From the NCBI GenBank assembly GCA_021772775.1, contig JAJFLH010000020.1:1-64000 (forward strand): a DNA stretch of 64,000 bases. Reading direction: 5' to 3'. A program made the translations under genes and the position numbers. The stretch comes from Mariprofundus sp. Lineage in GTDB: Bacteria; Pseudomonadota; Zetaproteobacteria; Mariprofundales; Mariprofundaceae. Under the pieces are notes generated by a model. The model saw nothing but the letters and a program-made list of their open reading frames with translations, was not told the DNA's origin and searched no databases. Positions 1-64,000 of this stretch are shown here, in pieces. Every line of letters begins with the position of its first letter. Position 1 is the first letter of the stretch.

Positions 1-396
1 TACCGATTAATACTGGCCTTATAAACCGACCAAGACCTTCTTTTGCTTGAATCAAAGCCAAATACGGTCATAAAATGCAGTTAAATAATATTAGCGCAAC
101 AGATCACTGTTTGATTTACGTTTTCACACGGTCTGGGCCGACCTCGGACCGTTGGAAAGGTTTAAATACAACGTTCATCTTTTGCTCTCCGCTTAGCATT
201 GTTCTTTTGATCATTGTGCTGATTTCTCTGTGTAACTCCGCACCAAGGTGACACCGCTTGCGTAAGAGAGAGTGCTTGGGGCAACTCTGAGGTAAAATAT
301 TTTAATGCGATTGTCCTAGTATTATTGTTCGTAATGCTCGACTTTACTACACAGATTCCGTAATCTGCGCGACGTAAAATTGACGAGGTGTTGTAG

Positions 397-1521
397 ATGG
401 CAGACGCGATGACTGGGGCGATATTGGTACTGGCTGACGGACGTGTTTTTCGTGGTGAAGCCATAGGTGCTATTGGTAATACGGTTGGTGAAGTCTGTTT
501 TAATACATCGCTGACAGGTTATCAGGAAATTCTCACTGATCCCTCTTATACGGATCAAATTATCACATTCACCTATCCACACATTGGTAATGTCGGTATA
601 AATGATAGCGATATGGAGTCCGACGCGATTTCAGTACGCGGTTGCATCGTGCGTGCACCAGCGCGGATTACTTCAAATTACCGCTCTGAACAGGACTTTA
701 ATGCCTGGTTGTCGGATAACGGTGTTGTCGGTATCGCCGGTATTGATACACGTGCACTGGTTCGCCATCTGCGTGACCACGGCGCACAAAATGGTGTGAT
801 TGCATCCGATGGCATGTCAGAAGCTGATGCGCTGGCAATGGCCAACAGTTGGAGTGGTTTAGACGGTCGTGATTTGGTTGGACAGGTAAGTCGCAAAGAT
901 CAAGCCGAGTGGCAGCAGGGTACATATGACCTGAATCGCGCTGAATTTCAAAATCTTCATTGTGACAAACATGTGGTGGCCTTTGATTTTGGTTGTAAAC
1001 GTAATATTTTCCGCAAGTTGGCTGATCGTGGTTTGAATGTGACAATTGTGCCTGCTTCGACATCAGCTGCAGATATATTGGCGCTGAAGCCGGCTGGTAT
1101 TTTTCTCTCTAACGGCCCAGGTGATCCGGCTGCTGTTGCTTATGCGGTCGATACCATTCGTGAATTGCTTGATGCAGATATCCCTATTTTTGGTATATGC
1201 ATGGGTCATCAACTGCTAAGCCAAGCTTTGGGCCTCTCTACCTTTAAATTGAAGTTCGGTCATCGTGGTGGCAATCATCCGGTTAAAGATGAAACGACCG
1301 GTAAAATAGAGATCACCAGTCAAAATCATGGTTTTGCAGTTTGTGATGATAATATTCCAGAGCATGTTGATATTACGCATCGGTCTTTATTCGATGGTAC
1401 CGTGGAAGGTTTGCAGGTGAAGGGTAAACCTATATTTTCTGTGCAATATCATCCGGAAGCCAGTCCTGGCCCACAGGATGCCGATTATCTGTTTGATCGA
1501 TTCGCGGATCTGATCCATTAA
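397..1521 (+). CDS. carA: Carbamoyl-phosphate synthase small subunit (glutaminase)
   Basis: 374 aa; N-terminal CarA motif ([12 protein letters not shown]) and class I glutaminase core GICMGHQLL with YHPEASPGP. Confidence 0.96.
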
Positions 1522-1990
1522 AACCTGATCTTTTCATGTGAACTGAATGCATCGTTTGAGACTTTATCGTTGTATTGCATCATAAATTAAAGCAGGGCAT
1601 TTGGATTGTACTAGGAGTCGTCGTACTTAGGATCGTAGCGAGCAGATGGGGTGACGAGTCAATAATAGTGCGGTTTTGAGGCGCAGAGTGGTAACTATGT
1701 AATGATAAACCGGGATGTTTTTGGCGGCCTCCCTGCCATGCAGTAGATTTCTCATAAGTCCGACAGGATCCTAGACCCAATATAATCATATTTCTGTTTG
1801 TGCCTCTATCAGGCTTATAATTTCTATTCATAAATGAATCGTTTTATTCACTCCGGCTTACCCGTTGTGGCAATAGCCGTAGGTTTTCATTCTCAATACT
1901 CCAGTAAGAGCTATTATTGGCACTAAACGTGCTAATCTGTTTGAAAGAATCGAAGTTTAGGGGCATGCCTGCTGTGAGATTGAAAACGCG

Positions 1991-4033
1991 ATGAAAATTT
2001 GGCATAAATTAACGCTGGGGTTTGTTTCTCTGGCACTGTTTATTGCCTTCTTGGGTACGTCAATTTCTATTAGTCAATCAGCACTCCTGGAGCGAGTAAA
2101 TGTGATTCACTCGTCTAATATTGGCGAGGTGCGCTTTTCTCATGAAATTGCCTATCACCTGCAAAGAGTTAAATCGAATATTCGTCTGCTTATTCTTGAG
2201 ATTGATCATGGCTCGTTTGAAGAGAGGGCATATGCAATAGGGCAAATAAGAACAAGCCTGAATGAAATTGATGAGTTGGTTGAGTCGCTTGTAAAGGCAA
2301 CAGAGGCGGGCCTTAAGTCGGAATCAATACTTGAAGAGGGCGGTGGAAAGTCTGAATTATTCCAAATCCAGCTGGTGAGAAAAGAGCTATCGGTTGTTAT
2401 GGTGTTAGCCAATCGTCTTTTAGATCATTATGCAGATGGGGGGATTATTACATCTGAGCAGGGCATGATATTCGAAAAGAAGATGCAAGTCGCTTCCCGG
2501 CTGGCACAGGAGCTGATGGAAGAGATTGAAGAGGATGCATTTAGCGAAATTGGTCACTCCGTTGTTCAAATACGGGCGATGATTCGGGGCAATATCGATG
2601 AAGTTATCATATTTACGTTTGCCTCGTTTCTTTTTGCGATTTTGCTGGGCTTTTTTATCTCCAGAGCAATTATTAGAAATATCACTTCATTGAAGCAGGC
2701 AACGGTTCAAATTGGCTCAGGTCAATTTGATACAATAGTGCAAGTCCGTTCATCTGATGAGTTGGCTGAATTGGCTGCGGGTATTAATCAAATGGCATTA
2801 AACCTGCAGGCATTAACCCTTAGCAAAAATGAATTGTCTGAAGAGGTGGATCAGCGTAAACGTAAAGAAGTTGAGCTAAGTCTTGCCAAGGAGGTTGCCG
2901 AGAAAGCTGATCGTGCCAAGTCAGAGTTTGTGGCCAATATGTCACATGAGATACGCACACCACTGCATGGTTTGCTCGGTATCGCTGAACACCTTCGAGA
3001 GACTCAACTGAATGTAGAGCAGAAAGAGAATGTCGAGACCTTAATTGATTCTGGCGCCATGTTACTTAGTCTGATTAATGATATTCTTGATTTTTCCAAG
3101 ATCGAAGCAGGGCAATTGGAATTGGAGCAGACCTTGTTTGACCCAAGATTAGTTTTGCAGAGTACAGTGCAGCTGCTTGATCAAAAAGCGGTTGAAAAAG
3201 GCATCAAGCTTGTTGCTGTTCTCGGTGATTCAGATTTACCACTGCATGTTACAGGTGATCTGGTGCGTATTCGCCAAATTCTGGTCAATCTGGCAGGTAA
3301 TGCTGTTAAATTTACAGATCATGGCAACGTGACGATTAATCTTATCGAAGAGCGGGGTGATGGCGTTGTTCGCTTGCGTTATTTGGTGCGTGATAGTGGT
3401 ATAGGTATTGCGAAAGAGAAGTTGGATAGCATTTTTGATAAATTCAGTCAGGCCGAAGCATCAACGACCCGGCAATATGGTGGTTCAGGCATAGGGCTAA
3501 CCATTTGCCGTGATTTGGTTGAGCTCATGGGCGGAGAGATGGGAGTTGAAAGTGAAGTGGGTGATGGGTCTACATTCTGGTTTGAAATTTCATTGCCTGA
3601 AGTTGAAGTTGTAGAGGCAGATGTGGAGCAGAGCACTAGCAAACAAGCAGGTGAAGATGCCTTAGATTTAGTGCGTATTCTGGCAGTTGACGATAATGCT
3701 GTTAATCGCAAGGTGTTAGAGCTGCATCTGGGTAAGCTTGGTTGTATCATTGAACAGGCTACAAATGGGCAGGAAGCTGTTGAAATGATGGCAGCTACTG
3801 ATTATCACCTTGTGTTGATGGATATGCATATGCCTGTCATGGATGGCATGGATGCGACACGGGCGATTCGTGCTGCAGAGCTTGAAGGTGAGCATACGCC
3901 GATTGTCGCGATGACAGCCAATGTGGTGAAGGGTACTCGTGAAAAGTGTCTGGAGGCTGGTATGGATGATTACCTGTCCAAACCCGCCAAGCCTGCTGAT
4001 CTGAAAGCAATGCTCTTAAAATATTTGTCATAA
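1991..4033 (+). CDS. Membrane hybrid sensor histidine kinase (HAMP, HisKA, HATPase, receiver)
   Basis: Two TM segments, HAMP-like region, H-box MSHEIRTPLHGLLG, N/G boxes, C-terminal REC with LVLMDMHMPVMDG. Confidence 0.93.
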   Translation: MKIWHKLTLGFVSLALFIAFLGTSISISQSALLERVNVIHSSNIGEVRFSHEIAYHLQRVKSNIRLLILEIDHGSFEERAYAIGQIRTSLNEIDELVESLVKATEAGLKSESILEEGGGKSELFQIQLVRKELSVVMVLANRLLDHYADGGIITSEQGMIFEKKMQVASRLAQELMEEIEEDAFSEIGHSVVQIRAMIRGNIDEVIIFTFASFLFAILLGFFISRAIIRNITSLKQATVQIGSGQFDTIVQVRSSDELAELAAGINQMALNLQALTLSKNELSEEVDQRKRKEVELSLAKEVAEKADRAKSEFVANMSHEIRTPLHGLLGIAEHLRETQLNVEQKENVETLIDSGAMLLSLINDILDFSKIEAGQLELEQTLFDPRLVLQSTVQLLDQKAVEKGIKLVAVLGDSDLPLHVTGDLVRIRQILVNLAGNAVKFTDHGNVTINLIEERGDGVVRLRYLVRDSGIGIAKEKLDSIFDKFSQAEASTTRQYGGSGIGLTICRDLVELMGGEMGVESEVGDGSTFWFEISLPEVEVVEADVEQSTSKQAGEDALDLVRILAVDDNAVNRKVLELHLGKLGCIIEQATNGQEAVEMMAATDYHLVLMDMHMPVMDGMDATRAIRAAELEGEHTPIVAMTANVVKGTREKCLEAGMDDYLSKPAKPADLKAMLLKYLS

Positions 4034-4225
4034 TAAATGGATTAGCACTCTTGTTGAATTTGTGTAAGTTCGCCTTTCAAGCTTCTCCATCATATGTACC
4101 GAAAATTCCAATACATAGATAGGTATAGTCTTTTTCAATAAAGCTTTTTGGTCAGTTATTAGCGATTTCTTGTTGGATAAATTGGTGGTGTTAAAGCTCT
4201 TGAAGGGCTCTGTTGTGTGAGCTCT

Positions 4226-4888
4226 TTATGGTGTGATGATATTACCATATTGTGCTTGGAAACTCTCTTCAGACATCAATATGGGCATAACAACGCCAGT
4301 TTGATTAAGCTCGCGCCATAATTTTTCACTGCTGCTTCTATCTGCAGGGGGGAAGGTGAATCGCCATGTTGGAATGGGGATGGTGCGATTTTGATAGCGG
4401 AACTTTCGCTTTATTGCCTTTAACCGTTGTTGCATGGCCGTGGCATAAGCGGCTTGATAAAAGCGACCTAAGCTGAGTAAAAATATGCCGTTGTCGGCGT
4501 CGATAACATTCGTTTCAATATTGTGGCTCTGCCAGGTTTTGGCGGCAACTTTAGCCTTCTCTCTACTCTTAAATAGTACAGCATCATCAAAGGCATGCAT
4601 GGTGACTTCTTCTCTATTTTGAATGATTATGGATTCCAGCTGCAGCTGATTTAGTCGATCTGTTAATGCCACTAAACCCGCTTTGGAGATGACCCGACGT
4701 GTGATGAGGCGCCAAAGTTGTGGGGTGTTCTCTTCTGCAGAATCTGCAATCATATTGATATTAGCCGGAAGCATGACTTTTACTGGTGGCTGGTTTGATG
4801 CTGGTTGTGGTGCTTGCCAGAAAAACCAGGCGGAAATTGCCAGCGCGATTGCCAAGGTGAGTTGAGATAATGTGATAACGGTGGACAC
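4226..4888 (-). CDS. Membrane-anchored periplasmic protein, SPOR-like repeats possible
   Basis: 220 aa, N-terminal TM helix, repeats resembling LSLGRFYQAAYATAMQQRLKA SPOR pattern; family uncertain. Confidence 0.6.
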   Translation of the reverse strand: MSTVITLSQLTLAIALAISAWFFWQAPQPASNQPPVKVMLPANINMIADSAEENTPQLWRLITRRVISKAGLVALTDRLNQLQLESIIIQNREEVTMHAFDDAVLFKSREKAKVAAKTWQSHNIETNVIDADNGIFLLSLGRFYQAAYATAMQQRLKAIKRKFRYQNRTIPIPTWRFTFPPADRSSSEKLWRELNQTGVVMPILMSEESFQAQYGNIITP

Positions 4889-5230
4889 ATCGAAACACTA
4901 CCCTGTTGTTCGTTGGGTGAAACGATTGAATGTGAATTGGCTTTATCATTTATTCAACCAGGGTTTGGTTTTGTATAGAAAGTAAGAGGCTGATTGAATC
5001 TGCATAATATAGAGCGATTTGATAGGTGAAATGAAGTAGGGGCAGCGATGAACTGGTATTGGGTGTCGTGAATTGGCTCAATGCTTGCTTGGTTGCATGT
5101 GTGAAGCTTGATTGTCTAAAAATTAGCAAAGTTTGACGCTTGTTTAGAACTCTATAAACTTGACATTATTGCTTATAATAAGATAACTTGCACAGGTTTC
5201 TGTCAGTAAAGCTTAAAGCGCGGAGGGTGA

Positions 5231-6313
5231 GTGTCCTTTTTTTCAAACAAGTCTGAGGGATTGATGGGGATCGACATCAGTTCTACCGGTATTAAACTGG
5301 TAGAGTTGAGCAAGTCCCGTTCGGGCTATGAATTGACTGCCATGGCTACAGTTCCACTGCCGCGCGATGCTATCGTTGAGAATACTATTATTGATTCCAC
5401 AGCTGTTTCCAATGCTTTGATTGAGGCGGTAAAGATTGCCAAGCCATCGACTAATAATGTAGCACTGGCTGTTTCCGGCAATGCAGTGATCATCAAAACA
5501 ATCCAGGTGGCTTCAGCGACTGAGCTTGAGTTGGAAGCACAGATTGGCTACGAAGCTGACCAGCATGTGCCTTATGATGTGGAAGATGTGTTTCTGGATT
5601 TTCATATTCAGGGTATTTCGGCTGACGATCCAGAGCATATGGATGTGATTCTGGTAGCGTGTAAACGGGAAATAGTTGAAGATTATCAGCTTGTGATCAA
5701 TGAAGCGGGACTAACTACGAAGTGTATTGATTGTGGTGTATTTGCTTTGGAAAATGCAGCTGAACTGACCGATGAGCACTCCGTTACTGAGGAGTCTGAA
5801 TATATCTTCTCGGAAGAAGAAGCTGAAGTGAATGCACTGGTGAATATTGGTGCGAATATGATGAATATCAATGTGTTGATTAATGGACGAATGGCTTTTG
5901 TGCGTGATCAGTTTTACGGTGGCCAGAATTTAACGGAAGAGATTCAGAAAGCACATGGTATAAGTTATCATAATGCAGAGCAGTTAAAAGTTGACTCTTT
6001 TGCCTCTGTTCAAGCCGATGCACTGGAGCATTTTTATGCCGGACTGACATCGGAGTTGGTGCGCTCATTGGATTTCTATTCTGCCAGCCAACCCGATTTC
6101 CCTGTTCGTAAACTGTTTCTTAGCGGTGGTTGCGCATTGTTACCCAATATCACTACTGAATTGGAGCAGCGGCTGGGCATTGATACAGCGATACTTAATC
6201 CGCTGCTGAATGTGAATATATCACCGAAAAAATTTGATGTGCGAAAACAGCGTGATTTAGGGACAATGATGATGGTTCCGGTTGGTTTGGCGCTGCGGAA
6301 GTTTGACAAATGA
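5231..6313 (+). CDS. pilM: Type IV pilus assembly protein PilM (actin-like ATPase)
   Basis: GIDISSTGIKLVELS start, VNIGANMMNINV and LFLSGGCALLPN motifs; first gene of pilMNO-Q order; GTG start. Confidence 0.94.
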   Translation: MSFFSNKSEGLMGIDISSTGIKLVELSKSRSGYELTAMATVPLPRDAIVENTIIDSTAVSNALIEAVKIAKPSTNNVALAVSGNAVIIKTIQVASATELELEAQIGYEADQHVPYDVEDVFLDFHIQGISADDPEHMDVILVACKREIVEDYQLVINEAGLTTKCIDCGVFALENAAELTDEHSVTEESEYIFSEEEAEVNALVNIGANMMNINVLINGRMAFVRDQFYGGQNLTEEIQKAHGISYHNAEQLKVDSFASVQADALEHFYAGLTSELVRSLDFYSASQPDFPVRKLFLSGGCALLPNITTELEQRLGIDTAILNPLLNVNISPKKFDVRKQRDLGTMMMVPVGLALRKFDK

Positions 6314-6894
6314 TTCGCATTAACCTGATCCCCTATCGTGCTGCACGGCGACAGCATCAAACTGTGCAGCATGTCAGTGCTTTTGCTGCAGTCGTGGTCT
6401 TAGCGTGTTTGTTGGCTTTGGGAGTACATACGATGGCTTCATTGCAGCTGGCTGATGTGAAAGAGCAGACTATTGTGTTGCAGCAGCAAAACATCGATTT
6501 GAAAAAGAAGATCGGTAAAATTAAAGACTTGGATAGCCTACGTAGCAATGTTGAGCGTAAATTGACTATTGTTGATCGTCTGCAGGAGGGGCGCTTTCAT
6601 TCACTGCATACCCTGCATGCGATTGCCGATTTGATACCTCAAAACGTCTGGCTTGATTCGATCAAAGATAAAGGTCGCGATATTGAGTTAGCTGGTTTAG
6701 CTGAAAGCAATAAAGCCGTGGCGAGTTTCATGCGTAAGCTGGATCAGTCTGCTATTTTTTCAAATATCCGTTTAGGCGAAATTACACGGATTAAGAAAAA
6801 TGGTTTGCCGTTACGCCGTTTTAGCTTGAAAATAGCGCGTGTCGAAGCCAATAAGTCTGATGCGGCGGCTTCGAATAACGGCAAGGCATCCTGA
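6310..6894 (+). CDS. pilN: Type IV pilus inner-membrane protein PilN
   Basis: MIRINLIPYRAARR start, single TM, coiled coil; overlaps pilM by 4 nt. Confidence 0.92.
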   Translation: MIRINLIPYRAARRQHQTVQHVSAFAAVVVLACLLALGVHTMASLQLADVKEQTIVLQQQNIDLKKKIGKIKDLDSLRSNVERKLTIVDRLQEGRFHSLHTLHAIADLIPQNVWLDSIKDKGRDIELAGLAESNKAVASFMRKLDQSAIFSNIRLGEITRIKKNGLPLRRFSLKIARVEANKSDAAASNNGKAS

Positions 6895-7511
6895 TGTTTG
6901 AATCAGTGAAACTCTCTATGCTTGAATCGCTTCGTCCTCTGCTGCCTATGCCACTGTGGCACAAACTATTGTTTTTACTGGCCACTTTTGCATTGATCAT
7001 TGCGGTCTACTTTTATATGGGCTGGGTACCACTGCAGCAGTCGATCACACAGCAGAAGACAGCGATGAAGCTGCAACAGACGATGTTGTTGAAAAATCAG
7101 CGTTTGGCACATGACCTGCCGCGCAAACAACTGGAATACACGAAACTTGAGAAACAATTGAAAGTAGCTCTGAATATGTTGCCGAAAAAATCACAGATTC
7201 CGGATTTGCTCGAAAACGTATCATGGGCAGGTAAAGACTCCGGTCTTCTGTTCAAGAGATTCAAACCAGGTAAAGAAGCGATCAAACAGATCTATGCTGA
7301 AGTACCTGTAAAATTTAAGGTCTCCGGTAGTTTTCGCCAGTTGTTGACCTTCTTGAAGCGGGTGGGAGAGATGCCCCGCATTGTAGATGTGAAAAATATG
7401 AAACTATCAGCCGGCAAGTCACCTGGAATGTTGTCGGTCAGTGGCTTGGCAGTGACCTATCGCTTTGTCGATGCGCAAGCTGAAAATGGACGTAATGGAC
7501 GGCGTAAATGA
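6894..7511 (+). CDS. pilO: Type IV pilus inner-membrane protein PilO
   Basis: Single TM, coiled coil, PilO-like C-terminal domain; position in operon. Confidence 0.9.
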   Translation: MFESVKLSMLESLRPLLPMPLWHKLLFLLATFALIIAVYFYMGWVPLQQSITQQKTAMKLQQTMLLKNQRLAHDLPRKQLEYTKLEKQLKVALNMLPKKSQIPDLLENVSWAGKDSGLLFKRFKPGKEAIKQIYAEVPVKFKVSGSFRQLLTFLKRVGEMPRIVDVKNMKLSAGKSPGMLSVSGLAVTYRFVDAQAENGRNGRRK

Positions 7512-7551
7512 GTGTGATCAACGGTGATACGCGTTCGTCCGGGGGACATCA

Positions 7552-10002
7552 ATGAGACGAAATATCAATAATATTGCAGTGTATACTGCAACGGGCTGGC
7601 AAGCTGCTGTACGCTATTTGCTGGGAACAATGATGCTATTGGCTCTAATATGTGGTCAAACCGTGCTGGTGCAGGCTGCAACAATTGAAAGCATGCAGCT
7701 GCTTACGGATGAATCTGGTGACAATTTACGTATTGCTATGGATGAGGCGTCTGAGTATCAGGTTTTTAATCTGGAGGGGCCAGATCGACTGGTAGTGAAT
7801 TTTCCGAAGACCAAACTATCGGCTTCTGTGAATCCGCTGCAGGGTGGTGACAGCATTGAAAGCATTGTACCTGTAAAGGATAGCAGTGGTGTGCGCATTG
7901 AAATCGGTTTGATGGCCGGTACACAATATGAAATCGGTGAAAAGGGTAATGACCTGCTGATTAAACTCTTTGGTCCGGCGGCGGCATCGACAGGTGGGCC
8001 TAGTACTGTCGTAGAGGATATCGAAGTTCGGGATCTTGGCAAAGTGACTGAACTGGTTTTGCGTGGGAAACATATGGATGCAAACCATAATGCCTTGATA
8101 ACCAATGATGGGGCAACCATGGTGCTCGACTTCTGGGGTGGAAAATCGAGTTTGCCGAAAGAGTATTACACATACAGTGCTCAGCGTATCAATAATGTTG
8201 CCATTGGCTCAGCTGAAGGGCGATTGCGCATGGTGGTTGCGTTGCATGCAGATGCTGGTTCAAATCATCAGATTGATGCCAATGCCAATGAGATGATTAT
8301 TCGATTTGGAAAAATAAAACCTGTTGCGCGTGCTACTGGTTTGATTGTTGAGGCGATTGATTTTCAGCCGGACGATCGTATCGCCCATCTGGTCGTTCGC
8401 ACGGATGACACCAATCCTATTGTAAATATCCAGGAGCAAGATGGAAAAGTCATCATTGACTTGAAACAGGCCCAATTGGCTACTGGGCAGGAGCGTTCAC
8501 AGGATGTGCGTGCTTTCCCTGGTCCTGTAACACAGGTCGATAGCTATGGTGTTAATAAAGATGTGCGGATTGTTGCTCGTTTACGTCAGGCGTCTGTAGT
8601 GACCTCATATCAGACTGGTAATGTTTTGACGATCACCTTAAAACCGGACGATTTGGTAGCGGCAGATCAATCTGATGGTGATGTTGCCAAAGATGAAAAA
8701 GTCTATAGCGGTCAAAAGGTGACATTTAATTATAAGGATATAGATATCCGTAATGCTCTTAAGCTGATCGCAGAGATGTCCGAATTGAATATCATTATGT
8801 CTGATGATGTAGTCGGTGTTTTAACCATGCGATTGGTGGATGTACCATGGGATCAGGCGCTCGATATTATTCTCTCGGCTAAAGGTTTGGGTAAAGAGAA
8901 GAATGGTAATGTGATTCGGATTGCACCATTGTCGGTATTGAAGTCAGATTCTGATGCACGCAAGGATGCGAAGAAGAGTGCTGAACAAGTTGCGCTATTA
9001 GAGACTGAATTTATTCAATTGGGTTATGCCTCAGTCAATGATGTGAGCACGATCCTTAAAGGTGGTACGGTTTCTCAGTCCTCTGCAACATCGACCAGTG
9101 CAGCTAGCGGTGGCGAGGGTGGTGGCCTTAAGCTGTTGTCTGAACGAGGCAGTATTCTGCTGGATGAACGCAGTAATACTATGATTATAACGGATACGCG
9201 TGAGCGTTTAAATAATATTAAATTGCTTGTTTCGGTGATTGATAAGCCGATGAAGCAAGTGTTGATTGAGGCGCGCATTGTTGAAGCTTCGGACTCTTTC
9301 TCTCGGGATTTAGGTGTGAAGTGGGGTGGTGCATACAATAGCGGCGGCGGCCGGTTTACAAATAATGTTGCTGGTGCAGCAGTGGGAACCAACGTCGTTG
9401 ATTTGGGGGCGGCGGTTGCTGCTGGTTCCGGTGGAGCTATTGGATATACGCTTGGTACCTTGAGTGGGGCACTAAACCTTAATCTGGAATTGTCTGCGGC
9501 AGAAACAGAAGGTGATATTAAGGTGGTTTCCAGTCCGCGTGTATTCACCAGTAATCTGCGTGAAGCACTTATTGAACAGGATGAACAGATTCCTTTTGAT
9601 CAGGTGACAACATCGGGTGGAGCTACAACGATCACGCCTGTATTCAAGAGTGCCAAGTTATCTCTGCGTGTGACACCGCAGATTACAGCGGATCAGCGTA
9701 TTATTATGGATCTCAAGATTAATAAGGATACGCCTGTAACCAATGTTGCAGGTACGGCCACTGCGATTAATACCAAGACAGTAGAAACACGATTGTTGGT
9801 GAAGAACGGTGAAACAGTAGTGCTTGGTGGCATATATACTCAGACTGAGCTGGATCAGGTTTCCGGTGTGCCAGGTTTGATGGGGCTTCCTTTTATTGGA
9901 AATCTGTTCAAGCGTAATCTGAAAACTAAAAACCGTAGTGAATTACTTATTTTTATCACACCTACGGTGATTAATACCGAAGGCCAGGCGGGTCGTAACT
10001 AA
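7552..10002 (+). CDS. pilQ: Type IV pilus secretin PilQ with N-terminal AMIN domains
   Basis: 816 aa; AMIN-like N-terminus, secretin core ending VPGLMGLPFIGNLFK...RSELLIFITPTVI. Confidence 0.95.
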   Translation: MRRNINNIAVYTATGWQAAVRYLLGTMMLLALICGQTVLVQAATIESMQLLTDESGDNLRIAMDEASEYQVFNLEGPDRLVVNFPKTKLSASVNPLQGGDSIESIVPVKDSSGVRIEIGLMAGTQYEIGEKGNDLLIKLFGPAAASTGGPSTVVEDIEVRDLGKVTELVLRGKHMDANHNALITNDGATMVLDFWGGKSSLPKEYYTYSAQRINNVAIGSAEGRLRMVVALHADAGSNHQIDANANEMIIRFGKIKPVARATGLIVEAIDFQPDDRIAHLVVRTDDTNPIVNIQEQDGKVIIDLKQAQLATGQERSQDVRAFPGPVTQVDSYGVNKDVRIVARLRQASVVTSYQTGNVLTITLKPDDLVAADQSDGDVAKDEKVYSGQKVTFNYKDIDIRNALKLIAEMSELNIIMSDDVVGVLTMRLVDVPWDQALDIILSAKGLGKEKNGNVIRIAPLSVLKSDSDARKDAKKSAEQVALLETEFIQLGYASVNDVSTILKGGTVSQSSATSTSAASGGEGGGLKLLSERGSILLDERSNTMIITDTRERLNNIKLLVSVIDKPMKQVLIEARIVEASDSFSRDLGVKWGGAYNSGGGRFTNNVAGAAVGTNVVDLGAAVAAGSGGAIGYTLGTLSGALNLNLELSAAETEGDIKVVSSPRVFTSNLREALIEQDEQIPFDQVTTSGGATTITPVFKSAKLSLRVTPQITADQRIIMDLKINKDTPVTNVAGTATAINTKTVETRLLVKNGETVVLGGIYTQTELDQVSGVPGLMGLPFIGNLFKRNLKTKNRSELLIFITPTVINTEGQAGRN

Positions 10003-10010
10003 GGCAAGAG

Positions 10011-11174
10011 TTAGAGCACAGATGCAGCTATTTCATCTGCTAAAGCGATGCCTTCGTTGCTTAAATGGATTGAATCATCAATGACAATCAGTTGATCATG
10101 AGCCTGCCATGTTTGTAGTTTCTTTGAGAACTGTTGCCATGCATCAATGCCGAAGCGCTGTTTGAATGCAGGGCGATTGATACCTTTTGTACGTCGCAGT
10201 CCAATCCAGAATGCTTCTGCGGCAGCCTGTTCACAATTTAAACTCTCTTCGCTGTTCATGGCGTGGCTCTGTTGCATGACTGTTTTGATATAACGTTCTG
10301 GTGTGCGGATATTACTGTACCGACTAATACCTTGATCCGAATGATCCCATTTTCCGGCTGCACCAGCGCCAATACCGATATAATCATGGTAGAGCCAGTA
10401 ACCATCGTTATGACGGCATTTGAGATTGGCTTTGGAGAAGTTGGATATCTCATAGGCTTGGTAGCTAGCATCTGAAAGTTGCTGACGGGTTTCATAAAAC
10501 ATATTGAGAGCCAGCTCATCATTGGGCAAAACATAGGGGCTTTGTGCATGCCTGGAAGCCAGTTTGGTATGTGGTTCAACCGTCAGTTGATAACAGGATA
10601 GGTGTTCTGGCCCTAAATCAATGGCTTTGTGCAATGAGCAAAGCCATTCGGAGAGGCTTTGTTTGGGAAGCCCATACATCAAATCCAGATTGATGTTGGT
10701 AAAACCAGCCTGGCGGGCAATGTGATAAGCCTTAACCGCATCATCAGAGCCATGGATACGTTCTAACCAGCGTAGTTCAGTTGAATCAAAGCTTTGAACG
10801 CCTATAGAGAGGCGATTAACACCAGCTAGTTTATAAGCCCGAAAATTCTCTGCATCGGCGGTGCCTGGATTCGCTTCCATGCTGATTTCGGCATCGTCAT
10901 CAATGCCACAATAGAGAGAAGCAGCATCAAGGATGGTTTTGATGAGTGATGGTGGTGCAAGTGATGGCGTACCACCACCGATGAATATGGTTTGTAGTTT
11001 TCTACCGGCAAACATAGGGCTGGCTGCCCACTGTTTAAGTTCGGCAATCAGTGCCTGTTGATAATCTTCCCAGGCAGGTTCACTGCGTTCATGCGAATTG
11101 AAATCGCAGTAATGGCACTTATGAACACAATAGGGAATATGAATATAGAGTTGTAATGGCGAGGCTACGCTCAT
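10011..11174 (-). CDS. hemW: HemW-like radical SAM protein (coproporphyrinogen III oxidase-like)
   Basis: YIHIPYCVHKCHYCDFNSH (CX3CX2C); ORF opens at 11195 but ATG of MSVASPLQLYIHIPYC is at 11174. Confidence 0.92.
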   Translation of the reverse strand: MSVASPLQLYIHIPYCVHKCHYCDFNSHERSEPAWEDYQQALIAELKQWAASPMFAGRKLQTIFIGGGTPSLAPPSLIKTILDAASLYCGIDDDAEISMEANPGTADAENFRAYKLAGVNRLSIGVQSFDSTELRWLERIHGSDDAVKAYHIARQAGFTNINLDLMYGLPKQSLSEWLCSLHKAIDLGPEHLSCYQLTVEPHTKLASRHAQSPYVLPNDELALNMFYETRQQLSDASYQAYEISNFSKANLKCRHNDGYWLYHDYIGIGAGAAGKWDHSDQGISRYSNIRTPERYIKTVMQQSHAMNSEESLNCEQAAAEAFWIGLRRTKGINRPAFKQRFGIDAWQQFSKKLQTWQAHDQLIVIDDSIHLSNEGIALADEIAASVL

Positions 11175-11195
11175 CTCTGTGTTGTTACCGAACAA

Positions 11196-12710
11196 TCACT
11201 TTAAAACTATTTCATAGTGATCTGCTGCGAAGTTTTCATCACTCTCGAAAGATATCTCTTTGTTTAAAAAGGTCTCCAGCTGCAACACACCTTCATTTTC
11301 TTCTCCCAGCATCAGGTCAATGATATCTGGGTGGGCAATGACTGTAAGTTTTTCACACGGGTAGGCACGCGCTTCGGCCACAACCTCACGAAACAGCTGA
11401 TAGCAGATAGTTGGTAAGCTTTTCTCCAAACCGTTGCCGTGGCAACTCTTGCACTCGGTCAGCAGCATGCGACCGAGTGACTCGCGTGTACGTTTGCGGG
11501 TCATTTCAACCAGTCCCAATTCGGATAGCTGGACAATATGATTTTTGGCTTTGTCTCGTTTGAGGGCTTCGGCAAGCATTTCCATGAGCTTCTGCTTGTT
11601 CTCTTCTTCCTGCATATCAATGAAATCGATGACAATAATGCCGCCTAAATTGCGTAAACGAAGCTGATGAACGATTTCATGTACGGCTTCAAGGTTGGTT
11701 TTAAAGCCGGTCTCTTCCATGTTTTTGGAGCCGACGAAGGAGCCTGAGTTCACATCAATGGCAATTAATGCTTCGGTTTGATCAATGACGATATGGCCAC
11801 CGGATTTGAGGGGAACATGGCGTTGCAGGGCAAGCTCAATAGTTGATTCGACACCATAGACATCGAAGATGGGGCGATCACCTGGATAGTAATAGAGTTT
11901 CTTCGCCACCTCAGGCATGAAACGGCGAGCAAACTTTTTCATGCCATCATAGGCACTGCGAGAGTCGATATGGATCTTTTCAATATCGCTATCGACATAG
12001 TCGCGCATGACGCGCAGATAGAGGTTTAACTCTTTGTGGATCAATGAACCACGAGCAGAATTTTTGGAACGTTTTTCAACATCTGCCCATAAGCGTAGTA
12101 AATAATCGAGATCCTGACGTATGTCGGCCTCTTCTTTACCTTCAGCAACAGTGCGGATGATGATGCCACCTTGTTTCAGTTCCATCGATTTGCAGATGTT
12201 CAGCAGACGTTCGCGCTCCTCCAGGCCTTCGAGGCGTTTGGCAATGCCGATATGATCCAGATGCGGTAAATAGACCAGGTAGCGACCCGGTAAGCCGATC
12301 TGGCTGGTCATGCGTGGCCCTTTTGATGCAATGGGTTCACGCGAAACCTGTACCATCAGCTCTTGATTATCTTTGAGTAGATTGGCAATCGGTGGGGCAT
12401 TACGGCGAGCCGGTGGTGGGGTGTTTGCATTGTTATCATCTTCATCACTATGTTCTAAATCATCAGTGAAGTTGGTATCAGGCTGTTTTGCCGTGGCAAT
12501 ATCACCAGCATAAAGGAAACCTGCTTTTTCCAAACCGATATCAATAAAAGCAGCTTGAATACCGGGCAATACGCGCTGCACACGTCCTTTATAAATATTA
12601 CCTTTCAGGCCGCGTTCGCGCTCGATATAAATCTCTTCCGCCTGCCCATTTTCAATTCGGGCGATGCGTGTCTCAAATGGTGCTACATTAACCAGTAATT
12701 CCACGCTCAT
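11196..12710 (-). CDS. rng: Ribonuclease G
   Basis: 504 aa; S1-like N-terminus (GNIYKGRVQRVLPGIQAAFIDIG), IDQTEALIAIDVNSG, zinc-link CKSCHGNG. Confidence 0.94.
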   Translation of the reverse strand: MSVELLVNVAPFETRIARIENGQAEEIYIERERGLKGNIYKGRVQRVLPGIQAAFIDIGLEKAGFLYAGDIATAKQPDTNFTDDLEHSDEDDNNANTPPPARRNAPPIANLLKDNQELMVQVSREPIASKGPRMTSQIGLPGRYLVYLPHLDHIGIAKRLEGLEERERLLNICKSMELKQGGIIIRTVAEGKEEADIRQDLDYLLRLWADVEKRSKNSARGSLIHKELNLYLRVMRDYVDSDIEKIHIDSRSAYDGMKKFARRFMPEVAKKLYYYPGDRPIFDVYGVESTIELALQRHVPLKSGGHIVIDQTEALIAIDVNSGSFVGSKNMEETGFKTNLEAVHEIVHQLRLRNLGGIIVIDFIDMQEEENKQKLMEMLAEALKRDKAKNHIVQLSELGLVEMTRKRTRESLGRMLLTECKSCHGNGLEKSLPTICYQLFREVVAEARAYPCEKLTVIAHPDIIDLMLGEENEGVLQLETFLNKEISFESDENFAADHYEIVLK

Positions 12711-12738
12711 TTTAGTGATCCTTGGTTTGCATGATGAA

Positions 12739-13299
12739 TCATGTTTTATTTTTAATTTCTGCGATCATATTCAAGGTTGTGCGTACGGGCAAACCAATGA
12801 CGTTATCGAGTGGTCCATCAATGGATTCGATAAAGCTCGCAGCACCTGCCTGAATGGCATAAGCCCCTGCTTTATCGAGAATATCATTGTGTATGAGATA
12901 GGTGTCTATTTCAGCTTCATCAAGGGCGCGAAAGCGAACACCAGTGCGCACCTGCTGAAAGATCATATGGTGGTTGAATCGTACACAGACACCTGTGAAT
13001 ACCTCATGCTCTTGTCCGGATAGTTGTTGGAGCATGGTTTTGGCATGTGGCAAGTCTATAGGCTGCCCCAGTGCCTGGTCGTGAACGCAAACCAGTGTAT
13101 CTGCTGCAATGACTGCTATGTTCGGTGGCGCATCACAAGCTATGGCTTTGGCCTGACATAAACGTTCGACCATCTGTTGAACGGATTCACCAGGTAGGGC
13201 TGTTTCATCAATATGAGATGGGCGTACTTCAATAGCAAGGCCTGCACTTTGAAGTAGTAGCAGGCGGCGTGGGGAGCGCGAGGCAAGAATAATTTCCAT
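12739..13299 (-). CDS. maf: Maf-like nucleotide pyrophosphatase
   Basis: MEIILASRSPRRLLLL and VIAADTLV motifs. Confidence 0.93.
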   Translation of the reverse strand: MEIILASRSPRRLLLLQSAGLAIEVRPSHIDETALPGESVQQMVERLCQAKAIACDAPPNIAVIAADTLVCVHDQALGQPIDLPHAKTMLQQLSGQEHEVFTGVCVRFNHHMIFQQVRTGVRFRALDEAEIDTYLIHNDILDKAGAYAIQAGAASFIESIDGPLDNVIGLPVRTTLNMIAEIKNKT

Positions 13300-13451
13300 A
13301 TTCGAATGCTACTAACTGTAAGCTATACAAGCTATATATAGTGTCTCTTAATTCAATTTGACTGCCAGCGTTTGTGATGAGTTGTGCGTGATAATGTTTC
13401 TCTTCTACTTTGGCTTGACGGCACGGATTGCGCCTTTACGATGCACGGACT

Positions 13452-14447
13452 GTGAGCAATTCTATCCATTCCCCCCTTGAGCGTGCTGTCCAACTTTGTA
13501 AGGCTGATATGGCCCTTGTCGATGCCTGTATTCATCATAACTTGCAGTCTGATATTATGATGATTCCGGCTATCGGACATTACATAGTTAATAGTGGTGG
13601 TAAGCGTTTCAGACCCTTGTTGTGTCTGCTGACAGCGCGACTGTTTGCATATCATGGTGAACGTCATATTCCGCTCTCTGTAGTGGTGGAGTTTATTCAT
13701 ACAGCATCGTTGCTGCATGATGATGTTGTCGATTCATCTGATCAGCGGCGGGGTTCTCCTTCTGCCAACGGTGTATGGGGTAATCAGGCATCCGTTTTGG
13801 TTGGCGATTATCTTTTTTCTAGGGCATTCCAGATGATGGTCGCCGATGGTGATATGGCCATGTTGAAGTTGATGAGTGATGTCACAAATGCATTGGCCGA
13901 AGGTGAAGTGCTGCAACTTTCACGTACCTTTCACCTGGAAATGACTGAGGCCGAATGCCTTGAGGTCATTGAGCGTAAGACAGCTGTGTTGTTTAAAGCT
14001 GCCAGTGAAGTTGGGGCGCATGCTGCTGAGCAATCTCCTGAAGTGGTGGCCCAAATGGCTGAATATGGCATGTGTTTGGGTGTAGCATTTCAATTGATGG
14101 ATGATGCGCTGGATTATCTGGCTGAAGCAGAAGAGGCGGGTAAACCCGTTGGACATGATCTGGAAGAGGGTAAGATCACCTTGCCATTGATTCATGCCAT
14201 GCAAGGCGATGCGGAATTGGCTGCCAGAGTTGAGGAGATATCCGAGCGCGGTTGTTATGAAGATGGTGACCGTGAGTGGGTGAGAGGGCGTGTGAGTGCT
14301 CAGGATGGGGCTGGATTCGCGATGAACAGAGCCAAAGATTATGCTGAACGCGCCAAGCATTTGTTGCCAGATAGTGCTGGTATCGATATAGATGTTAGGA
14401 ATTTATTGGCAGAATTGGCTGAGTTCTCAGCCCATAGGCCTTATTGA
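13452..14447 (+). CDS. ispB: Polyprenyl (octaprenyl-like) diphosphate synthase
   Basis: GGKRFRPLL, LLHDDVVDSSDQRRG and QLMDDALDY motifs; ORF opens at 13428, GTG at 13452 chosen as likely start. Confidence 0.9.
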   Translation: MSNSIHSPLERAVQLCKADMALVDACIHHNLQSDIMMIPAIGHYIVNSGGKRFRPLLCLLTARLFAYHGERHIPLSVVVEFIHTASLLHDDVVDSSDQRRGSPSANGVWGNQASVLVGDYLFSRAFQMMVADGDMAMLKLMSDVTNALAEGEVLQLSRTFHLEMTEAECLEVIERKTAVLFKAASEVGAHAAEQSPEVVAQMAEYGMCLGVAFQLMDDALDYLAEAEEAGKPVGHDLEEGKITLPLIHAMQGDAELAARVEEISERGCYEDGDREWVRGRVSAQDGAGFAMNRAKDYAERAKHLLPDSAGIDIDVRNLLAELAEFSAHRPY

Positions 14448-14600
14448 TCACTCTTTCTAAGTTGTAATATGGTCTCGATTGGCGGCTGGAGTCTCTGTAG
14501 TGCAGTCGTTAGTCAGTCAAACTATCACTCTGGCCTGATTCATGCTTTCCTATGATAAGCTAAAATATACTTTATATGATTGCTATCTGCTGGAGTGACT

Positions 14601-14921
14601 GTGTGGAATCCATTTAAAGCAAAAATATCGGGGCCTGATCTAACCTTTTTACCGTCTGGTAAGCGAGTTACTGTGTTATCTGGAACAACGGTTCTTGAAG
14701 CGGCTCTAGCTCATGATATTGACTTGAATCACTCTTGTGATGGCAACCTTGCCTGTAGTAGTTGTCATATTTATGTCGAATTCGGTGATGAATTTAGTAA
14801 TCCTCTTAGTTCTGAAGAGGATGATATGCTGGAGTCAGCAGATCATGTGCAAACAAATTCACGTTTAGCTTGTCAGCTTAAGGTTTATGCGAATATGACG
14901 GTAAAACTACCAGAAAGTTGA
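14601..14921 (+). CDS. [2Fe-2S] adrenodoxin-type ferredoxin
   Basis: CDGNLACSSCHIYV cluster motif and distal Cys; GTG at 14601 preceded by ggag; ORF track uses upstream TTG. Confidence 0.88.
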   Translation: MWNPFKAKISGPDLTFLPSGKRVTVLSGTTVLEAALAHDIDLNHSCDGNLACSSCHIYVEFGDEFSNPLSSEEDDMLESADHVQTNSRLACQLKVYANMTVKLPES

Positions 14922-15210
14922 CTCTCCTATATCTCTGGTTGGTGTAATCGAACAAATCTAATAGCGCATTTTAATCTACTGCAATGATGCAGTTTCATCC
15001 TACTATTTAAAGTCTGTTCAATATTTCAGAGATAGATAGCTCTTTCCGTCGCCAATTTCTCTGTTTGGTACCTAGGCCTTGGGATATCTTCTTATATTAC
15101 ACTTAAATCAATAAAAGTACTAAATTCGCAAATACCGCAAATATCTTTACAAACGAATAAAGCGTGTTAATATTCGACCTGCACTAGGGGTATGTATTGC
15201 AGGAGAAGCT

Positions 15211-15744
15211 ATGGATGCAGTAGCAAAGGTTGATGAGTTGAGTGAGAACCAATATCTGTCGTTTATACTGGCAGGAGAAGAGTACGGTATAGATATACTT
15301 GTTGTTCAAGAATTGCGTGGTTGGGAAGATACAACACAGATCCCTAATACCCCGGCTTATGTTAAAGGTGTGATTAATCTGCGTGGTGTTGTGGTTCCTA
15401 TCATTGATTTGCGCAGTCGATTCAATTTGGAAGAGGTTGAGCATGGCCCGGCCACAGTTGTAGTGATTGTGAAAGTAACGGTTGCTTCCAAAGAGCGGAT
15501 TCTGGGTGTTGTCGTCGATGGTGTCGCCGAAGTTTACCACATTAATGAGTCAGATATGCAGCCTGCACCCGAGATGGAGGGGGCTATCTCCATCGATTTC
15601 GTCAAGGGCTTGGCCACGATGAATGATAAAATGATTATCCTTTTAGATATTAATCGCCTGATTAATGAAGGCGTATTATCGAGTAGCTCAAATGTTGCGA
15701 ACAAACATGGTGAAGAATCAAAGGAAATGGAGAAAGTATCATGA
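15211..15744 (+). CDS. cheW: CheW-like chemotaxis coupling protein
   Basis: [35 protein letters not shown]. Confidence 0.93.
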
Positions 15745-18104
15745 GAAATAATCAACCAGTCACCAATAAAGAAGTGATGATGAAGGATGGCTCCATCCTA
15801 GTTTCGATTACAGATATGCAAGGGAAAATCACTGAGTGTAATCAGGAGTTTATTGATATCAGTGGTTACTCAAAAGATGAGTTGATTGGGCAACCGCATA
15901 ATTTGGTTCGCCATCCGGATATGCCGGCAGTTGCCTTTGAAGATTTATGGGACTGTTTGAAAGCCAATCGTCCGTGGATTGGTTATGTGAAAAACCGTTG
16001 CAAAAATGGTGATTATTATTGGGTTACGGCCAATGCGACTCCGATTACCGAAAATGGCAAGGTGACCAGCTTTATGTCTGTGCGGTATAAGCCCAGCAGA
16101 GATGAAGTCGCTTCTGCTGAAGGTTTGTATAGGCAACTAAACAATGGAACTGCAAGCCTTGCACCAACAGGTTTGGGGCGTATCGCAGCTTTTGCCAAAG
16201 GCTTTTCGATTAAATCGCGTTTTTATGCCTTGATGACTCTGGTTCTGGCGCTGTGTTTAGGCGCGGGCTATTGCATTGAAACATCATTGCTTGAATCTGG
16301 AGCCACGTTGGTTGATGGCAGTCTTGTATACGGCAGCTTGATGAGTGTGTTTGCTGTGTTATTTGTAGGGGCTTATTTGCTGGTGATTAAATCAGCCTTG
16401 GGTTCTGTTGAAACGTTAAAGTCGCGTTTAATGGAATTGGCTGAAGGTGATTTTAAAGGTGATATTGATATTCGTCGAAATGATGAAATTGGCGATGTGA
16501 TGCGCTTTTTGAAAACGCTTCAAATTCGGCAGGGCTATCAAATCAATGATGCACGCGATCAGGCGATCAGTATGGCTCGTATTAAGACGGCATTGGATCA
16601 GGTCAGTGGTAATATTATGATTGCAGATCCTGGGTATAATATCTTTTATATCAATGATGCAGCCAATGCTATGATGGCAGATTGCGAAAAAGATTTTAAA
16701 ACAGTACTGCCTAACTTCAGTGCCAAGGATCTGATGGGTGAGTGTATTGATGTGTTTCATCAAGACCCGTCACATCAGCGTCGTTTGCTTGGGGCCTTAA
16801 GTGGTACTTATCGTTCAGAAGATACTGATATTGGTGGACGAACCATGGTGGTGATTGCAAACCCTGTATTATCTGAATGCGGTGAACGTATTGCGACAGT
16901 AGTGGAATGGATTGACCGTACGGCTGAAGCAAGAGTTGAAAGTGAAGTGGCTGAAATTATTGGGGCGGCACAAAGAGGTGATTTAAGTCGGCGTTTGAAC
17001 ACCAGTGACAAGAAGGGCTTCTTTGAATCATTAAGTAACGATATCAATACGCTAGTAGAGGTCAGTGAGCAAGTTGTTGATGATACTGTGCAGGTGCTTG
17101 GGGCTATGGCAGATGGCGATTTGACCCAAACAATTGATCGTGATTATGAAGGTTCGTTTGGTGAGCTGAAAAGCAATGTGAATGAAACAGTGAATAAGTT
17201 AACCGATTTGATTGGTGGTGTAAGTCAGGCCGCTGAAGAAGTCTCTACCGGTGCAGGCGAGATTCTGGATGGTAATAATACAGTATCGGAACGCACCCAG
17301 GAGCAGGCTGCAGCATTGGAAGAAACTGCCGCTAGCATTGAAGAAATTACCGGTACTGTTCAGCAAACTGCTGATAACTCACGTCAGGCGAATCAATTGG
17401 CAACGGATGCCAGGGTTCAGGCTGAAGATGGTGGTGAAGTCGCTGTGAAGGCTGTCAAAGCGATGGCAGAGATTAACGCCAGTAGTCGCAAAATTGCTGA
17501 CATTATTGGTGTCATTGATGAGATCGCTTTTCAGACCAATCTGTTGGCTCTTAATGCTGCGGTGGAAGCAGCCCGAGCAGGAGAGCAGGGACGTGGTTTT
17601 GCTGTAGTGGCCGGTGAGGTGCGTACTCTGGCTCAAAGGAGTGCAGAAGCTGCGAAAGAGATTAAGCAGCTAATCAGTCAAAGTGTAAAGAGTGTTGAAG
17701 AGGGCAGTGAGCTGGTGGACCAGTCCGGCGCAGCATTGACTGAAATTGTAGGCGCATTCGGTAAAGTTGGAGATATTATCGCTGAGATTGCGGCTGCGAG
17801 TATTGAGCAAAGCAGTGGTGTTGAGCAGGTCAATAAAGCCATTACCCAGATGGATAATAATGTCCAGCAAAACGCAGCGATGGTTGAAGAGACTGCAGCT
17901 GCGAGTGCCAGCTTAAACGATCAGGCGCAGCGCATGAGTGGAATGGTTGCAGCCTTTAAACTTGATGACAGTGCAGCAAGACCCGCTGCATCGCAGAAGG
18001 CTAATAAGGCCCGTAGATCAAGCGTAAATAGGCAGCCTGCAAGTAAATCTGTGCGTGCACCTTCGAAGCAACAAGGTAGTGATGATACATGGTCTGAATT
18101 CTAA
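15741..18104 (+). CDS. PAS-containing methyl-accepting chemotaxis protein (Aer-like)
   Basis: N-terminal PAS ([31 protein letters not shown]), two TMs, HAMP, MCP hairpin tip [37 protein letters not shown] overlap with cheW. Confidence 0.95.
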
Positions 18105-18199
18105 ATAGTTGATGTTTCCTTTTTATTTAGAATTCGCAAGAGTCGCGATGTTTTATAAGCTGGATTAATGTACAGGGTTGAATTTTTAGGAGAGTAGCG

Positions 18200-18775
18200 G
18201 TGGCAAAAAAACCAATGACGAAGTCGTATCTGACTCCGAATCAGGTCGCAGAACTATTGATGGTGACACCTACCGCAGTTCGGCAATGGGCAGAAAAAGG
18301 TGAGTTGAGCGCGCTGACTACGCCAGGTGGACATCGGCGTTTTCTACCCAGTGAAGTGGATCGTTTTGCACATCAACGTGGTTTAACCTTGAACTCTGGT
18401 AGTGCGGGCCCAATGCGAGTGTTGATTGTTGATGATGACAAGCAGTTTTCTCGGTACCTCAAAGCTTTTTTTGAAGGCCTTCAAGATGAAGTGATTACAG
18501 AAGTTGCTAATGATGGTTTTTCTGCTGGCCTAAAAGTGATTGAATTTAAACCTCATGTCGTATTGCTTGATCTGATGATGCCAGGCATGGATGGTTATCA
18601 GGTGTGTGAAGCGATTAAGTCGGAACCCGCTAGTAAAGCGATTCGGGTTGTTGCAATGACTGGATTTCCATCACCAGAAAATATTGAAAAAATATTGGCT
18701 GCAGGAGCAGAAGTGTGCTTAGCCAAGCCGATGGATGATGATCTTTTGCTTGGGCAGCTAGGTTTAAAGCAATAA
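18200..18775 (+). CDS. MerR/excisionase-type HTH fused to response-regulator receiver
   Basis: YLTPNQVAELLMVTPTAVRQWAEKGELSALTTPGGHRRF then REC with LIVDDDKQF, VVLLDLMMPGMDG, CLAKP. Confidence 0.9.
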   Translation: MAKKPMTKSYLTPNQVAELLMVTPTAVRQWAEKGELSALTTPGGHRRFLPSEVDRFAHQRGLTLNSGSAGPMRVLIVDDDKQFSRYLKAFFEGLQDEVITEVANDGFSAGLKVIEFKPHVVLLDLMMPGMDGYQVCEAIKSEPASKAIRVVAMTGFPSPENIEKILAAGAEVCLAKPMDDDLLLGQLGLKQ

Positions 18776-18862
18776 AAACAGATTGATGTTGTAAGAAGTT
18801 TGTTTACGTTTGACCTGTTGGGTAGAATAATGTGATGTTATGAACTACCGGACAGTAGAAAT

Positions 18863-19834
18863 TTGATCAGGCTGAAAAGGAATCTATGCGCAACTCTAGC
18901 GTGCGCTTTATTGTTTTTCGTGAATGCATGTACACCTGCTGTCGATAAACCGATGAATCTTGCGAGTATTGATTGGCTTGGATATGCGCCACTATATTTG
19001 GCAGAAAAGCTTGCTTATATGAAGCCTGAAAAAATACATTTAATAGAATTGACTTCAGCCAGTGAAGTGATGCGCAATTTTCGCAATGGCACGGTAGATG
19101 CTGCCACTCTTACATTGGATGAAGCGCTGGTATTAAAGTCCGAAGGTTTTGACCTTCAAATTGTTTTGGTCATGGATATCTCCCATGGCAGTGATGTCAT
19201 TATCGCGCAAAAAACGATTAAAACCATGTCAGAATTGGTTGGTAAACGTGTCGGTTTGGAGAAAACTGCATTGGGTGCTTATATGCTTAATCGAGCATTA
19301 GACCTGTCTGGCCTTTCTGCTGACGACATTAAAACAACATCTCTTGAGTTTTCAGAGCATGAACATGCTTTTCTTACAGGGGAGATTGATGCGGTGGTTA
19401 CCTTCGGTAGCGCCTATAGTCGTTTAAATAATGCCGGTGGTAATGTTGTTTTTAGCAGTAAAGAAATTCCAGGTGAAATTGTCGATGTGCTGGTTATCCG
19501 AGACTCCTATCTGAAGGAGCATAGGGATAATGTAACCCATGCGCTAAAAGTCTGGTTCCAGTCATTGGCGTATTTGCAGCAAAACTATGCAGCGGCAGTG
19601 CAGACACTTGCCAGTAGTGTGAGCCTTAAGCCCGATGAGTATAGAAAATCATTGGAAGGTTTGAGGTTTCCAGATTATCATGAAAATATGATATTATTAA
19701 GTGCCAGCGATGAAGCTAGCATGCAGATGGGCCTATCAACATTGAAAGAGACTATGCTGCATGCGGGTTTATTGGATAAGGATGTTGATACGCGGCATTT
19801 TTATAGTGATCAGTTCTTGTTGTTGGTTAAATAA
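18863..19834 (+). CDS. Periplasmic substrate-binding lipoprotein (NMT1/SsuA/ThiY-like)
   Basis: Lipobox-like FFVNAC, ASIDWLGYAPLYLAEKLAYM, NMT1-like fold motifs; TTG start. Confidence 0.85.
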   Translation: MIRLKRNLCATLACALLFFVNACTPAVDKPMNLASIDWLGYAPLYLAEKLAYMKPEKIHLIELTSASEVMRNFRNGTVDAATLTLDEALVLKSEGFDLQIVLVMDISHGSDVIIAQKTIKTMSELVGKRVGLEKTALGAYMLNRALDLSGLSADDIKTTSLEFSEHEHAFLTGEIDAVVTFGSAYSRLNNAGGNVVFSSKEIPGEIVDVLVIRDSYLKEHRDNVTHALKVWFQSLAYLQQNYAAAVQTLASSVSLKPDEYRKSLEGLRFPDYHENMILLSASDEASMQMGLSTLKETMLHAGLLDKDVDTRHFYSDQFLLLVK

Positions 19835-22800
19835 TGATTCCTTTTTTACCACTTCGTCTATTTATCCCACTACTATTGGTTGCTTTTGTAACGATGGTCA
19901 GCTTGGTCAGTTTTATCTATATGTCATCACAGGCGGAGCGAAAGGTTGAAGAGAAAGCAAGTTACGACACCCTTCAAACGATGAATATGTTGCAGTCGAG
20001 CATCAATATTATGCTACGCAGAGATGACTTCGAAGCAGCAAAAATACAATTGACATCATTGATAACAAACCCGCAAATTAGTTTAGCAATTATAGTGGAT
20101 GAGCATGGCGAGATTATTCTTTCAACACATCAACGAGCCGTGGTGGAGGCACTTGATGAGCGTGTTGCATCTTTCCTTCATAAGAACAACTTTTCAGACC
20201 TCACTGGTCACTATCGTAATGAGATATTTTTATCCGACAACAGGCAGTCGGTGCGAGCGGTTTCACCTATTTCATTGCCGGGGGGCAATAATGGGCTACG
20301 AATAACCCAAAATGGTTTTTTGATATTAGAAAAAAGCATCCAGTGGGAGAAAGGTGAAGCGCAGCGAAATGTTGAATTTACTGTGCTGATGTTTTTTGGT
20401 TTCATGTTTGTGGTCAGTGTAATTACCTGGTGGATATTAAACAATTTGATTACGCGCCGTGCAATGGATCTTTCAGCAATGTCGGATCAAGTTGGCCAGG
20501 GCAATCTCTCGATACGTAGTGCATTAACAGGCAACGATGAATTTTCACATATTGGTGACGCTTTCAATAATATGGTGGTCGCCTTTGCTCAGCAGAGAGA
20601 TGAGTTAAGCTCCAGCGAACAGCGTTTAAAACAGAGTCAGGCTTTTTCACAGATGGGAAGTTGGCAGTGGATGATAGCGACCGATCAGTTGTACTGGTCG
20701 GAAACGGTGGCTCCGATGTTTGATCTGCCTGTTGATGTGGAGGTTAACTATGATCTGTTTGTCAATTGTATACATCCAGATGACAGAGATCTTGTAAATC
20801 AGTCCATTCAAACCTGTTTGGATGAGAATACAGCTTTAGATGTTCAGCATCGTATCATGCATGAAGATGGTTCTATTCGATGGGTGCATGAGTCAGGAGA
20901 TGTGATCCGTGATGCGTCTGGAGCACCGTTGCAGATGTGCGGGATGGTTAGAGATGTTACCGAGCAGCGTGATGCCGAGGAGCATCTGTTAGCTCTGGTT
21001 AAAGAGTTGAAGTTTCAACAGTTCGCTATCGATCAACATGCGATAGTCACCACAACGGATTGGGCTGGTGAAATTATCTATACCAATGATAAGTTCAATG
21101 AAGTAAGTGGTTACTCTGGTCAGGAGGTGATTGGAGAGACGCACCGTATCATCAACTCAGGGTATCATCCCGAAGCCTTTTTTACTGAGCTTTGGACAAC
21201 AATCTGTGCCGGGAAAGTATGGCAAGGCGAAATCTGTGATCGTAATAAAAGTGGTGAGTTGTATTGGATAGACACCACCATTGTGCCTCATTTGGACAAG
21301 TACGGTAAACCGGATCGTTTTACCTCTATTAGTTATGAGGTGACAGAAAGGGTTCTAGCTCAGCAAGTTGTTGAAGATGAACAGGCCCTGCTTGAAACAA
21401 TGAATAGCATACAATCTAAATTTCTTTTGTTTACTTACCCTTTGCTGGGCTTTAAAAATAGCCTGAGCAGTGTATTAGCGCTCACTGGTAGCCAGTATGC
21501 ATTCATTGCTGAGGTACTTTATACCGCTGATGGTGATCCATACTTTAAAACTCTCTCCGATCTTAGCTGGAATCCTGAAACCCATGCTTTATATGACAAG
21601 CGCCTGTTACCAAAACAGGAGTTTTATAAACATGACTCGATCTTTGGAGCTGCAATCCGCAGTTCAACGGGACTGTTTTCCAATGCCCCATGTTCTGAGT
21701 GGGGAGCTGAAAGCAGTGAGCTGCAGTCATCGCATATTTTTAATGTGATGGCAGTGCCGCTGCTGAATAGTGAAAAGGTTATTGGAGTGCTGGGACTGGC
21801 AAACCGACCACAGGGTTATGATGAGAGTCTGATGAAGCGATTTAATCATCTGGCCACAACATTTGCCCGAGTTATTGATGCATATCAAATCGATAAACAA
21901 AGGCGACTGGTCGAAGTGGATTTGGCTCGATTTAAATCAACGGTAGATGTTGCAACTGATGCAATTTATATGTTTCATCCTGAGTCGTTAAAGTTCTTCT
22001 ATCTGAACGAGAGCGCAATTGACCAGGCCGGTTATAGTCGGCAAGAGATGTTCACTATGACGCCTTTAGATATTAATCCTGATTTTAATGAAGTTAGTTT
22101 TAATAACATGATTCAGTCACTGATCAAAGAGCCGAATAAGTCGGTCACGTTTGAGACGATACAGCGGCATAAAGAGGGGGGGCTCATATCTGTTGAAGTA
22201 TTTTTACAATACATTGCACCAAGCAACGAACCGGCTCGTTTTGTAACCTTTGTTCGAGATATCACTGAGCGTCTTCAGATACAAAAACAGTTGCAGCAGT
22301 CCCAGAAGATGGAAGCGATAGGGCAACTTACGGCTGGTATTGCCCATGATTTTAATAATATGCTGGCATCCATACTCGGCTTTACACGTTTGGCTCAGAG
22401 ACGAATAATGAATGAGGATCAGCCAAAGCTTAGTGAATATCTTGGAGAAGTGACACTGGCCGGCAATCGGGCGCGAGATTTAGTGCGGCAACTGTTGGAT
22501 TTCAGTCGTGCTCATGCTGGTCTGGCCGAGCCTGTCAATGTTGTGCCATTGATTAAGGAAATCACCAAACTCTTCCAATCAACCTTACCGGCCAATATCC
22601 AGCTGCATTATAAAGTCGAAGAAAATATGCCTAATATTTTGATGGATCAAGTACAATTACATCAAATATTACTGAATATGATTGTCAATGCACGGGATGC
22701 AATAACAGAGCACGGACAGATTAATATTCAGACTCAAACAGTCAGTTATGCGGCTAAGGAGAATATGCAGCATAAGGTTTGTGATGCTTGTAACCATGCT

Positions 22801-23469
22801 ATTGAACCGGGGCGCTATGTGGAGATAAGCATCCGGGACAGTGGTTCAGGTATTGAGTTGGATACGATGAATCAGATTTTTGAACCATTCTTTACAACCA
22901 AAGAGGTGGGCAAAGGAACAGGATTGGGCTTATCCACAGTGCTTGGTATCATGCATCAGCACAAAGGGCATATTGTTGTGCATTCAGAGCCCGGTTGTGG
23001 TTCGACGTTTAAATTGATATTCCCTGCTGATGATAGTGGTCTGCTTGATGATGGCGATGATGACTTTGAAACGAGTTTAATGCCTGAAAGTTTATATCAA
23101 TATCATATACTTGTTGTGGATGATGAACGTGCACTGGCGCTCTTAATGGGTGAGATATTGAATGGCTTTGGTGCGGAAGCTGTGATTATGACAGATAGCC
23201 AGGAAGCTCTGGATCTGTTTAGGGATAAACCTGATTCGTTTGACCTTGTTATTACAGATCAAACGATGCCAAAGCTCACAGGCAAAGAGATTGCTGTTGA
23301 GATGTTGAAAGTCAGGCCTGAACTACCGATCATTTTGTGTTCGGGTTACAGTGGAGAGCTGGATGAAGAAGAGATCAAGGCTTTAGGTGTTCGTGGTTTT
23401 TTAGGCAAACCTCTGCACGCGGGTAAGTTGATTGATATGCTCACAGTTTTATTAAATGTCGAGCCTTAA
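19834..23469 (+). CDS. Large hybrid sensor kinase: periplasmic sensor, HAMP, multiple PAS, GAF, HisKA, HATPase, REC
   Basis: 1211 aa; AGIAHDFNNMLASILGF, FEPFFTTKEVGKGTGLGLS, LVITDQTMPKLTG; TAATG overlap with upstream binding protein. Confidence 0.94.
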   Translation: MIPFLPLRLFIPLLLVAFVTMVSLVSFIYMSSQAERKVEEKASYDTLQTMNMLQSSINIMLRRDDFEAAKIQLTSLITNPQISLAIIVDEHGEIILSTHQRAVVEALDERVASFLHKNNFSDLTGHYRNEIFLSDNRQSVRAVSPISLPGGNNGLRITQNGFLILEKSIQWEKGEAQRNVEFTVLMFFGFMFVVSVITWWILNNLITRRAMDLSAMSDQVGQGNLSIRSALTGNDEFSHIGDAFNNMVVAFAQQRDELSSSEQRLKQSQAFSQMGSWQWMIATDQLYWSETVAPMFDLPVDVEVNYDLFVNCIHPDDRDLVNQSIQTCLDENTALDVQHRIMHEDGSIRWVHESGDVIRDASGAPLQMCGMVRDVTEQRDAEEHLLALVKELKFQQFAIDQHAIVTTTDWAGEIIYTNDKFNEVSGYSGQEVIGETHRIINSGYHPEAFFTELWTTICAGKVWQGEICDRNKSGELYWIDTTIVPHLDKYGKPDRFTSISYEVTERVLAQQVVEDEQALLETMNSIQSKFLLFTYPLLGFKNSLSSVLALTGSQYAFIAEVLYTADGDPYFKTLSDLSWNPETHALYDKRLLPKQEFYKHDSIFGAAIRSSTGLFSNAPCSEWGAESSELQSSHIFNVMAVPLLNSEKVIGVLGLANRPQGYDESLMKRFNHLATTFARVIDAYQIDKQRRLVEVDLARFKSTVDVATDAIYMFHPESLKFFYLNESAIDQAGYSRQEMFTMTPLDINPDFNEVSFNNMIQSLIKEPNKSVTFETIQRHKEGGLISVEVFLQYIAPSNEPARFVTFVRDITERLQIQKQLQQSQKMEAIGQLTAGIAHDFNNMLASILGFTRLAQRRIMNEDQPKLSEYLGEVTLAGNRARDLVRQLLDFSRAHAGLAEPVNVVPLIKEITKLFQSTLPANIQLHYKVEENMPNILMDQVQLHQILLNMIVNARDAITEHGQINIQTQTVSYAAKENMQHKVCDACNHAIEPGRYVEISIRDSGSGIELDTMNQIFEPFFTTKEVGKGTGLGLSTVLGIMHQHKGHIVVHSEPGCGSTFKLIFPADDSGLLDDGDDDFETSLMPESLYQYHILVVDDERALALLMGEILNGFGAEAVIMTDSQEALDLFRDKPDSFDLVITDQTMPKLTGKEIAVEMLKVRPELPIILCSGYSGELDEEEIKALGVRGFLGKPLHAGKLIDMLTVLLNVEP

Positions 23470-23612
23470 GGGTATCGCAATCGTTTTATATCAAGTATCT
23501 GTGCGCTGGGGAAATATCCCCCTATAGGTGATATGATTTCATATTGTGAGCTCTGTTACATTTTTATAGTTTGCCCTTTATATGATGAACGCTGAGATAT
23601 GAGGAGTGTGAT

Positions 23613-23981
23613 ATGAACAAAATGATAATAATGGTGGCACTGCTATGGCTTTCCGGCTGTGCTACATCAACTTATGAACAACGTACCACAGCTCAAGGGG
23701 CAGCGATTGGGGCTACGGCTGGTGCTGTTATTGGGGCGCAAAATAACAGGGTTGTAGAAGGTGCTGTGATTGGCGGTGCTTTGGGTGCACTTACCGGTGC
23801 TGTGATTGCAGAGCGAAAAGTAAAACGTAACGAGGCCAAGGCTCGTCAAACGCAGTATTATAATAAGCATAAAGCAGCTCAGCCTGTTAAACAGCGGTAT
23901 AAAAAGCGCAAGCATGATGACGATGATGATGATGATGATGATGATGATCATAAATATCGTTCAAAACATCATGATGATTAA
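23613..23981 (+). CDS. Glycine-zipper lipoprotein with poly-Asp C-terminus
   Basis: Lipobox LSGC, GAAIGATAGAVIGAQNNRVVEGAVIGGALGALTG repeats, D11 tract. Confidence 0.85.
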   Translation: MNKMIIMVALLWLSGCATSTYEQRTTAQGAAIGATAGAVIGAQNNRVVEGAVIGGALGALTGAVIAERKVKRNEAKARQTQYYNKHKAAQPVKQRYKKRKHDDDDDDDDDDDHKYRSKHHDD

Positions 23982-23993
23982 GGCCTGAGTGGA

Positions 23994-24725
23994 CTATGGG
24001 CTAACTAGCTCCATCAGCAGTTCAGCAGTGAGGGTTTTATATTCACCAGGCGCAAGTGCCGTGTCGTGTAGGGATAAAACACCAATATGGGTGCGTTGCA
24101 AGGTTTCTACGTGGTTGCCGACTGCGGCAAACATACGCCGAACTTGATGGTAACGGCCTTCATGCAATACCAATGAAACCTGTTTGTCTGTGTGAATTGT
24201 CATCTCAGCGGGCAGACAGGGCTTTTCTTCACCCTCTAGAACTAATGTCCCACTGGCAAATGTATCCACTTCGCTTCCATCAAGTGGTCGATCCAGTGTT
24301 ACTGCATAGGTTTTTGAAAAATGTTTTTTGGGACTGGTTAGCTGATGGTTTAATTGCCCATCATCGGTAATGATCAACAAGCCTGAAGTCTCTTTATCTA
24401 AACGCCCAACACTGGATAAGGCTGGTTTTCGACCTAACCAGCGTTCCGGAAAGCTGTCATAAATCAGACTGCCATCCTCTTTGCGAGAGCAGACGGTATC
24501 CAGTGGTTTGTGATAGATGATGGTGAGGCCATAGGGGTGGTCGAGTGGTTTTTCCATCAGTAAGACTTGATCAGGCCTTACTTTTTGAGCAGGTGAAACA
24601 GCCATTTCACCATCAATGCGAATTAATCCATCTTTGATCCAGAAACGCACATCTTTGCGTAGCCCGTAACCCAGACTGGTCAGTAATTTATCCAGTCGTT
24701 CTGCTTTGACATGAGTGTTATTCAT
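23994..24725 (-). CDS. rsuA: RsuA-family 16S rRNA pseudouridine synthase
   Basis: S4-like N-terminus, SVGRLDKETSGLLIITDDG, HEGRYHQVRRMFAAVGNHV; ATG at 24725 preferred to ORF-track start 24779. Confidence 0.9.
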   Translation of the reverse strand: MNNTHVKAERLDKLLTSLGYGLRKDVRFWIKDGLIRIDGEMAVSPAQKVRPDQVLLMEKPLDHPYGLTIIYHKPLDTVCSRKEDGSLIYDSFPERWLGRKPALSSVGRLDKETSGLLIITDDGQLNHQLTSPKKHFSKTYAVTLDRPLDGSEVDTFASGTLVLEGEEKPCLPAEMTIHTDKQVSLVLHEGRYHQVRRMFAAVGNHVETLQRTHIGVLSLHDTALAPGEYKTLTAELLMELVSP

Positions 24726-25735
24726 TATCGAGTTCCTTTGATGACTTTGAAGCCATTGGCTTCGATCACTGTTTGGCATTGATGGAGTTCTGCCTGCATT
24801 AACCTTTCGTAAGCCAGTTTCCGATTGGCAACCAAATATAATAAGCCGCCTCGTTTAAGACTCTGACAGGCGCGTTGCACAATAGTTTTTCCCAATTCTA
24901 CATCTCTTTGCTGAGCGGTGTGAAAGGGGGGGTTACAGACAATCCAGTTGAGTTTTTGCGGTAGAGCATCATGCGTTGCATCCAACCAGTGGAGTTGAAT
25001 TTTCTGCTGCCATGGCGAGGTGTTTTGAGTGGCGCAATCGAGTGCTAGTCGGTCAGCTTCAAGCATATGTAGCTTGCTAATATTAGGAGAGGTGCGCAGC
25101 AGGTGCTCTGAAAGTAAGCCATAACCACAACAGAGATCCAGGCCTGTGCCTGAAAAATTATTGGGTAGGTGGTCAATCAATAACTGCGAACCAATATCAG
25201 CATGATCCCAGCTGAATAGCCCCGGCTGTGCGATTAAGTTGTGTGATAATACTTTTTTGGGTTTAGCAGTATCCAGCCACTCTGTAAGCTGGTCAGAGCT
25301 AAGCGTCGAGGTTTTTGTTGCTGAAAAAATACGGCATTTTGATTTGGATCGGGATACGACGTTTCCAGCTAATGTTTTCAGCGCAGTCTCATAACTTTTT
25401 GCGCCATGACCGTTAGCGCAGGCAATGATCATAGCTCCACCATCGTTCAGTCGCAGCATGCCTTCAGCTATCCAGCCCAATGTCTGCTGTTTGTTTTTGG
25501 AAGGCAATAGTAGAATACAGTCGTATGCATTTTCAAGCCCTGATAACCCTGTTACAGCATTCAGTCCGATCTTCTTGAGTGCCGCGTGTTCGGGTTTGAA
25601 GTGTTGATGCAAGTCGAGTTGTTCAGACTTCTCTGATAGGGCAATCAGTAGATCATCGGCATGTGTATTGATCACCAATATTCGTGAGAATGGTTTCTCA
25701 ATTGCACTCTGATATAAAAGCTTTGTAGCTGGCAT
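24725..25735 (-). CDS. rsmC: RsmC-like rRNA (guanine-N2) methyltransferase
   Basis: GTGLDLCCGYGLLSEHLL, NWIVCNPPFHTAQQRD; duplicated N-terminal domain. Confidence 0.86.
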   Translation of the reverse strand: MPATKLLYQSAIEKPFSRILVINTHADDLLIALSEKSEQLDLHQHFKPEHAALKKIGLNAVTGLSGLENAYDCILLLPSKNKQQTLGWIAEGMLRLNDGGAMIIACANGHGAKSYETALKTLAGNVVSRSKSKCRIFSATKTSTLSSDQLTEWLDTAKPKKVLSHNLIAQPGLFSWDHADIGSQLLIDHLPNNFSGTGLDLCCGYGLLSEHLLRTSPNISKLHMLEADRLALDCATQNTSPWQQKIQLHWLDATHDALPQKLNWIVCNPPFHTAQQRDVELGKTIVQRACQSLKRGGLLYLVANRKLAYERLMQAELHQCQTVIEANGFKVIKGTR

Positions 25736-26008
25736 GGCTGAAACTGTATGAATAGAAGTAATGAGTGTCCAATGTCGCAGTGCAAGTTAATGTGGGGGAA
25801 AGTAATTAGGTGCTGGTTGACTGCTTCGGATTGCTGGAGAGTAGATTAGTCATTGGCATTTCTTTTGCTTTCTATATCTTCTATGCAAGTAACTTAAATG
25901 AGGTTTTGAAACTTGAGTAAACCTTGCAGATAGTGATGTTCAAATAAAACCTCAACGAGGTTGATTAGATATTTTTACAATATTGGTTTATGGTAATTTG
26001 AAGGATGG

Positions 26009-26782
26009 GTGATGAAAGCAGTCATATTAGCCGGTGGATTAGGTACTCGAATTAGTGAAGAGACTCACTTAAGGCCCAAACCTATGATTGAAATTGGGGG
26101 TAAACCGATTCTTTGGCATATCATGAAGAGCTATAGCACCTATGGCATCAATGCATTCATTATTTGCCTGGGTTATAAGGGGTATTTGGTTAAAGAGTAT
26201 TTTGCCAATTATTATATGCATATGTCAGATATTACCTTTGATATGGAAAATAATTCCATGCAGGTGCATCAGAATACAGCTGAACCTTGGAAGGTAACAT
26301 TGGTAGATACTGGTGAAATGACCGCTACAGGAGGTCGAATCAAGAGGATCGCATCTCACCTTCTTGCTGATGAACCATTCTGTTTTACCTATGGTGATGG
26401 GCTGGCTGACGTAAATATCGGTGAACTCATCGCTTTTCATCAGCGTAACGACAACCTAGCAACAGTTACCTCGGTTCAGCCTCCCGGTCGTTTTGGCTCA
26501 CTGGATGTTAAAGGAGATGAGATTCTTGCTTTTGATGAAAAGCCGCAAGGTGATGGTTATTGGGTGAACGGAGGCTATTTTGTGCTCTCACCCAAGGTTT
26601 TGGATTATATTGAGGGTGATGAAGCAGTGTGGGAAGAGCAGCCACTACAAGCATTGGCTTCTGAAGGAGAGTTGCGGGCTTTTAAGCACAAGGGGTTTTG
26701 GCAACCGATGGATACATTGCGGGATAAGGTGCGTTTGGAACAGTTATGGGATTCGGGTAAGGCCCCCTGGAAAGTTTGGTGA
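26009..26782 (+). CDS. rfbF: Glucose-1-phosphate cytidylyltransferase
   Basis: MKAVILAGGLGTRISEETHLRPKPMIEIGGKPILWHIM. Confidence 0.96.
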   Translation: MMKAVILAGGLGTRISEETHLRPKPMIEIGGKPILWHIMKSYSTYGINAFIICLGYKGYLVKEYFANYYMHMSDITFDMENNSMQVHQNTAEPWKVTLVDTGEMTATGGRIKRIASHLLADEPFCFTYGDGLADVNIGELIAFHQRNDNLATVTSVQPPGRFGSLDVKGDEILAFDEKPQGDGYWVNGGYFVLSPKVLDYIEGDEAVWEEQPLQALASEGELRAFKHKGFWQPMDTLRDKVRLEQLWDSGKAPWKVW

Positions 26783-27861
26783 ACGTGAGTTTATTTGCTG
26801 ATGAATACCGTGGACGTAAGGTGCTGGTGACGGGTTATACGGGTTTTAAAGGTAGCTGGCTGGTATTGTGGTTGAAAAGGCTGGGGGCAGAAGTCTCCGG
26901 CATTGCCTTGGGTTCAGTAGGTGAAGAAAATCACTGGGCACAGCTTCATTTAGATATTAAAGAATATAGGCAGGACATTCGTGATGCTGCAGCGGTTGGA
27001 GAGATTGTTGCGACAGTGAAACCAAATATTGTATTTCATTTGGCCGCACAATCGCTTGTGAGGGAATCCTATCATGATCCTTTGATGACCTGGTCAACGA
27101 ATGTTCAGGGTACTGTGAATATATTAGATGCATGTCGTATAGAGAGTAGTGTAAAGGCTGTTATTGTCGTTACATCTGACAAATGTTATGAAAATTTAGG
27201 CATTGAGCGAGCCTATGCGGAGGATGATCGTTTAGGCGGCTACGACCCCTATTCGGCATCAAAGGCTGCGACAGAACTGGTTGCGAGCAGTTATCGACGT
27301 TCATTTTTTGATCAAAAAAAGAGTCCTCTATTAGCGACTGCTCGAGCAGGAAATGTGATTGGCGGTGGGGATTGGAGTGATGATAGACTTATTCCGGACC
27401 TCATTCGTGCGGAGATGGATAGCTCTCCGCTTGAAATTCGTTCTCCATATTCAACACGCCCTTGGCAACATGTTTTAGATGCTTTGGCTGCTTATCTTTT
27501 GCTTGGGCAGAATTTGTTGTCAGGTAAGCAAGAGGCTGCATCTGCATGGAACTTCGGCCCTGATCAGGAAGATAATAAACAGGTTATCGATGTGTTACAG
27601 ATGATGCAAAATGAGTGGCCTAATTTAAAATGGTGTGTGAAAGTTGATGAACACCCTCATGAAGCACATCTATTAAATTTAAATAGTTCGAAGGCAAAAG
27701 AACTTCTGCGGTGGTCACCTGTATGGGATTTGAATCAGGGAATTAAAATGAGTGCAGAATGGTATAGAAGTTATTTGAAGCAGCAGCGTATTGATAGCGA
27801 AACTCAATTGGAAACATTTATTGAAGATGCGCAAGAAAAACATTGCTGTTGGGCAATTTGA
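26776..27861 (+). CDS. rfbG: CDP-glucose 4,6-dehydratase
   Basis: GYTGFKGSWLVLWLKRLGAEVSGIAL, SDKCYEN, YDPYSASKAATE. Confidence 0.95.
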   Translation: MVNVSLFADEYRGRKVLVTGYTGFKGSWLVLWLKRLGAEVSGIALGSVGEENHWAQLHLDIKEYRQDIRDAAAVGEIVATVKPNIVFHLAAQSLVRESYHDPLMTWSTNVQGTVNILDACRIESSVKAVIVVTSDKCYENLGIERAYAEDDRLGGYDPYSASKAATELVASSYRRSFFDQKKSPLLATARAGNVIGGGDWSDDRLIPDLIRAEMDSSPLEIRSPYSTRPWQHVLDALAAYLLLGQNLLSGKQEAASAWNFGPDQEDNKQVIDVLQMMQNEWPNLKWCVKVDEHPHEAHLLNLNSSKAKELLRWSPVWDLNQGIKMSAEWYRSYLKQQRIDSETQLETFIEDAQEKHCCWAI

Positions 27862-28414
27862 TTTGAAATTAATTCCAACAGCTATTCAGGGCGTGATGAT
27901 CGCTGAAAATAGTATCTTTGAAGATTCGCGTGGAGCTTTTTCACGTCTGTTCTGCGAAATTGAATTGGCTCCTGTTCTTGCTGATAGAAAGATAGTGCAG
28001 ATCAATCAATCTATGACGCATCAGGTTGGCGCTGTTCGAGGCTTGCATTACCAGCATCAACCCAATGCTGAGATGAAGATGATACGATGCATAAAAGGAA
28101 AGGTGTGGGATGTTGCTGTAGATCTGCGTAGAGGCTCATCAACATTTTTACATTGGGTTGGTCAGGAACTTACAGAGGGAAAATCAGAGATGATGATTAT
28201 CCCAGAGGGTTGCGCACATGGTTTTCAGGTGTTGGATGTCGACTCTCAATTGCTTTATCTGCATACGGCTTCATATACTCCTGAAACTGAAGGTGCTATT
28301 CGTTATGATGATCCGTTGATTGCTATCGATTGGCCTGTGAACGTGACTGATCTGTCGCAGCGAGATCAATCACAATCATTACTTTTAAATACATTTCAAG
28401 GGTTAGATTTATGA
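27827..28414 (+). CDS. RfbC-like nucleotide-sugar 3,5-epimerase
   Basis: GAFSRLFCE, QVGAVRGLHYQ, IIPEGCAHGFQVLD; internal ATG at 27827 preferred to ORF-track start 27791. Confidence 0.88.
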   Translation: MRKKNIAVGQFDLKLIPTAIQGVMIAENSIFEDSRGAFSRLFCEIELAPVLADRKIVQINQSMTHQVGAVRGLHYQHQPNAEMKMIRCIKGKVWDVAVDLRRGSSTFLHWVGQELTEGKSEMMIIPEGCAHGFQVLDVDSQLLYLHTASYTPETEGAIRYDDPLIAIDWPVNVTDLSQRDQSQSLLLNTFQGLDL

Positions 28415-29634
28415 ATTGCAGACACTGTGCATTGCCACTAAAGCATCTGTTTCTTGATCTTGGTTCAGCGCCGCCTTCCAATGCCTATTTGAGTGAGGTC
28501 AGCTTGCAAAAGAAGGAACTTAGCTTTCCGCTTCGTCTGTTTGTTTGTGATCGCTGCTGGTTAGTTCAGACAGAGGATTATTTGTGTTCGCAAGAGTTGT
28601 TTACGGCCGATTATGCCTATTTCTCATCGACATCAGCTGGTTGGACGCAACATGCGGCAGACTATTGTACAATGATTGTTGATCGACTTGCTTTGAATCA
28701 AGACAGTTTTGTTATTGAAATTGCTGCAAACGATGGATATTTGCTAAAGAATTTTTTAACGCTGAATGTTCCCTGTTTAGGTATTGAACCTACTGAAAGT
28801 ACTGCACGGGCGGCTGAAAAACAGGGCATAGAGGTGGTACGAAAGTTTTTTGATCATAAGTATGCCCAAGAGCTCGTAGAGGAGGGCCGGCAGGCCGATT
28901 TGATTATCGGCAACAACGTCTATGCGCATGTGCCGGATATCAATGATTTCACATCAGGCCTGAAAAAAGCACTTAAGCCGAAAGGCACGATCACTTTAGA
29001 ATTTCCACATTTGCTGAATTTGATTCGTTTGAATCAGTTCGATACGGTCTATCATGAGCATTACTCTTATCTCTCGCTACACACAGTTCAGAGCCTCTTT
29101 GCTGATGCTGGGTTGATTGTGTATGACCTGGAGAAATTGCCTACCCATGGAGGCAGTTTGAGGGTCTATGGCGGACACGCCGATGAAGGTTTGTCGGTCA
29201 GTGCTTGTGTGATCGAAGTACTGAATGATGAGAAAGAGGCTGGCATGTTAAGTTTATCTCTTTATCTGGCTTTTCAATCACAGGCTGATCGGGTGAAAGC
29301 TGATTTGCTCGATTTTTTATTGACGCAGAAGGCAGAGGGTAAACAAGTTGCTGCTTATGGTGCTGCGGCTAAAGGCAATACTTTACTCAATTATGCTGGC
29401 GTAAAGGCGGATCTGCTAAGCTTTGTCAGTGATGCAGCCCCTTCAAAGCAGGGGAAATATATGCCTGGTAGCCACATTCCAATTCTCCCACCTGAAGCGA
29501 TTCGTGAGCATAAACCCGATTATGTGTTGATTTTACCATGGAACATAAAAGAGGAGATCATGCAAAGAAATGAGTGTGTAAAGGAGTGGGGCGGTCGATT
29601 CGTCACGGCTATTCCTGAGTTGAAAGTGCATTGA
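28411..29634 (+). CDS. NDP-sugar C-methyltransferase (zinc-binding N-domain, SAM domain, C-terminal domain)
   Basis: CRHCALPLKHLFLDLGSAPPSNAYL, VIEIAANDGYLL, DTVYHEHYSYLS. Confidence 0.9.
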   Translation: MNCRHCALPLKHLFLDLGSAPPSNAYLSEVSLQKKELSFPLRLFVCDRCWLVQTEDYLCSQELFTADYAYFSSTSAGWTQHAADYCTMIVDRLALNQDSFVIEIAANDGYLLKNFLTLNVPCLGIEPTESTARAAEKQGIEVVRKFFDHKYAQELVEEGRQADLIIGNNVYAHVPDINDFTSGLKKALKPKGTITLEFPHLLNLIRLNQFDTVYHEHYSYLSLHTVQSLFADAGLIVYDLEKLPTHGGSLRVYGGHADEGLSVSACVIEVLNDEKEAGMLSLSLYLAFQSQADRVKADLLDFLLTQKAEGKQVAAYGAAAKGNTLLNYAGVKADLLSFVSDAAPSKQGKYMPGSHIPILPPEAIREHKPDYVLILPWNIKEEIMQRNECVKEWGGRFVTAIPELKVH

Positions 29635-29638
29635 TCAG

Positions 29639-30505
29639 ATGACAGATAAACTCAAAGTAGCAGTTACAGGGGCCAGTGGGTTTATAGGTCAATATGTGTT
29701 GAAATCGTTGGCCAAGAAAAATGTCGACGTTATCGCTGTAGTGCGCAATAAGGTCGACTCAAAACTTGAAGGTCCAGAGTTTCGTCTGGTTGAAATGGAT
29801 ATAAGCAGTCCCGGAGAAAATCCATTTGAGTCTATGGGAAGCCCGGATATATTGATTCATCTTGCATGGGGTGGATTGCCTGATTATGAAAACAACTCTC
29901 ATTTGGAAGAAGAGTTACCTATACATGTTTCATTTGTATCGAATATGGTAAGGGCAGGATTGAAGACGCTTTTTGTCAGTGGAACATGTTTAGAGTATGG
30001 CATGAAGTCTGGTGAATTGAGTGAAAGGGATCTGCCTTCGCCGACTAATCCTTACGCCATAGCAAAGAACACCTTGCGAAAGGAGTTGGAAGATTTAAAA
30101 AACAGATATGAATTCAATTTGATTTGGTCACGTCTCTTTTATATGTATGGAGAAGGTCAGGGTTCCGGATCTCTCTACCCACTACTTCAAAAAGCGATCG
30201 AGCGTGGAGATGCTGTATTTAATCTATCCGGTGGAGAGCAGTTGCGAGATTATTTACACGTTGAGGATGTCGTAGATAGTATTACCTTACTTGCACTGGC
30301 GCGACAGGATTTTGGTATAGTCAATATCTGCTCTGGAAAGCCAGTATCTGTTCGTCACCTAGTTGAAGGGTGGTTAAAACAGCAGCCATGTTCGATTCGC
30401 CTGAACTTTGGTTATTATCCGTATCCAGATTATGAAGCGATGGAATTTTGGGGGTCCATAAAAAAATTACATCCGTTGATATATCCATCGATGAAATATG
30501 GTTAG
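29639..30505 (+). CDS. NAD-dependent epimerase/dehydratase (nucleotide-sugar reductase)
   Basis: VAVTGASGFIGQYVL, NPYAIAKNTLR, RDYLHVEDVVDSI. Confidence 0.9.
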   Translation: MTDKLKVAVTGASGFIGQYVLKSLAKKNVDVIAVVRNKVDSKLEGPEFRLVEMDISSPGENPFESMGSPDILIHLAWGGLPDYENNSHLEEELPIHVSFVSNMVRAGLKTLFVSGTCLEYGMKSGELSERDLPSPTNPYAIAKNTLRKELEDLKNRYEFNLIWSRLFYMYGEGQGSGSLYPLLQKAIERGDAVFNLSGGEQLRDYLHVEDVVDSITLLALARQDFGIVNICSGKPVSVRHLVEGWLKQQPCSIRLNFGYYPYPDYEAMEFWGSIKKLHPLIYPSMKYG

Positions 30506-30575
30506 ATGCCTTTGGCACTAAGCATGCTAATGATAAGCGATAAGAGTAATTTATAAAGGTTAAAAAAGGATTTTT

Positions 30576-31859
30576 ATGATAAATAAAAGACCCCCTACAG
30601 TTGATGAACTGCATACAATGGTTGCTGGAAGGACTGTCTATATCTGGGGGGCTAGGCATGAAGGTTATTCAACTCAGCAGGTATTTCGGCGCCTGAATAT
30701 TCCTGTTGCAGCCTTTATTGACAGCAGTATTTCTTTGCAAGGGACTCAGGCTTTTGGTATGGATATTCACTTACCATCAGAATATTTCACACGGCATGAT
30801 AAAAAGGATTGTTTCATTATTCTTGCATCCGGTTTTTATGCTGATGAACTTACTGAATCCTGCATTGATCAAGGTTTAGAAGCAGGCAAAGATTTCCTGG
30901 TGTATAATGAACTAAAACGCTTTAACTATCAGGTAGATATATCAGGTACTTGTAATCTAAAGTGCATTTCTTGCCCACGGGGTAATTTTCCTGAACACCG
31001 CTCGGGTGGTTATATGACCAAAGAGGTTTATGAGCAGGTGTTAGATAAGATTCTTCGGGAAGATCCCTATACGGGTATTATTACCCTCTATAATTGGGGT
31101 GAACCTCTACTGAATAAACATCTACCTGAAATTATTAAATTGAGTAATGAAAGAGGTGTTCATACCGCTATATCAACGAACCTGAGTTTGAAGTTGGATT
31201 TTGAAAAGGTGATAGCGGCAAAACCTACATGGTTTAGAGTTTCTAATTCGGGCTGGGGCGATAATTATGAAGTGACTCACACTGGCGGTGACTGGGAGCT
31301 TTTTAAAAGTAATTTGTATAAGCTGAAAACGTATAAAGAGAAATATCATCCTGAGATGTTAGTGGAAATGTTTTTTCATATTTATCAACATAACCGTAAT
31401 GATTATGACAAAATGCAGCAGCTATGTGATGAGCTGGGATTTACCCTGCGTTATCGCCATGCTGCACTTGCTCCATTGGATAATATTGAGAAGATTATTG
31501 ATGGAGTTCCGCTTGATGCACAGTCAGAAAAAACACGTGAGTTGCAGTTCTTAAAAGTAGAAGAGGTGATTCCTTTAGCTCAGGCCCAGAAGGATAGGGA
31601 ATGTTTCTATGAAACACATTTATGGATCACTTGGGATTTGCATGTAGCACAGTGCATGGAATGGTATAAACCGGGTCTTAATTTAGTTGAGACAAGTTTC
31701 CTGGATACACCGATTGATGATCTGTGGAAGGCAAGGGAAACAAGTGAATTTTGTCACACCTGTAAATCCAAAGGGATTCATCGGGTGTACTGCGTCTATG
31801 GTGATGAAAAGCTGATTCATGAAAAGCAGAGTTTGACTATTCAAACGGATCGTATGTGA
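30576..31859 (+). CDS. Radical SAM protein 1 with N-terminal IWGA domain and SPASM-like C-terminus
   Basis: VYIWGARHEGYSTQQVFRRL; SGTCNLKCISCPRGN (CX3CX2C); C-terminal Cys cluster CHTCKSKGIHRVYC. Confidence 0.9.
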   Translation: MINKRPPTVDELHTMVAGRTVYIWGARHEGYSTQQVFRRLNIPVAAFIDSSISLQGTQAFGMDIHLPSEYFTRHDKKDCFIILASGFYADELTESCIDQGLEAGKDFLVYNELKRFNYQVDISGTCNLKCISCPRGNFPEHRSGGYMTKEVYEQVLDKILREDPYTGIITLYNWGEPLLNKHLPEIIKLSNERGVHTAISTNLSLKLDFEKVIAAKPTWFRVSNSGWGDNYEVTHTGGDWELFKSNLYKLKTYKEKYHPEMLVEMFFHIYQHNRNDYDKMQQLCDELGFTLRYRHAALAPLDNIEKIIDGVPLDAQSEKTRELQFLKVEEVIPLAQAQKDRECFYETHLWITWDLHVAQCMEWYKPGLNLVETSFLDTPIDDLWKARETSEFCHTCKSKGIHRVYCVYGDEKLIHEKQSLTIQTDRM

Positions 31860-33094
31860 TGAAAGTTTCTGTAGAAGAGCTTCGTAATATTACAGATTCT
31901 CACGAGATCTATATTTGGGGGGCGATGATTGTTGGTCAGGGGGTGTGCCGCTCCCTTGAACGTTACGGTGTCCAGGTAACCGGGTTCATAGATTCAAGTT
32001 CTGGTCTACAAGGCAACAGAGCACTGGGCTATGAAATCCTTGCACCTGCAGTGCTTGATGATAAAGATCATCAAAAAATCGTAGTTGTTGTCAGCTCAGG
32101 GCATTATGATAAAGAGATTGAGCAGCTCTGCTTGGCTCATGGCTTGAAAAAGAACGACAGTTATATCCTGAGCAGGGAGCTTAACGATATTGATCCTAGT
32201 ATTGATATTGTGGGTAGCTGTAATCTGAAGTGTATCTCTTGTCCACGTGGTAATATGGAAGATTCATTGCCTAAAGGCTTGATGAGTATTGAAGACTATC
32301 GGGCTGTTGTTGAAAAGTTATTAAGAGAATTGCCACTACTTGGCAGTATTCAGCTTTATGCTTGGGGAGAACCATTTCTACATAAGAAACTACCTGAAAT
32401 TATTGCGATCAACCGGAAAGCTCATCTACTAACCGCGATCTCAACAAATTTAAACGTTCCTGTGGATTTTGAACGTGTGCTCATTGAGAAGCCAGACTGG
32501 ATCAAAGTTTCGGCTTCAGGTTTCGGTGCAAATTACGAAGTGACTCATACTGGTGGCAAGTGGGATATGTTCTTGAAGAACATTCACCGTTTAGCAAAGG
32601 CCCGAGATAAAGTGCATCCTGATTTGCAGATTATGTTGAATTACCATCTCTATAAACATAACTGTGAAGAAGACTACGTTCAGATGCAGGCATTATGTCG
32701 CGAACTGGGGCTGATATTTCGATCCAATCATGCTTATCTTTATCCTCTGGATCTTGTGCGGGATGCTGTCGATGGGAAAGCTTTGCCAGTTGAGGCAGAG
32801 GCAACCAAAAGTCTGCTTTTGATGTCAATGGAAGAGGGATTGGAAAAGGCCAAGGCGCAGAAACATCTGCCTTGCCCTGAATTAAGCTGTTTACCAATTA
32901 CCTGGGATCGACAGGTTCGTTTTTGTGGTGTTTATTACAATCCATTTCTTTCAAATGATTTTCTAGAGGAGCCATTGGAGAGTATGGTACAGCGGCGTAA
33001 TACCAGTGAGTTCTGTCAGGAGTGTATGGATCTAGGCTTGCATCAGTATACTGGAGTTTATCTACAGGAAACGCTATTGAAGAGGGGCGAATGA
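31859..33094 (+). CDS. Radical SAM protein 2, paralogue of preceding ORF
   Basis: IYIWGAMIVGQGVCRSLERYG; GSCNLKCISCPRGN; ATG at 31859 overlaps preceding TGA. Confidence 0.9.
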   Translation: MKVSVEELRNITDSHEIYIWGAMIVGQGVCRSLERYGVQVTGFIDSSSGLQGNRALGYEILAPAVLDDKDHQKIVVVVSSGHYDKEIEQLCLAHGLKKNDSYILSRELNDIDPSIDIVGSCNLKCISCPRGNMEDSLPKGLMSIEDYRAVVEKLLRELPLLGSIQLYAWGEPFLHKKLPEIIAINRKAHLLTAISTNLNVPVDFERVLIEKPDWIKVSASGFGANYEVTHTGGKWDMFLKNIHRLAKARDKVHPDLQIMLNYHLYKHNCEEDYVQMQALCRELGLIFRSNHAYLYPLDLVRDAVDGKALPVEAEATKSLLLMSMEEGLEKAKAQKHLPCPELSCLPITWDRQVRFCGVYYNPFLSNDFLEEPLESMVQRRNTSEFCQECMDLGLHQYTGVYLQETLLKRGE

Positions 33095-34356
33095 AGTCTT
33101 TGGATATCGCGGCATTGCAACAAATGATTGCTGGCCGACAGGTTTGGATTTGGGGTGCAGGAAATCATGGGCGCGGGCTTAGTCAGAGTTTGGATAAGTA
33201 TGGAATTAAGGTGAATGGCTTTATTGATAAATCATCAGACCTGCTTGGTAAACGCGCTCTGGGGTTACCAATTGTCGGCCCATCGATGATTGAGATGAAC
33301 GGCTTTTCGGAACAGCATTTTATTATCGTTTCTACATTTTATTTTGAGGCTGAGGTGAAGCAAACATGTCAGGCATCTGGTTTAGAGGAGGATTGTGACT
33401 TTATTGCTTACACCCGCTTAAAACCAAATGACTATGCCATTGATATCACAGGAGCATGCAACCTCAAATGTATCTCTTGTCCGCATGCTTACAATAATCC
33501 CGCTGAGCGAAAGGGCGGAGTCATGCATCTGGACCTATTTAAGCAGGTGTTAGATAAAATCGTTGCAGAGGCTCCTTTTGTTGGAAATGTTCAGCTTTAT
33601 CAATGGGGGGAGCCGACCCTTCATAAGCAATTGCCTCAGATGTTGAATTATGCAGAGACTCTTGGTATTAAATGTGCGGTATCGAGTAATCTGAACGTGC
33701 CTGCAGATTTTGAATCGATAATAAAAGCGAAACCAGAATGGTTGCGGCTTTCAGCCTCTGGCTGGGAAAAACGTTACGAGATTACACATACACTGGGTGA
33801 CTGGGAGTTGTTTACACACAACCTTCGGGAAGTGTGTCGATTAAGGAAGCGCTGGCATCCAGAGATGAAGGTTGAGCTCTATTACCATCTCTATAAACAT
33901 TCAGTTGGAGAAGACTTTGATCGCTGGAAGGCCTTGTGCTCAGAACTGGAGATTGAGTTTCATCCTGTTTATGCCTATTTAATATCCTTGGATGATGTAT
34001 TGGCCTATCAGGAAGGTGCCCCTCTCCCTGTTGAGGCTCAGAAGGCTTCTGAGATGCTGTTATACCCCATGGATGAGGGGGTGCGAGAAGCCAAGGCCGA
34101 GGCAAAACTTCCATGTGATACTTTTAGATGCATTAGCATTAATTGGGACCTTTCAGTGAGCAATTGCATGATGTATTATTACCCTACGAATAATGTTGCA
34201 GCCGCCAACTATTTGGAAACGCCGATTGATGAGATTATGAGTGTTCGAGAAGATTGTAATCTTTGCCAGCGCTGCATGGATAAAGGAGTACATCGTTATT
34301 GTGGGGTTTATTCACGTAAGAAAGTAGATCAAAAAATGATGCAGGGTGGGGATTAG
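33091..34356 (+). CDS. Radical SAM protein 3, paralogue of preceding two ORFs
   Basis: VWIWGAGNHGRGLSQSLDKYG; GACNLKCISCPHAYN; ATG at 33091 in ATGA overlap with preceding ORF. Confidence 0.9.
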   Translation: MKSLDIAALQQMIAGRQVWIWGAGNHGRGLSQSLDKYGIKVNGFIDKSSDLLGKRALGLPIVGPSMIEMNGFSEQHFIIVSTFYFEAEVKQTCQASGLEEDCDFIAYTRLKPNDYAIDITGACNLKCISCPHAYNNPAERKGGVMHLDLFKQVLDKIVAEAPFVGNVQLYQWGEPTLHKQLPQMLNYAETLGIKCAVSSNLNVPADFESIIKAKPEWLRLSASGWEKRYEITHTLGDWELFTHNLREVCRLRKRWHPEMKVELYYHLYKHSVGEDFDRWKALCSELEIEFHPVYAYLISLDDVLAYQEGAPLPVEAQKASEMLLYPMDEGVREAKAEAKLPCDTFRCISINWDLSVSNCMMYYYPTNNVAAANYLETPIDEIMSVREDCNLCQRCMDKGVHRYCGVYSRKKVDQKMMQGGD

Positions 34357-35674
34357 AGTGGCAGCGATCAATGTTGTTCATCTGGCTCCACATTATGGCG
34401 GTGGTGTGGGCTCGGTCATCCGGTCACTTATAGAAAAGCAGACGGAATATAAGATCAGTCATGAATTGGTGGCTCTAGAGTCAATAAATTCACCTATGCT
34501 TACTTGGTGTGAGAATCATTATGTAGCAACACTACAGCATGGGCTTGAGCAGAGTTCCAAACTTTCAGCCAGGTTAGCAGAGGCTGATATTGTGCATATT
34601 CATTGGTGGAATCATCCTCTTTTGATGCAGTGGATGGTTAGCTGTTCGGCATCGCCATTTCGTTCTGTATTATGGACGCACGTCAATGGCATGCATGCAC
34701 CACAAGCTTTTTTTAAAGAGCTCTTTAGTTTTTCTGATATTACAGCTTTGGCGACGCCCTTTAGTCTTGAGTCTCTAGTGATTCCTCAGGGTGGGGCTGA
34801 TGTTCGTGTAATGCAAAGTATGTCAGAGGTAACAATTTCTCCACAATCCGATGTTAAACGTAGTGAGGGGGTTAATATCGGTTACATCGGAACAGTCGAT
34901 TATATAAAAATGCATCCGCAATTCATTCGGTTGTGTCTGGATGCAAAAATTAATGATGTCAGATTTACCGTTTGTGGAGGACCGTATGAGAAGCTAGTTC
35001 GTCAGCAGATTGCCGAACTAGGCGCAGAGGCATCATTTGATATCAGAGGTCCAGTTAACAATGTTAGCGAGGTGCTTTCTGAGCTGGATCTATTTGGGTA
35101 TCCGTTAAACCCCAAGCATTATGGCAGTGGAGAACAGGTATTGCTCGAAGCGATGGGTGCAGGAGTTGTGCCTGTTGTTCTCGATACTGGCTGTGAGCGT
35201 TTTATTATTCATGATGGTAAGGATGGGATTATCGCATCATCATGTGAAGAATATAGCCAAGCATTAAACTATCTTGCCAATAACCCAGCGCTTCGCCGAA
35301 CCATGTCTTTGGCTGCCCGACAAAGAGCGAAATTTTTATCTCAGGAGAAATATTGGGAGGCTTGGTTACAGCTATATGAAGAGTTGTTGACTAGGTCTAA
35401 AAGAGTACACCATTTGAAGTTGTCCAAATCTTATAACTCTTTAACACAAGGTGGAGCTTTGCTTCTACAGGCATATCAGGACACGTCGTTTGATAGTGTG
35501 TTTATGAATGCGTTGGCGGATTTGGCTGAGTCAAACCAATTAATCGATTCAGTTCCTTGGAGTATGCAGTCTGCAACAAGAGGTACACCCAAACATTATT
35601 TGAGTTATTTCCCGGAGGACAAAGATTTATCACGTATTTGCAAGAAGTTTGCAGCATTTAAGGTGCTGGAGTGA
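34346..35674 (+). CDS. GT4-like glycosyltransferase
   Basis: HLAPHYGGGVGSVIRSLIEKQ, GYIGTVDYIKMHPQF, GSGEQVLLEAMGAGVVPV. Confidence 0.85.
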   Translation: MGIRVAAINVVHLAPHYGGGVGSVIRSLIEKQTEYKISHELVALESINSPMLTWCENHYVATLQHGLEQSSKLSARLAEADIVHIHWWNHPLLMQWMVSCSASPFRSVLWTHVNGMHAPQAFFKELFSFSDITALATPFSLESLVIPQGGADVRVMQSMSEVTISPQSDVKRSEGVNIGYIGTVDYIKMHPQFIRLCLDAKINDVRFTVCGGPYEKLVRQQIAELGAEASFDIRGPVNNVSEVLSELDLFGYPLNPKHYGSGEQVLLEAMGAGVVPVVLDTGCERFIIHDGKDGIIASSCEEYSQALNYLANNPALRRTMSLAARQRAKFLSQEKYWEAWLQLYEELLTRSKRVHHLKLSKSYNSLTQGGALLLQAYQDTSFDSVFMNALADLAESNQLIDSVPWSMQSATRGTPKHYLSYFPEDKDLSRICKKFAAFKVLE

Positions 35675-35729
35675 GACGACTTATGTTGTTGGACTTTGAA
35701 GAATATAAAATTATAGAAGGAGTAAGTTC

Positions 35730-37160
35730 ATGAAGGTAATGCTTATCCAGCCTGCAAGGCTTGCAACATTAAGAGAAAGCAAAGGCACGATCCCAGTTCC
35801 TTTATTACATTTAAGAGCAGTACTCCAAGCAAATGGAGATGAACCTATTGTATATGACCTATCGGTTAAAAAATGCCCTGATGATTTAGATGTGGAGACA
35901 TTTATTTTTCAGGATATTGAACAACAAATTGATAGCCAAGCCCCACAGTTGATAGGTGTAAACTGCTTTACTTCAATTCATTTTCAAACTGTTTTACAGC
36001 TTGTTGAACATATAAAAGAGAAGTATCCCGATATTCCCATTGCTGTAGGTGGGGCGCATCCAAGTTTGTTTCCAGAAGAGATATTAAAGGGAGCTGATGC
36101 GATTGATTATGTCATTGTTGGAGAAGGTGAAGAGCAAATTGTTCAATTAGTGAACTTTATTAAAACAGGGGACTGGTCTGTTTTAGAGGCTACGCAAGCA
36201 TTATCATATCGTAAAAATGGTGAGGTTGTTTATAATATTCGCCGCACTTATATTGACGATTTGGATGACTTGCCTAATCCTGCTTGGAATTTGATTAATA
36301 CATCCGATTATTCAACAGATCTATCTTCTTGGCACAACCCCAAAGGGCTGGACTTTACTACTTCGATGCCAATCATTACGTCGCGTAGTTGTCCGTTTAA
36401 ATGTAATTTTTGTGCCTGTTTTACAACGATGGGCCGTAAATTAAGGTTGAGAAGCCCATCAAGGGTTGTCGATGAAATACAGATGTTGCATGAAGTTTAT
36501 GGGCAAAATTATTTTGGATTTATTGATGATATTGTAAACCTCCATCAAAACCATTTTATCGCAATTTTAGATGATATTGTTAAGCGCGGTTTGAATATTC
36601 ACTTTGATACGACATGCGGTGTACATATAGGCACACTTAATGAAGAAGTCATTGATGCGATGGCGCGAGCAGGCTGTGCATTTATTCGACTGCCCATAGA
36701 ACATGGCAATGACAATATGAGAAACAATATTATTGGCAAACATTTGGACAGAGATAAAATTTATGATCTTGTGAAGGTGATTAAAAAATATGACATGGTC
36801 ACCTCAAGTATGTTTATTTATGGCTTTCCTGAAGATACGGTCGAAACTGTTCAGGATACATATGATATGATTTGTGACTTGAAACTGGATAGAAATTACG
36901 TATTTAATATCATTCCATTCCCAGGAACAAGGGTGTTTCAGGAAGCTAAACAGCATAACCTCTTCATCGGTGATTTTGCTGTGGATGAGCTATGGAAGGG
37001 AAAAATTAACCTTGACCCAGTAGCAGATGAGCCTCGCTTTTTTATCAAACCACATAATATGGAAATTGAAGATTTGAAACACTTCCGTACTTTATTTGAT
37101 TCTGTACAAGTCTTTAGTGAAAGGGCAAAGAACAGTCATACTTTATGTGGCTCTAAATAA
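35730..37160 (+). CDS. B12-binding-domain radical SAM protein
   Basis: MKVMLIQPA..., GGAHPSLFPEEILKGADAIDYVIVGEGE (B12-binding-like), SRSCPFKCNFCACF (CX3CX2C). Confidence 0.92.
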   Translation: MKVMLIQPARLATLRESKGTIPVPLLHLRAVLQANGDEPIVYDLSVKKCPDDLDVETFIFQDIEQQIDSQAPQLIGVNCFTSIHFQTVLQLVEHIKEKYPDIPIAVGGAHPSLFPEEILKGADAIDYVIVGEGEEQIVQLVNFIKTGDWSVLEATQALSYRKNGEVVYNIRRTYIDDLDDLPNPAWNLINTSDYSTDLSSWHNPKGLDFTTSMPIITSRSCPFKCNFCACFTTMGRKLRLRSPSRVVDEIQMLHEVYGQNYFGFIDDIVNLHQNHFIAILDDIVKRGLNIHFDTTCGVHIGTLNEEVIDAMARAGCAFIRLPIEHGNDNMRNNIIGKHLDRDKIYDLVKVIKKYDMVTSSMFIYGFPEDTVETVQDTYDMICDLKLDRNYVFNIIPFPGTRVFQEAKQHNLFIGDFAVDELWKGKINLDPVADEPRFFIKPHNMEIEDLKHFRTLFDSVQVFSERAKNSHTLCGSK

Positions 37161-37164
37161 GGCT

Positions 37165-38316
37165 ATGGGAAGAGCCTGCCCAGTTTGTCATTCTAATAAC
37201 AGTGAATGTATAACCTCATTACAGTATCTGATGTGGGATGATTCGGTTTTAAATGGCACTGCAGAGTTAGTGGGATGTAAGAGCTGTGGGATGCTGTTTA
37301 ATGATACCTTAGATGAAGAGACTGATTTCGAGCGATATTATGCGGATGATGATTATTATGCTGTCGCCGATAGCGCTGGAGCAGGGGCTGTGAGTGAGCA
37401 AGAGCAGATGCGCTATTTGAGGATATTCGAGACTTTTTCTGATTACCTCAGTACAGATAAGCCATGTCTAGTAGATATGGGTGCTGGTCAAGGCGGCTTT
37501 TTGAAATGGTGTCAAAGCAATAAGCAGGTGGAAGCTATTGCTGTCGAGATGTCAGAAGCATGTGCATATAAAATGAGAAATGAGCTTTCTATTCCTGTAT
37601 ATAAAAAATTCACAGACATTGAGAGAAAGGACATTGATATCATTGTTATGTCTCATGTTATGGAACACCTCTTTCAGCCTGATGAAGTGTTGAAGTCAAT
37701 TGTTGATGAAGTATCTGGGCAGACTCTTTTTTACATAGAAGTGCCCAATGCGGCCTGCTATTTGATTGATGAAAACCCATGGAAACATCTCTATTTTGAG
37801 CACATCAATCATTTTGATGCGCTTCATTTAGATAGTTTTATTCGTAGCTTTGGATTGGAGCCTGTTGCACAGGGAAACAGATCTTTTTCTCCGGGCTCAG
37901 GAGATGATAAAGAGTGTGTGTTTGTGCTCTGTAAAAAGAGCTCAACAACGCAGCGAGGTTCTGATATGAGCTTGCTTCATCATGCAAAGACAAGCTTTCT
38001 AGATAACTCCTCATTGTTTCATATGTTGGAGAAACAAATGAATTTAGCTAAAAGTATTAGCATTTGGGGTGCTTCTCAATATGTACAGTTGCTATTGGGT
38101 AGTAGCGAGTTGTTGAGAGACAATATCCGTTTTCTTGTTGATAAGTCTTCGGCAAAATGTGGTCGTATGATGGGTGGTATTGAAGTGAAGCCCCCATTAG
38201 TACTTTCTGATTTAGGTGTCGATGATCTGCTATTGATTCCACATGGTCCATATGTTCAAAATATGAGAATGGAACTTGAGAAAATGAATTTTCAAGGTGA
38301 TGTCCTTGAGTTCTGA
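37165..38316 (+). CDS. SAM-dependent methyltransferase with zinc-binding N-terminus and IWGA C-domain
   Basis: CPVCHSNNSECI...CKSCGMLF, LVDMGAGQGGFLKW, SISIWGASQYVQLLLG; ATG 37165 preferred over 37096. Confidence 0.85.
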   Translation: MGRACPVCHSNNSECITSLQYLMWDDSVLNGTAELVGCKSCGMLFNDTLDEETDFERYYADDDYYAVADSAGAGAVSEQEQMRYLRIFETFSDYLSTDKPCLVDMGAGQGGFLKWCQSNKQVEAIAVEMSEACAYKMRNELSIPVYKKFTDIERKDIDIIVMSHVMEHLFQPDEVLKSIVDEVSGQTLFYIEVPNAACYLIDENPWKHLYFEHINHFDALHLDSFIRSFGLEPVAQGNRSFSPGSGDDKECVFVLCKKSSTTQRGSDMSLLHHAKTSFLDNSSLFHMLEKQMNLAKSISIWGASQYVQLLLGSSELLRDNIRFLVDKSSAKCGRMMGGIEVKPPLVLSDLGVDDLLLIPHGPYVQNMRMELEKMNFQGDVLEF

Positions 38317-38408
38317 TCGAAATCTCTACTTTGCATATATAACCTTTATGATTGTGTGATGCTGTTAATAAAAAAAGAGTAACTTTTTAGACTTAGAGGA
38401 ATAATACG

Positions 38409-39116
38409 ATGATTGAAGGTAATGAAGAGGAAATAACATTCTCTAAACAGAAAGATATTATGCAGCAGTTAGGTATTCAAGCTCCAGTCATATTTGATGT
38501 TGGAGCTAATATTGGGCAAAGCATTTTGAAATATCGCACTCTTTTTCCCGATGCTGGAATTTGTTCATTTGAACCAAATTTAGAGGTTATAAGAGAGCTT
38601 CAATTAAACGCAGATCAGGCATCTGGTGTCGAAATATTTAAGATTGCATTTAGTGATTCAGATGGAGAGAGCGAGTTTTATAGGACTGCAGTTCCAGAAG
38701 CTTCATCTCTGTTAAAACCAGAACAATTTTTAATGGATTTAAGCAAAGAGAATAAATATGACTTTGATAAGGTTGTTGTTCCTACTATGACGCTGGACAC
38801 TTTTGTTGAAGAACATCAAGTGAGTACGATAGATCTCCTTAAAATTGATGTTCAGGGAGCTGAGTTGAAAGTGTTAGAGGGAAGCTCAGTATCATTAAAG
38901 TCAGGTCTGATTAAATGCATCTATATTGAAGTGAATCTAGCTTCGACATATGTTGGTCAAATGTCGTTAAATCAACTTATGAAACTTATGGCTGCATGCA
39001 ACTTTCAACTGTGGGATATATTACCCTTTGTTTATACAAGAGTAGGGAGAGCTTGGACAGCAAATGCTATTTTTGTACAAAATGATATGGTGAAGAAAAT
39101 CGAGGGGAATTATTGA
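38409..39116 (+). CDS. FkbM-family methyltransferase
   Basis: IFDVGANIGQSILKYRTLFPDAGICSFEPN, DLLKIDVQGAELKVLEG. Confidence 0.92.
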   Translation: MIEGNEEEITFSKQKDIMQQLGIQAPVIFDVGANIGQSILKYRTLFPDAGICSFEPNLEVIRELQLNADQASGVEIFKIAFSDSDGESEFYRTAVPEASSLLKPEQFLMDLSKENKYDFDKVVVPTMTLDTFVEEHQVSTIDLLKIDVQGAELKVLEGSSVSLKSGLIKCIYIEVNLASTYVGQMSLNQLMKLMAACNFQLWDILPFVYTRVGRAWTANAIFVQNDMVKKIEGNY

Positions 39117-39117
39117 A

Positions 39118-39852
39118 ATGAAGGATGACCATGATCAGTTTTTGAAGGCTAGAAAACAACGATTACAATCGGTTGAAGGCAACAGTGAGCTAATCGATAG
39201 TGCTCAAGCCTTTCTTAAACAGTGCCATCATGATGACTACTCTTATAATTTTGATTGGATGGGTTTACCCGTTATTCAGTATCCCCAGGATTTATTGGTT
39301 ATGCAGGAGATTATTTGGAGAGTAAAACCTGATTTAATCATTGAGATGGGGATAGCTCGCGGTGGCTCTCTTGTTTTTTATGCATCTATGCTGGAATTGC
39401 TTGGTAGTGAAGGTCGAGTGTTAGGGATAGATGTGGATATTCGTGAACACAATAAACGACGTGTTTTAGATCATCCAATGAGTAAACGAATTGAAATGAT
39501 AGAGGGCTCTTCGCTTGATAGTGATACCCACCGGAGGGTAAAAGAGATTGCTCATCAGCATCAAACAATTATGGTCTGTTTAGACTCAAATCACACTCAT
39601 GAACATGTTTTGAATGAGCTAAGGCTGTATGCTCCATTGGTAAGTAGTGGCTCATATTGTGTTGTCTTTGATACGATTGTAGAGCTAATGCCTGACAATC
39701 ATTATCAAAATAGGCCATGGAATAAGGGAAATAGTCCAGCAACGGCAGTCCTTAGCTACCTTGAAGAGTGTAAGGACTTTAAAGTTGATGTTGAGGTTGA
39801 CTGTAAGTTACTAATTTCAGCTGCGCTTGGTGGCTATCTGTATAAAAAATAA
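39118..39852 (+). CDS. Cephalosporin-hydroxylase (CmcI)-like protein, probable SAM methyltransferase fold
   Basis: GLPVIQYPQDLLVMQEIIWRVKPDLIIEMGIARGGSLVFYASMLELLG, VCLDSNHTHEHVL. Confidence 0.88.
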   Translation: MKDDHDQFLKARKQRLQSVEGNSELIDSAQAFLKQCHHDDYSYNFDWMGLPVIQYPQDLLVMQEIIWRVKPDLIIEMGIARGGSLVFYASMLELLGSEGRVLGIDVDIREHNKRRVLDHPMSKRIEMIEGSSLDSDTHRRVKEIAHQHQTIMVCLDSNHTHEHVLNELRLYAPLVSSGSYCVVFDTIVELMPDNHYQNRPWNKGNSPATAVLSYLEECKDFKVDVEVDCKLLISAALGGYLYKK

Positions 39853-39913
39853 TAAATCGTGTTAACTGTTTTTTTATTGCTAAAATAAATTATGAATGAT
39901 GTGAGAAAAGTAG

Positions 39914-41155
39914 ATGAAGAAACCTCCTATTAGTATATGTATGCCGACCTTTAATCGAGCAAGGATCTTGGATGAAACATTATCCCATTTGGTCGATTGT
40001 AAGAGTTTTTTTGATTTTGAGCTTGTCATTACAGATAATGCATCTGAGGATAATACGCCTCAGATTATTGATAAGTACAGAGATCAGTTTCCCAGCCTTA
40101 TCTACCATAGACAAAGTGAAAATATTGGAGCTATACTCAATTCTGCTTCGGCATTGAATCTTGCCACCTCAGAACTTTCATACCTGTTTCCAGATGATGA
40201 TAGGCTTGTTCCAGAGACCATTCAAAAAATTATTGGCATGTTTGATGATAGCTCTCAACTTGTGGCTGTTTACGGGAATCATATTGAATTTAATCCTTAT
40301 ACGGGAAAGGAGTTCGAGCTGTGCCTGAGAATCAAGGAAGAGAAAATATTTAACTATGACAGTCGTGTCGATATGTTTGAGCAGTACAGTCAAGTATGGA
40401 GTCCCGTTTTTAAAACAGGAATCAGTCAACGTTTTAATTATTTTGATGAGACTACATTTGGTCTTTGGCAAGTTGTTGAAAACATTATAAAATATGGCTC
40501 AATTGCTTTGATTCCAGACGCTGTGTACAAACATGCTCATACGAAAGATCGCATGGAACAGGACTTGGTAGAGCCATGGTATCAGGATTGTCACAGATCT
40601 GATTTTGAGCTGTTTATAGGAAGGCTTGGTATTGATCATTCAATTGAAGGTATTACAGAGCATGTAATCAAGGCGGTATCTGATCGCTCTGTATCAGCTT
40701 ATGTGACTGCATGTGATTTTTCGCGTGAGCAGGAAAAGTATATGTTACAGCGCCATTATCTACTGCGGGCTCGTTGCTACGGCCTCGTTACAGATGAGCA
40801 GATGAAGGTCCAAGAAGAAAACTTCATGCTACATTGGCTTTTAGAGCGAGTTGAAACGACTCTCAAAGGTTTACCTGATGTTCAGAAAATAGTTATGGAA
40901 AGATCAGCTATGAGTGAATATATACTTTTTTTAATAAACAGTGAACGATTCTCTTCACTCCCTTGCATGGAGCTATGTTCAGCTGATCAATTGGAAGAGC
41001 GAGAAACTGATGATGGGGAGTTATTATTAGTTTCTGATTACTCCACGATAGAAAATAGAAAAATAAAAAAACAGGGCTATGAGTTTTCTATCAATGATAT
41101 CATCAGCACGTTAAGAGTTACGCAAGGAGATTTGTTGATTAAAACAGTGCATTAG
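39914..41155 (+). CDS. Family 2 glycosyltransferase
   Basis: ISICMPTFNRARILDETLSHL, LVITDNASEDNT, LFPDDDRL. Confidence 0.9.
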   Translation: MKKPPISICMPTFNRARILDETLSHLVDCKSFFDFELVITDNASEDNTPQIIDKYRDQFPSLIYHRQSENIGAILNSASALNLATSELSYLFPDDDRLVPETIQKIIGMFDDSSQLVAVYGNHIEFNPYTGKEFELCLRIKEEKIFNYDSRVDMFEQYSQVWSPVFKTGISQRFNYFDETTFGLWQVVENIIKYGSIALIPDAVYKHAHTKDRMEQDLVEPWYQDCHRSDFELFIGRLGIDHSIEGITEHVIKAVSDRSVSAYVTACDFSREQEKYMLQRHYLLRARCYGLVTDEQMKVQEENFMLHWLLERVETTLKGLPDVQKIVMERSAMSEYILFLINSERFSSLPCMELCSADQLEERETDDGELLLVSDYSTIENRKIKKQGYEFSINDIISTLRVTQGDLLIKTVH

Positions 41156-41181
41156 TCGGCTTTCAACGAGAGTACTAACTC

Positions 41182-41215
41182 CTAGGAACCTGTTCCTAGT
41201 ATACAGTTTTATTTG
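41182..41215 (+). terminator. Possible rho-independent terminator after the glycosyltransferase
   Basis: Stem ctaggaac-ct-gttcctag (41182-41199) followed by a T-rich stretch agttttattt. Confidence 0.45.
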
Positions 41216-41293
41216 CTTGAATGCATGCCATCTCCTCATAACTGAGGAGATGGGGTAATCCCCCCCATTATTAAGTGAAGTTAAAAGTAGAGG

Positions 41294-42120
41294 TTATGCA
41301 GCTAACGCCAGTTTTTGAATTGGGCTTATGCCACCAATATCCATATTAGGTCGTTCATTATTGTACGTCCATAACCACTTGGTCGCATGTTGCTGAACCT
41401 GTTCAATGCTTTTGAAAATGAACTGTGCCAACCAATCATGCCGAATTGTGCGATTATAACGCTCAACATAGGCATTTTGTTGCGGGTTTCCTGGCTGGAT
41501 AAAGTCCAGAATAATGTCGTTATTTTCGGCCTAGGCTTTGAGTAACGCACTGATATATTCTGGCCCATTATCACTGCGAATACGCTTGGGTTTACCACGC
41601 CATTCAATGACCCTGTTCAACGCAAGAATGATACGCAAAGCTGGCAAAGAAAAGTCAGCTTCTATGGTCAGTCCTTCACGGTTAAAGTCATCAATAACAT
41701 TGAACACGCGGAAACTACGACCATCACTAAGTTGATCATGCATAAAGTCCATCGACCAGCATTCATTGATCGCATCAGGTACTACCAAGACGTCTGGTTT
41801 ATCTTGTTTCAAGCGTTTCCTTGGTCTGTACGCAAATTAAGTTCAAGTTCTCTGTAGATGCGATAAACACGTTTATGATTCCATCGAAAACCCTTCACAT
41901 TACGCAAATACAGAAAGCATGGCCCAAAAAAACAATTGATTTGATTTTGAGTGAGTCGAATCAACCAATCAGCAATGATTTCATTCTCAGGTTGTAACTT
42001 GGATTCATATCGGTAACAGGTTTCACTAATCGTAAATGCACAGCAAGCAAGGCGGATACTTGCTCTATTATTGCTTACAGCCTTCTTTGCCATATCACGG
42101 CGTTCTGAAGGCTTCACCAC
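41294..42120 (-). pseudogene. IS3-family transposase OrfB (rve integrase), disrupted
   Basis: Fragments 41809-42120 and 41531-41812 in different frames; in-frame TAG at 41531-41533; downstream readable frame still encodes NPQQNAYVERYNRTIRHDW. Confidence 0.88.
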
Positions 42121-42380
42121 TTTTTTGCCATTGCTTCCTGAATGATTTCATACTTGAGACATTCTTCAGCATACATTCGCTTCAAACGACTGTTCTCAGC
42201 TTCAAGCTCTTTCATTCGGGACATCATTGATGCATCCATGCCGCCATATTTACTGCGCGATTTATAGAATGAGGCAGAACTCATACCATGTTCGCGACAA
42301 AGCTCAGGAACGGTAACACCTGCCTCTGCCTGCTTCAGAATCGCCATGATTTGGCTGTCTAAATAACGTGATTTCTTCAT
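42114..42380 (-). CDS. IS3-family transposase OrfA (HTH)
   Basis: MKKSRYLDSQIMAILKQAEAGVTVPELCREHGMSSASFYKSRSKYGGMDASMMSRMKELE. Confidence 0.92.
   Translation of the reverse strand: MKKSRYLDSQIMAILKQAEAGVTVPELCREHGMSSASFYKSRSKYGGMDASMMSRMKELEAENSRLKRMYAEECLKYEIIQEAMAKKW
42120..42126 (-). other. Putative A6G slippery site for programmed -1 frameshift between OrfA and OrfB
   Basis: gcaaaaaagtggtga on minus strand at the OrfA/OrfB overlap, as typical of IS3 elements. Confidence 0.6.
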
Positions 42381-42472
42381 GTAGAATCTCCTTATTTAAT
42401 CGTAATAGAAAATTCTACTTTTAACTCCTGTTACTTTTCGGGAGTATTACTATGGCTCAGGCTATATGCGGG

Positions 42473-45400
42473 TTATTTTTCTGCGATGAGGTTCAGGCTG
42501 ATTCGTTTGCCTGCAAACTCCATATTGCTGGTATCATTGAAGAGACCAAAGTTCTCCACCTTGCGGATGTTTTTGAAACCAGCCTTGCCTAAAAAGTGGG
42601 CCAGTATTTCAGGGTCATATCCTATTTTGTGGAAATCATAAGCATCAATTTGACCACCATACATCATGCGCATAACCAAAAACCTATCATCAGATGATAA
42701 TTCAGTTTTGTTTAAGAAGAGCTCACAAAGTATGTCTAGGTTAGGTACACTGGCATAGACGGTGCCGCCTGGTTTGATAACACGATACCATTCGGCTAAA
42801 ACCTGAGGAAGCTCTAAATGATAACTGAAGTGCTCCAATACATGTGAAGAGTAAAGCGCTTCAAATGTGTTATCTTTAAATTTTGTGAGATCATTGGCGT
42901 TACCAATGTGGTCGACTATATTGGAATCATTGGCATCCATAATTTCCCACTCGGGGTGTTTTACTTGCCCCCCGATATGCAGTTTTCTGACAGCGCTAGT
43001 GGAAAAGTCTTTAGGAGGGAGGTTAAAGCGCAATCTGATTAAATCATTACGCCGCTGCATGGCGTCATCTTTATATCCCATAGTAAGAAATTTCTCGATA
43101 TCTGGAAGAGGGGACTGACCTAGTGTGTAGGATGTGTAGGAGTGTAGTTTTTCTTTAGTGGCGAGTGCCATAGCAAGAAACCAATCATCGAGTCGGTTGT
43201 CTGTATCAGTGCTTTCAGCCATGACAGAGGCTGCCAAAAAAGGTTCTGAGGCATCAACGCTGCTCTCATGTTTAGCCATCTGGATGATTTGACTCAGAAC
43301 CTGAACAGCTACTACTCGCTGTCCCAATTCAGTTGCAACACGTGCTAGTGTCATCAGTCGTGGTGTTGTGATATGAATGTCCAACAGTGAGACCAGTTGA
43401 ATGAATGATTGTTGAAGGTGTGAAGACCTGGTCTCATTCTGTTCACCTGTATGGGCGGAGGCATAGTAGTTTAGAGCCAGCTCATAAGATTCCCAGCCAG
43501 GAAGAGGGTCGTTGACTGTATCTGATAACCAGTGACTCAATAACTTGTTGGCATAGCGTTTGTCGGTAAGCAACGTGCTCCAATGAGTTGTTGGCTCTGT
43601 CTGCTGTTCATCATTTAAAAGCATGAGCCGGCCATCATTGGCCAGTTTTTTTGCTCTATCCTCTTTACAACAAAACAGGTTAAGTAAAAAATCATCAGCA
43701 TTATCATTGTGATTGAACGGAACCAATAGATCTAAGCCGGGAATAAGATGATAAGATTGGTAATTCATCTCTTTAAACTTTTGAATGAGCCCTACATTGA
43801 CTTCTGCACCATGTTTTATTTCAAACATGACCAGCGGTGAAAAAGATGAGAAAAATGTTTGCCCGCCTTCCAAAATGTGAACCTCTTCACCTTCAGCATC
43901 CAGCTTAACAAAGGATATATCATTCCATTTATAGCTGTCGATGCAATCATCTAATCGTTTTAATACCACTGATTCTGTTGGGCTATTGCCAGGTTTCTCG
44001 GTGATGGAATTTAATTCACTATCGCAATTGAGGGCTAACTCAGCGCTGCCTTCACGGTTAGAGAGAGCCGCATTGACCAGAGTAATATTTTTAAAACGGT
44101 TGGTTTTGATACTTTTTCTTAAAAATGAAGCGGTGTTTGTGGCCGGTTCAAAAGCCCAAAGGTGACCTGGTTTACCAATGAGTTTAGCCATAGTCATAGC
44201 GTAACAGCCATAGTTGGCACCAATATCGAGTATGTTCATTGAGGGTTTGATTATTTTGCGAATAAATTTGATCTCATCTTCAAACCAGTCCTGCTGCTCA
44301 AATAAAACATAGGGTGTCATGAGGCTAACGTTGTTGGGGACCTCTATCTTGATATTACCTTCTATACTTAGGGTTAACGATTGCTCGGCTCGTAGTGTCT
44401 GGGGATCAATAGCAAGTTCTGCTTTAGTCATCTCCAACCTAGAGGCCGCTGCGAGTGGGGAAATATGTTTATTGGGAGACGCTGTGAGTGACTCCTTCCC
44501 AGCTTGCTGTTGATTCGTAGGAATTGATTGTGAACAGACAGTTGCTGCATAACCCATTTTCATTTCCCATGCTCGTAAATATTGTTCTTCAAGTTGTTGT
44601 GTTACTTTTGCGGGATTGAAGATGAGTGAATGTTTAAACAGTGTATGGATACATTTTCGCAGCACACTCAGGCTTTCAGGCCTGAAGGCTAGTTCTACGG
44701 CTTTTTCTATATAGGCATCAACATTATGGGTGATGGTAGAGTCAAAACCGATACATTTCAGAATAGAAGAAGAAACGCGTTGCACATGACATGTCCCTTC
44801 TAGTGTAATAACAGGGACCCCCATCCATAAGGCTTCTAGTGTTGTATGTGTGCCATGATAAGGAAATGTATCGAGGACTATATCTACTCTATTGTATAGT
44901 GCTGCGTGTTCATCGTATGAATTGATATAACCTGAAAACTCGACACGATCACTTGTAATGCCATTTTTGAAAAATTCATTCAGAATATTGTTTTTGATGA
45001 TATCCAAATGGCATCCTGATGATTTGATTAACATCTTTGAATTATCAACACGTTGTAAAATTTGAGCCCAAGCTTCGACGACTTGTGGATTCATTTTACG
45101 GATATGGTTAAATGATCCGAAGGTGATCGTTTTAGTTAATTCGGCAGGTGTTTTTTGACTCCTTTCAACATCGGGTAGACCTCTCATGCATAGAAATGTT
45201 ACTGGCATTTTAAGGAGTTCTTCAACATAATGAGTGCCATTTTCAGCATCACTATGCTGATCGGTAATGCGATAGTCGATGGTAGATAAACCATAAGTGT
45301 TTGGATATCCGAGGTAGTTGATTTGAACAGGGGCGGGTTTGAATGCCATGATTGGCATGGGGGAATTGGCCGTGTGCCCACTTAAATCAATTAAAATATG

Positions 45401-46225
45401 AATTCCATCATGGGATATTCTTTGGGCGGCCTGAGCATGGGACAAGTCGGAAATATCAATAAAGTGATCCGAAGCCATGCGAAACTCATCTGTCATGAGA
45501 TCATCTTTTATGAGACGGGCATAACAGAAAATTTCAAATTTTTCTTTGTCATGATTTTGAATGACAGGCAAAGCCAAGTGTCCAACAGGGTGTTTATTGA
45601 AGTCAACGGAGAGATAGCCGATTTTTAATTTTCCATGAGGGGCTGGAGGGGAGGGGAGGAAGAGCCCTGCATCATCACATACTTTTTTTGATTCATTTCC
45701 CCAATAGCGATGAATGTCAAACAGGTCATCTGCGCTGATCTCGGGAATTGTATTCATATCAAGCAGGGTGCCTGCGATAAAACGCAAAGGAATCTCGCCC
45801 TGTTTGATGCTGCTGATTACGGTACCCGTTAATTTATTTGCTTCGTGCCAATTGCAGGTGCTTTGAAAAGCAGAAAATGCGGATAATGTATCTTCAGGAT
45901 TAATTGGATTATCTCTGAGCTGCAAGGCGAGTTTAAGCATGGCTTCTGTTTGGCTGGAGTCTCTATAACATCCAAACAGGAATATTCGTGCCTCTGCCTG
46001 ATTCGGGTCGATCTCTAATATCTGCTTAAATATTTTAATAGCATCTTCGAAGTCACGCTGGAAATAATAGGACTGAGCTAAAATATTTTTTGCTTCGATA
46101 TTGTTGGAGCTACGTTTGAGAACTTTTAGACACAATTTTTTTGCCTGCTTGCAATTACCGATCTCAATCAGGTTTCTGGCTTTCTTTAGATGATTTGCGG
46201 TGGTACTGTTCACTTGTAACTCCAA
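42473..46225 (-). CDS. TPR + SPINDLY/GT41 O-GlcNAc-transferase-like + FkbM methyltransferase + C-terminal SAM methyltransferase fusion
   Basis: 1250 aa: TPR N-terminus; GYLSVDFNKHPVGHL, GSFNHIRKMNPQVVEAWAQIL, DTFPYHGTHTTLEALWMGVPVIT (OGT); NILDIGANYGCYAMTMA (FkbM); LYSSHVLEHFSYHLELPQVLAEWYRVIKPGG (MT). Confidence 0.9.
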   Translation of the reverse strand: MELQVNSTTANHLKKARNLIEIGNCKQAKKLCLKVLKRSSNNIEAKNILAQSYYFQRDFEDAIKIFKQILEIDPNQAEARIFLFGCYRDSSQTEAMLKLALQLRDNPINPEDTLSAFSAFQSTCNWHEANKLTGTVISSIKQGEIPLRFIAGTLLDMNTIPEISADDLFDIHRYWGNESKKVCDDAGLFLPSPPAPHGKLKIGYLSVDFNKHPVGHLALPVIQNHDKEKFEIFCYARLIKDDLMTDEFRMASDHFIDISDLSHAQAAQRISHDGIHILIDLSGHTANSPMPIMAFKPAPVQINYLGYPNTYGLSTIDYRITDQHSDAENGTHYVEELLKMPVTFLCMRGLPDVERSQKTPAELTKTITFGSFNHIRKMNPQVVEAWAQILQRVDNSKMLIKSSGCHLDIIKNNILNEFFKNGITSDRVEFSGYINSYDEHAALYNRVDIVLDTFPYHGTHTTLEALWMGVPVITLEGTCHVQRVSSSILKCIGFDSTITHNVDAYIEKAVELAFRPESLSVLRKCIHTLFKHSLIFNPAKVTQQLEEQYLRAWEMKMGYAATVCSQSIPTNQQQAGKESLTASPNKHISPLAAASRLEMTKAELAIDPQTLRAEQSLTLSIEGNIKIEVPNNVSLMTPYVLFEQQDWFEDEIKFIRKIIKPSMNILDIGANYGCYAMTMAKLIGKPGHLWAFEPATNTASFLRKSIKTNRFKNITLVNAALSNREGSAELALNCDSELNSITEKPGNSPTESVVLKRLDDCIDSYKWNDISFVKLDAEGEEVHILEGGQTFFSSFSPLVMFEIKHGAEVNVGLIQKFKEMNYQSYHLIPGLDLLVPFNHNDNADDFLLNLFCCKEDRAKKLANDGRLMLLNDEQQTEPTTHWSTLLTDKRYANKLLSHWLSDTVNDPLPGWESYELALNYYASAHTGEQNETRSSHLQQSFIQLVSLLDIHITTPRLMTLARVATELGQRVVAVQVLSQIIQMAKHESSVDASEPFLAASVMAESTDTDNRLDDWFLAMALATKEKLHSYTSYTLGQSPLPDIEKFLTMGYKDDAMQRRNDLIRLRFNLPPKDFSTSAVRKLHIGGQVKHPEWEIMDANDSNIVDHIGNANDLTKFKDNTFEALYSSHVLEHFSYHLELPQVLAEWYRVIKPGGTVYASVPNLDILCELFLNKTELSSDDRFLVMRMMYGGQIDAYDFHKIGYDPEILAHFLGKAGFKNIRKVENFGLFNDTSNMEFAGKRISLNLIAEK

Positions 46226-46304
46226 TATTCAGGTTTGTTTTTGGTGACAACGAAAAAAAGCAAGAACGAGGCCAATAAAAAACAAAAAAAGTTTCATTTT
46301 TTAT

Positions 46305-46331
46305 TAAAGTCCACTTGCTCCTTGGCGATAG
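46305..46331 (+). promoter_or_regulatory. Sigma28 (FliA)-like promoter for flagellin
   Basis: TAAAGTCC-N11-GGCGATAG against consensus TAAAGTTT-N11-GCCGATAA, about 100 bp upstream of fliC ATG. Confidence 0.75.
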
Positions 46332-46431
46332 ACTAGATTGTGAGGGTTGATGAACAACCACATAGGGTGAAAAAACCCACAGTGACAAGGCATGATGTCG
46401 TTCACGTAATAACTACTCAAGGAGAGATACA

Positions 46432-47253
46432 ATGGCATTAACAGTCCAAACCAATAACGCGGCAATGACCGCACTGAAACACCTCAATACAAATAGCCAA
46501 AATATGAATAAATCATTGGAACGTTTATCATCCGGTTTTCGGGTAAATAACGCATCTGATGATGCCTCAGGATTTGCAGTTTCATCCAAACTTGATGCAC
46601 AGGCAGGTCGCCTGAAAGCTGCATCTCAAAATGCAGTGCAAGCAACAGCAATGGTGAAAATGGCAGATGCTGGTATTAATGAAATTCAGAATATGGTGTC
46701 TCGTATTCAGACTTTGGCAACCCAGGCTGCATCAGCCAACAATGCTGGCGAATTAGGAAAATTGGATGGTGAAGTTACTAAACTTGAAACTCAGATTGAT
46801 AAAATTGCTGCTTCTACCAACTATAATGGTGTTCAGTTGCTTGATGGGACTACTGGAACGGCAGCTGTTCAGGTTGGTGCTGATAACAACACGAATAACC
46901 AGGTTACAGTGGATTTAGGTAAAGCATATACTACGACTGGTATGAGTTTAGGTGGATCTGTTTCTACTCAATCTCTTGCTCAGGCGCATATCACAACAGC
47001 GAAAGCATCAATGGATGCGCTTATTACAAATCGTGCTGATCTTGGTGCAACTCAGAATCAGTTAGGCTTTGTTCAGGCGAATCTGGCAACCAGTGTGGAA
47101 CAGACGGTTGCCGCGGTGTCTTCAATTCGAGATGCAGATATGGCTGCTGAAATGGCCAATTTCACCAAGAATCAGATACTGACACAAGCTGGTACGTCTA
47201 TGTTGGCTCAGGCGAATCAGGCAGCACAAAACGTTCTCTCACTGTTCAGGTAA
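46432..47253 (+). CDS. fliC: Flagellin
   Basis: N-term NNAAMTALKHLNTNSQNMNKSLERLSSGFRVNNASDDASGFAVSSKL; C-term ANFTKNQILTQAGTSMLAQANQAAQNVLSLFR. Confidence 0.97.
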   Translation: MALTVQTNNAAMTALKHLNTNSQNMNKSLERLSSGFRVNNASDDASGFAVSSKLDAQAGRLKAASQNAVQATAMVKMADAGINEIQNMVSRIQTLATQAASANNAGELGKLDGEVTKLETQIDKIAASTNYNGVQLLDGTTGTAAVQVGADNNTNNQVTVDLGKAYTTTGMSLGGSVSTQSLAQAHITTAKASMDALITNRADLGATQNQLGFVQANLATSVEQTVAAVSSIRDADMAAEMANFTKNQILTQAGTSMLAQANQAAQNVLSLFR

Positions 47254-47265
47254 GAGGCAGGTTAC

Positions 47266-47289
47266 CCCTCTCCCAGTAATGGGAGAGGG
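47266..47289. other. Stable hairpin between fliC and flaG
   Basis: ccctctccca-gtaa-tgggagaggg: 10-bp perfect stem, GNRA-type loop, no T tract following. Confidence 0.6.
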
Positions 47290-47320
47290 TAAATCCTATC
47301 AAAGGTAAAGGAGGTGACAC

Positions 47321-47701
47321 ATGATTACAGTTCCAAGTAACAACGTTCAATTTAGTCCTGTGCTTTCTTCGCCGAATGTGGGTAGTGCGATTGTCAATCC
47401 AGCTAAGCAGCAGTCTAGTAATGCAGTTCCGGTTAAACAGGAAAGTATACAGGGTAATGTTAAGCAACAGAAAGTAACAACGCAGGATGTTCAAAAAGCT
47501 ATTCAACAGGCAAATCAGGCATTTTCCAGATCGAGTGAGTCTATTTCTTTTGGCTATGAAGAAAAACTTGGGCAACTTTTTGTGACAGTGATGGATAAAG
47601 AAAGTGGCGAAGTTGTACGAGAAATTCCATCTAAGGAGTTTATTCAACATAAAGTCTTTATGAAGGAAATGGTAGGTTTGTTGCTGGATAAGCAGGTTTA
47701 G
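47321..47701 (+). CDS. flaG: FlaG-family protein
   Basis: SFGYEEKLGQLFVTVMDKESGEVVREIPSKEFI. Confidence 0.88.
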   Translation: MITVPSNNVQFSPVLSSPNVGSAIVNPAKQQSSNAVPVKQESIQGNVKQQKVTTQDVQKAIQQANQAFSRSSESISFGYEEKLGQLFVTVMDKESGEVVREIPSKEFIQHKVFMKEMVGLLLDKQV

Positions 47702-47704
47702 ATC

Positions 47705-50035
47705 ATGGCTGATACAGGGATTGGTAGTATTATATCCAGCCAGGTGGCTGGATTTGATGCTCAAGCTGCTGTTGATGGCCTGCTCGGGCTACGCAAGTTT
47801 GAAATTAGCCAGTTAGAAAAGAAGCAGGATGCACTGACAACAAGGCAAGATGCACTTCTTCAGATCAATGATGCATCCAGAGCTTTACGTACTACAGCAA
47901 TCGGCATGTCTGATAAGGCTGGTTTTTTTGGCTATACAGCCAGCCTTTCCACGAGTGATGCGGCTGTAAATGCATCAAACCTTATTGATGTTAGTGGTAC
48001 CTCAGGCTTGGCTTCCGGGCAGCATAGTATTGTTATTTCTCAGATTGCACAGGCGCAACGGTACTCCTCATCGACAGCAGTTCTGGATAATACGGCTACT
48101 GCAGCAGCTTCTGCATCCAGTGTGTTGAACTTGACTGGTAGTTTTTTGATTGAAGGCGCTAGTGTGACAGTGAGTACATCAGATTCTCTTAATGATATTG
48201 CATCGAATATTAATCAGCTTAATACAGGATCTTCGGCAACAGGTGTCACCGCTTCGGTTATGAAGGTGGCAGACAATGATTTTCGCCTTATTTTGACTGA
48301 TGATGCAACAGGGGCGACAGGTTTTACGCTCACTGGAGCTGATCTTAGTGGAGCTCTTGCCAACTTACAGTTGGCTACGCCGCAAGTATTGATGGCCGCT
48401 CAGGATGCATCATTCACTGTTGATGGTTTAGCCGTGACGCGTAGCACTAATACCGTTAGTGATGTGTTATCTGGGGTTACTTTGAGCTTGAAGCAGGCAG
48501 ATGCTGCGACCACGATCAATATTACAATCGGTGTGGATCAACAGGCAATACGTGATAATGTTCAAATATTTATTGACAGTTATAATGCTTTGCAGACATT
48601 GATTAACGATCAGTTTCAATTTGATCCGAGTACCGGTGTAGGTGGTGTTTTGGCAGGTGAAGGCTTGCTGACTTCTATTACGGGTAATATGTCATCCAGT
48701 TTACTAAAAACTGTGCCTGGTTTGGCTTCGGATCGTAATAGTCTGGTTATGGTCGGTGTGGAGCCGGATGAGACTGGGCAGTTGATTATCAATGAAACTC
48801 TATTTGGCAACTTTCTAGCCAACGATGCAACTGCTATTCGGGATGTCTTTGTAGCCCAAGGTAGCAGTAGTAATAATAGTTTGCAGTTTTTAACCCATGG
48901 TTTTACCACTCCATCAGGTACTTATAGTGTAAATGTTACACAAGCAGCAACCAAAGCTTCGGTGACAGGCTCAACAGATTTATCTGGTGGCTTGGGGGTG
49001 GCGACGGATACGGTCACAATTACGGCCACAGGATCATCTCGCCAAGCTGCTGTAACATTAACACTGGGGCAATCGCAAAGTGAAATTGTTGATGCTTTAA
49101 ATGCTGAGCTTTCAGCTGACTACACAGAGCAGCACCAGCTATCGACTGCTTTAATTGCAGCTGCAGCTGCAGCGACTGGTTCGACTACTTTTTCTGCGTT
49201 AGATGGCGTGGCAATAGCTGCCAGTGATACCATCTCAATCAGTGGTACGTTACGTTCAGGTGCTTCTGTAAGTGGAACGTATTCGGTCTTGGATCCTGCA
49301 GTGGATACTATATCTAACCTGTTATCATCGATACAAACAACATTTAATCAGGAAGTAATCGCATCCATTGATGCGAATGGGAAAATCAGTGTGACTGATG
49401 TTAGTACTGGTGATTCGCAACTGACCGTTGCATTAACAGCGAATAATGAAGGAGGCGGATCTCTAGCTTTTGGTAGTGATACTGTAGCTACTGAAGGGCG
49501 TTATGCCGTTCCAGCTGTTGCAGTAATTTCTGGCAATGGTGTTGCTATTGAATCGACTTCATTTGGAACAGGGGGATTCACTATAACACAATCGGTGGAT
49601 GGGCTTGGCATAGCTGATCAGAGTGCGGCCGGTACTGATGTTGCGGGTACTATCAATGGATTGGCAGCAACCGGTGGTGGTCAGATATTAACTGGGTCGT
49701 CTGGGGATGTGGAGGCTTTGGCTATAATGTATACGGGCTCTGCAACGGGTGCCGTGGGTGATCTTACTGTTGGTATCGGTATTGCAGCTGGTTTTGACAA
49801 TATTCTTGATCTTTTTTCTAATCCAGTCTTTGGCCTTATCCAAAATAGCGTAGTAGCTGATCAGACATCATTTGATGCTTTGACGCTTAAAATAGATAAT
49901 CTTACTGCGCAAATGGAGAGACAGAGAATATTATTAACCGGCCAGTTTACACGTATGCAGACTGCAATGGCTAGCTTGCAGCAGTCGGGAAGTTTTTTAA
50001 GTCAGAATATTAACGCTCAGAACAGAAACTATTAA
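47705..50035 (+). CDS. fliD: Flagellar hook-associated protein 2 (cap)
   Basis: N-term IISSQVAGFDAQAAVDGLLGLRKFEISQLEKKQDAL; hook-IN-like repeats; C-term coiled coil MERQRILLTGQFTRMQTAMASLQQSGSFL. Confidence 0.93.
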   Translation: MADTGIGSIISSQVAGFDAQAAVDGLLGLRKFEISQLEKKQDALTTRQDALLQINDASRALRTTAIGMSDKAGFFGYTASLSTSDAAVNASNLIDVSGTSGLASGQHSIVISQIAQAQRYSSSTAVLDNTATAAASASSVLNLTGSFLIEGASVTVSTSDSLNDIASNINQLNTGSSATGVTASVMKVADNDFRLILTDDATGATGFTLTGADLSGALANLQLATPQVLMAAQDASFTVDGLAVTRSTNTVSDVLSGVTLSLKQADAATTINITIGVDQQAIRDNVQIFIDSYNALQTLINDQFQFDPSTGVGGVLAGEGLLTSITGNMSSSLLKTVPGLASDRNSLVMVGVEPDETGQLIINETLFGNFLANDATAIRDVFVAQGSSSNNSLQFLTHGFTTPSGTYSVNVTQAATKASVTGSTDLSGGLGVATDTVTITATGSSRQAAVTLTLGQSQSEIVDALNAELSADYTEQHQLSTALIAAAAAATGSTTFSALDGVAIAASDTISISGTLRSGASVSGTYSVLDPAVDTISNLLSSIQTTFNQEVIASIDANGKISVTDVSTGDSQLTVALTANNEGGGSLAFGSDTVATEGRYAVPAVAVISGNGVAIESTSFGTGGFTITQSVDGLGIADQSAAGTDVAGTINGLAATGGGQILTGSSGDVEALAIMYTGSATGAVGDLTVGIGIAAGFDNILDLFSNPVFGLIQNSVVADQTSFDALTLKIDNLTAQMERQRILLTGQFTRMQTAMASLQQSGSFLSQNINAQNRNY

Positions 50036-50053
50036 TTAAATCGTGCTTTTTCC

Positions 50054-50080
50054 TTTAGTTGGATGTGAATTTTGCGATAG
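50054..50080 (+). promoter_or_regulatory. Weak sigma28-like promoter upstream of fliS copy 1
   Basis: TTTAGTTG-N11-TGCGATAG; same spacing as fliC site, poor -35. Confidence 0.4.
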
Positions 50081-50142
50081 ATAATACATCAACAAAACAC
50101 CGACGATGACCGTTGGTAATACCTAGAATGCAGGGAGCCTAT

Positions 50143-50574
50143 ATGACAGGATATAAAACTTACCAAGGAAATCAGGTTGAAGGAGCAGGGCCATTAGGGT
50201 TGATCTTGCTCACATATGATGCGTTGTACAAATCACTCGGCCGTGCGCGTATGGCTGCAACGAGTGGTGACTTTCTTTTTGAGGGGCAACAAACAGGCCG
50301 TGCTCTTGAAGCATTGGTGGAACTATCTACCTCTTTGAATATGGAAGATGGTGGTGAGGTTGCTACAAACTTATCCAAGCTCTATTTTTATATGAATGAG
50401 CGCTTGGTGAGTGAGATGTGTAGTGGTTCAGTAGACGCCATTGATGAGGTAATGGATTTGACACAAACATTGCGTGAAGCATGGAAAGGTCTGGAAGATC
50501 GCCAGCGTATGCCAGTTTCTCGTCCTAAGGTGACTCGGAGTATGCAAGCTGTTTCAGCGTCTTACGGTTACTAG
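50143..50574 (+). CDS. fliS: Flagellar export chaperone FliS, copy 1
   Basis: TYQGNQVEGAGPLGLILLTYDALYKSLGRAR, ALVELSTSLNMEDGGEVATNLSKLYFYMNERL; ATG 50143 preferred over ORF-track start 50113. Confidence 0.9.
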   Translation: MTGYKTYQGNQVEGAGPLGLILLTYDALYKSLGRARMAATSGDFLFEGQQTGRALEALVELSTSLNMEDGGEVATNLSKLYFYMNERLVSEMCSGSVDAIDEVMDLTQTLREAWKGLEDRQRMPVSRPKVTRSMQAVSASYGY

Positions 50575-50579
50575 ATTAT

Positions 50580-50909
50580 ATGACAGTAGCTGCATTACAT
50601 ATTCAAATTGACCGTTGTGATGCGGCATTGAAATTATTCAATCGTTGTATGAAAGATCGAAAGTGGCCCAAAATTGGCGAGCGTGAAGCTCATGTAAGTC
50701 GTGAAATGGAGTTACTGCGACTGGCGCTTGTTGAACATCCTGAATTGGATGATGGACTTGCGGATAAAATCAGATATTTAGATATTAAGTTAAGGCGTAT
50801 TCAAAGGCAGCTGGCTAGTCATATTTCTGCTATGGGAGCTGATGTCGATACAGTTGAACGCGGCCTAGGTCAGGCCAAAGCTGCAAAAGCACTATTACAG
50901 AAAGTATAA
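50580..50909 (+). CDS. Small helical protein, possible FliT-like flagellar chaperone
   Basis: 109 aa, immediately downstream of fliS; assignment mainly positional. Confidence 0.5.
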   Translation: MTVAALHIQIDRCDAALKLFNRCMKDRKWPKIGEREAHVSREMELLRLALVEHPELDDGLADKIRYLDIKLRRIQRQLASHISAMGADVDTVERGLGQAKAAKALLQKV

Positions 50910-50932
50910 TAGTTAAATATTCAGCTCAATCG

Positions 50933-50964
50933 AAGCGATGCCCCGCAGGGGTGTCGCTTTTTTT
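50933..50964 (+). terminator. Rho-independent terminator after fliS block
   Basis: Stem aagcgatgcccc-gca-ggggtgtcgctt (two wobble pairs) followed by T7. Confidence 0.88.
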
Positions 50965-50995
50965 GTGCTCATATTTATAAAAATGTTTTATAAAT

Positions 50996-51022
50996 TAAAG
51001 TATTGTCTCAATTTCTCGATAG
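50996..51022 (+). promoter_or_regulatory. Sigma28-like promoter for fliS copy 2
   Basis: TAAAGTAT-N11-CTCGATAG, located between terminator and fliS2 ATG. Confidence 0.65.
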
Positions 51023-51082
51023 AGATTAATAAGCAAACAGCACGATGATCGAGGCTGTCTACATCATTGCAAGGAGGCAGAT

Positions 51083-51505
51083 ATGGTAGGGTATCAAGTA
51101 TATCAAGTATATCAAGTATATCAAGGAAATCAGGTTGAAGGAGCAGGGCCGTTAGGTTTAATCCTTCTTAGTCATGAAGCATTGCTTAAAGCATTGGGTC
51201 GAACACGCTTGGCTATTCAAGCGGCTGATTTAAGCGCAGAGGCTGATCATACTGGTCGTGCAATGGAGGCGCTGATTGAACTATCAACCAGCCTGAATAT
51301 GGAAGAGGGCGGAGAGGTGGCACAAAGCCTGGCCAGCTTATATGTCTATATGATGAATCGTTTGACCTTGGGTTTATGCTCCTGCTCAACTGAACATGTC
51401 GATGAAGTGATTCGGCTTGTGCAAGAGCTGCGTGATGGCTGGATGGATCTATCGGTTCAGAGGAGTAAGCCAGAATATCTTTCTCTGGTACGTAATGTCG
51501 CTTAA
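51083..51505 (+). CDS. FliS-like flagellar chaperone, copy 2
   Basis: YQGNQVEGAGPLGLILLSHEALLKALGRTRLA; aaggagg RBS. Confidence 0.88.
   Translation: MVGYQVYQVYQVYQGNQVEGAGPLGLILLSHEALLKALGRTRLAIQAADLSAEADHTGRAMEALIELSTSLNMEEGGEVAQSLASLYVYMMNRLTLGLCSCSTEHVDEVIRLVQELRDGWMDLSVQRSKPEYLSLVRNVA
51091..51126 (+). repeat. In-frame 9-bp tandem repeat in fliS2 5' coding region
   Basis: Units of tatcaagta x3 followed by tatcaagga, giving YQVYQVYQVYQG. Confidence 0.9.
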
Positions 51506-51519
51506 AAATAAACCCTTCT

Positions 51520-51664
51520 AGCCACAGATAGACGCCGATATAAAATCAAAGTCGGAACATGGATAGCATGGTCATTCGACAATATTCTGCTGAGGTCTTC
51601 TCAGAGCTATGGCGCCGCCACGAGAGCCCCGATAAATGTTTTCATCCGCGTCTATCTGTGGCTA
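51520..51664. repeat. 17-bp perfect inverted repeat bounding an intergenic 145-bp segment
   Basis: tagccacagatagacgc (51520-51536) and gcgtctatctgtggcta (51648-51664). Confidence 0.85.
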
Positions 51665-51695
51665 AAATACTTTTGACTGATTAGCTTGTTATAGA

Positions 51696-52028
51696 TTATT
51701 TAGATCGGGATGCTTTCTCGTCATGACCGGAGATACCAAAACGACGTGCCAGTTCATTGAGGATGTCATCTGGAGATATGTTTTTTGCGGTCAGCATGAC
51801 CAGGGAGTGAAACCAGAGGTCTGCGGTTTCATAGATAATCTGATCGCGTTCACCATTTTTGGCTGCAATGATGGTTTCAATCGCTTCTTCACCAATTTTC
51901 TCTAACATTTTATCTGGTTTGGCATATAAAGAAGCAACATAGGATGCATCCGGCGATTCAGTCTTACGCGCTTCCAATACTGCTGTTAAGGCTTTCAATA
52001 TATCAATATTCTCTGATGATTTAGACAT
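51696..52028 (-). CDS. hisE: Phosphoribosyl-ATP pyrophosphatase
   Basis: [51 protein letters not shown]. Confidence 0.94.
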
Positions 52029-52031
52029 GTT

Positions 52032-52391
52032 TCATTGCTCCAAAGGGCTTTCAATCGTGAGCCAAGCATCCTGTTGACGATGTTTATAAAAACAGGATTG
52101 ACGATTGGTATGGCAGGCCGGGCCAGTTTGTTTTATTTTAAGTAGCAATGTATCACCATCGCAGTCGAGATAGATATCCAGAACTTTTTGAACATGACCG
52201 GATGATTCACCTTTTTTCCACTGCGCTTTGCGAGAGCGAGAATAGTAGTGGGCAAAGCCGGTTGCCATAGTTTGCAATACGGCTTCTTCATTCATCCAGG
52301 CCAGCATCAGTACACGACCACTGACGGCATCCTGTGCGATAGCCGGCACAAGGCCTGCATCGTTAAACGTGATCGAATCGAGCAGGCTCAT
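52032..52391 (-). CDS. hisI: Phosphoribosyl-AMP cyclohydrolase
   Basis: VLMLAWMNEEAVLQTMATGFAHYYSRSRKAQWKKGESSGHVQKV, DCDGDTLLL. Confidence 0.94.
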   Translation of the reverse strand: MSLLDSITFNDAGLVPAIAQDAVSGRVLMLAWMNEEAVLQTMATGFAHYYSRSRKAQWKKGESSGHVQKVLDIYLDCDGDTLLLKIKQTGPACHTNRQSCFYKHRQQDAWLTIESPLEQ

Positions 52392-52446
52392 GCCAATCTC
52401 CTGGATGATTCCTGTTCTTTCTCTGCGTAACTCTGCGGTGAAAAAA

Positions 52447-53748
52447 TCATGCAGTCAGCTTGGCAAGAGCACGATTTGCAGCCGCGATAGTTGCATCGAT
52501 ATCTTCATCAGTGTGGGCGGCCGACATAAAAGCTGCTTCATATTGTGATGGTGCCAAATAAATACCTTCATCAAGCATGGCATTGAAAAAGCGACCAAAG
52601 AAAGCAAGGTCACAGTGCCCGCTAACATCGCTGCAGCAGGTCACTTCATCGAGTTCGGTAAAGAAAACAGTAAACATAGCACCAACCTGATTGGCAACAG
52701 CAGGCACGTCTGCAGCTTCACAGCCGGCTAACAGGCCTTCGACCAGACGGGTTGTTTTAGCTTCCAACGCTTCATAGAAACCAGCAGCTTGTAAGCGTGT
52801 CAATGTTTCCAGTCCAGCCCGCATGGCCAGCGGGTTGCCGGATAAGGTGCCGGCTTGATATACAGGGCCATCGGGTGAAATTTTGCGCATGATCTCTTCA
52901 CGACCACCATATGCTCCAACAGGTAGACCGCCACCAATGATTTTACCCAGACAGGTTAAATCAGGCATGATACCGAAGCGTTCCTGAGCACCACCGGCTG
53001 CAACACGGAATCCACACATGACTTCATCAAAAATAAGCAGCGCACCTTCGGCATCACAGAGTTCACGTAGCTGTTGTAAAAAACCATTTTCATAGAGTTT
53101 CATGACACCGGTATTGCCGGGGACAGGCTCAACGATAATGCAAGCGATCTCCTCGCTGTTTTCTGCAAAGAGTCGTTTGACTGCTTCAATGTCATTGAAT
53201 GGTGCTGTCAGTGTCAGTTTGGCATAATCGGCAGGTACACCAGCTGAATCAGGTTCACCAAATGTAGCAGCACCACTGCCTGCTTTAACTAAAAAACCAT
53301 CGGCATGACCATGGTAGCCACCGTCAAATTTAATGAATTTGTCACGGCCAGTAAAACCACGTGCCAGGCGCAGTGCACTCATCGTCGCTTCAGAACCGGA
53401 ATTGACAAATCGAATCACATCGATGGATGGCACCATATCAATAACAAGTTTTGCCAGATCAATTTCTAGTTCACAAGGCGCACCAAAACTCATGCCGAGT
53501 GCAGCAGTTTCCTGAACACCTTTAACTACACCGGGGTGGGTGTGGCCGAGTATCATTGGTCCCCAAGAGCCGACATAATCGATGTATTGATTGTCATCAA
53601 CGTCGCGGACATAAGCGCCGGTGGCGGATGCGAAGAAACGTGGTGTTCCGCCGACTGATTTAAAGGCGCGAACAGGTGAATTTACGCCGCCTGGAATGAT
53701 TTTTTTGGCTTGCTCGAAGTCTTGTTGTGATTGTTGAATGCTTGGCAT
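52447..53748 (-). CDS. hemL: Glutamate-1-semialdehyde 2,1-aminomutase
   Basis: [58 protein letters not shown] 53748 preferred over 53805. Confidence 0.95.
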
Positions 53749-53847
53749 GAATAATCCTTGTGTGAAATGTTGCGCGACGTTAAAAAACAGATTGAAGCAT
53801 GTCAATCATGCTTCAGATCGTGCTCCATATTGTTTGCTGTTTAGTGT

Positions 53848-56214
53848 CTAAAACTGTTCAACTGTGGCATTTTTTAGCCCCACCGTTTTAGCCAGACGGT
53901 CACGGCGCTTATTGGCTGAATCTTGAGTGGTAAAACCTTTGATGAGTACAAAGTATTGCTCTTTACCATTCTGATTGAGTGCGATGACTTCACTCTGCAT
54001 ATATTGATCAGAGAAAGTATCAGCGTGATCGCTGGCGACTCTATAGGAGGCTGCAGGTGCCATAACAAACCAACTTCCTGTGATATTTTGCATGGGTCGT
54101 TTTGAAGCCTGTTTGACAGCACGAACTTTAGCCGGTGTTATGGATTGATGCCCTGACTTTGCCTTTTGTTTGAATATTAATGAATTTGCAGGGGCTTTAG
54201 ATCGATAGATTGCTCTTGCTGCTTCTTCAACGGAAAGAGTTTTTTTAGGTGCGGTTGATGGTTGAAAAGCGGGGGGGGAAGCTTGTTGAAGCGCTGGTGC
54301 TTCAGCTATTGCTTGATAAGCAGGTGTTGAAGCTGGTGGGAACTTTATAGTTCCGATCCTGCTTTGCTGATAGTTTGATCTTGTTGGCTGCTGAAAGCGT
54401 GCTGGTCTAGCTGTGCGGATGGGTTCATCGTCCAGCTCCACTGCGGTGACCTGTCGGGAAATCTGCCTGCCAGATTTGTTTGAAGATTGCGTTGCCGAAT
54501 CGATGAACGCATCGTCTAGATCTATCTCAGAGACCTGTTGAAAGCGCTGTGCACTGACGGTTTGTTTCGTCCGCGAGTTTAATCCTGATGTCAGTGGGGT
54601 ATCAGCCTCTTCAGATATTACCTGAACTTGATTGTTTAACGTAGGGGCCTGAGTTTTAGTGCTTGTCTCAACTTTAGTGCTTAAAGCAGATGGCTTCTTG
54701 GCTGGGCGTGTTTGAGCTTGGTAAACCGCTTTTGGAGTCCGTTGAGGCGTTTGCATTTTAGCTGCTCTCAGACTCTTTGTAGTCACTGGAACTGTTGTGC
54801 TACCTGTCAATGTATCTGTTGCTCTTAAAACCTTTGCGTTGCGCAAACCGCGCATGCTTAAGCGTTTGATCTGTTTTTGCGCGTCTTTTTCACTACTGAA
54901 ACCTTTAATGCGGACAAAATATTTATTACGACCACTATTCCTAGTCTGCATGATATCACTGTCGATCTGCTTGGCTGTGAAACCTTTTACGTAGCGCTGG
55001 GCAGATGGTTTTGAAATCACGGGTGCGATAATGATCCACTCACCACTGCTTCCAGTCGGAGTAGCTAGTGACTTCTGCCTGGGTGCTGTTACTTGAACAG
55101 GAACTGGAGATTTTACGGCAGCTAGGGTTTTGACAGCAACAGGAGGGGTGTTAGCAGCAGGTTCGATGGCAGGCATAGGCTCAGTTGCTGGAGTGTTATT
55201 CGTTGCATGCTTTTGCGTAATCAGTTTGATGGCGTCTGCAGTGCTGAGCGTGGTGGGAAGGGCTGTTTCAACGGGTTTTGAAATCGCTACTTTTGATGGA
55301 GTCAAAGGCTCAACCTTGGCAAGATCAGAATCAATCCATTCCGATTGTTCGGAGCGTTCACTGATTGCTGGCATTAGAGGCTTTAACTCAGGTTTCTCAG
55401 CAATATCCCTTTCTGACTGTTCAGGTAGTGTAAGCTGTTCACCTTCAACGATTTGGATTGCTTGTTCTGTTGAACCCATGGTGTACCAGTAAATACCACC
55501 GACTGTTGCAATCAAGATGGCAGAAGCAAATGCAATGATATGACTCTTTGGACGACCAGCGATGTCACGATTACCGGAGAGGTCAGCATGAAGAGGTATT
55601 TCAGATGGCGAGCTGGATATTTGATCTGGAGATGCTTGACCAGGAATAGCCTGGCCTGAAATAGGGCGACTGGAGGCAGGTACACCAGCATCATTGTCGA
55701 AGTTTGGAAATGATGGTTCGATCAACGATGTATCAAAATGGGCTTGATTCGAGGCTGGTGCACGTAAGATAGGTTTTGGCGATATAGATTCGAGTTCTTG
55801 AAGTGACTTGTCCAAGTGAGCAGAGAAATCATTGTCATTCATTGCTGGGTTAGCAGTTGGTGCTGATGTGTCCATTGTAAAAGCATCAGCTAAATCATTA
55901 AAAGCATCTGCTGCTTCTACATAAGGGGATGATTGTTCAGAGGACTGAGGTTTAGCGCTTGGAGCACTGTTTTCGAAAGAGTTGAGCTCTTTTTGCAAGT
56001 GATCTGTTGGTTCTACATAAGGAGGGGTCTGTTCAGAAATCTGAGGTTCAGAGCTTACTAAAGAATTGAACTCCTCTTGTAAGTGATCTAAATTGATATC
56101 ATCACTTGAAGAAGCTGCCGAAAATTGCTCATCATTCAGGTTTTTTTGCCCCTTTTGATGATCGTTTTTTTTTGAAAATTCGTCAGTCATGCATTGTTCC
56201 CCTTCCACATCCAC
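53848..56214 (-). CDS. Membrane protein with low-complexity linker and two SPOR-like domains
   Basis: 788 aa; TM IIAFASAILIATVGGIYWY; two related segments GEWIIIAPV...KYFVRIKGFSSEKDAQKQIKRL and GSWFVMAPA...QYFVLIKGFTTQDSANKRRDRL. Confidence 0.78.
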   Translation of the reverse strand: MDVEGEQCMTDEFSKKNDHQKGQKNLNDEQFSAASSSDDINLDHLQEEFNSLVSSEPQISEQTPPYVEPTDHLQKELNSFENSAPSAKPQSSEQSSPYVEAADAFNDLADAFTMDTSAPTANPAMNDNDFSAHLDKSLQELESISPKPILRAPASNQAHFDTSLIEPSFPNFDNDAGVPASSRPISGQAIPGQASPDQISSSPSEIPLHADLSGNRDIAGRPKSHIIAFASAILIATVGGIYWYTMGSTEQAIQIVEGEQLTLPEQSERDIAEKPELKPLMPAISERSEQSEWIDSDLAKVEPLTPSKVAISKPVETALPTTLSTADAIKLITQKHATNNTPATEPMPAIEPAANTPPVAVKTLAAVKSPVPVQVTAPRQKSLATPTGSSGEWIIIAPVISKPSAQRYVKGFTAKQIDSDIMQTRNSGRNKYFVRIKGFSSEKDAQKQIKRLSMRGLRNAKVLRATDTLTGSTTVPVTTKSLRAAKMQTPQRTPKAVYQAQTRPAKKPSALSTKVETSTKTQAPTLNNQVQVISEEADTPLTSGLNSRTKQTVSAQRFQQVSEIDLDDAFIDSATQSSNKSGRQISRQVTAVELDDEPIRTARPARFQQPTRSNYQQSRIGTIKFPPASTPAYQAIAEAPALQQASPPAFQPSTAPKKTLSVEEAARAIYRSKAPANSLIFKQKAKSGHQSITPAKVRAVKQASKRPMQNITGSWFVMAPAASYRVASDHADTFSDQYMQSEVIALNQNGKEQYFVLIKGFTTQDSANKRRDRLAKTVGLKNATVEQF

Positions 56215-56387
56215 GGCTGATGTTAATCAACATTGATGTCAGACGCGACTGCTTTGTTCGTATGCAAACAGCTTCAGTGCATATGCTTAGTCGATTAGTA
56301 TGAGTCAAAAGTAATTTAAATGTAACAGTTTGCAAGGTTTATTATAGAAAAAGTGAATGATATAACGGCATTGATCTTGCTTGGTTA

Positions 56388-57275
56388 GTGGCTATGAAAA
56401 CCTGTATGGAGCCACAGACGGAGGCTGTCAGCCAAGAGAACATCCACCAGCGTGTTAGTGCGATGGTGGAGTCGATGCCGCCTTTTCCTCAGAGCGTGCT
56501 TCGTTTGATGGAGATGACGAAAGATTTCAACTGTAGCCCTAAAGACCTTGTGGAAGTGATTGAATGTGATCCCGTCATGACCATGAAAATTTTGAAGTTG
56601 GTTAATTCTGCTTTTTTTTCACTGTCGCGAGATGTGGTCTCCATTCAGCATGCTTTGGTCTATTTGGGCATGAATACGGTGAAAAATTTAGCCATCAGTA
56701 TTGCTACAATCGATGCTCTGCCGCATAAAACTATTTCGGAACTGCCCATGGAGAAGTTTTTAACACACTCTTTAGGCACAGCCTTTGTGGCACAGCGCTT
56801 GGCAAAAGATTGTTTACATATTAAAGATGTGTCTGATTATTTTATTGCAGGTCTGCTGCACGGCTTTGGGAAAATGGTGTTTATTCAACTGGAGCCCGCT
56901 AGCTATGCATCGGTGTTGCAGCAGACGAAAGATAAGAACTGCTCTTTGGTTCAGATGGAAGTAATACACATCGGTATAAGCTATGCTGAAGTGGGGGCGA
57001 TGTTGGCTCAAAGCTGGCAGTTACCGACTTCATTGGTGGATTGTATTCGTACGCATGTGGATTGTGATGCAGACTCTTCAGATATGGCCATCAGCGTTGC
57101 AGCAGCAAGTATGGTTGCTACGGTGATGCAATTGGGGATCAACGGGGAGGTTGTTATGGATGAATTCCCTGAATGTATTCAGCAGCGCCTGGGCTGTGAT
57201 CTGAAGATGATTATAGAGCAGATGCAAAATTTGCCTGATGAAGTGTCGAAAATTCAGAGCATGGTGAGGGGGTAG
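56388..57275 (+). CDS. HDOD-domain protein
   Basis: MPPFPQSVLRLMEMTKDFNCSPKDLVEVIECDPVMTMKILKLVNSAFF. Confidence 0.92.
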   Translation: MAMKTCMEPQTEAVSQENIHQRVSAMVESMPPFPQSVLRLMEMTKDFNCSPKDLVEVIECDPVMTMKILKLVNSAFFSLSRDVVSIQHALVYLGMNTVKNLAISIATIDALPHKTISELPMEKFLTHSLGTAFVAQRLAKDCLHIKDVSDYFIAGLLHGFGKMVFIQLEPASYASVLQQTKDKNCSLVQMEVIHIGISYAEVGAMLAQSWQLPTSLVDCIRTHVDCDADSSDMAISVAAASMVATVMQLGINGEVVMDEFPECIQQRLGCDLKMIIEQMQNLPDEVSKIQSMVRG

Positions 57276-57276
57276 T

Positions 57277-58158
57277 ATGATTGTACGTTTTCGAGGCGTT
57301 CGTGGCTCGATACCATCACCGGGCCCACATACGATTCGTTATGGCGGTAATACAACATGTATCGAAGTATGGACGGATGATGGGGAGCTGATCATTCTGG
57401 ATGCTGGAACGGGTATTTTTCCTCTGTCTCAAACCCTGTTCGATAAATTTCCCTTACATGCACACATTTTTAATACCCATTCGCATTGGGATCATATTCA
57501 GGGTTTACCATTTTTTATCCCTCTGTTCGTACCGAATAACCAGGTCAGTATATATGGGGCTTATGACCCGATCACCCAGAATGGTATCCAAGAGATTCTG
57601 ACCGAGCAGTTACAATACCGCTTCTTTCCCATTCGGGAGTGTGAGTTGAAGTCGCAGATCCATTATCATTCATTGCAACCTGCTGAAGCGGTACAGATTG
57701 GTGCAGCCACAGTGACCGCGGTATTAATGAATCATCCCGTGGTGAACTTTGGTTATCGTATTGATTGCAGAGGCAAGTCACTGTTTTTTACCGGTGATCA
57801 TGAACCCTGTTATAATATTTATGAACCGGAAGATGATGAGTTTTCGATGTACCAAACACTGATTGATCAGCGGAACCGGGGTATTATTGATGGCATGCAT
57901 GGGGTGGATATGTTGATCGCCGACTCATCTTACACAACAGCTGAGTATCCTTCGAAAAAAGGCTGGGGGCATGGCACCTTTGAAAGCTGTTTAGAGATGG
58001 CTGAACAGGCTGGCGTGCAACAGCTATTTCATACGCATCATGAACCAACCCGCAGTGATGATGCGCTTGAAGCTATATTTAAAGATGCGCTCTCCAAACG
58101 AAAATATGATCTGTCTGAGGTTGATCTGGCAAGCGAAGGGCTCACCATTGAGTGGTGA
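57277..58158 (+). CDS. MBL-fold metallohydrolase
   Basis: RFRGVRGSIPSPGPHTIRYGGNTTCIEV, NTHSHWDHIQGLPFF. Confidence 0.92.
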   Translation: MIVRFRGVRGSIPSPGPHTIRYGGNTTCIEVWTDDGELIILDAGTGIFPLSQTLFDKFPLHAHIFNTHSHWDHIQGLPFFIPLFVPNNQVSIYGAYDPITQNGIQEILTEQLQYRFFPIRECELKSQIHYHSLQPAEAVQIGAATVTAVLMNHPVVNFGYRIDCRGKSLFFTGDHEPCYNIYEPEDDEFSMYQTLIDQRNRGIIDGMHGVDMLIADSSYTTAEYPSKKGWGHGTFESCLEMAEQAGVQQLFHTHHEPTRSDDALEAIFKDALSKRKYDLSEVDLASEGLTIEW

Positions 58159-58400
58159 TGGGCAAGGTGCAGTAGAGTACGAATAGAGGTACATATTATA
58201 CTATGAACCTACCTACTAGGATAATGTGTTTCAGCGCGATGCAATATTTCATTTCTAATAGAAAAGTAATGACAAAAACTTAACGAAGCTTAATGTCGAA
58301 GCTATAAATAAAACACTACCCATATAGATGGTATGGTTTTTGCTCGTGGGCTGTTTAATGCATGAGTGGTGAAGTGGTAAGTTTTTAACAATGGGAAAGG

Positions 58401-60395
58401 ATGTCCATGATGAAATTTATAGTATTAATGATCGCATTACTCATATCAGGCTGGCAAATGTCATCGATTGCTCAGGCAGAGGAGATGGAAAGCAATGAAG
58501 GTTTTGACATTGCTCAACTCGATAGTGGTTTAGAATTACTCTTTTCTGAAGATGATCTGTTTATCTCAGCCAGCCAGTCGGCGCGAACATTGGGCAAAGC
58601 ACCCGCTATTGCCACAGTCATTTCATCCAAACAACTCAAGGATATGGGCGCTAGAAATATATTTGACGCACTGGTCACGATACCTGGTTTTGGACACAGC
58701 TATAACAGTATCATCTCTACCGAATCGGATATCGAAGTGCGTGGCATCAAATCACGCATGGAGAAGGTGCTATTAATGATTGATGGCCATCGCATCAACA
58801 ATCCATTCGTTGGTACTTTCACTCATCTGTTTGATGAATTTCCGATTGAGCAGATCAAGCGTATTGAAGTGATTCGCGGTCCAGGTTCGGCCCTGTATGG
58901 AGCCAATGCATTTGTTGGTGTGATCAATATCATCATGAAAAAACCGGGTGACTTCACTGGCGCTCAAATCAAATTAGGTGGGGGCAATGATCAGCGTACG
59001 CATGCTAACCTGCTGGCAGCTTTAGGTACTGCTGAAGCTGGTGTTGTGCTCTCTTATGATAGAATGGATACCAATGGTAGTCGTCAATTGGTTGCTTCAG
59101 ATGCGGCTGGTAATAGTGGTTATACTCACTTTTGGCGCAGTACGGATACAGCGCATATGGTTGCCGAATACAGTAAACTTACATTTAGCGGTTTATATGT
59201 TGATAAACGGCGCGGTACACCGCTTTCAATCACTAACTTTATTGATACACGTACGCAAACCCATAATAAGCAGTTTTATGGCATGGCCGATTATCATGAT
59301 AAAATCGGTGCAGTTGATGTCGAGGCTAAAGTGGCCTTTGATCAATTTGAGTGGAATACCGATTGGGCGATTGATCTGCCTGCATTTAACTTTATTACCG
59401 GCCATCCGCTGTTGAAAAATCAGACATATTCCGGTGAAATTAAATTGCAATTTGAACCCTTGGATCGTCATTATATGACCTTTGGCTTGGCTCAAGAGTT
59501 TCAGCGCCAGTTTGATGTTCAGCATATTGTGAATGGCGTCGATGTAACCGCCACGTTTAATCATAATAAGGCTGCCAAACGAAAGGTTTTTGCCGCTTAT
59601 CTACAGGATGAATGGGATGTTCTAGATAACCTTATTTTGACGGCTGGTGTACGTTTTGATCGTTACGATGATGTTGGCAGTACCACCAATCCCAGGATTG
59701 CCTTGGTCTGGTCTGCAACAGCTGAGCTGGATCTGAAACTACTCTATGGTAGTGCGTTCCGTGCTCCCTCTTTTTTGGAGATGTACGAGATCAATAACCC
59801 TGCTTCGGTAGGAAACCCCAACCTGAAGCCGGAAAAGATGAAGAGTATGGAGGCTGGTTTGGTGTGGAAGATGAATCACAATTATCAGTTGAGCAGCAAT
59901 GTTTTTCATAATCGGTTTACGGATCGAATTGTGGCGACAGCACCGTTAACCATTAACAGTGGTGGCGCAACCATATGGGGGGTGGAAGCGGAGCTTAAAG
60001 CGGATTGGTCAGAGTATCTTTATGGTTTTGTGAATTATTCTTATCAGAAATCAAAAGATAAACTGACACAAGTTGCTTTGGCTGATGTGCCACAGCATCG
60101 TATTAAGGCGGGCATGAATGTTAGTCTGTTTGATGATATGCTTAATATCAATACAGGCATTCGCTGGGATGGCAAACGTTCCAGAGCACAGGCTGATGCA
60201 AGGGCAGCGATGCCATCTACAACCATTGTTGATTTGGCCATCAGTACAAACAGATTGATGGATGATCTAAAGCTGACATTTAAAGCTCATAATCTGTTGG
60301 ATGCCAATATTTTCGATCCTGCTCCTGCCACGGTACAGGCTGGTTATCCACGTCCTGGTCGAACGCTTCTGGCAGAAGCTGAGTATACCTACTGA
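58401..60395 (+). CDS. TonB-dependent outer-membrane receptor
   Basis: Signal peptide; plug (DIEVRGIKSRMEKVLLMIDGHRINNPF, IEVIRGPGSALYGANAFVGVINI); barrel C-terminus. Confidence 0.94.
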   Translation: MSMMKFIVLMIALLISGWQMSSIAQAEEMESNEGFDIAQLDSGLELLFSEDDLFISASQSARTLGKAPAIATVISSKQLKDMGARNIFDALVTIPGFGHSYNSIISTESDIEVRGIKSRMEKVLLMIDGHRINNPFVGTFTHLFDEFPIEQIKRIEVIRGPGSALYGANAFVGVINIIMKKPGDFTGAQIKLGGGNDQRTHANLLAALGTAEAGVVLSYDRMDTNGSRQLVASDAAGNSGYTHFWRSTDTAHMVAEYSKLTFSGLYVDKRRGTPLSITNFIDTRTQTHNKQFYGMADYHDKIGAVDVEAKVAFDQFEWNTDWAIDLPAFNFITGHPLLKNQTYSGEIKLQFEPLDRHYMTFGLAQEFQRQFDVQHIVNGVDVTATFNHNKAAKRKVFAAYLQDEWDVLDNLILTAGVRFDRYDDVGSTTNPRIALVWSATAELDLKLLYGSAFRAPSFLEMYEINNPASVGNPNLKPEKMKSMEAGLVWKMNHNYQLSSNVFHNRFTDRIVATAPLTINSGGATIWGVEAELKADWSEYLYGFVNYSYQKSKDKLTQVALADVPQHRIKAGMNVSLFDDMLNINTGIRWDGKRSRAQADARAAMPSTTIVDLAISTNRLMDDLKLTFKAHNLLDANIFDPAPATVQAGYPRPGRTLLAEAEYTY

Positions 60396-61357
60396 TGGGC
60401 TCCTTTAGTCGGCTTAAATTATCAGTAGGGGGAGTGATAAAATTTAGAGGCATTGCATTGCTTGCTTTGCTGTTCGCTATCTTCTCTACGCCTGCACCAA
60501 GCTCTGCGGGTGAAGTGATTGTGTTGTTGGATCCAAATATTCGCCCTTATGTGGAAGCATTGGCGGGTTTTAAAGAGAGCTCTAATGCACAAGTGAAAAT
60601 CTTTAATCGTAAAGAAAATGGCGAACTCAGTGATGAAAGAGCACTGATTGGCGCAATACGGGCAAGGAACCCGGATCAGGTTTTGGTCATTGGCGGTGAG
60701 GCCATGGCGGCATTGGCAGGCGAGATTGAAGATATCCCGATTCTATTCAGCATGGTGTTAAGTCCACAGGATAAATTGAAAAAGAGTTATGAGAACTTGA
60801 CTGGTGTTGCCATGAATGTGGCACCGGAACAGCAGATGGCCATTCTCGATGCATTGATGCCTGAGGCCAGGCATATTGGTGTGGTATATCAAGCTGAAGA
60901 GAGCGAATCTCTTGTTAAAGCCGGTCAGAAGGCACTCGATAAACAAAGTAAACAGCTCGATGCTGTGGCGGTATCAACTCAAAAAGATGCCATTATGCAT
61001 CTGAAAATGGCGCTGGATCAGAATGCTGCGTATTGGATGATTCCTGATCGTTTGATGCGCTCCAGAGAATTGATCCGTTATCTGTTTTTTGCCTCGAAAG
61101 ATAAGAAAAAAGCCTTAATCGGACTATCGGATAAATATGTTCGTGCAGGTGCTCTGTTTGCTTTGAGTGTACAAAATAGGCAACTAGGGCGACAGGTTGG
61201 CCAACTCTCCAACCGTATATTGGATGGTAAAAAGCCATCTCAAATGCCCATTGAAATGGCTCAAGATGCTGAGCTATCCATCAATACAAAAGTAGCAGAA
61301 AGTCTGGGCATTAAAGTCTCCAATGAGCTTTTGCAACAAGCAAAACATATATATTGA
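60395..61357 (+). CDS. ABC-type substrate-binding protein (PF04392 / TrpX-like family)
   Basis: DQVLVIGGEAMAALAGEIEDIPILFSMVLSP, ILDALMPEARHIGVVY; TGATG overlap with receptor gene. Confidence 0.88.
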   Translation: MGSFSRLKLSVGGVIKFRGIALLALLFAIFSTPAPSSAGEVIVLLDPNIRPYVEALAGFKESSNAQVKIFNRKENGELSDERALIGAIRARNPDQVLVIGGEAMAALAGEIEDIPILFSMVLSPQDKLKKSYENLTGVAMNVAPEQQMAILDALMPEARHIGVVYQAEESESLVKAGQKALDKQSKQLDAVAVSTQKDAIMHLKMALDQNAAYWMIPDRLMRSRELIRYLFFASKDKKKALIGLSDKYVRAGALFALSVQNRQLGRQVGQLSNRILDGKKPSQMPIEMAQDAELSINTKVAESLGIKVSNELLQQAKHIY

Positions 61358-63678
61358 TGCTGTCAGGGAACTTTAGCACAAAGGTATATCTTCTGGTCAC
61401 TCTGTTGGTGACTGGAATTATGACCAGTGCTGCCAGCTATTTCCTCATCGCTCAAAATCATGCTTTGAACGATGCTATGACCCAGCAGGCGAAATCGTTA
61501 TCGATCAGTCTTGCTGAGGGAGCACGTGTTGGTGTTATCCTTGAAGACAGAGGATTTATTGAACAAGTTGCATCGGGCCTGTTAGGGCTACCTCATTTGT
61601 TGTTTATTGATGTCTATCTCAATGATAGGAGAGCACTGGCACATATGGGTGATACTGATCATCAATTGATCTTGTCGGAGGAGCCTTTCAAGATAGCTGC
61701 TCGTAGCGGTTTTTTTGCCGGAGAAGAGATAGTAGATCAGAAGATGACAGCGCCATATAGAAACTTCATGACTCCCATCCTGCTGGATAATCATGAGGTG
61801 GCAGGATTTGTTAGACTGGGTTTTTCTACGGCTGATATTATAAGGAAACAGCATCAAAGCCTGATTACGACAGTATGGGTAACGCTGTTACTCATTATTG
61901 TCGCCTGTCTGGTTGTCTATCTCCCTGTAAAACGTATGACACGGCCGCTTGAACAACTCTCTGAAGGTGCTGTGCGAATCGGTAGAGGTGATCTGGGATT
62001 TGAAATTACAGTGAACAGTAAAGATGAAATTGGACAATTGGCTCATGATTTTAATGCGATGTCGGAATCACTGCGCCAGCAAACCCACGAGATTAATATG
62101 AAAACCGACGAGTTACAGCACTCTGAACGAAAGTTTAGAGAGCTGTTTGAGAACATTGCTCAACCACTTTATATCAATGATCTCGAAGGCAAGCTGATTG
62201 ACTGTAATCAGGCCATGGTTGATCTGTTTGGCTATGAGAGCCGAAAAGATATGGTTGATACGATTAAGAGTGGTGGATTCATTTTTCTCCATTCCGAACA
62301 ACGTCAACATACCATTGAAAAGCTTATCGAGCATGGTGAAGTTAAAGGATTGGAAGTCGAATATAAGAAGAAAGATAACACGCCTGTTAAAGCACTGCTC
62401 ACCTCCCGGGTTCGGATTAATGAAGATGGGGAAGTGATCGGTTTTGAAGGAATGATTCAGGATATTACCGAGCTGCGTCTACTTGAGGAGCAGCTACTGC
62501 ACTCTCAGAAAATGGAATCGATTGGTACGCTGGCTGGTGGCATTGCGCATGATTTTAATAATCTTCTGGCTGCAATTATGTTGTCAGCTGAGTTGGCAAA
62601 AGTTAAAAAGGATGATGCTGAACTGGTTGAAAAATATATTGATCGCATCTCCGGAGCTACACAGCGCGCTGCAGAATTAACGAGAAACCTGCTTGGTTTT
62701 GCCCGCAAGGGAAAAATGCGTATTGAAGATATTGATACTGGAGAGCTGGTCTCAGAAGTTGAAGCACTGCTCAGAGAGACGATTGATCGATCTATTCGAC
62801 TATATACGGATATTTCTCCAGACCTTTGCTCAGTGAGAGGTAACCCATCTCAAATTCATCAAATTCTGATGAACCTCTGTATCAATGCCAAGGACGCCAT
62901 TCTTTCTGCAGATGGCCATGAATTGAAAATATCAGTTCGCAATTGCGATATTGATCAAGCCTTTGTAGATCATCACCCTGATGCTATATGTGGTTCTTAT
63001 GTACTTATTGATGTGACGGATGATGGCAGTGGTATTCCTGAAGACATAAAAAATCAGATATTTGATCCGTTTTTTACAACCAAAGGCGTTGGTGAGGGAA
63101 CGGGCCTTGGTTTGGCGACTGTCTACGGCATTATAAAAAATCATGATGGATTCCTCTATCTGGAGAGTGAGGATGGCAAAGGCACAACCTTCCATGTCTA
63201 TTTACCAGCTGCACCGACAGTGGTTGAGCATGTTGGCTTTGCCAATGAGGTTGAAGTAGTGCCAGAGCCACTGCATGTTGAGAGCGCGATAATGGCGGAA
63301 AATCACACCGTCCTGTTTGTTGATGATGAAGAGGTGCTGCGTGAAATTGCTTTTGAGTTTTTAACGTCTTGTGGTTACAACATTCTGATTGCCAGCAATG
63401 GTGAGGAAGCGTTGGAGATACTTGTCGATGAGCATCAAAATATCAGCTTGGCGATACTTGATTTAATGATGCCGAAGATGGGCGGTGAAGAGACGCTAAA
63501 AAACATGAAACATAAATATCCGGATATTCCAGTGATTATTGCTTCGGGTTACTCTTCTGAGAGTTTGAATCAGAAAATGAGCTTTCAGCAGTATGACGGT
63601 TACATTGAAAAACCTTATCTGTTGGCTGATTTGGAGCTTACGGTTGAAAAAGCATTGAGAGGAGGCTTTTCATCATAA
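61357..63678 (+). CDS. Hybrid sensor kinase (periplasmic sensor, HAMP, PAS, HisKA, HATPase, REC)
   Basis: GTLAGGIAHDFNNLLAAIMLSAELAK, FDPFFTTKGVGEGTGLGLATVYG, LAILDLMMPKMGG; TGATG overlap; ORF-track TTG start 61354. Confidence 0.94.
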   Translation: MLSGNFSTKVYLLVTLLVTGIMTSAASYFLIAQNHALNDAMTQQAKSLSISLAEGARVGVILEDRGFIEQVASGLLGLPHLLFIDVYLNDRRALAHMGDTDHQLILSEEPFKIAARSGFFAGEEIVDQKMTAPYRNFMTPILLDNHEVAGFVRLGFSTADIIRKQHQSLITTVWVTLLLIIVACLVVYLPVKRMTRPLEQLSEGAVRIGRGDLGFEITVNSKDEIGQLAHDFNAMSESLRQQTHEINMKTDELQHSERKFRELFENIAQPLYINDLEGKLIDCNQAMVDLFGYESRKDMVDTIKSGGFIFLHSEQRQHTIEKLIEHGEVKGLEVEYKKKDNTPVKALLTSRVRINEDGEVIGFEGMIQDITELRLLEEQLLHSQKMESIGTLAGGIAHDFNNLLAAIMLSAELAKVKKDDAELVEKYIDRISGATQRAAELTRNLLGFARKGKMRIEDIDTGELVSEVEALLRETIDRSIRLYTDISPDLCSVRGNPSQIHQILMNLCINAKDAILSADGHELKISVRNCDIDQAFVDHHPDAICGSYVLIDVTDDGSGIPEDIKNQIFDPFFTTKGVGEGTGLGLATVYGIIKNHDGFLYLESEDGKGTTFHVYLPAAPTVVEHVGFANEVEVVPEPLHVESAIMAENHTVLFVDDEEVLREIAFEFLTSCGYNILIASNGEEALEILVDEHQNISLAILDLMMPKMGGEETLKNMKHKYPDIPVIIASGYSSESLNQKMSFQQYDGYIEKPYLLADLELTVEKALRGGFSS

Positions 63679-64000
63679 ACACTACGATGCAACGGCCTCC
63701 TGTCATGCACTCAAGAGCAGTATATTGCGCACATATCACCAGTTAAAACTATGTTGTTAGTGCAATCTCTAGCAGCTAGACCTCGACCTCATTCCGGCAT
63801 GTTTTTAGCCGGCATCCATGGTGTTGTAAAAGCAGGATTTCTGATAGTTCACTCAGGAGAGACGAACAGTCGAATTTTCAGCTCTTTTAGTTTGAAGCTG
63901 AGCATTCCCCCCCATCTGGATCCCATAGTGCTTTGCTTGAGTGATGAAGGTAATAGGCCGGAATGTTTGAATGCGCTGAGACTATAGTGAAATAATTTAA

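Follow-up and report, generated by a model that had tools for sequence, protein, structure and literature searches.

A conserved cassette of three tandem radical SAM paralogues with a putative role in glycan tailoring in Mariprofundus sp.

Introduction

Most of what is known of radical SAM sugar chemistry comes from antibiotic pathways, and among members of the superfamily with small nucleotide or sugar substrates, DesII, BlsE, and viperin act on a TDP-sugar, cytosylglucuronic acid, and CTP, respectively. BtrN, the 2-deoxy-scyllo-inosamine dehydrogenase of butirosin biosynthesis, is a twitch enzyme that dehydrogenates an aminocyclitol, and its auxiliary cluster has four cysteine ligands (PMC9012708, PMC6231123). 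In twitch domains, one Cys precedes a beta hairpin, another follows it, and two more lie past the following helix, binding one auxiliary cluster, whereas SPASM domains show the seven-Cys motif CX9-15GX4C-gap-CX2CX5CX3C-gap-C and two auxiliary clusters (PMC6231123). Flagellin glycosylation islands, such as those of Aeromonas (PMC7874193), resemble the locus described here in carrying sugar-nucleotide, glycosyltransferase, and methyltransferase genes near flagellin and FliD. Literature searches for work on flagellin, sugars, glycans, or O-antigen in connection with radical SAM or twitch proteins returned nothing on the protein family analyzed below; those joining radical SAM to flagellin glycosylation gave nothing relevant, only unrelated Rickettsia genome work, and those on its N-terminal domain and on C-methyltransferase topics yielded no useful structural paper.

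Results

Organization of the Three Genes

The window (the whole stretch of 64,000 nucleotides analyzed, from contig JAJFLH010000020.1 of Mariprofundus sp.) contains three consecutive genes, named rS1 to rS3:

30576..31859, + strand: rS1 (427 aa), first paralogue, predicted twitch radical SAM enzyme with the N-terminal loop IWGARHEG (ORF list and Pfam Radical_SAM)
31859..33094, + strand: rS2 (411 aa), second paralogue, predicted twitch radical SAM enzyme with the loop IWGAMIVGQG (ORF list)
33091..34356, + strand: rS3 (421 aa), third paralogue, predicted twitch radical SAM enzyme with the loop IWGAGNHGRG; Cys404 invariant within its clade

A first-pass annotation had described three tandem radical SAM ORFs with a common layout, namely an N-terminal IWGA segment, a CxxxCxxC motif, and conserved C-terminal cysteines, and both the ORFs and the layout were confirmed. 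Pairwise comparison of rS2 and rS3 with rS1 gave 39–40% identity across the whole length. The Pfam Radical_SAM profile matched with E-values of 8e-9 (rS1), 1e-6 (rS2), and 5e-6 (rS3), the score of rS1 (36.3 bits) being above the cut-off of 29.5 and those of rS2 (29.2) and rS3 (27.3) just under it. This match, the invariant CxxxCxxC, the barrel of the AF2 model, and the Foldseek matches place all three in the radical SAM superfamily. The shared layout is far beyond chance, judging from these E-values and from full-length orthologues (about 45–77% identity) in 14 other loci.

The ATGA overlaps previously proposed for both junctions were found at 33091-33094 (rS2/rS3) but not at 31856-31859 (rS1/rS2), which reads GTGA. 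The rS2 ORF is open from the GTG at 31856; however, the orthologue alignment favored the ATG at 31859, so that the rS1/rS2 junction is TGATG, with a 1-base overlap. As the annotation had stated, no precursor peptide ORF was seen: the overlapping genes leave no room between them, and only ~70 bases lie upstream of rS1. No further copies of the family were found in the host genome.

Cluster-Binding Motifs and Closest Relatives

30951..30974, + strand: rS1 CxxxCxxC (C126, C130, C133), predicted radical SAM [4Fe-4S] site, invariant in all clades
32219-32242, + strand: rS2 CxxxCxxC, invariant in all clades
33457-33480, + strand: rS3 CxxxCxxC, invariant in all clades
31602..31763, + strand: rS1 predicted twitch cysteines C343, C360, C393, and C396, 100% conserved per clade, AF2 hairpin-helix layout
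32873-33025, + strand: rS2 predicted twitch cysteines, 100% conserved within the clade
34114-34275, + strand: rS3 predicted twitch cysteines, 100% conserved within the clade

The tails had been taken as SPASM-like, an assignment that we rejected on the Cys count, as only four C-terminal cysteines are universally invariant, in the twitch pattern, versus seven in SPASM. In rS1, the alignment and the AF2 model (pLDDT 94.8, pTM 0.92) place C343 before a hairpin at ~348–359, followed by C360, a helix at 380–388, and C393xxC396. The three tails are thus predicted to be BtrN-like, four-Cys twitch domains with one auxiliary cluster each. Clade-specific invariant loops were GAR in rS1, GAMIVGQG in rS2, and GAGxxGRG in rS3, and in rS1, position 405 was usually occupied by Y or C, against T in rS2 and C in rS3. 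Residues 173, 221, 266, and 297 were likewise clade-specific. Cys284, invariant in rS1–3, was considered as a hydrogen donor and set aside, because the secondary structure predicts it to lie at a helix end on the barrel's far side.

BtrN was the best PDB sequence match (E 4e-8), with an identity of only 17%, and also gave the highest target-normalized TM-score among the listed Foldseek matches of the rS1 AF2 model (4m7t, 0.67), followed by viperin (0.66) and BlsE (0.57); by E-value, the top full-length matches were the peptide enzymes SkfB and SuiB. Like the trio, BtrN joins a CxxxCxxC barrel to a four-Cys twitch, but it has ~250 aa, lacks the N-terminal Rossmann domain, is encoded in single copy, and acts on an aminocyclitol. 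DesII, BlsE, and viperin share the superfamily and the fold, but have other C-terminal regions, no IWGA domain, and no tandem triplets. Among the nearest curated profiles, TIGR04317 (W_rSAM_matur, cut-off 380 bits) matched 57 of 57 family members at E 1e-5 or better, with 58, 47, and 52 bits for the trio, and NF033640 (twitch domain-containing radical SAM, N_Twi_rSAM, cut-off 170 bits) scored 24–28 bits; the named NCBIfam families were discarded, as all scores fell far under their cut-offs. No solved or curated family covering the trio and no homologue of known function were found, which, along with the literature searches above, agrees with the earlier proposal of an undescribed system.

The N-Terminal Domain

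30576..30926, + strand: rS1 predicted N-terminal Rossmann-like domain, residues 1–117 (fold and profile matches)
31859-32194, + strand: rS2 predicted N-terminal Rossmann-like domain, same domain as in rS1
33091-33432, + strand: rS3 predicted N-terminal Rossmann-like domain (AF2 pLDDT 92.7)

The IWGA segment is predicted to form a small Rossmann-like domain. Foldseek matches of this domain in the rS3 AF2 model were Rex, VioB, 3nkl, and PglB, the best of them being Rex, NAD(H)-binding proteins, so the domain may bind NAD or be merely structural. Profile matches included 3nkl (E 3e-6) and VioB (E 7e-4), and its relatives VioB, PglB/PglD, PerB, and 3nkl are sugar-nucleotide proteins, the best matches of this kind including a UDP-quinovosamine dehydrogenase. 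PglD_N (PF17836, gathering score 23.4) was matched at E 0.1 or better by 12 of the 57 family members, the best among the matches listed reaching 21.9 bits (E 2.6e-4). The domain is also similar to the C-terminal domain of two methyltransferases of the same island (hhalign E 2e-8 for that encoded at 37096..38316), whereas SDR-fold and other island proteins scored far worse, and an IWGA-type domain was found on FkbM fusions in other loci. By profile and fold, it is like the N-terminal domain of PglD_N/NeuD/VioB and the C-terminal domain of Methyltransf_14 proteins, in which the domain is joined to an acetyltransferase or methyltransferase instead of a radical SAM enzyme; none of the families found covers this N-terminal domain fused to the latter.

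Phylogeny and Distribution

In a tree of 59 sequences, rS1, rS2, and rS3 each formed a clade of their own, the internal order of the clades agreeing, with supports of 99/100, 95/98 (a branch that also holds two long-branch rows not counted in the 15-row rS2 set), and 100/99, respectively, a result confirmed with outgroups. The three ORFs fall in one family and not in unrelated clades, and the idea of a single ancestral gene that was triplicated and diverged holds for common descent, but not as an event local to this island: a recent local triplication is ruled out by the tree.

The order rS1-rS2-rS3 followed by the same GT4 gene was kept in 14 of 14 complete trio loci retrieved from gammaproteobacteria and deltaproteobacteria, with one of each paralogue retained. 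Extra copies were present at loci L015, L016, and L017, and a B12 radical SAM gene was inserted at L013. Cultured hosts include Thiorhodococcus minor DSM 11518 and Allochromatium warmingii DSM 173. The family was detected in none of 22 other genomes of the host's genus and none of 77 other genomes of its class, and a sample of 399 genomes of its phylum gave three solitary distant copies. The triplication is older than the cassette's dissemination across gammaproteobacteria and deltaproteobacteria, and the trio is an old, conserved cassette that appears to move horizontally.

Genomic Context and Co-Evolution

26009..26782, + strand: rfbF, putative CDP-glucose pyrophosphorylase-like, assigned from sequence alone
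26776..27861, + strand: rfbG, sugar-nucleotide dehydratase-like (Pfam GDP_Man_Dehyd/Epimerase), putatively of the CDP-glucose 4,6-dehydratase type because of the neighboring gene
27791..28414, + strand: RmlC-like 3,5-epimerase (Pfam dTDP_sugar_isom, 2e-56)
28411..29634, + strand: sugar C-methyltransferase (Methyltransf_13/23/14), in only some loci
29639..30505, + strand: NAD-dependent epimerase/reductase (Pfam Epimerase, 3.5e-34)
34346..35674, + strand: GT4 glycosyltransferase (Pfam Glycos_transf_1, 5e-16), directly 3' of rS3 in each of the 14 trio loci
35730..37160, + strand: B12-binding radical SAM protein of the BchE-like superfamily (profile matches), frequent partner
37096..38316, + strand: methyltransferase (Pfam Methyltransf_23, Methyltransf_14) that starts with a Zn-ribbon-like part and ends with an IWGA-type domain, core partner, true start codon probably downstream of 37096
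38409..39116, + strand: FkbM methyltransferase (Pfam)
39118..39852, + strand: CmcI/rhamnosyl O-methyltransferase-type (Pfam RMNT_CmcI, 1.6e-84)
39914..41155, + strand: GT2 glycosyltransferase (Pfam)
46432..47253, + strand: flagellin, context (Pfam Flagellin_N/C)
47705-50035: FliD, context

Glycosyltransferase, epimerase, and methyltransferase partners, the Rossmann-like N-terminal domain, and the lack of a precursor ORF bear out the sugar or glycan setting proposed at first in place of peptide maturation. Co-evolution was measured as distance-matrix correlation (r) with a permutation test. Within the trio, r was 0.92–0.93, and against the trio, it was 0.86–0.91 for the methyltransferase at 37096..38316 and 0.77–0.89 for GT4 (permutation p 0.001 in all cases); it was moderate only for the NAD-dependent epimerase/reductase (0.45–0.51) and weaker for the B12-binding radical SAM protein (0.36–0.48). 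No significant co-evolution was detected for rfbF (r 0.06–0.15), orthologues of which occur in 10 of the 15 trio-bearing loci, window included. The trio substrate thus need not be that CDP-sugar, and the CDP-sugar genes, previously put forward as functional context, are weaker evidence on the substrate than had been assumed.

Flagellin, FlgL, or FliD genes were linked to the trio in the window and in four other trio loci (L009, L010, L020, and L021), in support of the flagellar link. However, no flagellin was found in one cassette-bearing genome of 7.7 Mb, so that flagellin is not a universal target.

Discussion

The reading that we prefer, still tentatively, is that the trio, GT4, and the Zn-ribbon methyltransferase form a glycan-tailoring cassette, in which BtrN-like oxidation or epimerization of a sugar would serve a flagellar or surface glycan. 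We infer the sugar substrate, the dehydrogenase or epimerase chemistry, the role of the N-terminal domain, and the order of the steps as follows. Each Rossmann-like domain would probably grip the nucleotide, or other handle, of an activated sugar, and the radical SAM barrel would cleave SAM and abstract hydrogen from a carbon of the sugar. The one auxiliary cluster, with its full set of ligands, could then take up an electron, in a BtrN-like oxidation of alcohol to ketone; alternatively, rS3 might catalyze an epimerization in which Cys404 donates the hydrogen. The sugar, now in its keto form or epimerized, would next be methylated and then moved by GT4 onto a flagellar or other surface glycan.

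The trio may instead act after transfer, its substrate being an oligosaccharide that is linked to a lipid or protein and is the product of GT4, with the N-terminal domain as a docking or structural module. The position of GT4 directly 3' of rS3 in all trio loci and a co-evolution that is strong for GT4 and the methyltransferase but absent for rfbF would suit this explanation, which we nevertheless consider rather unlikely, as the N-terminal domain resembles sugar-nucleotide-binding domains and is common to C-methyltransferase-type proteins of the island, a type that acts on nucleotide sugars.

Direct modification of flagellin or another protein, with peptide chemistry as in SPASM/twitch maturases, is improbable: SkfB, SuiB, and other sactipeptide-type enzymes head the Foldseek E-values, and several loci carry linked flagellar genes, but the trio is accompanied by glycosyltransferases, epimerases, and methyltransferases, its overlapping genes leave no space for a precursor ORF, and in one cassette-bearing genome no flagellin was found. 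The related reading as RiPP-maturing enzymes was discarded, given the missing precursor gene space and the absence of an N-terminal RiPP recognition element (RRE), the domain at that place being Rossmann-like. It is very improbable that the copies share one job, as mere gene dosage brought together by a chance recent duplication; one architecture and all cluster-binding motifs are common to them, but the clade-specific invariant residues in the loop and at position 405, and the retention of one of each paralogue in 14 loci, argue against redundancy. Least probable is a role in maturing a metalloenzyme or cofactor, as in TIGR04317 (tungsten oxidoreductase maturase), the nearest named family, which every member matches, but with 58 bits as the highest score of the trio against a cut-off of 380; the annotated neighbors are sugar, glycosyl-, and methyltransferase genes, with no oxidoreductase partner.

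Returning to the glycan-tailoring cassette, the three enzymes would be non-redundant and tailor a single sugar in a flagellar or surface glycan, plausibly in sequence, as the annotation had suggested. The same set, order, and neighboring GT4 in distant bacteria, often by flagellum genes, points to a probably undescribed sugar-modifying assembly line. A stricter version, with three fixed radical steps on one activated sugar, catalyzed by enzymes fused to sugar-nucleotide-binding domains and leading to a rare branched or multiply oxidized flagellar sugar, is possible but doubtful; if true, radical chemistry would replace the usual SDR dehydrogenases, epimerases, and aminotransferases in a glycan pathway.

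The one-of-each conservation makes the roles of rS1, rS2, and rS3 directly testable, also in the cultured hosts, and three naturally diverged paralogues offer material for comparing the determinants of oxidation and epimerization in twitch enzymes. If our reading is true, this conserved mobile cassette would extend radical SAM sugar chemistry to the cell-surface glycans of environmental proteobacteria and deltaproteobacteria.

Three tandem genes and their junctions

The radical SAM paralogues rS1, rS2 and rS3 lie in tandem, and end-to-end alignment showed rS2 and rS3 to be 39–40% identical to rS1.

30576–31859, + strand, rS1
31859–33094, + strand, rS2 (frame open from the GTG at 31856)
33091–34356, + strand, rS3

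The first-pass annotation had placed ATGA overlaps at both junctions; this holds at 33091–33094, but 31856–31859 reads GTGA, and the ATG at 31859, backed by the orthologues, gives a TGATG overlap instead. No gap separates rS3 from the glycosyltransferase gene GT4 (34346–35674).

Protein architecture

Radical_SAM was the sole Pfam match, with rS1 above the cut-off and rS2 and rS3 just below it; every score against the NCBIfam curated radical SAM models fell far under cut-off, and TIGR04317 was the commonest match of the wider family among curated profiles. AlphaFold2 modelled rS1 confidently from a 57-row alignment (pLDDT 94.8, pTM 0.92), predicting a radical SAM barrel between a Rossmann-like N-terminal domain (N-domain, about residues 1–112) and a C-terminal tail. 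Invariant across the three clades are the cluster motif C126/C130/C133 and C343, C360, C393 and C396. The tail had been described as SPASM-like, but the seven-Cys SPASM motif is absent, and the four tail cysteines have the twitch placement: one ahead of a hairpin, one past it and a pair following a helix. The same layout has been described for BtrN, whose single auxiliary [4Fe-4S] cluster is fully ligated (PMC6231123, PMC9012708). BtrN was the best PDB match by sequence profile (E 4e-8) and, among the fold matches listed, had the highest target-normalised TM-score (0.67); ranked by E-value, the top fold matches were the peptide enzymes SkfB and SuiB.

The N-domain of rS3, modelled alone, also gave a confident fold (pLDDT 92.7). 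Its sequence-profile matches were 3nkl, a UDP-D-quinovosamine 4-dehydrogenase domain (E 3e-6), Rex (7e-5) and VioB (7e-4), and its fold matches Rex (best E 1.6e-5), VioB with TDP-sugar, PglB, 3nkl and, more weakly, PerB. Based on these matches, the ligand of the domain is most likely a nucleotide, NAD or a sugar-nucleotide. The same domain forms the C-terminal part of the island's Zn-ribbon-type methyltransferase (37096–38316; hhalign E 2e-8) and also stands at the N-terminus of FkbM proteins of other loci (E 1e-7 to 2e-11), with a weaker match in the C-terminal part of the C-methyltransferase at 28411–29634 (4e-5); in the same comparison, the island's two SDR-fold proteins, the epimerase (29639–30505) and the dehydratase-like rfbG (26776–27861), scored 0.019 and 0.0045, and other controls worse. 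One reading is a common substrate handle. FkbM methyltransferases with this small Rossmann-like domain at the N-terminus occur at L010 16491, L011 4473, L013 8749 and L020 8005 (loci in other genomes), so shuffling has placed the domain on glycan-modifying enzymes of different kinds. The domain is not an RRE, a point against peptide maturation.

A conserved cassette

A single scan of 84,980 species genomes yielded 26 loci, 14 of them with all three genes, always ordered rS1, rS2, rS3 and always with GT4 directly 3' of rS3 (14/14 for both). The trio carriers are Methylococcaceae, Chromatiaceae, Competibacteraceae, Desulfobacterales relatives, Syntrophus and other deltaproteobacteria. At L013, a B12 radical SAM gene sits between rS2 and rS3. 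Extra family copies were present in L015, L016 and L017; L015 has a truncated rS1-like gene (3098–3610) flanked by rS1 and rS2, at a position where its close relative L016 has a complete one, a case of copy gain and decay.

The Chromatiaceae loci L010 (15003–16481) and L012 (15080–16312) carry, directly after GT4, a fourth, divergent member that belongs to none of the three clades and has the motif CQLKCP(S/T)CP. Three separated members, annotated as hypothetical proteins, lie on a 65-kb plasmid (CP026658.1) of the cockroach-gut deltaproteobacterium Smac51. In a 1.7 Mb single-contig genome (L041), a solitary member (1414–2742) is followed by a paralogue-like protein (2663–3751) that has kept the tail CxxC and lost CxxxCxxC, possibly a non-catalytic partner.

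The careful 59-row tree resolved three clades (rS1 99/100, rS2 95/98, rS3 100/99), within which the organisms group alike; two long-branch rows fall in the rS2 branch. The clades also stayed apart (100, 88, 99) in a further, quick tree for which solitary homologues served as outgroups. Pairwise distances over 15 loci correlated at 0.92–0.93 within the trio, 0.77–0.89 with GT4 and 0.86–0.91 with methyltransferase 37096 (permutation p 0.001), against 0.45–0.51 with the reductase (29639–30505) and 0.36–0.48 with the B12 radical SAM protein (35730–37160); the correlation with the CDP-glucose pyrophosphorylase-like rfbF (26009–26782), 0.06–0.15, was not significant. These correlations indicate that the trio, GT4 and the methyltransferase form the inherited unit, the CDP-sugar genes being attached more loosely, and this joint inheritance is the strongest sign of separate, indispensable roles for the three copies. 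Fitting such roles, the clades differ in a loop (rS1 GARxxG; rS2 GAMIVGQG, with three divergent rows reading GA(A/S)I(I/V)G(F/H)G; rS3 GAGxxGR). They differ too at position 405, where rS1 mostly has Tyr or Cys, while Thr is constant in rS2 and Cys in rS3.

Distribution and genomic setting

The host genome holds exactly three family copies, all in the window. A further 22 genomes of the genus and 77 of the class yielded none, and a 399-genome sample of the phylum added only three solitary, distant copies; the island was therefore probably acquired.

Flagellin and FliD lie just outside the island and are also linked at L020; L010 has FlgK and a flagellin-fold protein taken as FlgL, L021 an FlgL-like flagellin-fold protein, and L009 flagellar genes on the same contig; many remaining trio contigs are short. 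No flagellin was found in one 7.7 Mb cassette-bearing genome, so other surface glycans may be targets too.

Two further features were noted in this part of the window:

41326–42380, − strand, IS3-like element remnant that separates the island from the GT41 gene
42473–46225, − strand, 1250-aa fusion protein that joins TPR, glycosyltransferase family 41 (O-GlcNAc transferase-like) and FkbM methyltransferase parts to another methyltransferase domain

The remnant has an intact short orfA-like ORF (42114–42380), then an apparently frameshifted orfB-like frame in three overlapping pieces. The fusion gene directly adjoins flagellin, and related GT41 proteins are close to the trio in L012.

Proposed chemistry

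Given the observed architecture, conservation and linkage, we tentatively propose that each N-domain would hold an activated sugar, from which the 5'-deoxyadenosyl radical would abstract a hydrogen; the auxiliary cluster would accept the second electron, as in BtrN, leaving a ketone, whereas rS3, with its invariant Cys404, may give a hydrogen back, resulting in epimerisation. The product would then be methylated by the methyltransferase and transferred by GT4. The main rival, favoured by the trio co-evolving with GT4 and not rfbF, places the modification after transfer by GT4; the enzymes are less likely to modify a protein directly or to mature a cofactor.

Within the libraries searched, neither this architecture nor the cassette of three genes is covered by any curated family, solved structure or paper open to text search. 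Radical SAM twitch enzymes are themselves a known class of chemistry; what appears new, as far as those libraries go, is the domain architecture and its arrangement as a three-gene cassette.

Follow-up and report, generated by a model that had tools for sequence, protein, structure and literature searches.

In a stretch of 64,000 nucleotides from Mariprofundus sp. (GCA_021772775.1 JAJFLH010000020.1:1-64000), referred to here as the window, a single gene divergent from the flagellin gene fliC encodes a TPR region, a GT41 glycosyltransferase domain and a tail of methyltransferase modules. It is best explained as one protein that glycosylates flagellin and then methylates the attached glycan, and the probability of this reading as a whole is put at about 0.6. 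The fusion gene is associated with the flagellin locus, and the modules of its tail, judged from their identities and trees, have been exchanged between lineages.

The fusion gene and the flagellin locus

The gene and its modules are arranged as follows.
42473..46225 (-), TPR-GT41-FkbM-linker-MT fusion gene, 1250 codons from TTG or 1246 amino acids from GTG at 46213
45896..46198 (-), TPR region, about residues 10-110, with Pfam TPR matches; presumed, from the parallels with FlmG and SPINDLY, to bind the acceptor
44558..45655 (-), GT41 catalytic domain, residues 191-556, with SPINDLY-type active-site residues
43676..44389 (-), FkbM methyltransferase module, residues 613-850, with motif I DIGANYG and KLDAEGEE intact
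43016..43675 (-), linker module of 220 amino acids, residues 851-1070, without a Pfam family, found in homologues directly behind an intact or degenerate FkbM
42476..43015 (-), C-terminal class I SAM methyltransferase of the 'LHIGG' type (MT3), residues 1071-1250, assigned by profile match and model fold

Translation gave 1250 codons with no internal stop, and the first-pass annotation, which had described one uninterrupted frame with TPR, GT41, FkbM, linker and a third SAM methyltransferase in that order, was borne out by Pfam, NCBIfam and a modelled fold. Chance or a frameshift artefact could be ruled out as the origin of so long a frame because all of its modules recur in homologues adjoining flagellin. 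Loss of the 3' end to an adjacent IS3-like element was also ruled out, the C-terminus (ISLNLIAEK in the window) ending as those of the homologues do. The TTG at 46225 lacks a Shine-Dalgarno sequence, whereas GGAG lies six bases before the GTG four codons later (46213), which is for this reason preferred as the likelier real start.

Two or three TPRs are recognisable by Pfam near the N-terminus, at about residues 25-93, and both catalytic lobes of GT41 are matched in two stretches by Glyco_transf_41 (213 bits against a cut-off of 25, E 7.9e-63). The FkbM module is matched by FkbM/Methyltransf_21 (PF05050) at residues 667-823 (53.2 bits, cut-off 22.7, E 5e-14) and by the NCBIfam model fkbM_fam (TIGR01444; 89.3 bits, cut-off 37.7, E 3e-25). 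In the last module the Pfam match to Methyltransf_11 (residues 1106-1157, E 2e-10) covers only the second half; the first half of the profile is unmatched, and LHIGG replaces the GxGxG SAM motif. An AlphaFold model of this module made from a small alignment reached pLDDT 77, and its Foldseek matches were nearly all SAM methyltransferases (best E 2e-6, dozens at 1e-4 or below, TM about 0.35-0.57); the module is predicted to have a class I SAM methyltransferase fold. The 220 residues between FkbM and the last methyltransferase gave no Pfam match. This region had been described as a helical linker: it does exist, and its recurrence in homologues marks it as a conserved module travelling with FkbM, more than a spacer, whilst its all-helical character is suggested by a low-confidence model of the whole tail (pLDDT 48), too poor for anything but that hint.

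The sites and genes on the flagellin side are listed below.
46260..46274 (-), sigma54-like -24/-12 site TGGCCTCGTTCTTGC before the fusion gene, recurring in 6/8 divergent intergenic regions
46305..46330 (+), sigma28-like site TAAAGT-N15-CGATA before fliC, recurring in 7/8 divergent intergenic regions
46432..47253 (+), fliC, 273 amino acids, a short flagellin without the central D2/D3 insert; presumed acceptor
47321..50574 (+), flaG-, fliD- and fliS-like genes, named by position and translation

The divergent fliC, earlier placed at about 200 bp, lies 206 bp from the TTG, and the conserved regions that Pfam found in it are the N-terminal and C-terminal ones alone. A second Flagellin_N match over the cut-off, in a 393-codon frame, scored 47 bits against 106 for fliC and is possibly a hook-associated protein; fliC is judged to be the only true flagellin gene of the genome, and a genome search found the fusion gene to be its sole GT41 gene. 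A search of 60 related genomes for TPR-GT41 genes gave strong matches, and in all 12 homologous loci that reach flagellin (L015-L026), as in the window, the gene stands beside flagellin or a few kb from it, mostly in divergent orientation. Other genera, and one further family of the same order, are represented among these loci; the contigs of L027 and L028 end before the flagellin position can be judged. Homologues of the flaG-, fliD- and fliS-like genes adjoin flagellin in relatives too. Flagellin was detected in 17 of the 23 genomes of the genus. A TPR-GT41 gene like that of the window is present in ten of these 17 and none was detected in the other seven, from which it follows that flagella in general do not depend on the enzyme. 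Flagellin was detected in ten of the 11 genus genomes with such a gene, the exception (G018) being a 78%-complete draft. On gene content, the enzyme goes with flagella, although not every flagellated member has it.

The sigma54-like site has the form TGGC-N7-TTGC, with the GG-N10-GC spacing of sigma54 promoters. Its pattern is not rare in the window alone (six found, 3.4 expected), and the site is credible because its position is conserved in relatives; for the sigma28 pattern two were found where 0.01 was expected per window. The recurrences are on the enzyme strand for the sigma54-like site and on the flagellin strand for the sigma28-like site (L018 and L019 have near-identical intergenic regions, making the independent count one lower), and 1000 shuffles gave maxima of two and zero, respectively. 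RpoN is encoded in the genome. The proposed link to flagellin is thus upheld by the TPR-GT41 genes adjoining flagellin in relatives, by the presence of one GT41 and one flagellin gene and by the paired flagellar-type promoters; on position, promoters and family, flagellin is very probably the acceptor of the fusion enzyme. An open-access literature search for Mariprofundus and flagellin returned no relevant paper.

The modular tail and its exchange between relatives

Read by Pfam and BLAST, the tails of the fusion protein and its homologues have the following composition.
Window, FkbM-linker-MT3
L015, FkbM-linker
L016, sulfotransferase-FkbM-linker
L017, FkbM-FkbM-linker
L018, L019 and L025, degenerate FkbM-linker-GT2
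L023, longer degenerate FkbM-linker-GT2, the linker match being weak
L020 and L021, MT3 only
L022, MT3-FkbM
L024, GT2
L027, MT3-sulfotransferase
L028, degenerate FkbM-linker-MT3, from a draft contig in which GT41 is interrupted by an in-frame TGA
L026, none

The same three-domain order had been suggested as something to look for beside fliC in other genomes, but the tails proved to be swapped, and the only other genome to match (L028) has a degenerate FkbM. In its GT41 domain L015 shares 71% identity with L025 and 45% with the window, but in its FkbM it shares 67% with the window and 29% with L025. The MT3 modules of the window, L020-L022, L027 and L028 share 68-77% identity, whereas the GT41 domains of these relatives share 44-49% with that of the window, and a sharp identity gap sets these MT3 modules apart from other methyltransferases of the order. 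In the GT41 tree, grouping the window with L015 was rejected (AU p 9e-80), as was grouping the four intact-FkbM carriers (4e-65) or the MT3 carriers (1.6e-3), and the FkbM-linker tree rejected L015 with L025 (5e-5), these p values being descriptive because the groups were chosen after the identities had been seen. Outside the order, three families of the phylum have FkbM-linker at 37-40% identity: L049 and L050 carry it joined to TPR-GT41, in L050 within a tandem GT41 array, and in L051 it is separate from GT41. Magnetococcales, Planctomycetota and Pelagibacteraceae have MT3-like modules as free-standing proteins. A scan of named genomes gave one Mariprofundus, and its matches in other groups were confined to MT3.

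Five homologues (L018, L019, L023, L025 and L028) have a degenerate FkbM, in which DIGANYG is replaced by DLSPEYG, DLHAGYG, DAPAGYG or DSPAGHG, KLDAEGEE is lost and one stretch is deleted. The linker persists, as does the EQ-DW-E-E motif ahead of the altered SAM motif, and the module seems to have kept its fold as a non-catalytic scaffold. Such retention shows that an FkbM can persist in a structural role, and it lends some weight to a reading in which GT41 glycosylates flagellin and the methyltransferase modules act on flagellin residues, on sugars added later by the GT2 or GT4 enzymes of the adjacent island, or only structurally, as do the atypical motif I of the C-terminal methyltransferase and its half-length Pfam match. 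In the window, however, both FkbM signature motifs are intact, and the C-terminal methyltransferase is among the most conserved modules, at the 68-77% given above. FkbM enzymes are typically sugar O-methyltransferases. This reading is considered rather unlikely; that one or more of the tail domains methylate the attached glycan, for which position, promoters and family argue, is considered probable.

Among the loci read, a GT2 module is present in four of the five degenerate-FkbM tails and in none of the four intact-FkbM tails. For C. difficile type B flagellin it has been suggested that methylation can block chain extension (PMC5207246), and this, together with the occurrence of GT2 with degenerate FkbM, suggests a choice between capping and extending. 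An active FkbM would methyl-cap the first sugar, the GT2 of lineages with a decayed FkbM would lengthen the chain, and exchange of one for the other would remodel the flagellar surface. The pattern does not represent several independent events, because the intact FkbMs form one clade and the degenerate ones tested another (L023 was left out of the FkbM tree), and the idea is offered as a speculative one with the odds against it.

The donor sugar and the adjacent island

The closest solved structure to the GT41 domain is that of Arabidopsis SPINDLY (SPY; PDB 7y4i, 8dtf; E 1e-76), followed by a Thermobaculum enzyme (E 9e-64) and human OGT (E 1e-57). In SPY, GDP-fucose is selected over UDP-GlcNAc by K689, A731 and Y744, which correspond to L866, R904 and C917 of OGT (PMC10027727). 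The window has K401, L443 and Y456 at these positions and not the OGT/SEC signature L866/R904/C917. K401 and Y456 match SPY and are present in every homologue alignable there, L443 is neither the Ala of SPY nor the Arg of OGT, and the site of OGT Arg904 is not Arg in the window or in the homologues alignable there. The window and all homologues alignable there keep the equivalents of SPY K689, K665 and Y744 and of the D491/H495 pair, including the pyrophosphate Lys, K377 in the window; the SPY contacts S496, T748 and A731 are changed to P, H and L. Because the donor-selecting residues are SPINDLY-like, a GDP-6-deoxyhexose (e.g. GDP-fucose) is favoured over UDP-GlcNAc, which the active-site residues disfavour as the default donor, and the attached sugar is probably fucose-like rather than GlcNAc. 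The O-GlcNAc-type sugar of the first-pass annotation is thus probably wrong in the light of K401, Y456 and the missing Arg. The call nevertheless stays at a GDP-sugar being more likely, short of proof, because contacts differ and some prokaryotic GT41 proteins form an intermediate group in which the residues are mixed (PMC10027727); from the residues, the chance of a GDP-6-deoxyhexose donor is put at somewhat better than even. Gmd was found in the genome over the cut-off, and Fcl-like proteins gave split matches below it. Neither NeuB nor Maf (PF01973) was found in the genome, and a nonulosonic (pseudaminic) acid donor was ruled out on the lack of NeuB.

Next to the fusion gene lies a group of genes that bears on the donor.
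26009..41155 (+), sugar/modification island, with possible donor and chain-extension genes presumed to form a common pathway

Its sugar genes encode a glucose-1-P cytidylyltransferase, a CDP-glucose 4,6-dehydratase, an RmlC-like epimerase, a sugar C-methyltransferase and an NAD-dependent epimerase/reductase, and its other genes three radical SAM proteins, a GT4, a B12-radical SAM protein, a methyltransferase, an FkbM, a CmcI-type O-methyltransferase and a GT2. It is partly conserved next to homologues of the fusion gene: CmcI-type homologues adjoin L018 and L019, and L028 is followed by a gene homologous to the island GT2 gene (55% identical). The island route yields a CDP-sugar, not a GDP-sugar. 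Since the genes at 26-30 kb make up a complete-looking route to a CDP-glucose-derived, C-methylated deoxyhexose, the same enzyme might act on the same target with this unusual CDP-deoxyhexose as donor or, as a true OGT, with UDP-GlcNAc, which is universal, OGT itself belonging to GT41; FlmG, moreover, is a TPR flagellin transferase that uses another kind of donor, pseudaminic acid. Against such donors stand the SPY-like K401 (Leu in OGT) and Y456 (Cys in OGT, with a predicted N-acetyl clash) and the absence of Arg at the R904 site, and the CDP-sugar island might equally serve O-antigen; they are regarded as unlikely, and the island may supply outer sugars or O-antigen. That the target is another protein or a surface polysaccharide and the adjacency to fliC incidental is very unlikely, for although other families have stand-alone FkbM-linker and MT3 proteins and TPR-GT41 arrays away from flagellin, and a polysaccharide-type island adjoins the fusion gene, genera whose GT41 sequences differ widely still keep the gene beside flagellin, and the paired promoters are conserved and of flagellar type.

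Proposed mechanism, precedents and significance

With flagellin as the preferred acceptor and a GDP-sugar as the preferred donor, the following mechanism may be proposed. The conserved sites suggest that a sigma54-type promoter would read the enzyme gene while flagellin waits for its later, sigma28-type promoter, so that the enzyme would be present before flagellin. The TPR part would hold unfolded cytoplasmic flagellin, by analogy with FlmG and SPINDLY. The SPINDLY-type GT41 would transfer a 6-deoxyhexose, probably fucose, from a GDP-sugar to Ser/Thr of flagellin (the position pointing to the acceptor and the residues to the donor), and the fused FkbM and C-terminal methyltransferase would O-methylate that sugar in cis on the bound glycoprotein. 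In relatives, tails with a degenerate FkbM and GT2 would probably extend the chain and those with a sulfotransferase would probably sulfate it, so that tail swapping would change the flagellar surface.

The idea of one chain adding and methylating a sugar has published precedents, and TPR-GT flagellin enzymes, GT41-methyltransferase fusions in flagellin islands and a GT2-methyltransferase beside fliC are already known. Proteins with GT41 and methyltransferase domains occur in enterobacterial flagellin glycosylation islands (194 strains; De Maayer and Cowan 2016, PMC4875605). They are like the window protein in fusing a SPINDLY-type GT41 to an AdoMet methyltransferase at a flagellin locus, but lie between fliC and fliA, whereas the window gene is divergent from fliC and zetaproteobacterial; the window adds FkbM, the linker, a second methyltransferase and swapped tails, a three-module tail not being described for the enterobacterial proteins in the available text (PMC4875605). 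FlmG of Caulobacter crescentus, the TPR part of which binds flagellin, is likewise a soluble TPR and glycosyltransferase enzyme for flagellin (eLife 2020, PMC7591256). It is described as a two-module protein without a methyltransferase tail and needs pseudaminic acid as donor, whereas the window genome lacks NeuB; the two are likened by description. In C. difficile type B, CDR20291_0242, encoded beside fliC, joins a GT2 to a methyltransferase (PF08241) in one protein, as in the window, and is proposed, with mutant data, to add and methylate rhamnose; it is GT2, not GT41, extends an existing GlcNAc and has no TPR or FkbM described (PMC5207246). Arabidopsis SPINDLY shares the TPR-GT41 arrangement and the equivalents of K689, K665 and Y744, but has 11 TPRs as against two or three recognisable in the window, plant nucleocytoplasmic targets and no methyltransferase. 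P. aeruginosa FgtA/PA1091 also fuses a flagellin glycosyltransferase to a second modifying activity, in this case GT2 and a phosphotransferase, unlike the GT41 and methyltransferases of the window (PMC11833859). No description was found in the literature of the FkbM-linker-MT tail, of tail exchange, of FkbM decay in GT2-bearing relatives or of the conserved sigma54/sigma28 divergent pair.

If the proposed reading is true, one soluble protein attaches and caps a flagellar sugar in a member of the iron-oxidising Zetaproteobacteria, and evolution alters the product by plugging in tail modules. The specificity of cytoplasmic flagellin glycosylation would be open to direct domain-swap tests, and the protein would be a usable scaffold for glyco-engineering. 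SPINDLY-like enzymes, common among bacteria but little characterised, would also gain a bacterial role, that of O-fucosylating flagellin.

Surroundings of the fusion gene

The gene for the TPR-GT41-FkbM-linker-methyltransferase fusion (42473-46225, minus strand) is separated from the sugar island, a run of sugar and modification genes, by an IS3-like element lying directly past it at 41290-42440. The transposase of this element is broken, with rve and HTH_21 fragments in different frames, and the C-terminus of the fusion is itself intact. Within the sugar island, 30576-34356 encodes three radical SAM proteins in a row, homologous to one another and each about 410-440 aa long. In addition to the fliS-like gene at 50113 there is a second (50996-51505), to which a sigma28-like site (TAAAGT-N15-CGATA) at 50996 belongs, and several relatives likewise have paired FliS copies.

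Additional GT41 genes

A locus in another family of the phylum (L050) carries several TPR-GT41 genes in a tandem array, one of them with the FkbM-linker tail; no flagellin match was found in the 19 kb covered. In some relatives a tail-less GT41 with a longer TPR adjoins flagellin on top of the tailed enzyme, giving two GT41 enzymes per flagellin locus:

Tail-less, longer-TPR GT41 genes
L017: 2912-5002
L020: 9394-11460
L021: 11209-13311
L022: 10949-13039

Flagellin length

The flagellin of the window (46432-47253) is short (273 aa), a form shared with L016, L018 and L019. In L015, L017 and L020-L025 the protein contains an insert in its central part, some 100 residues long or longer. Flagellin type and enzyme type might co-vary.
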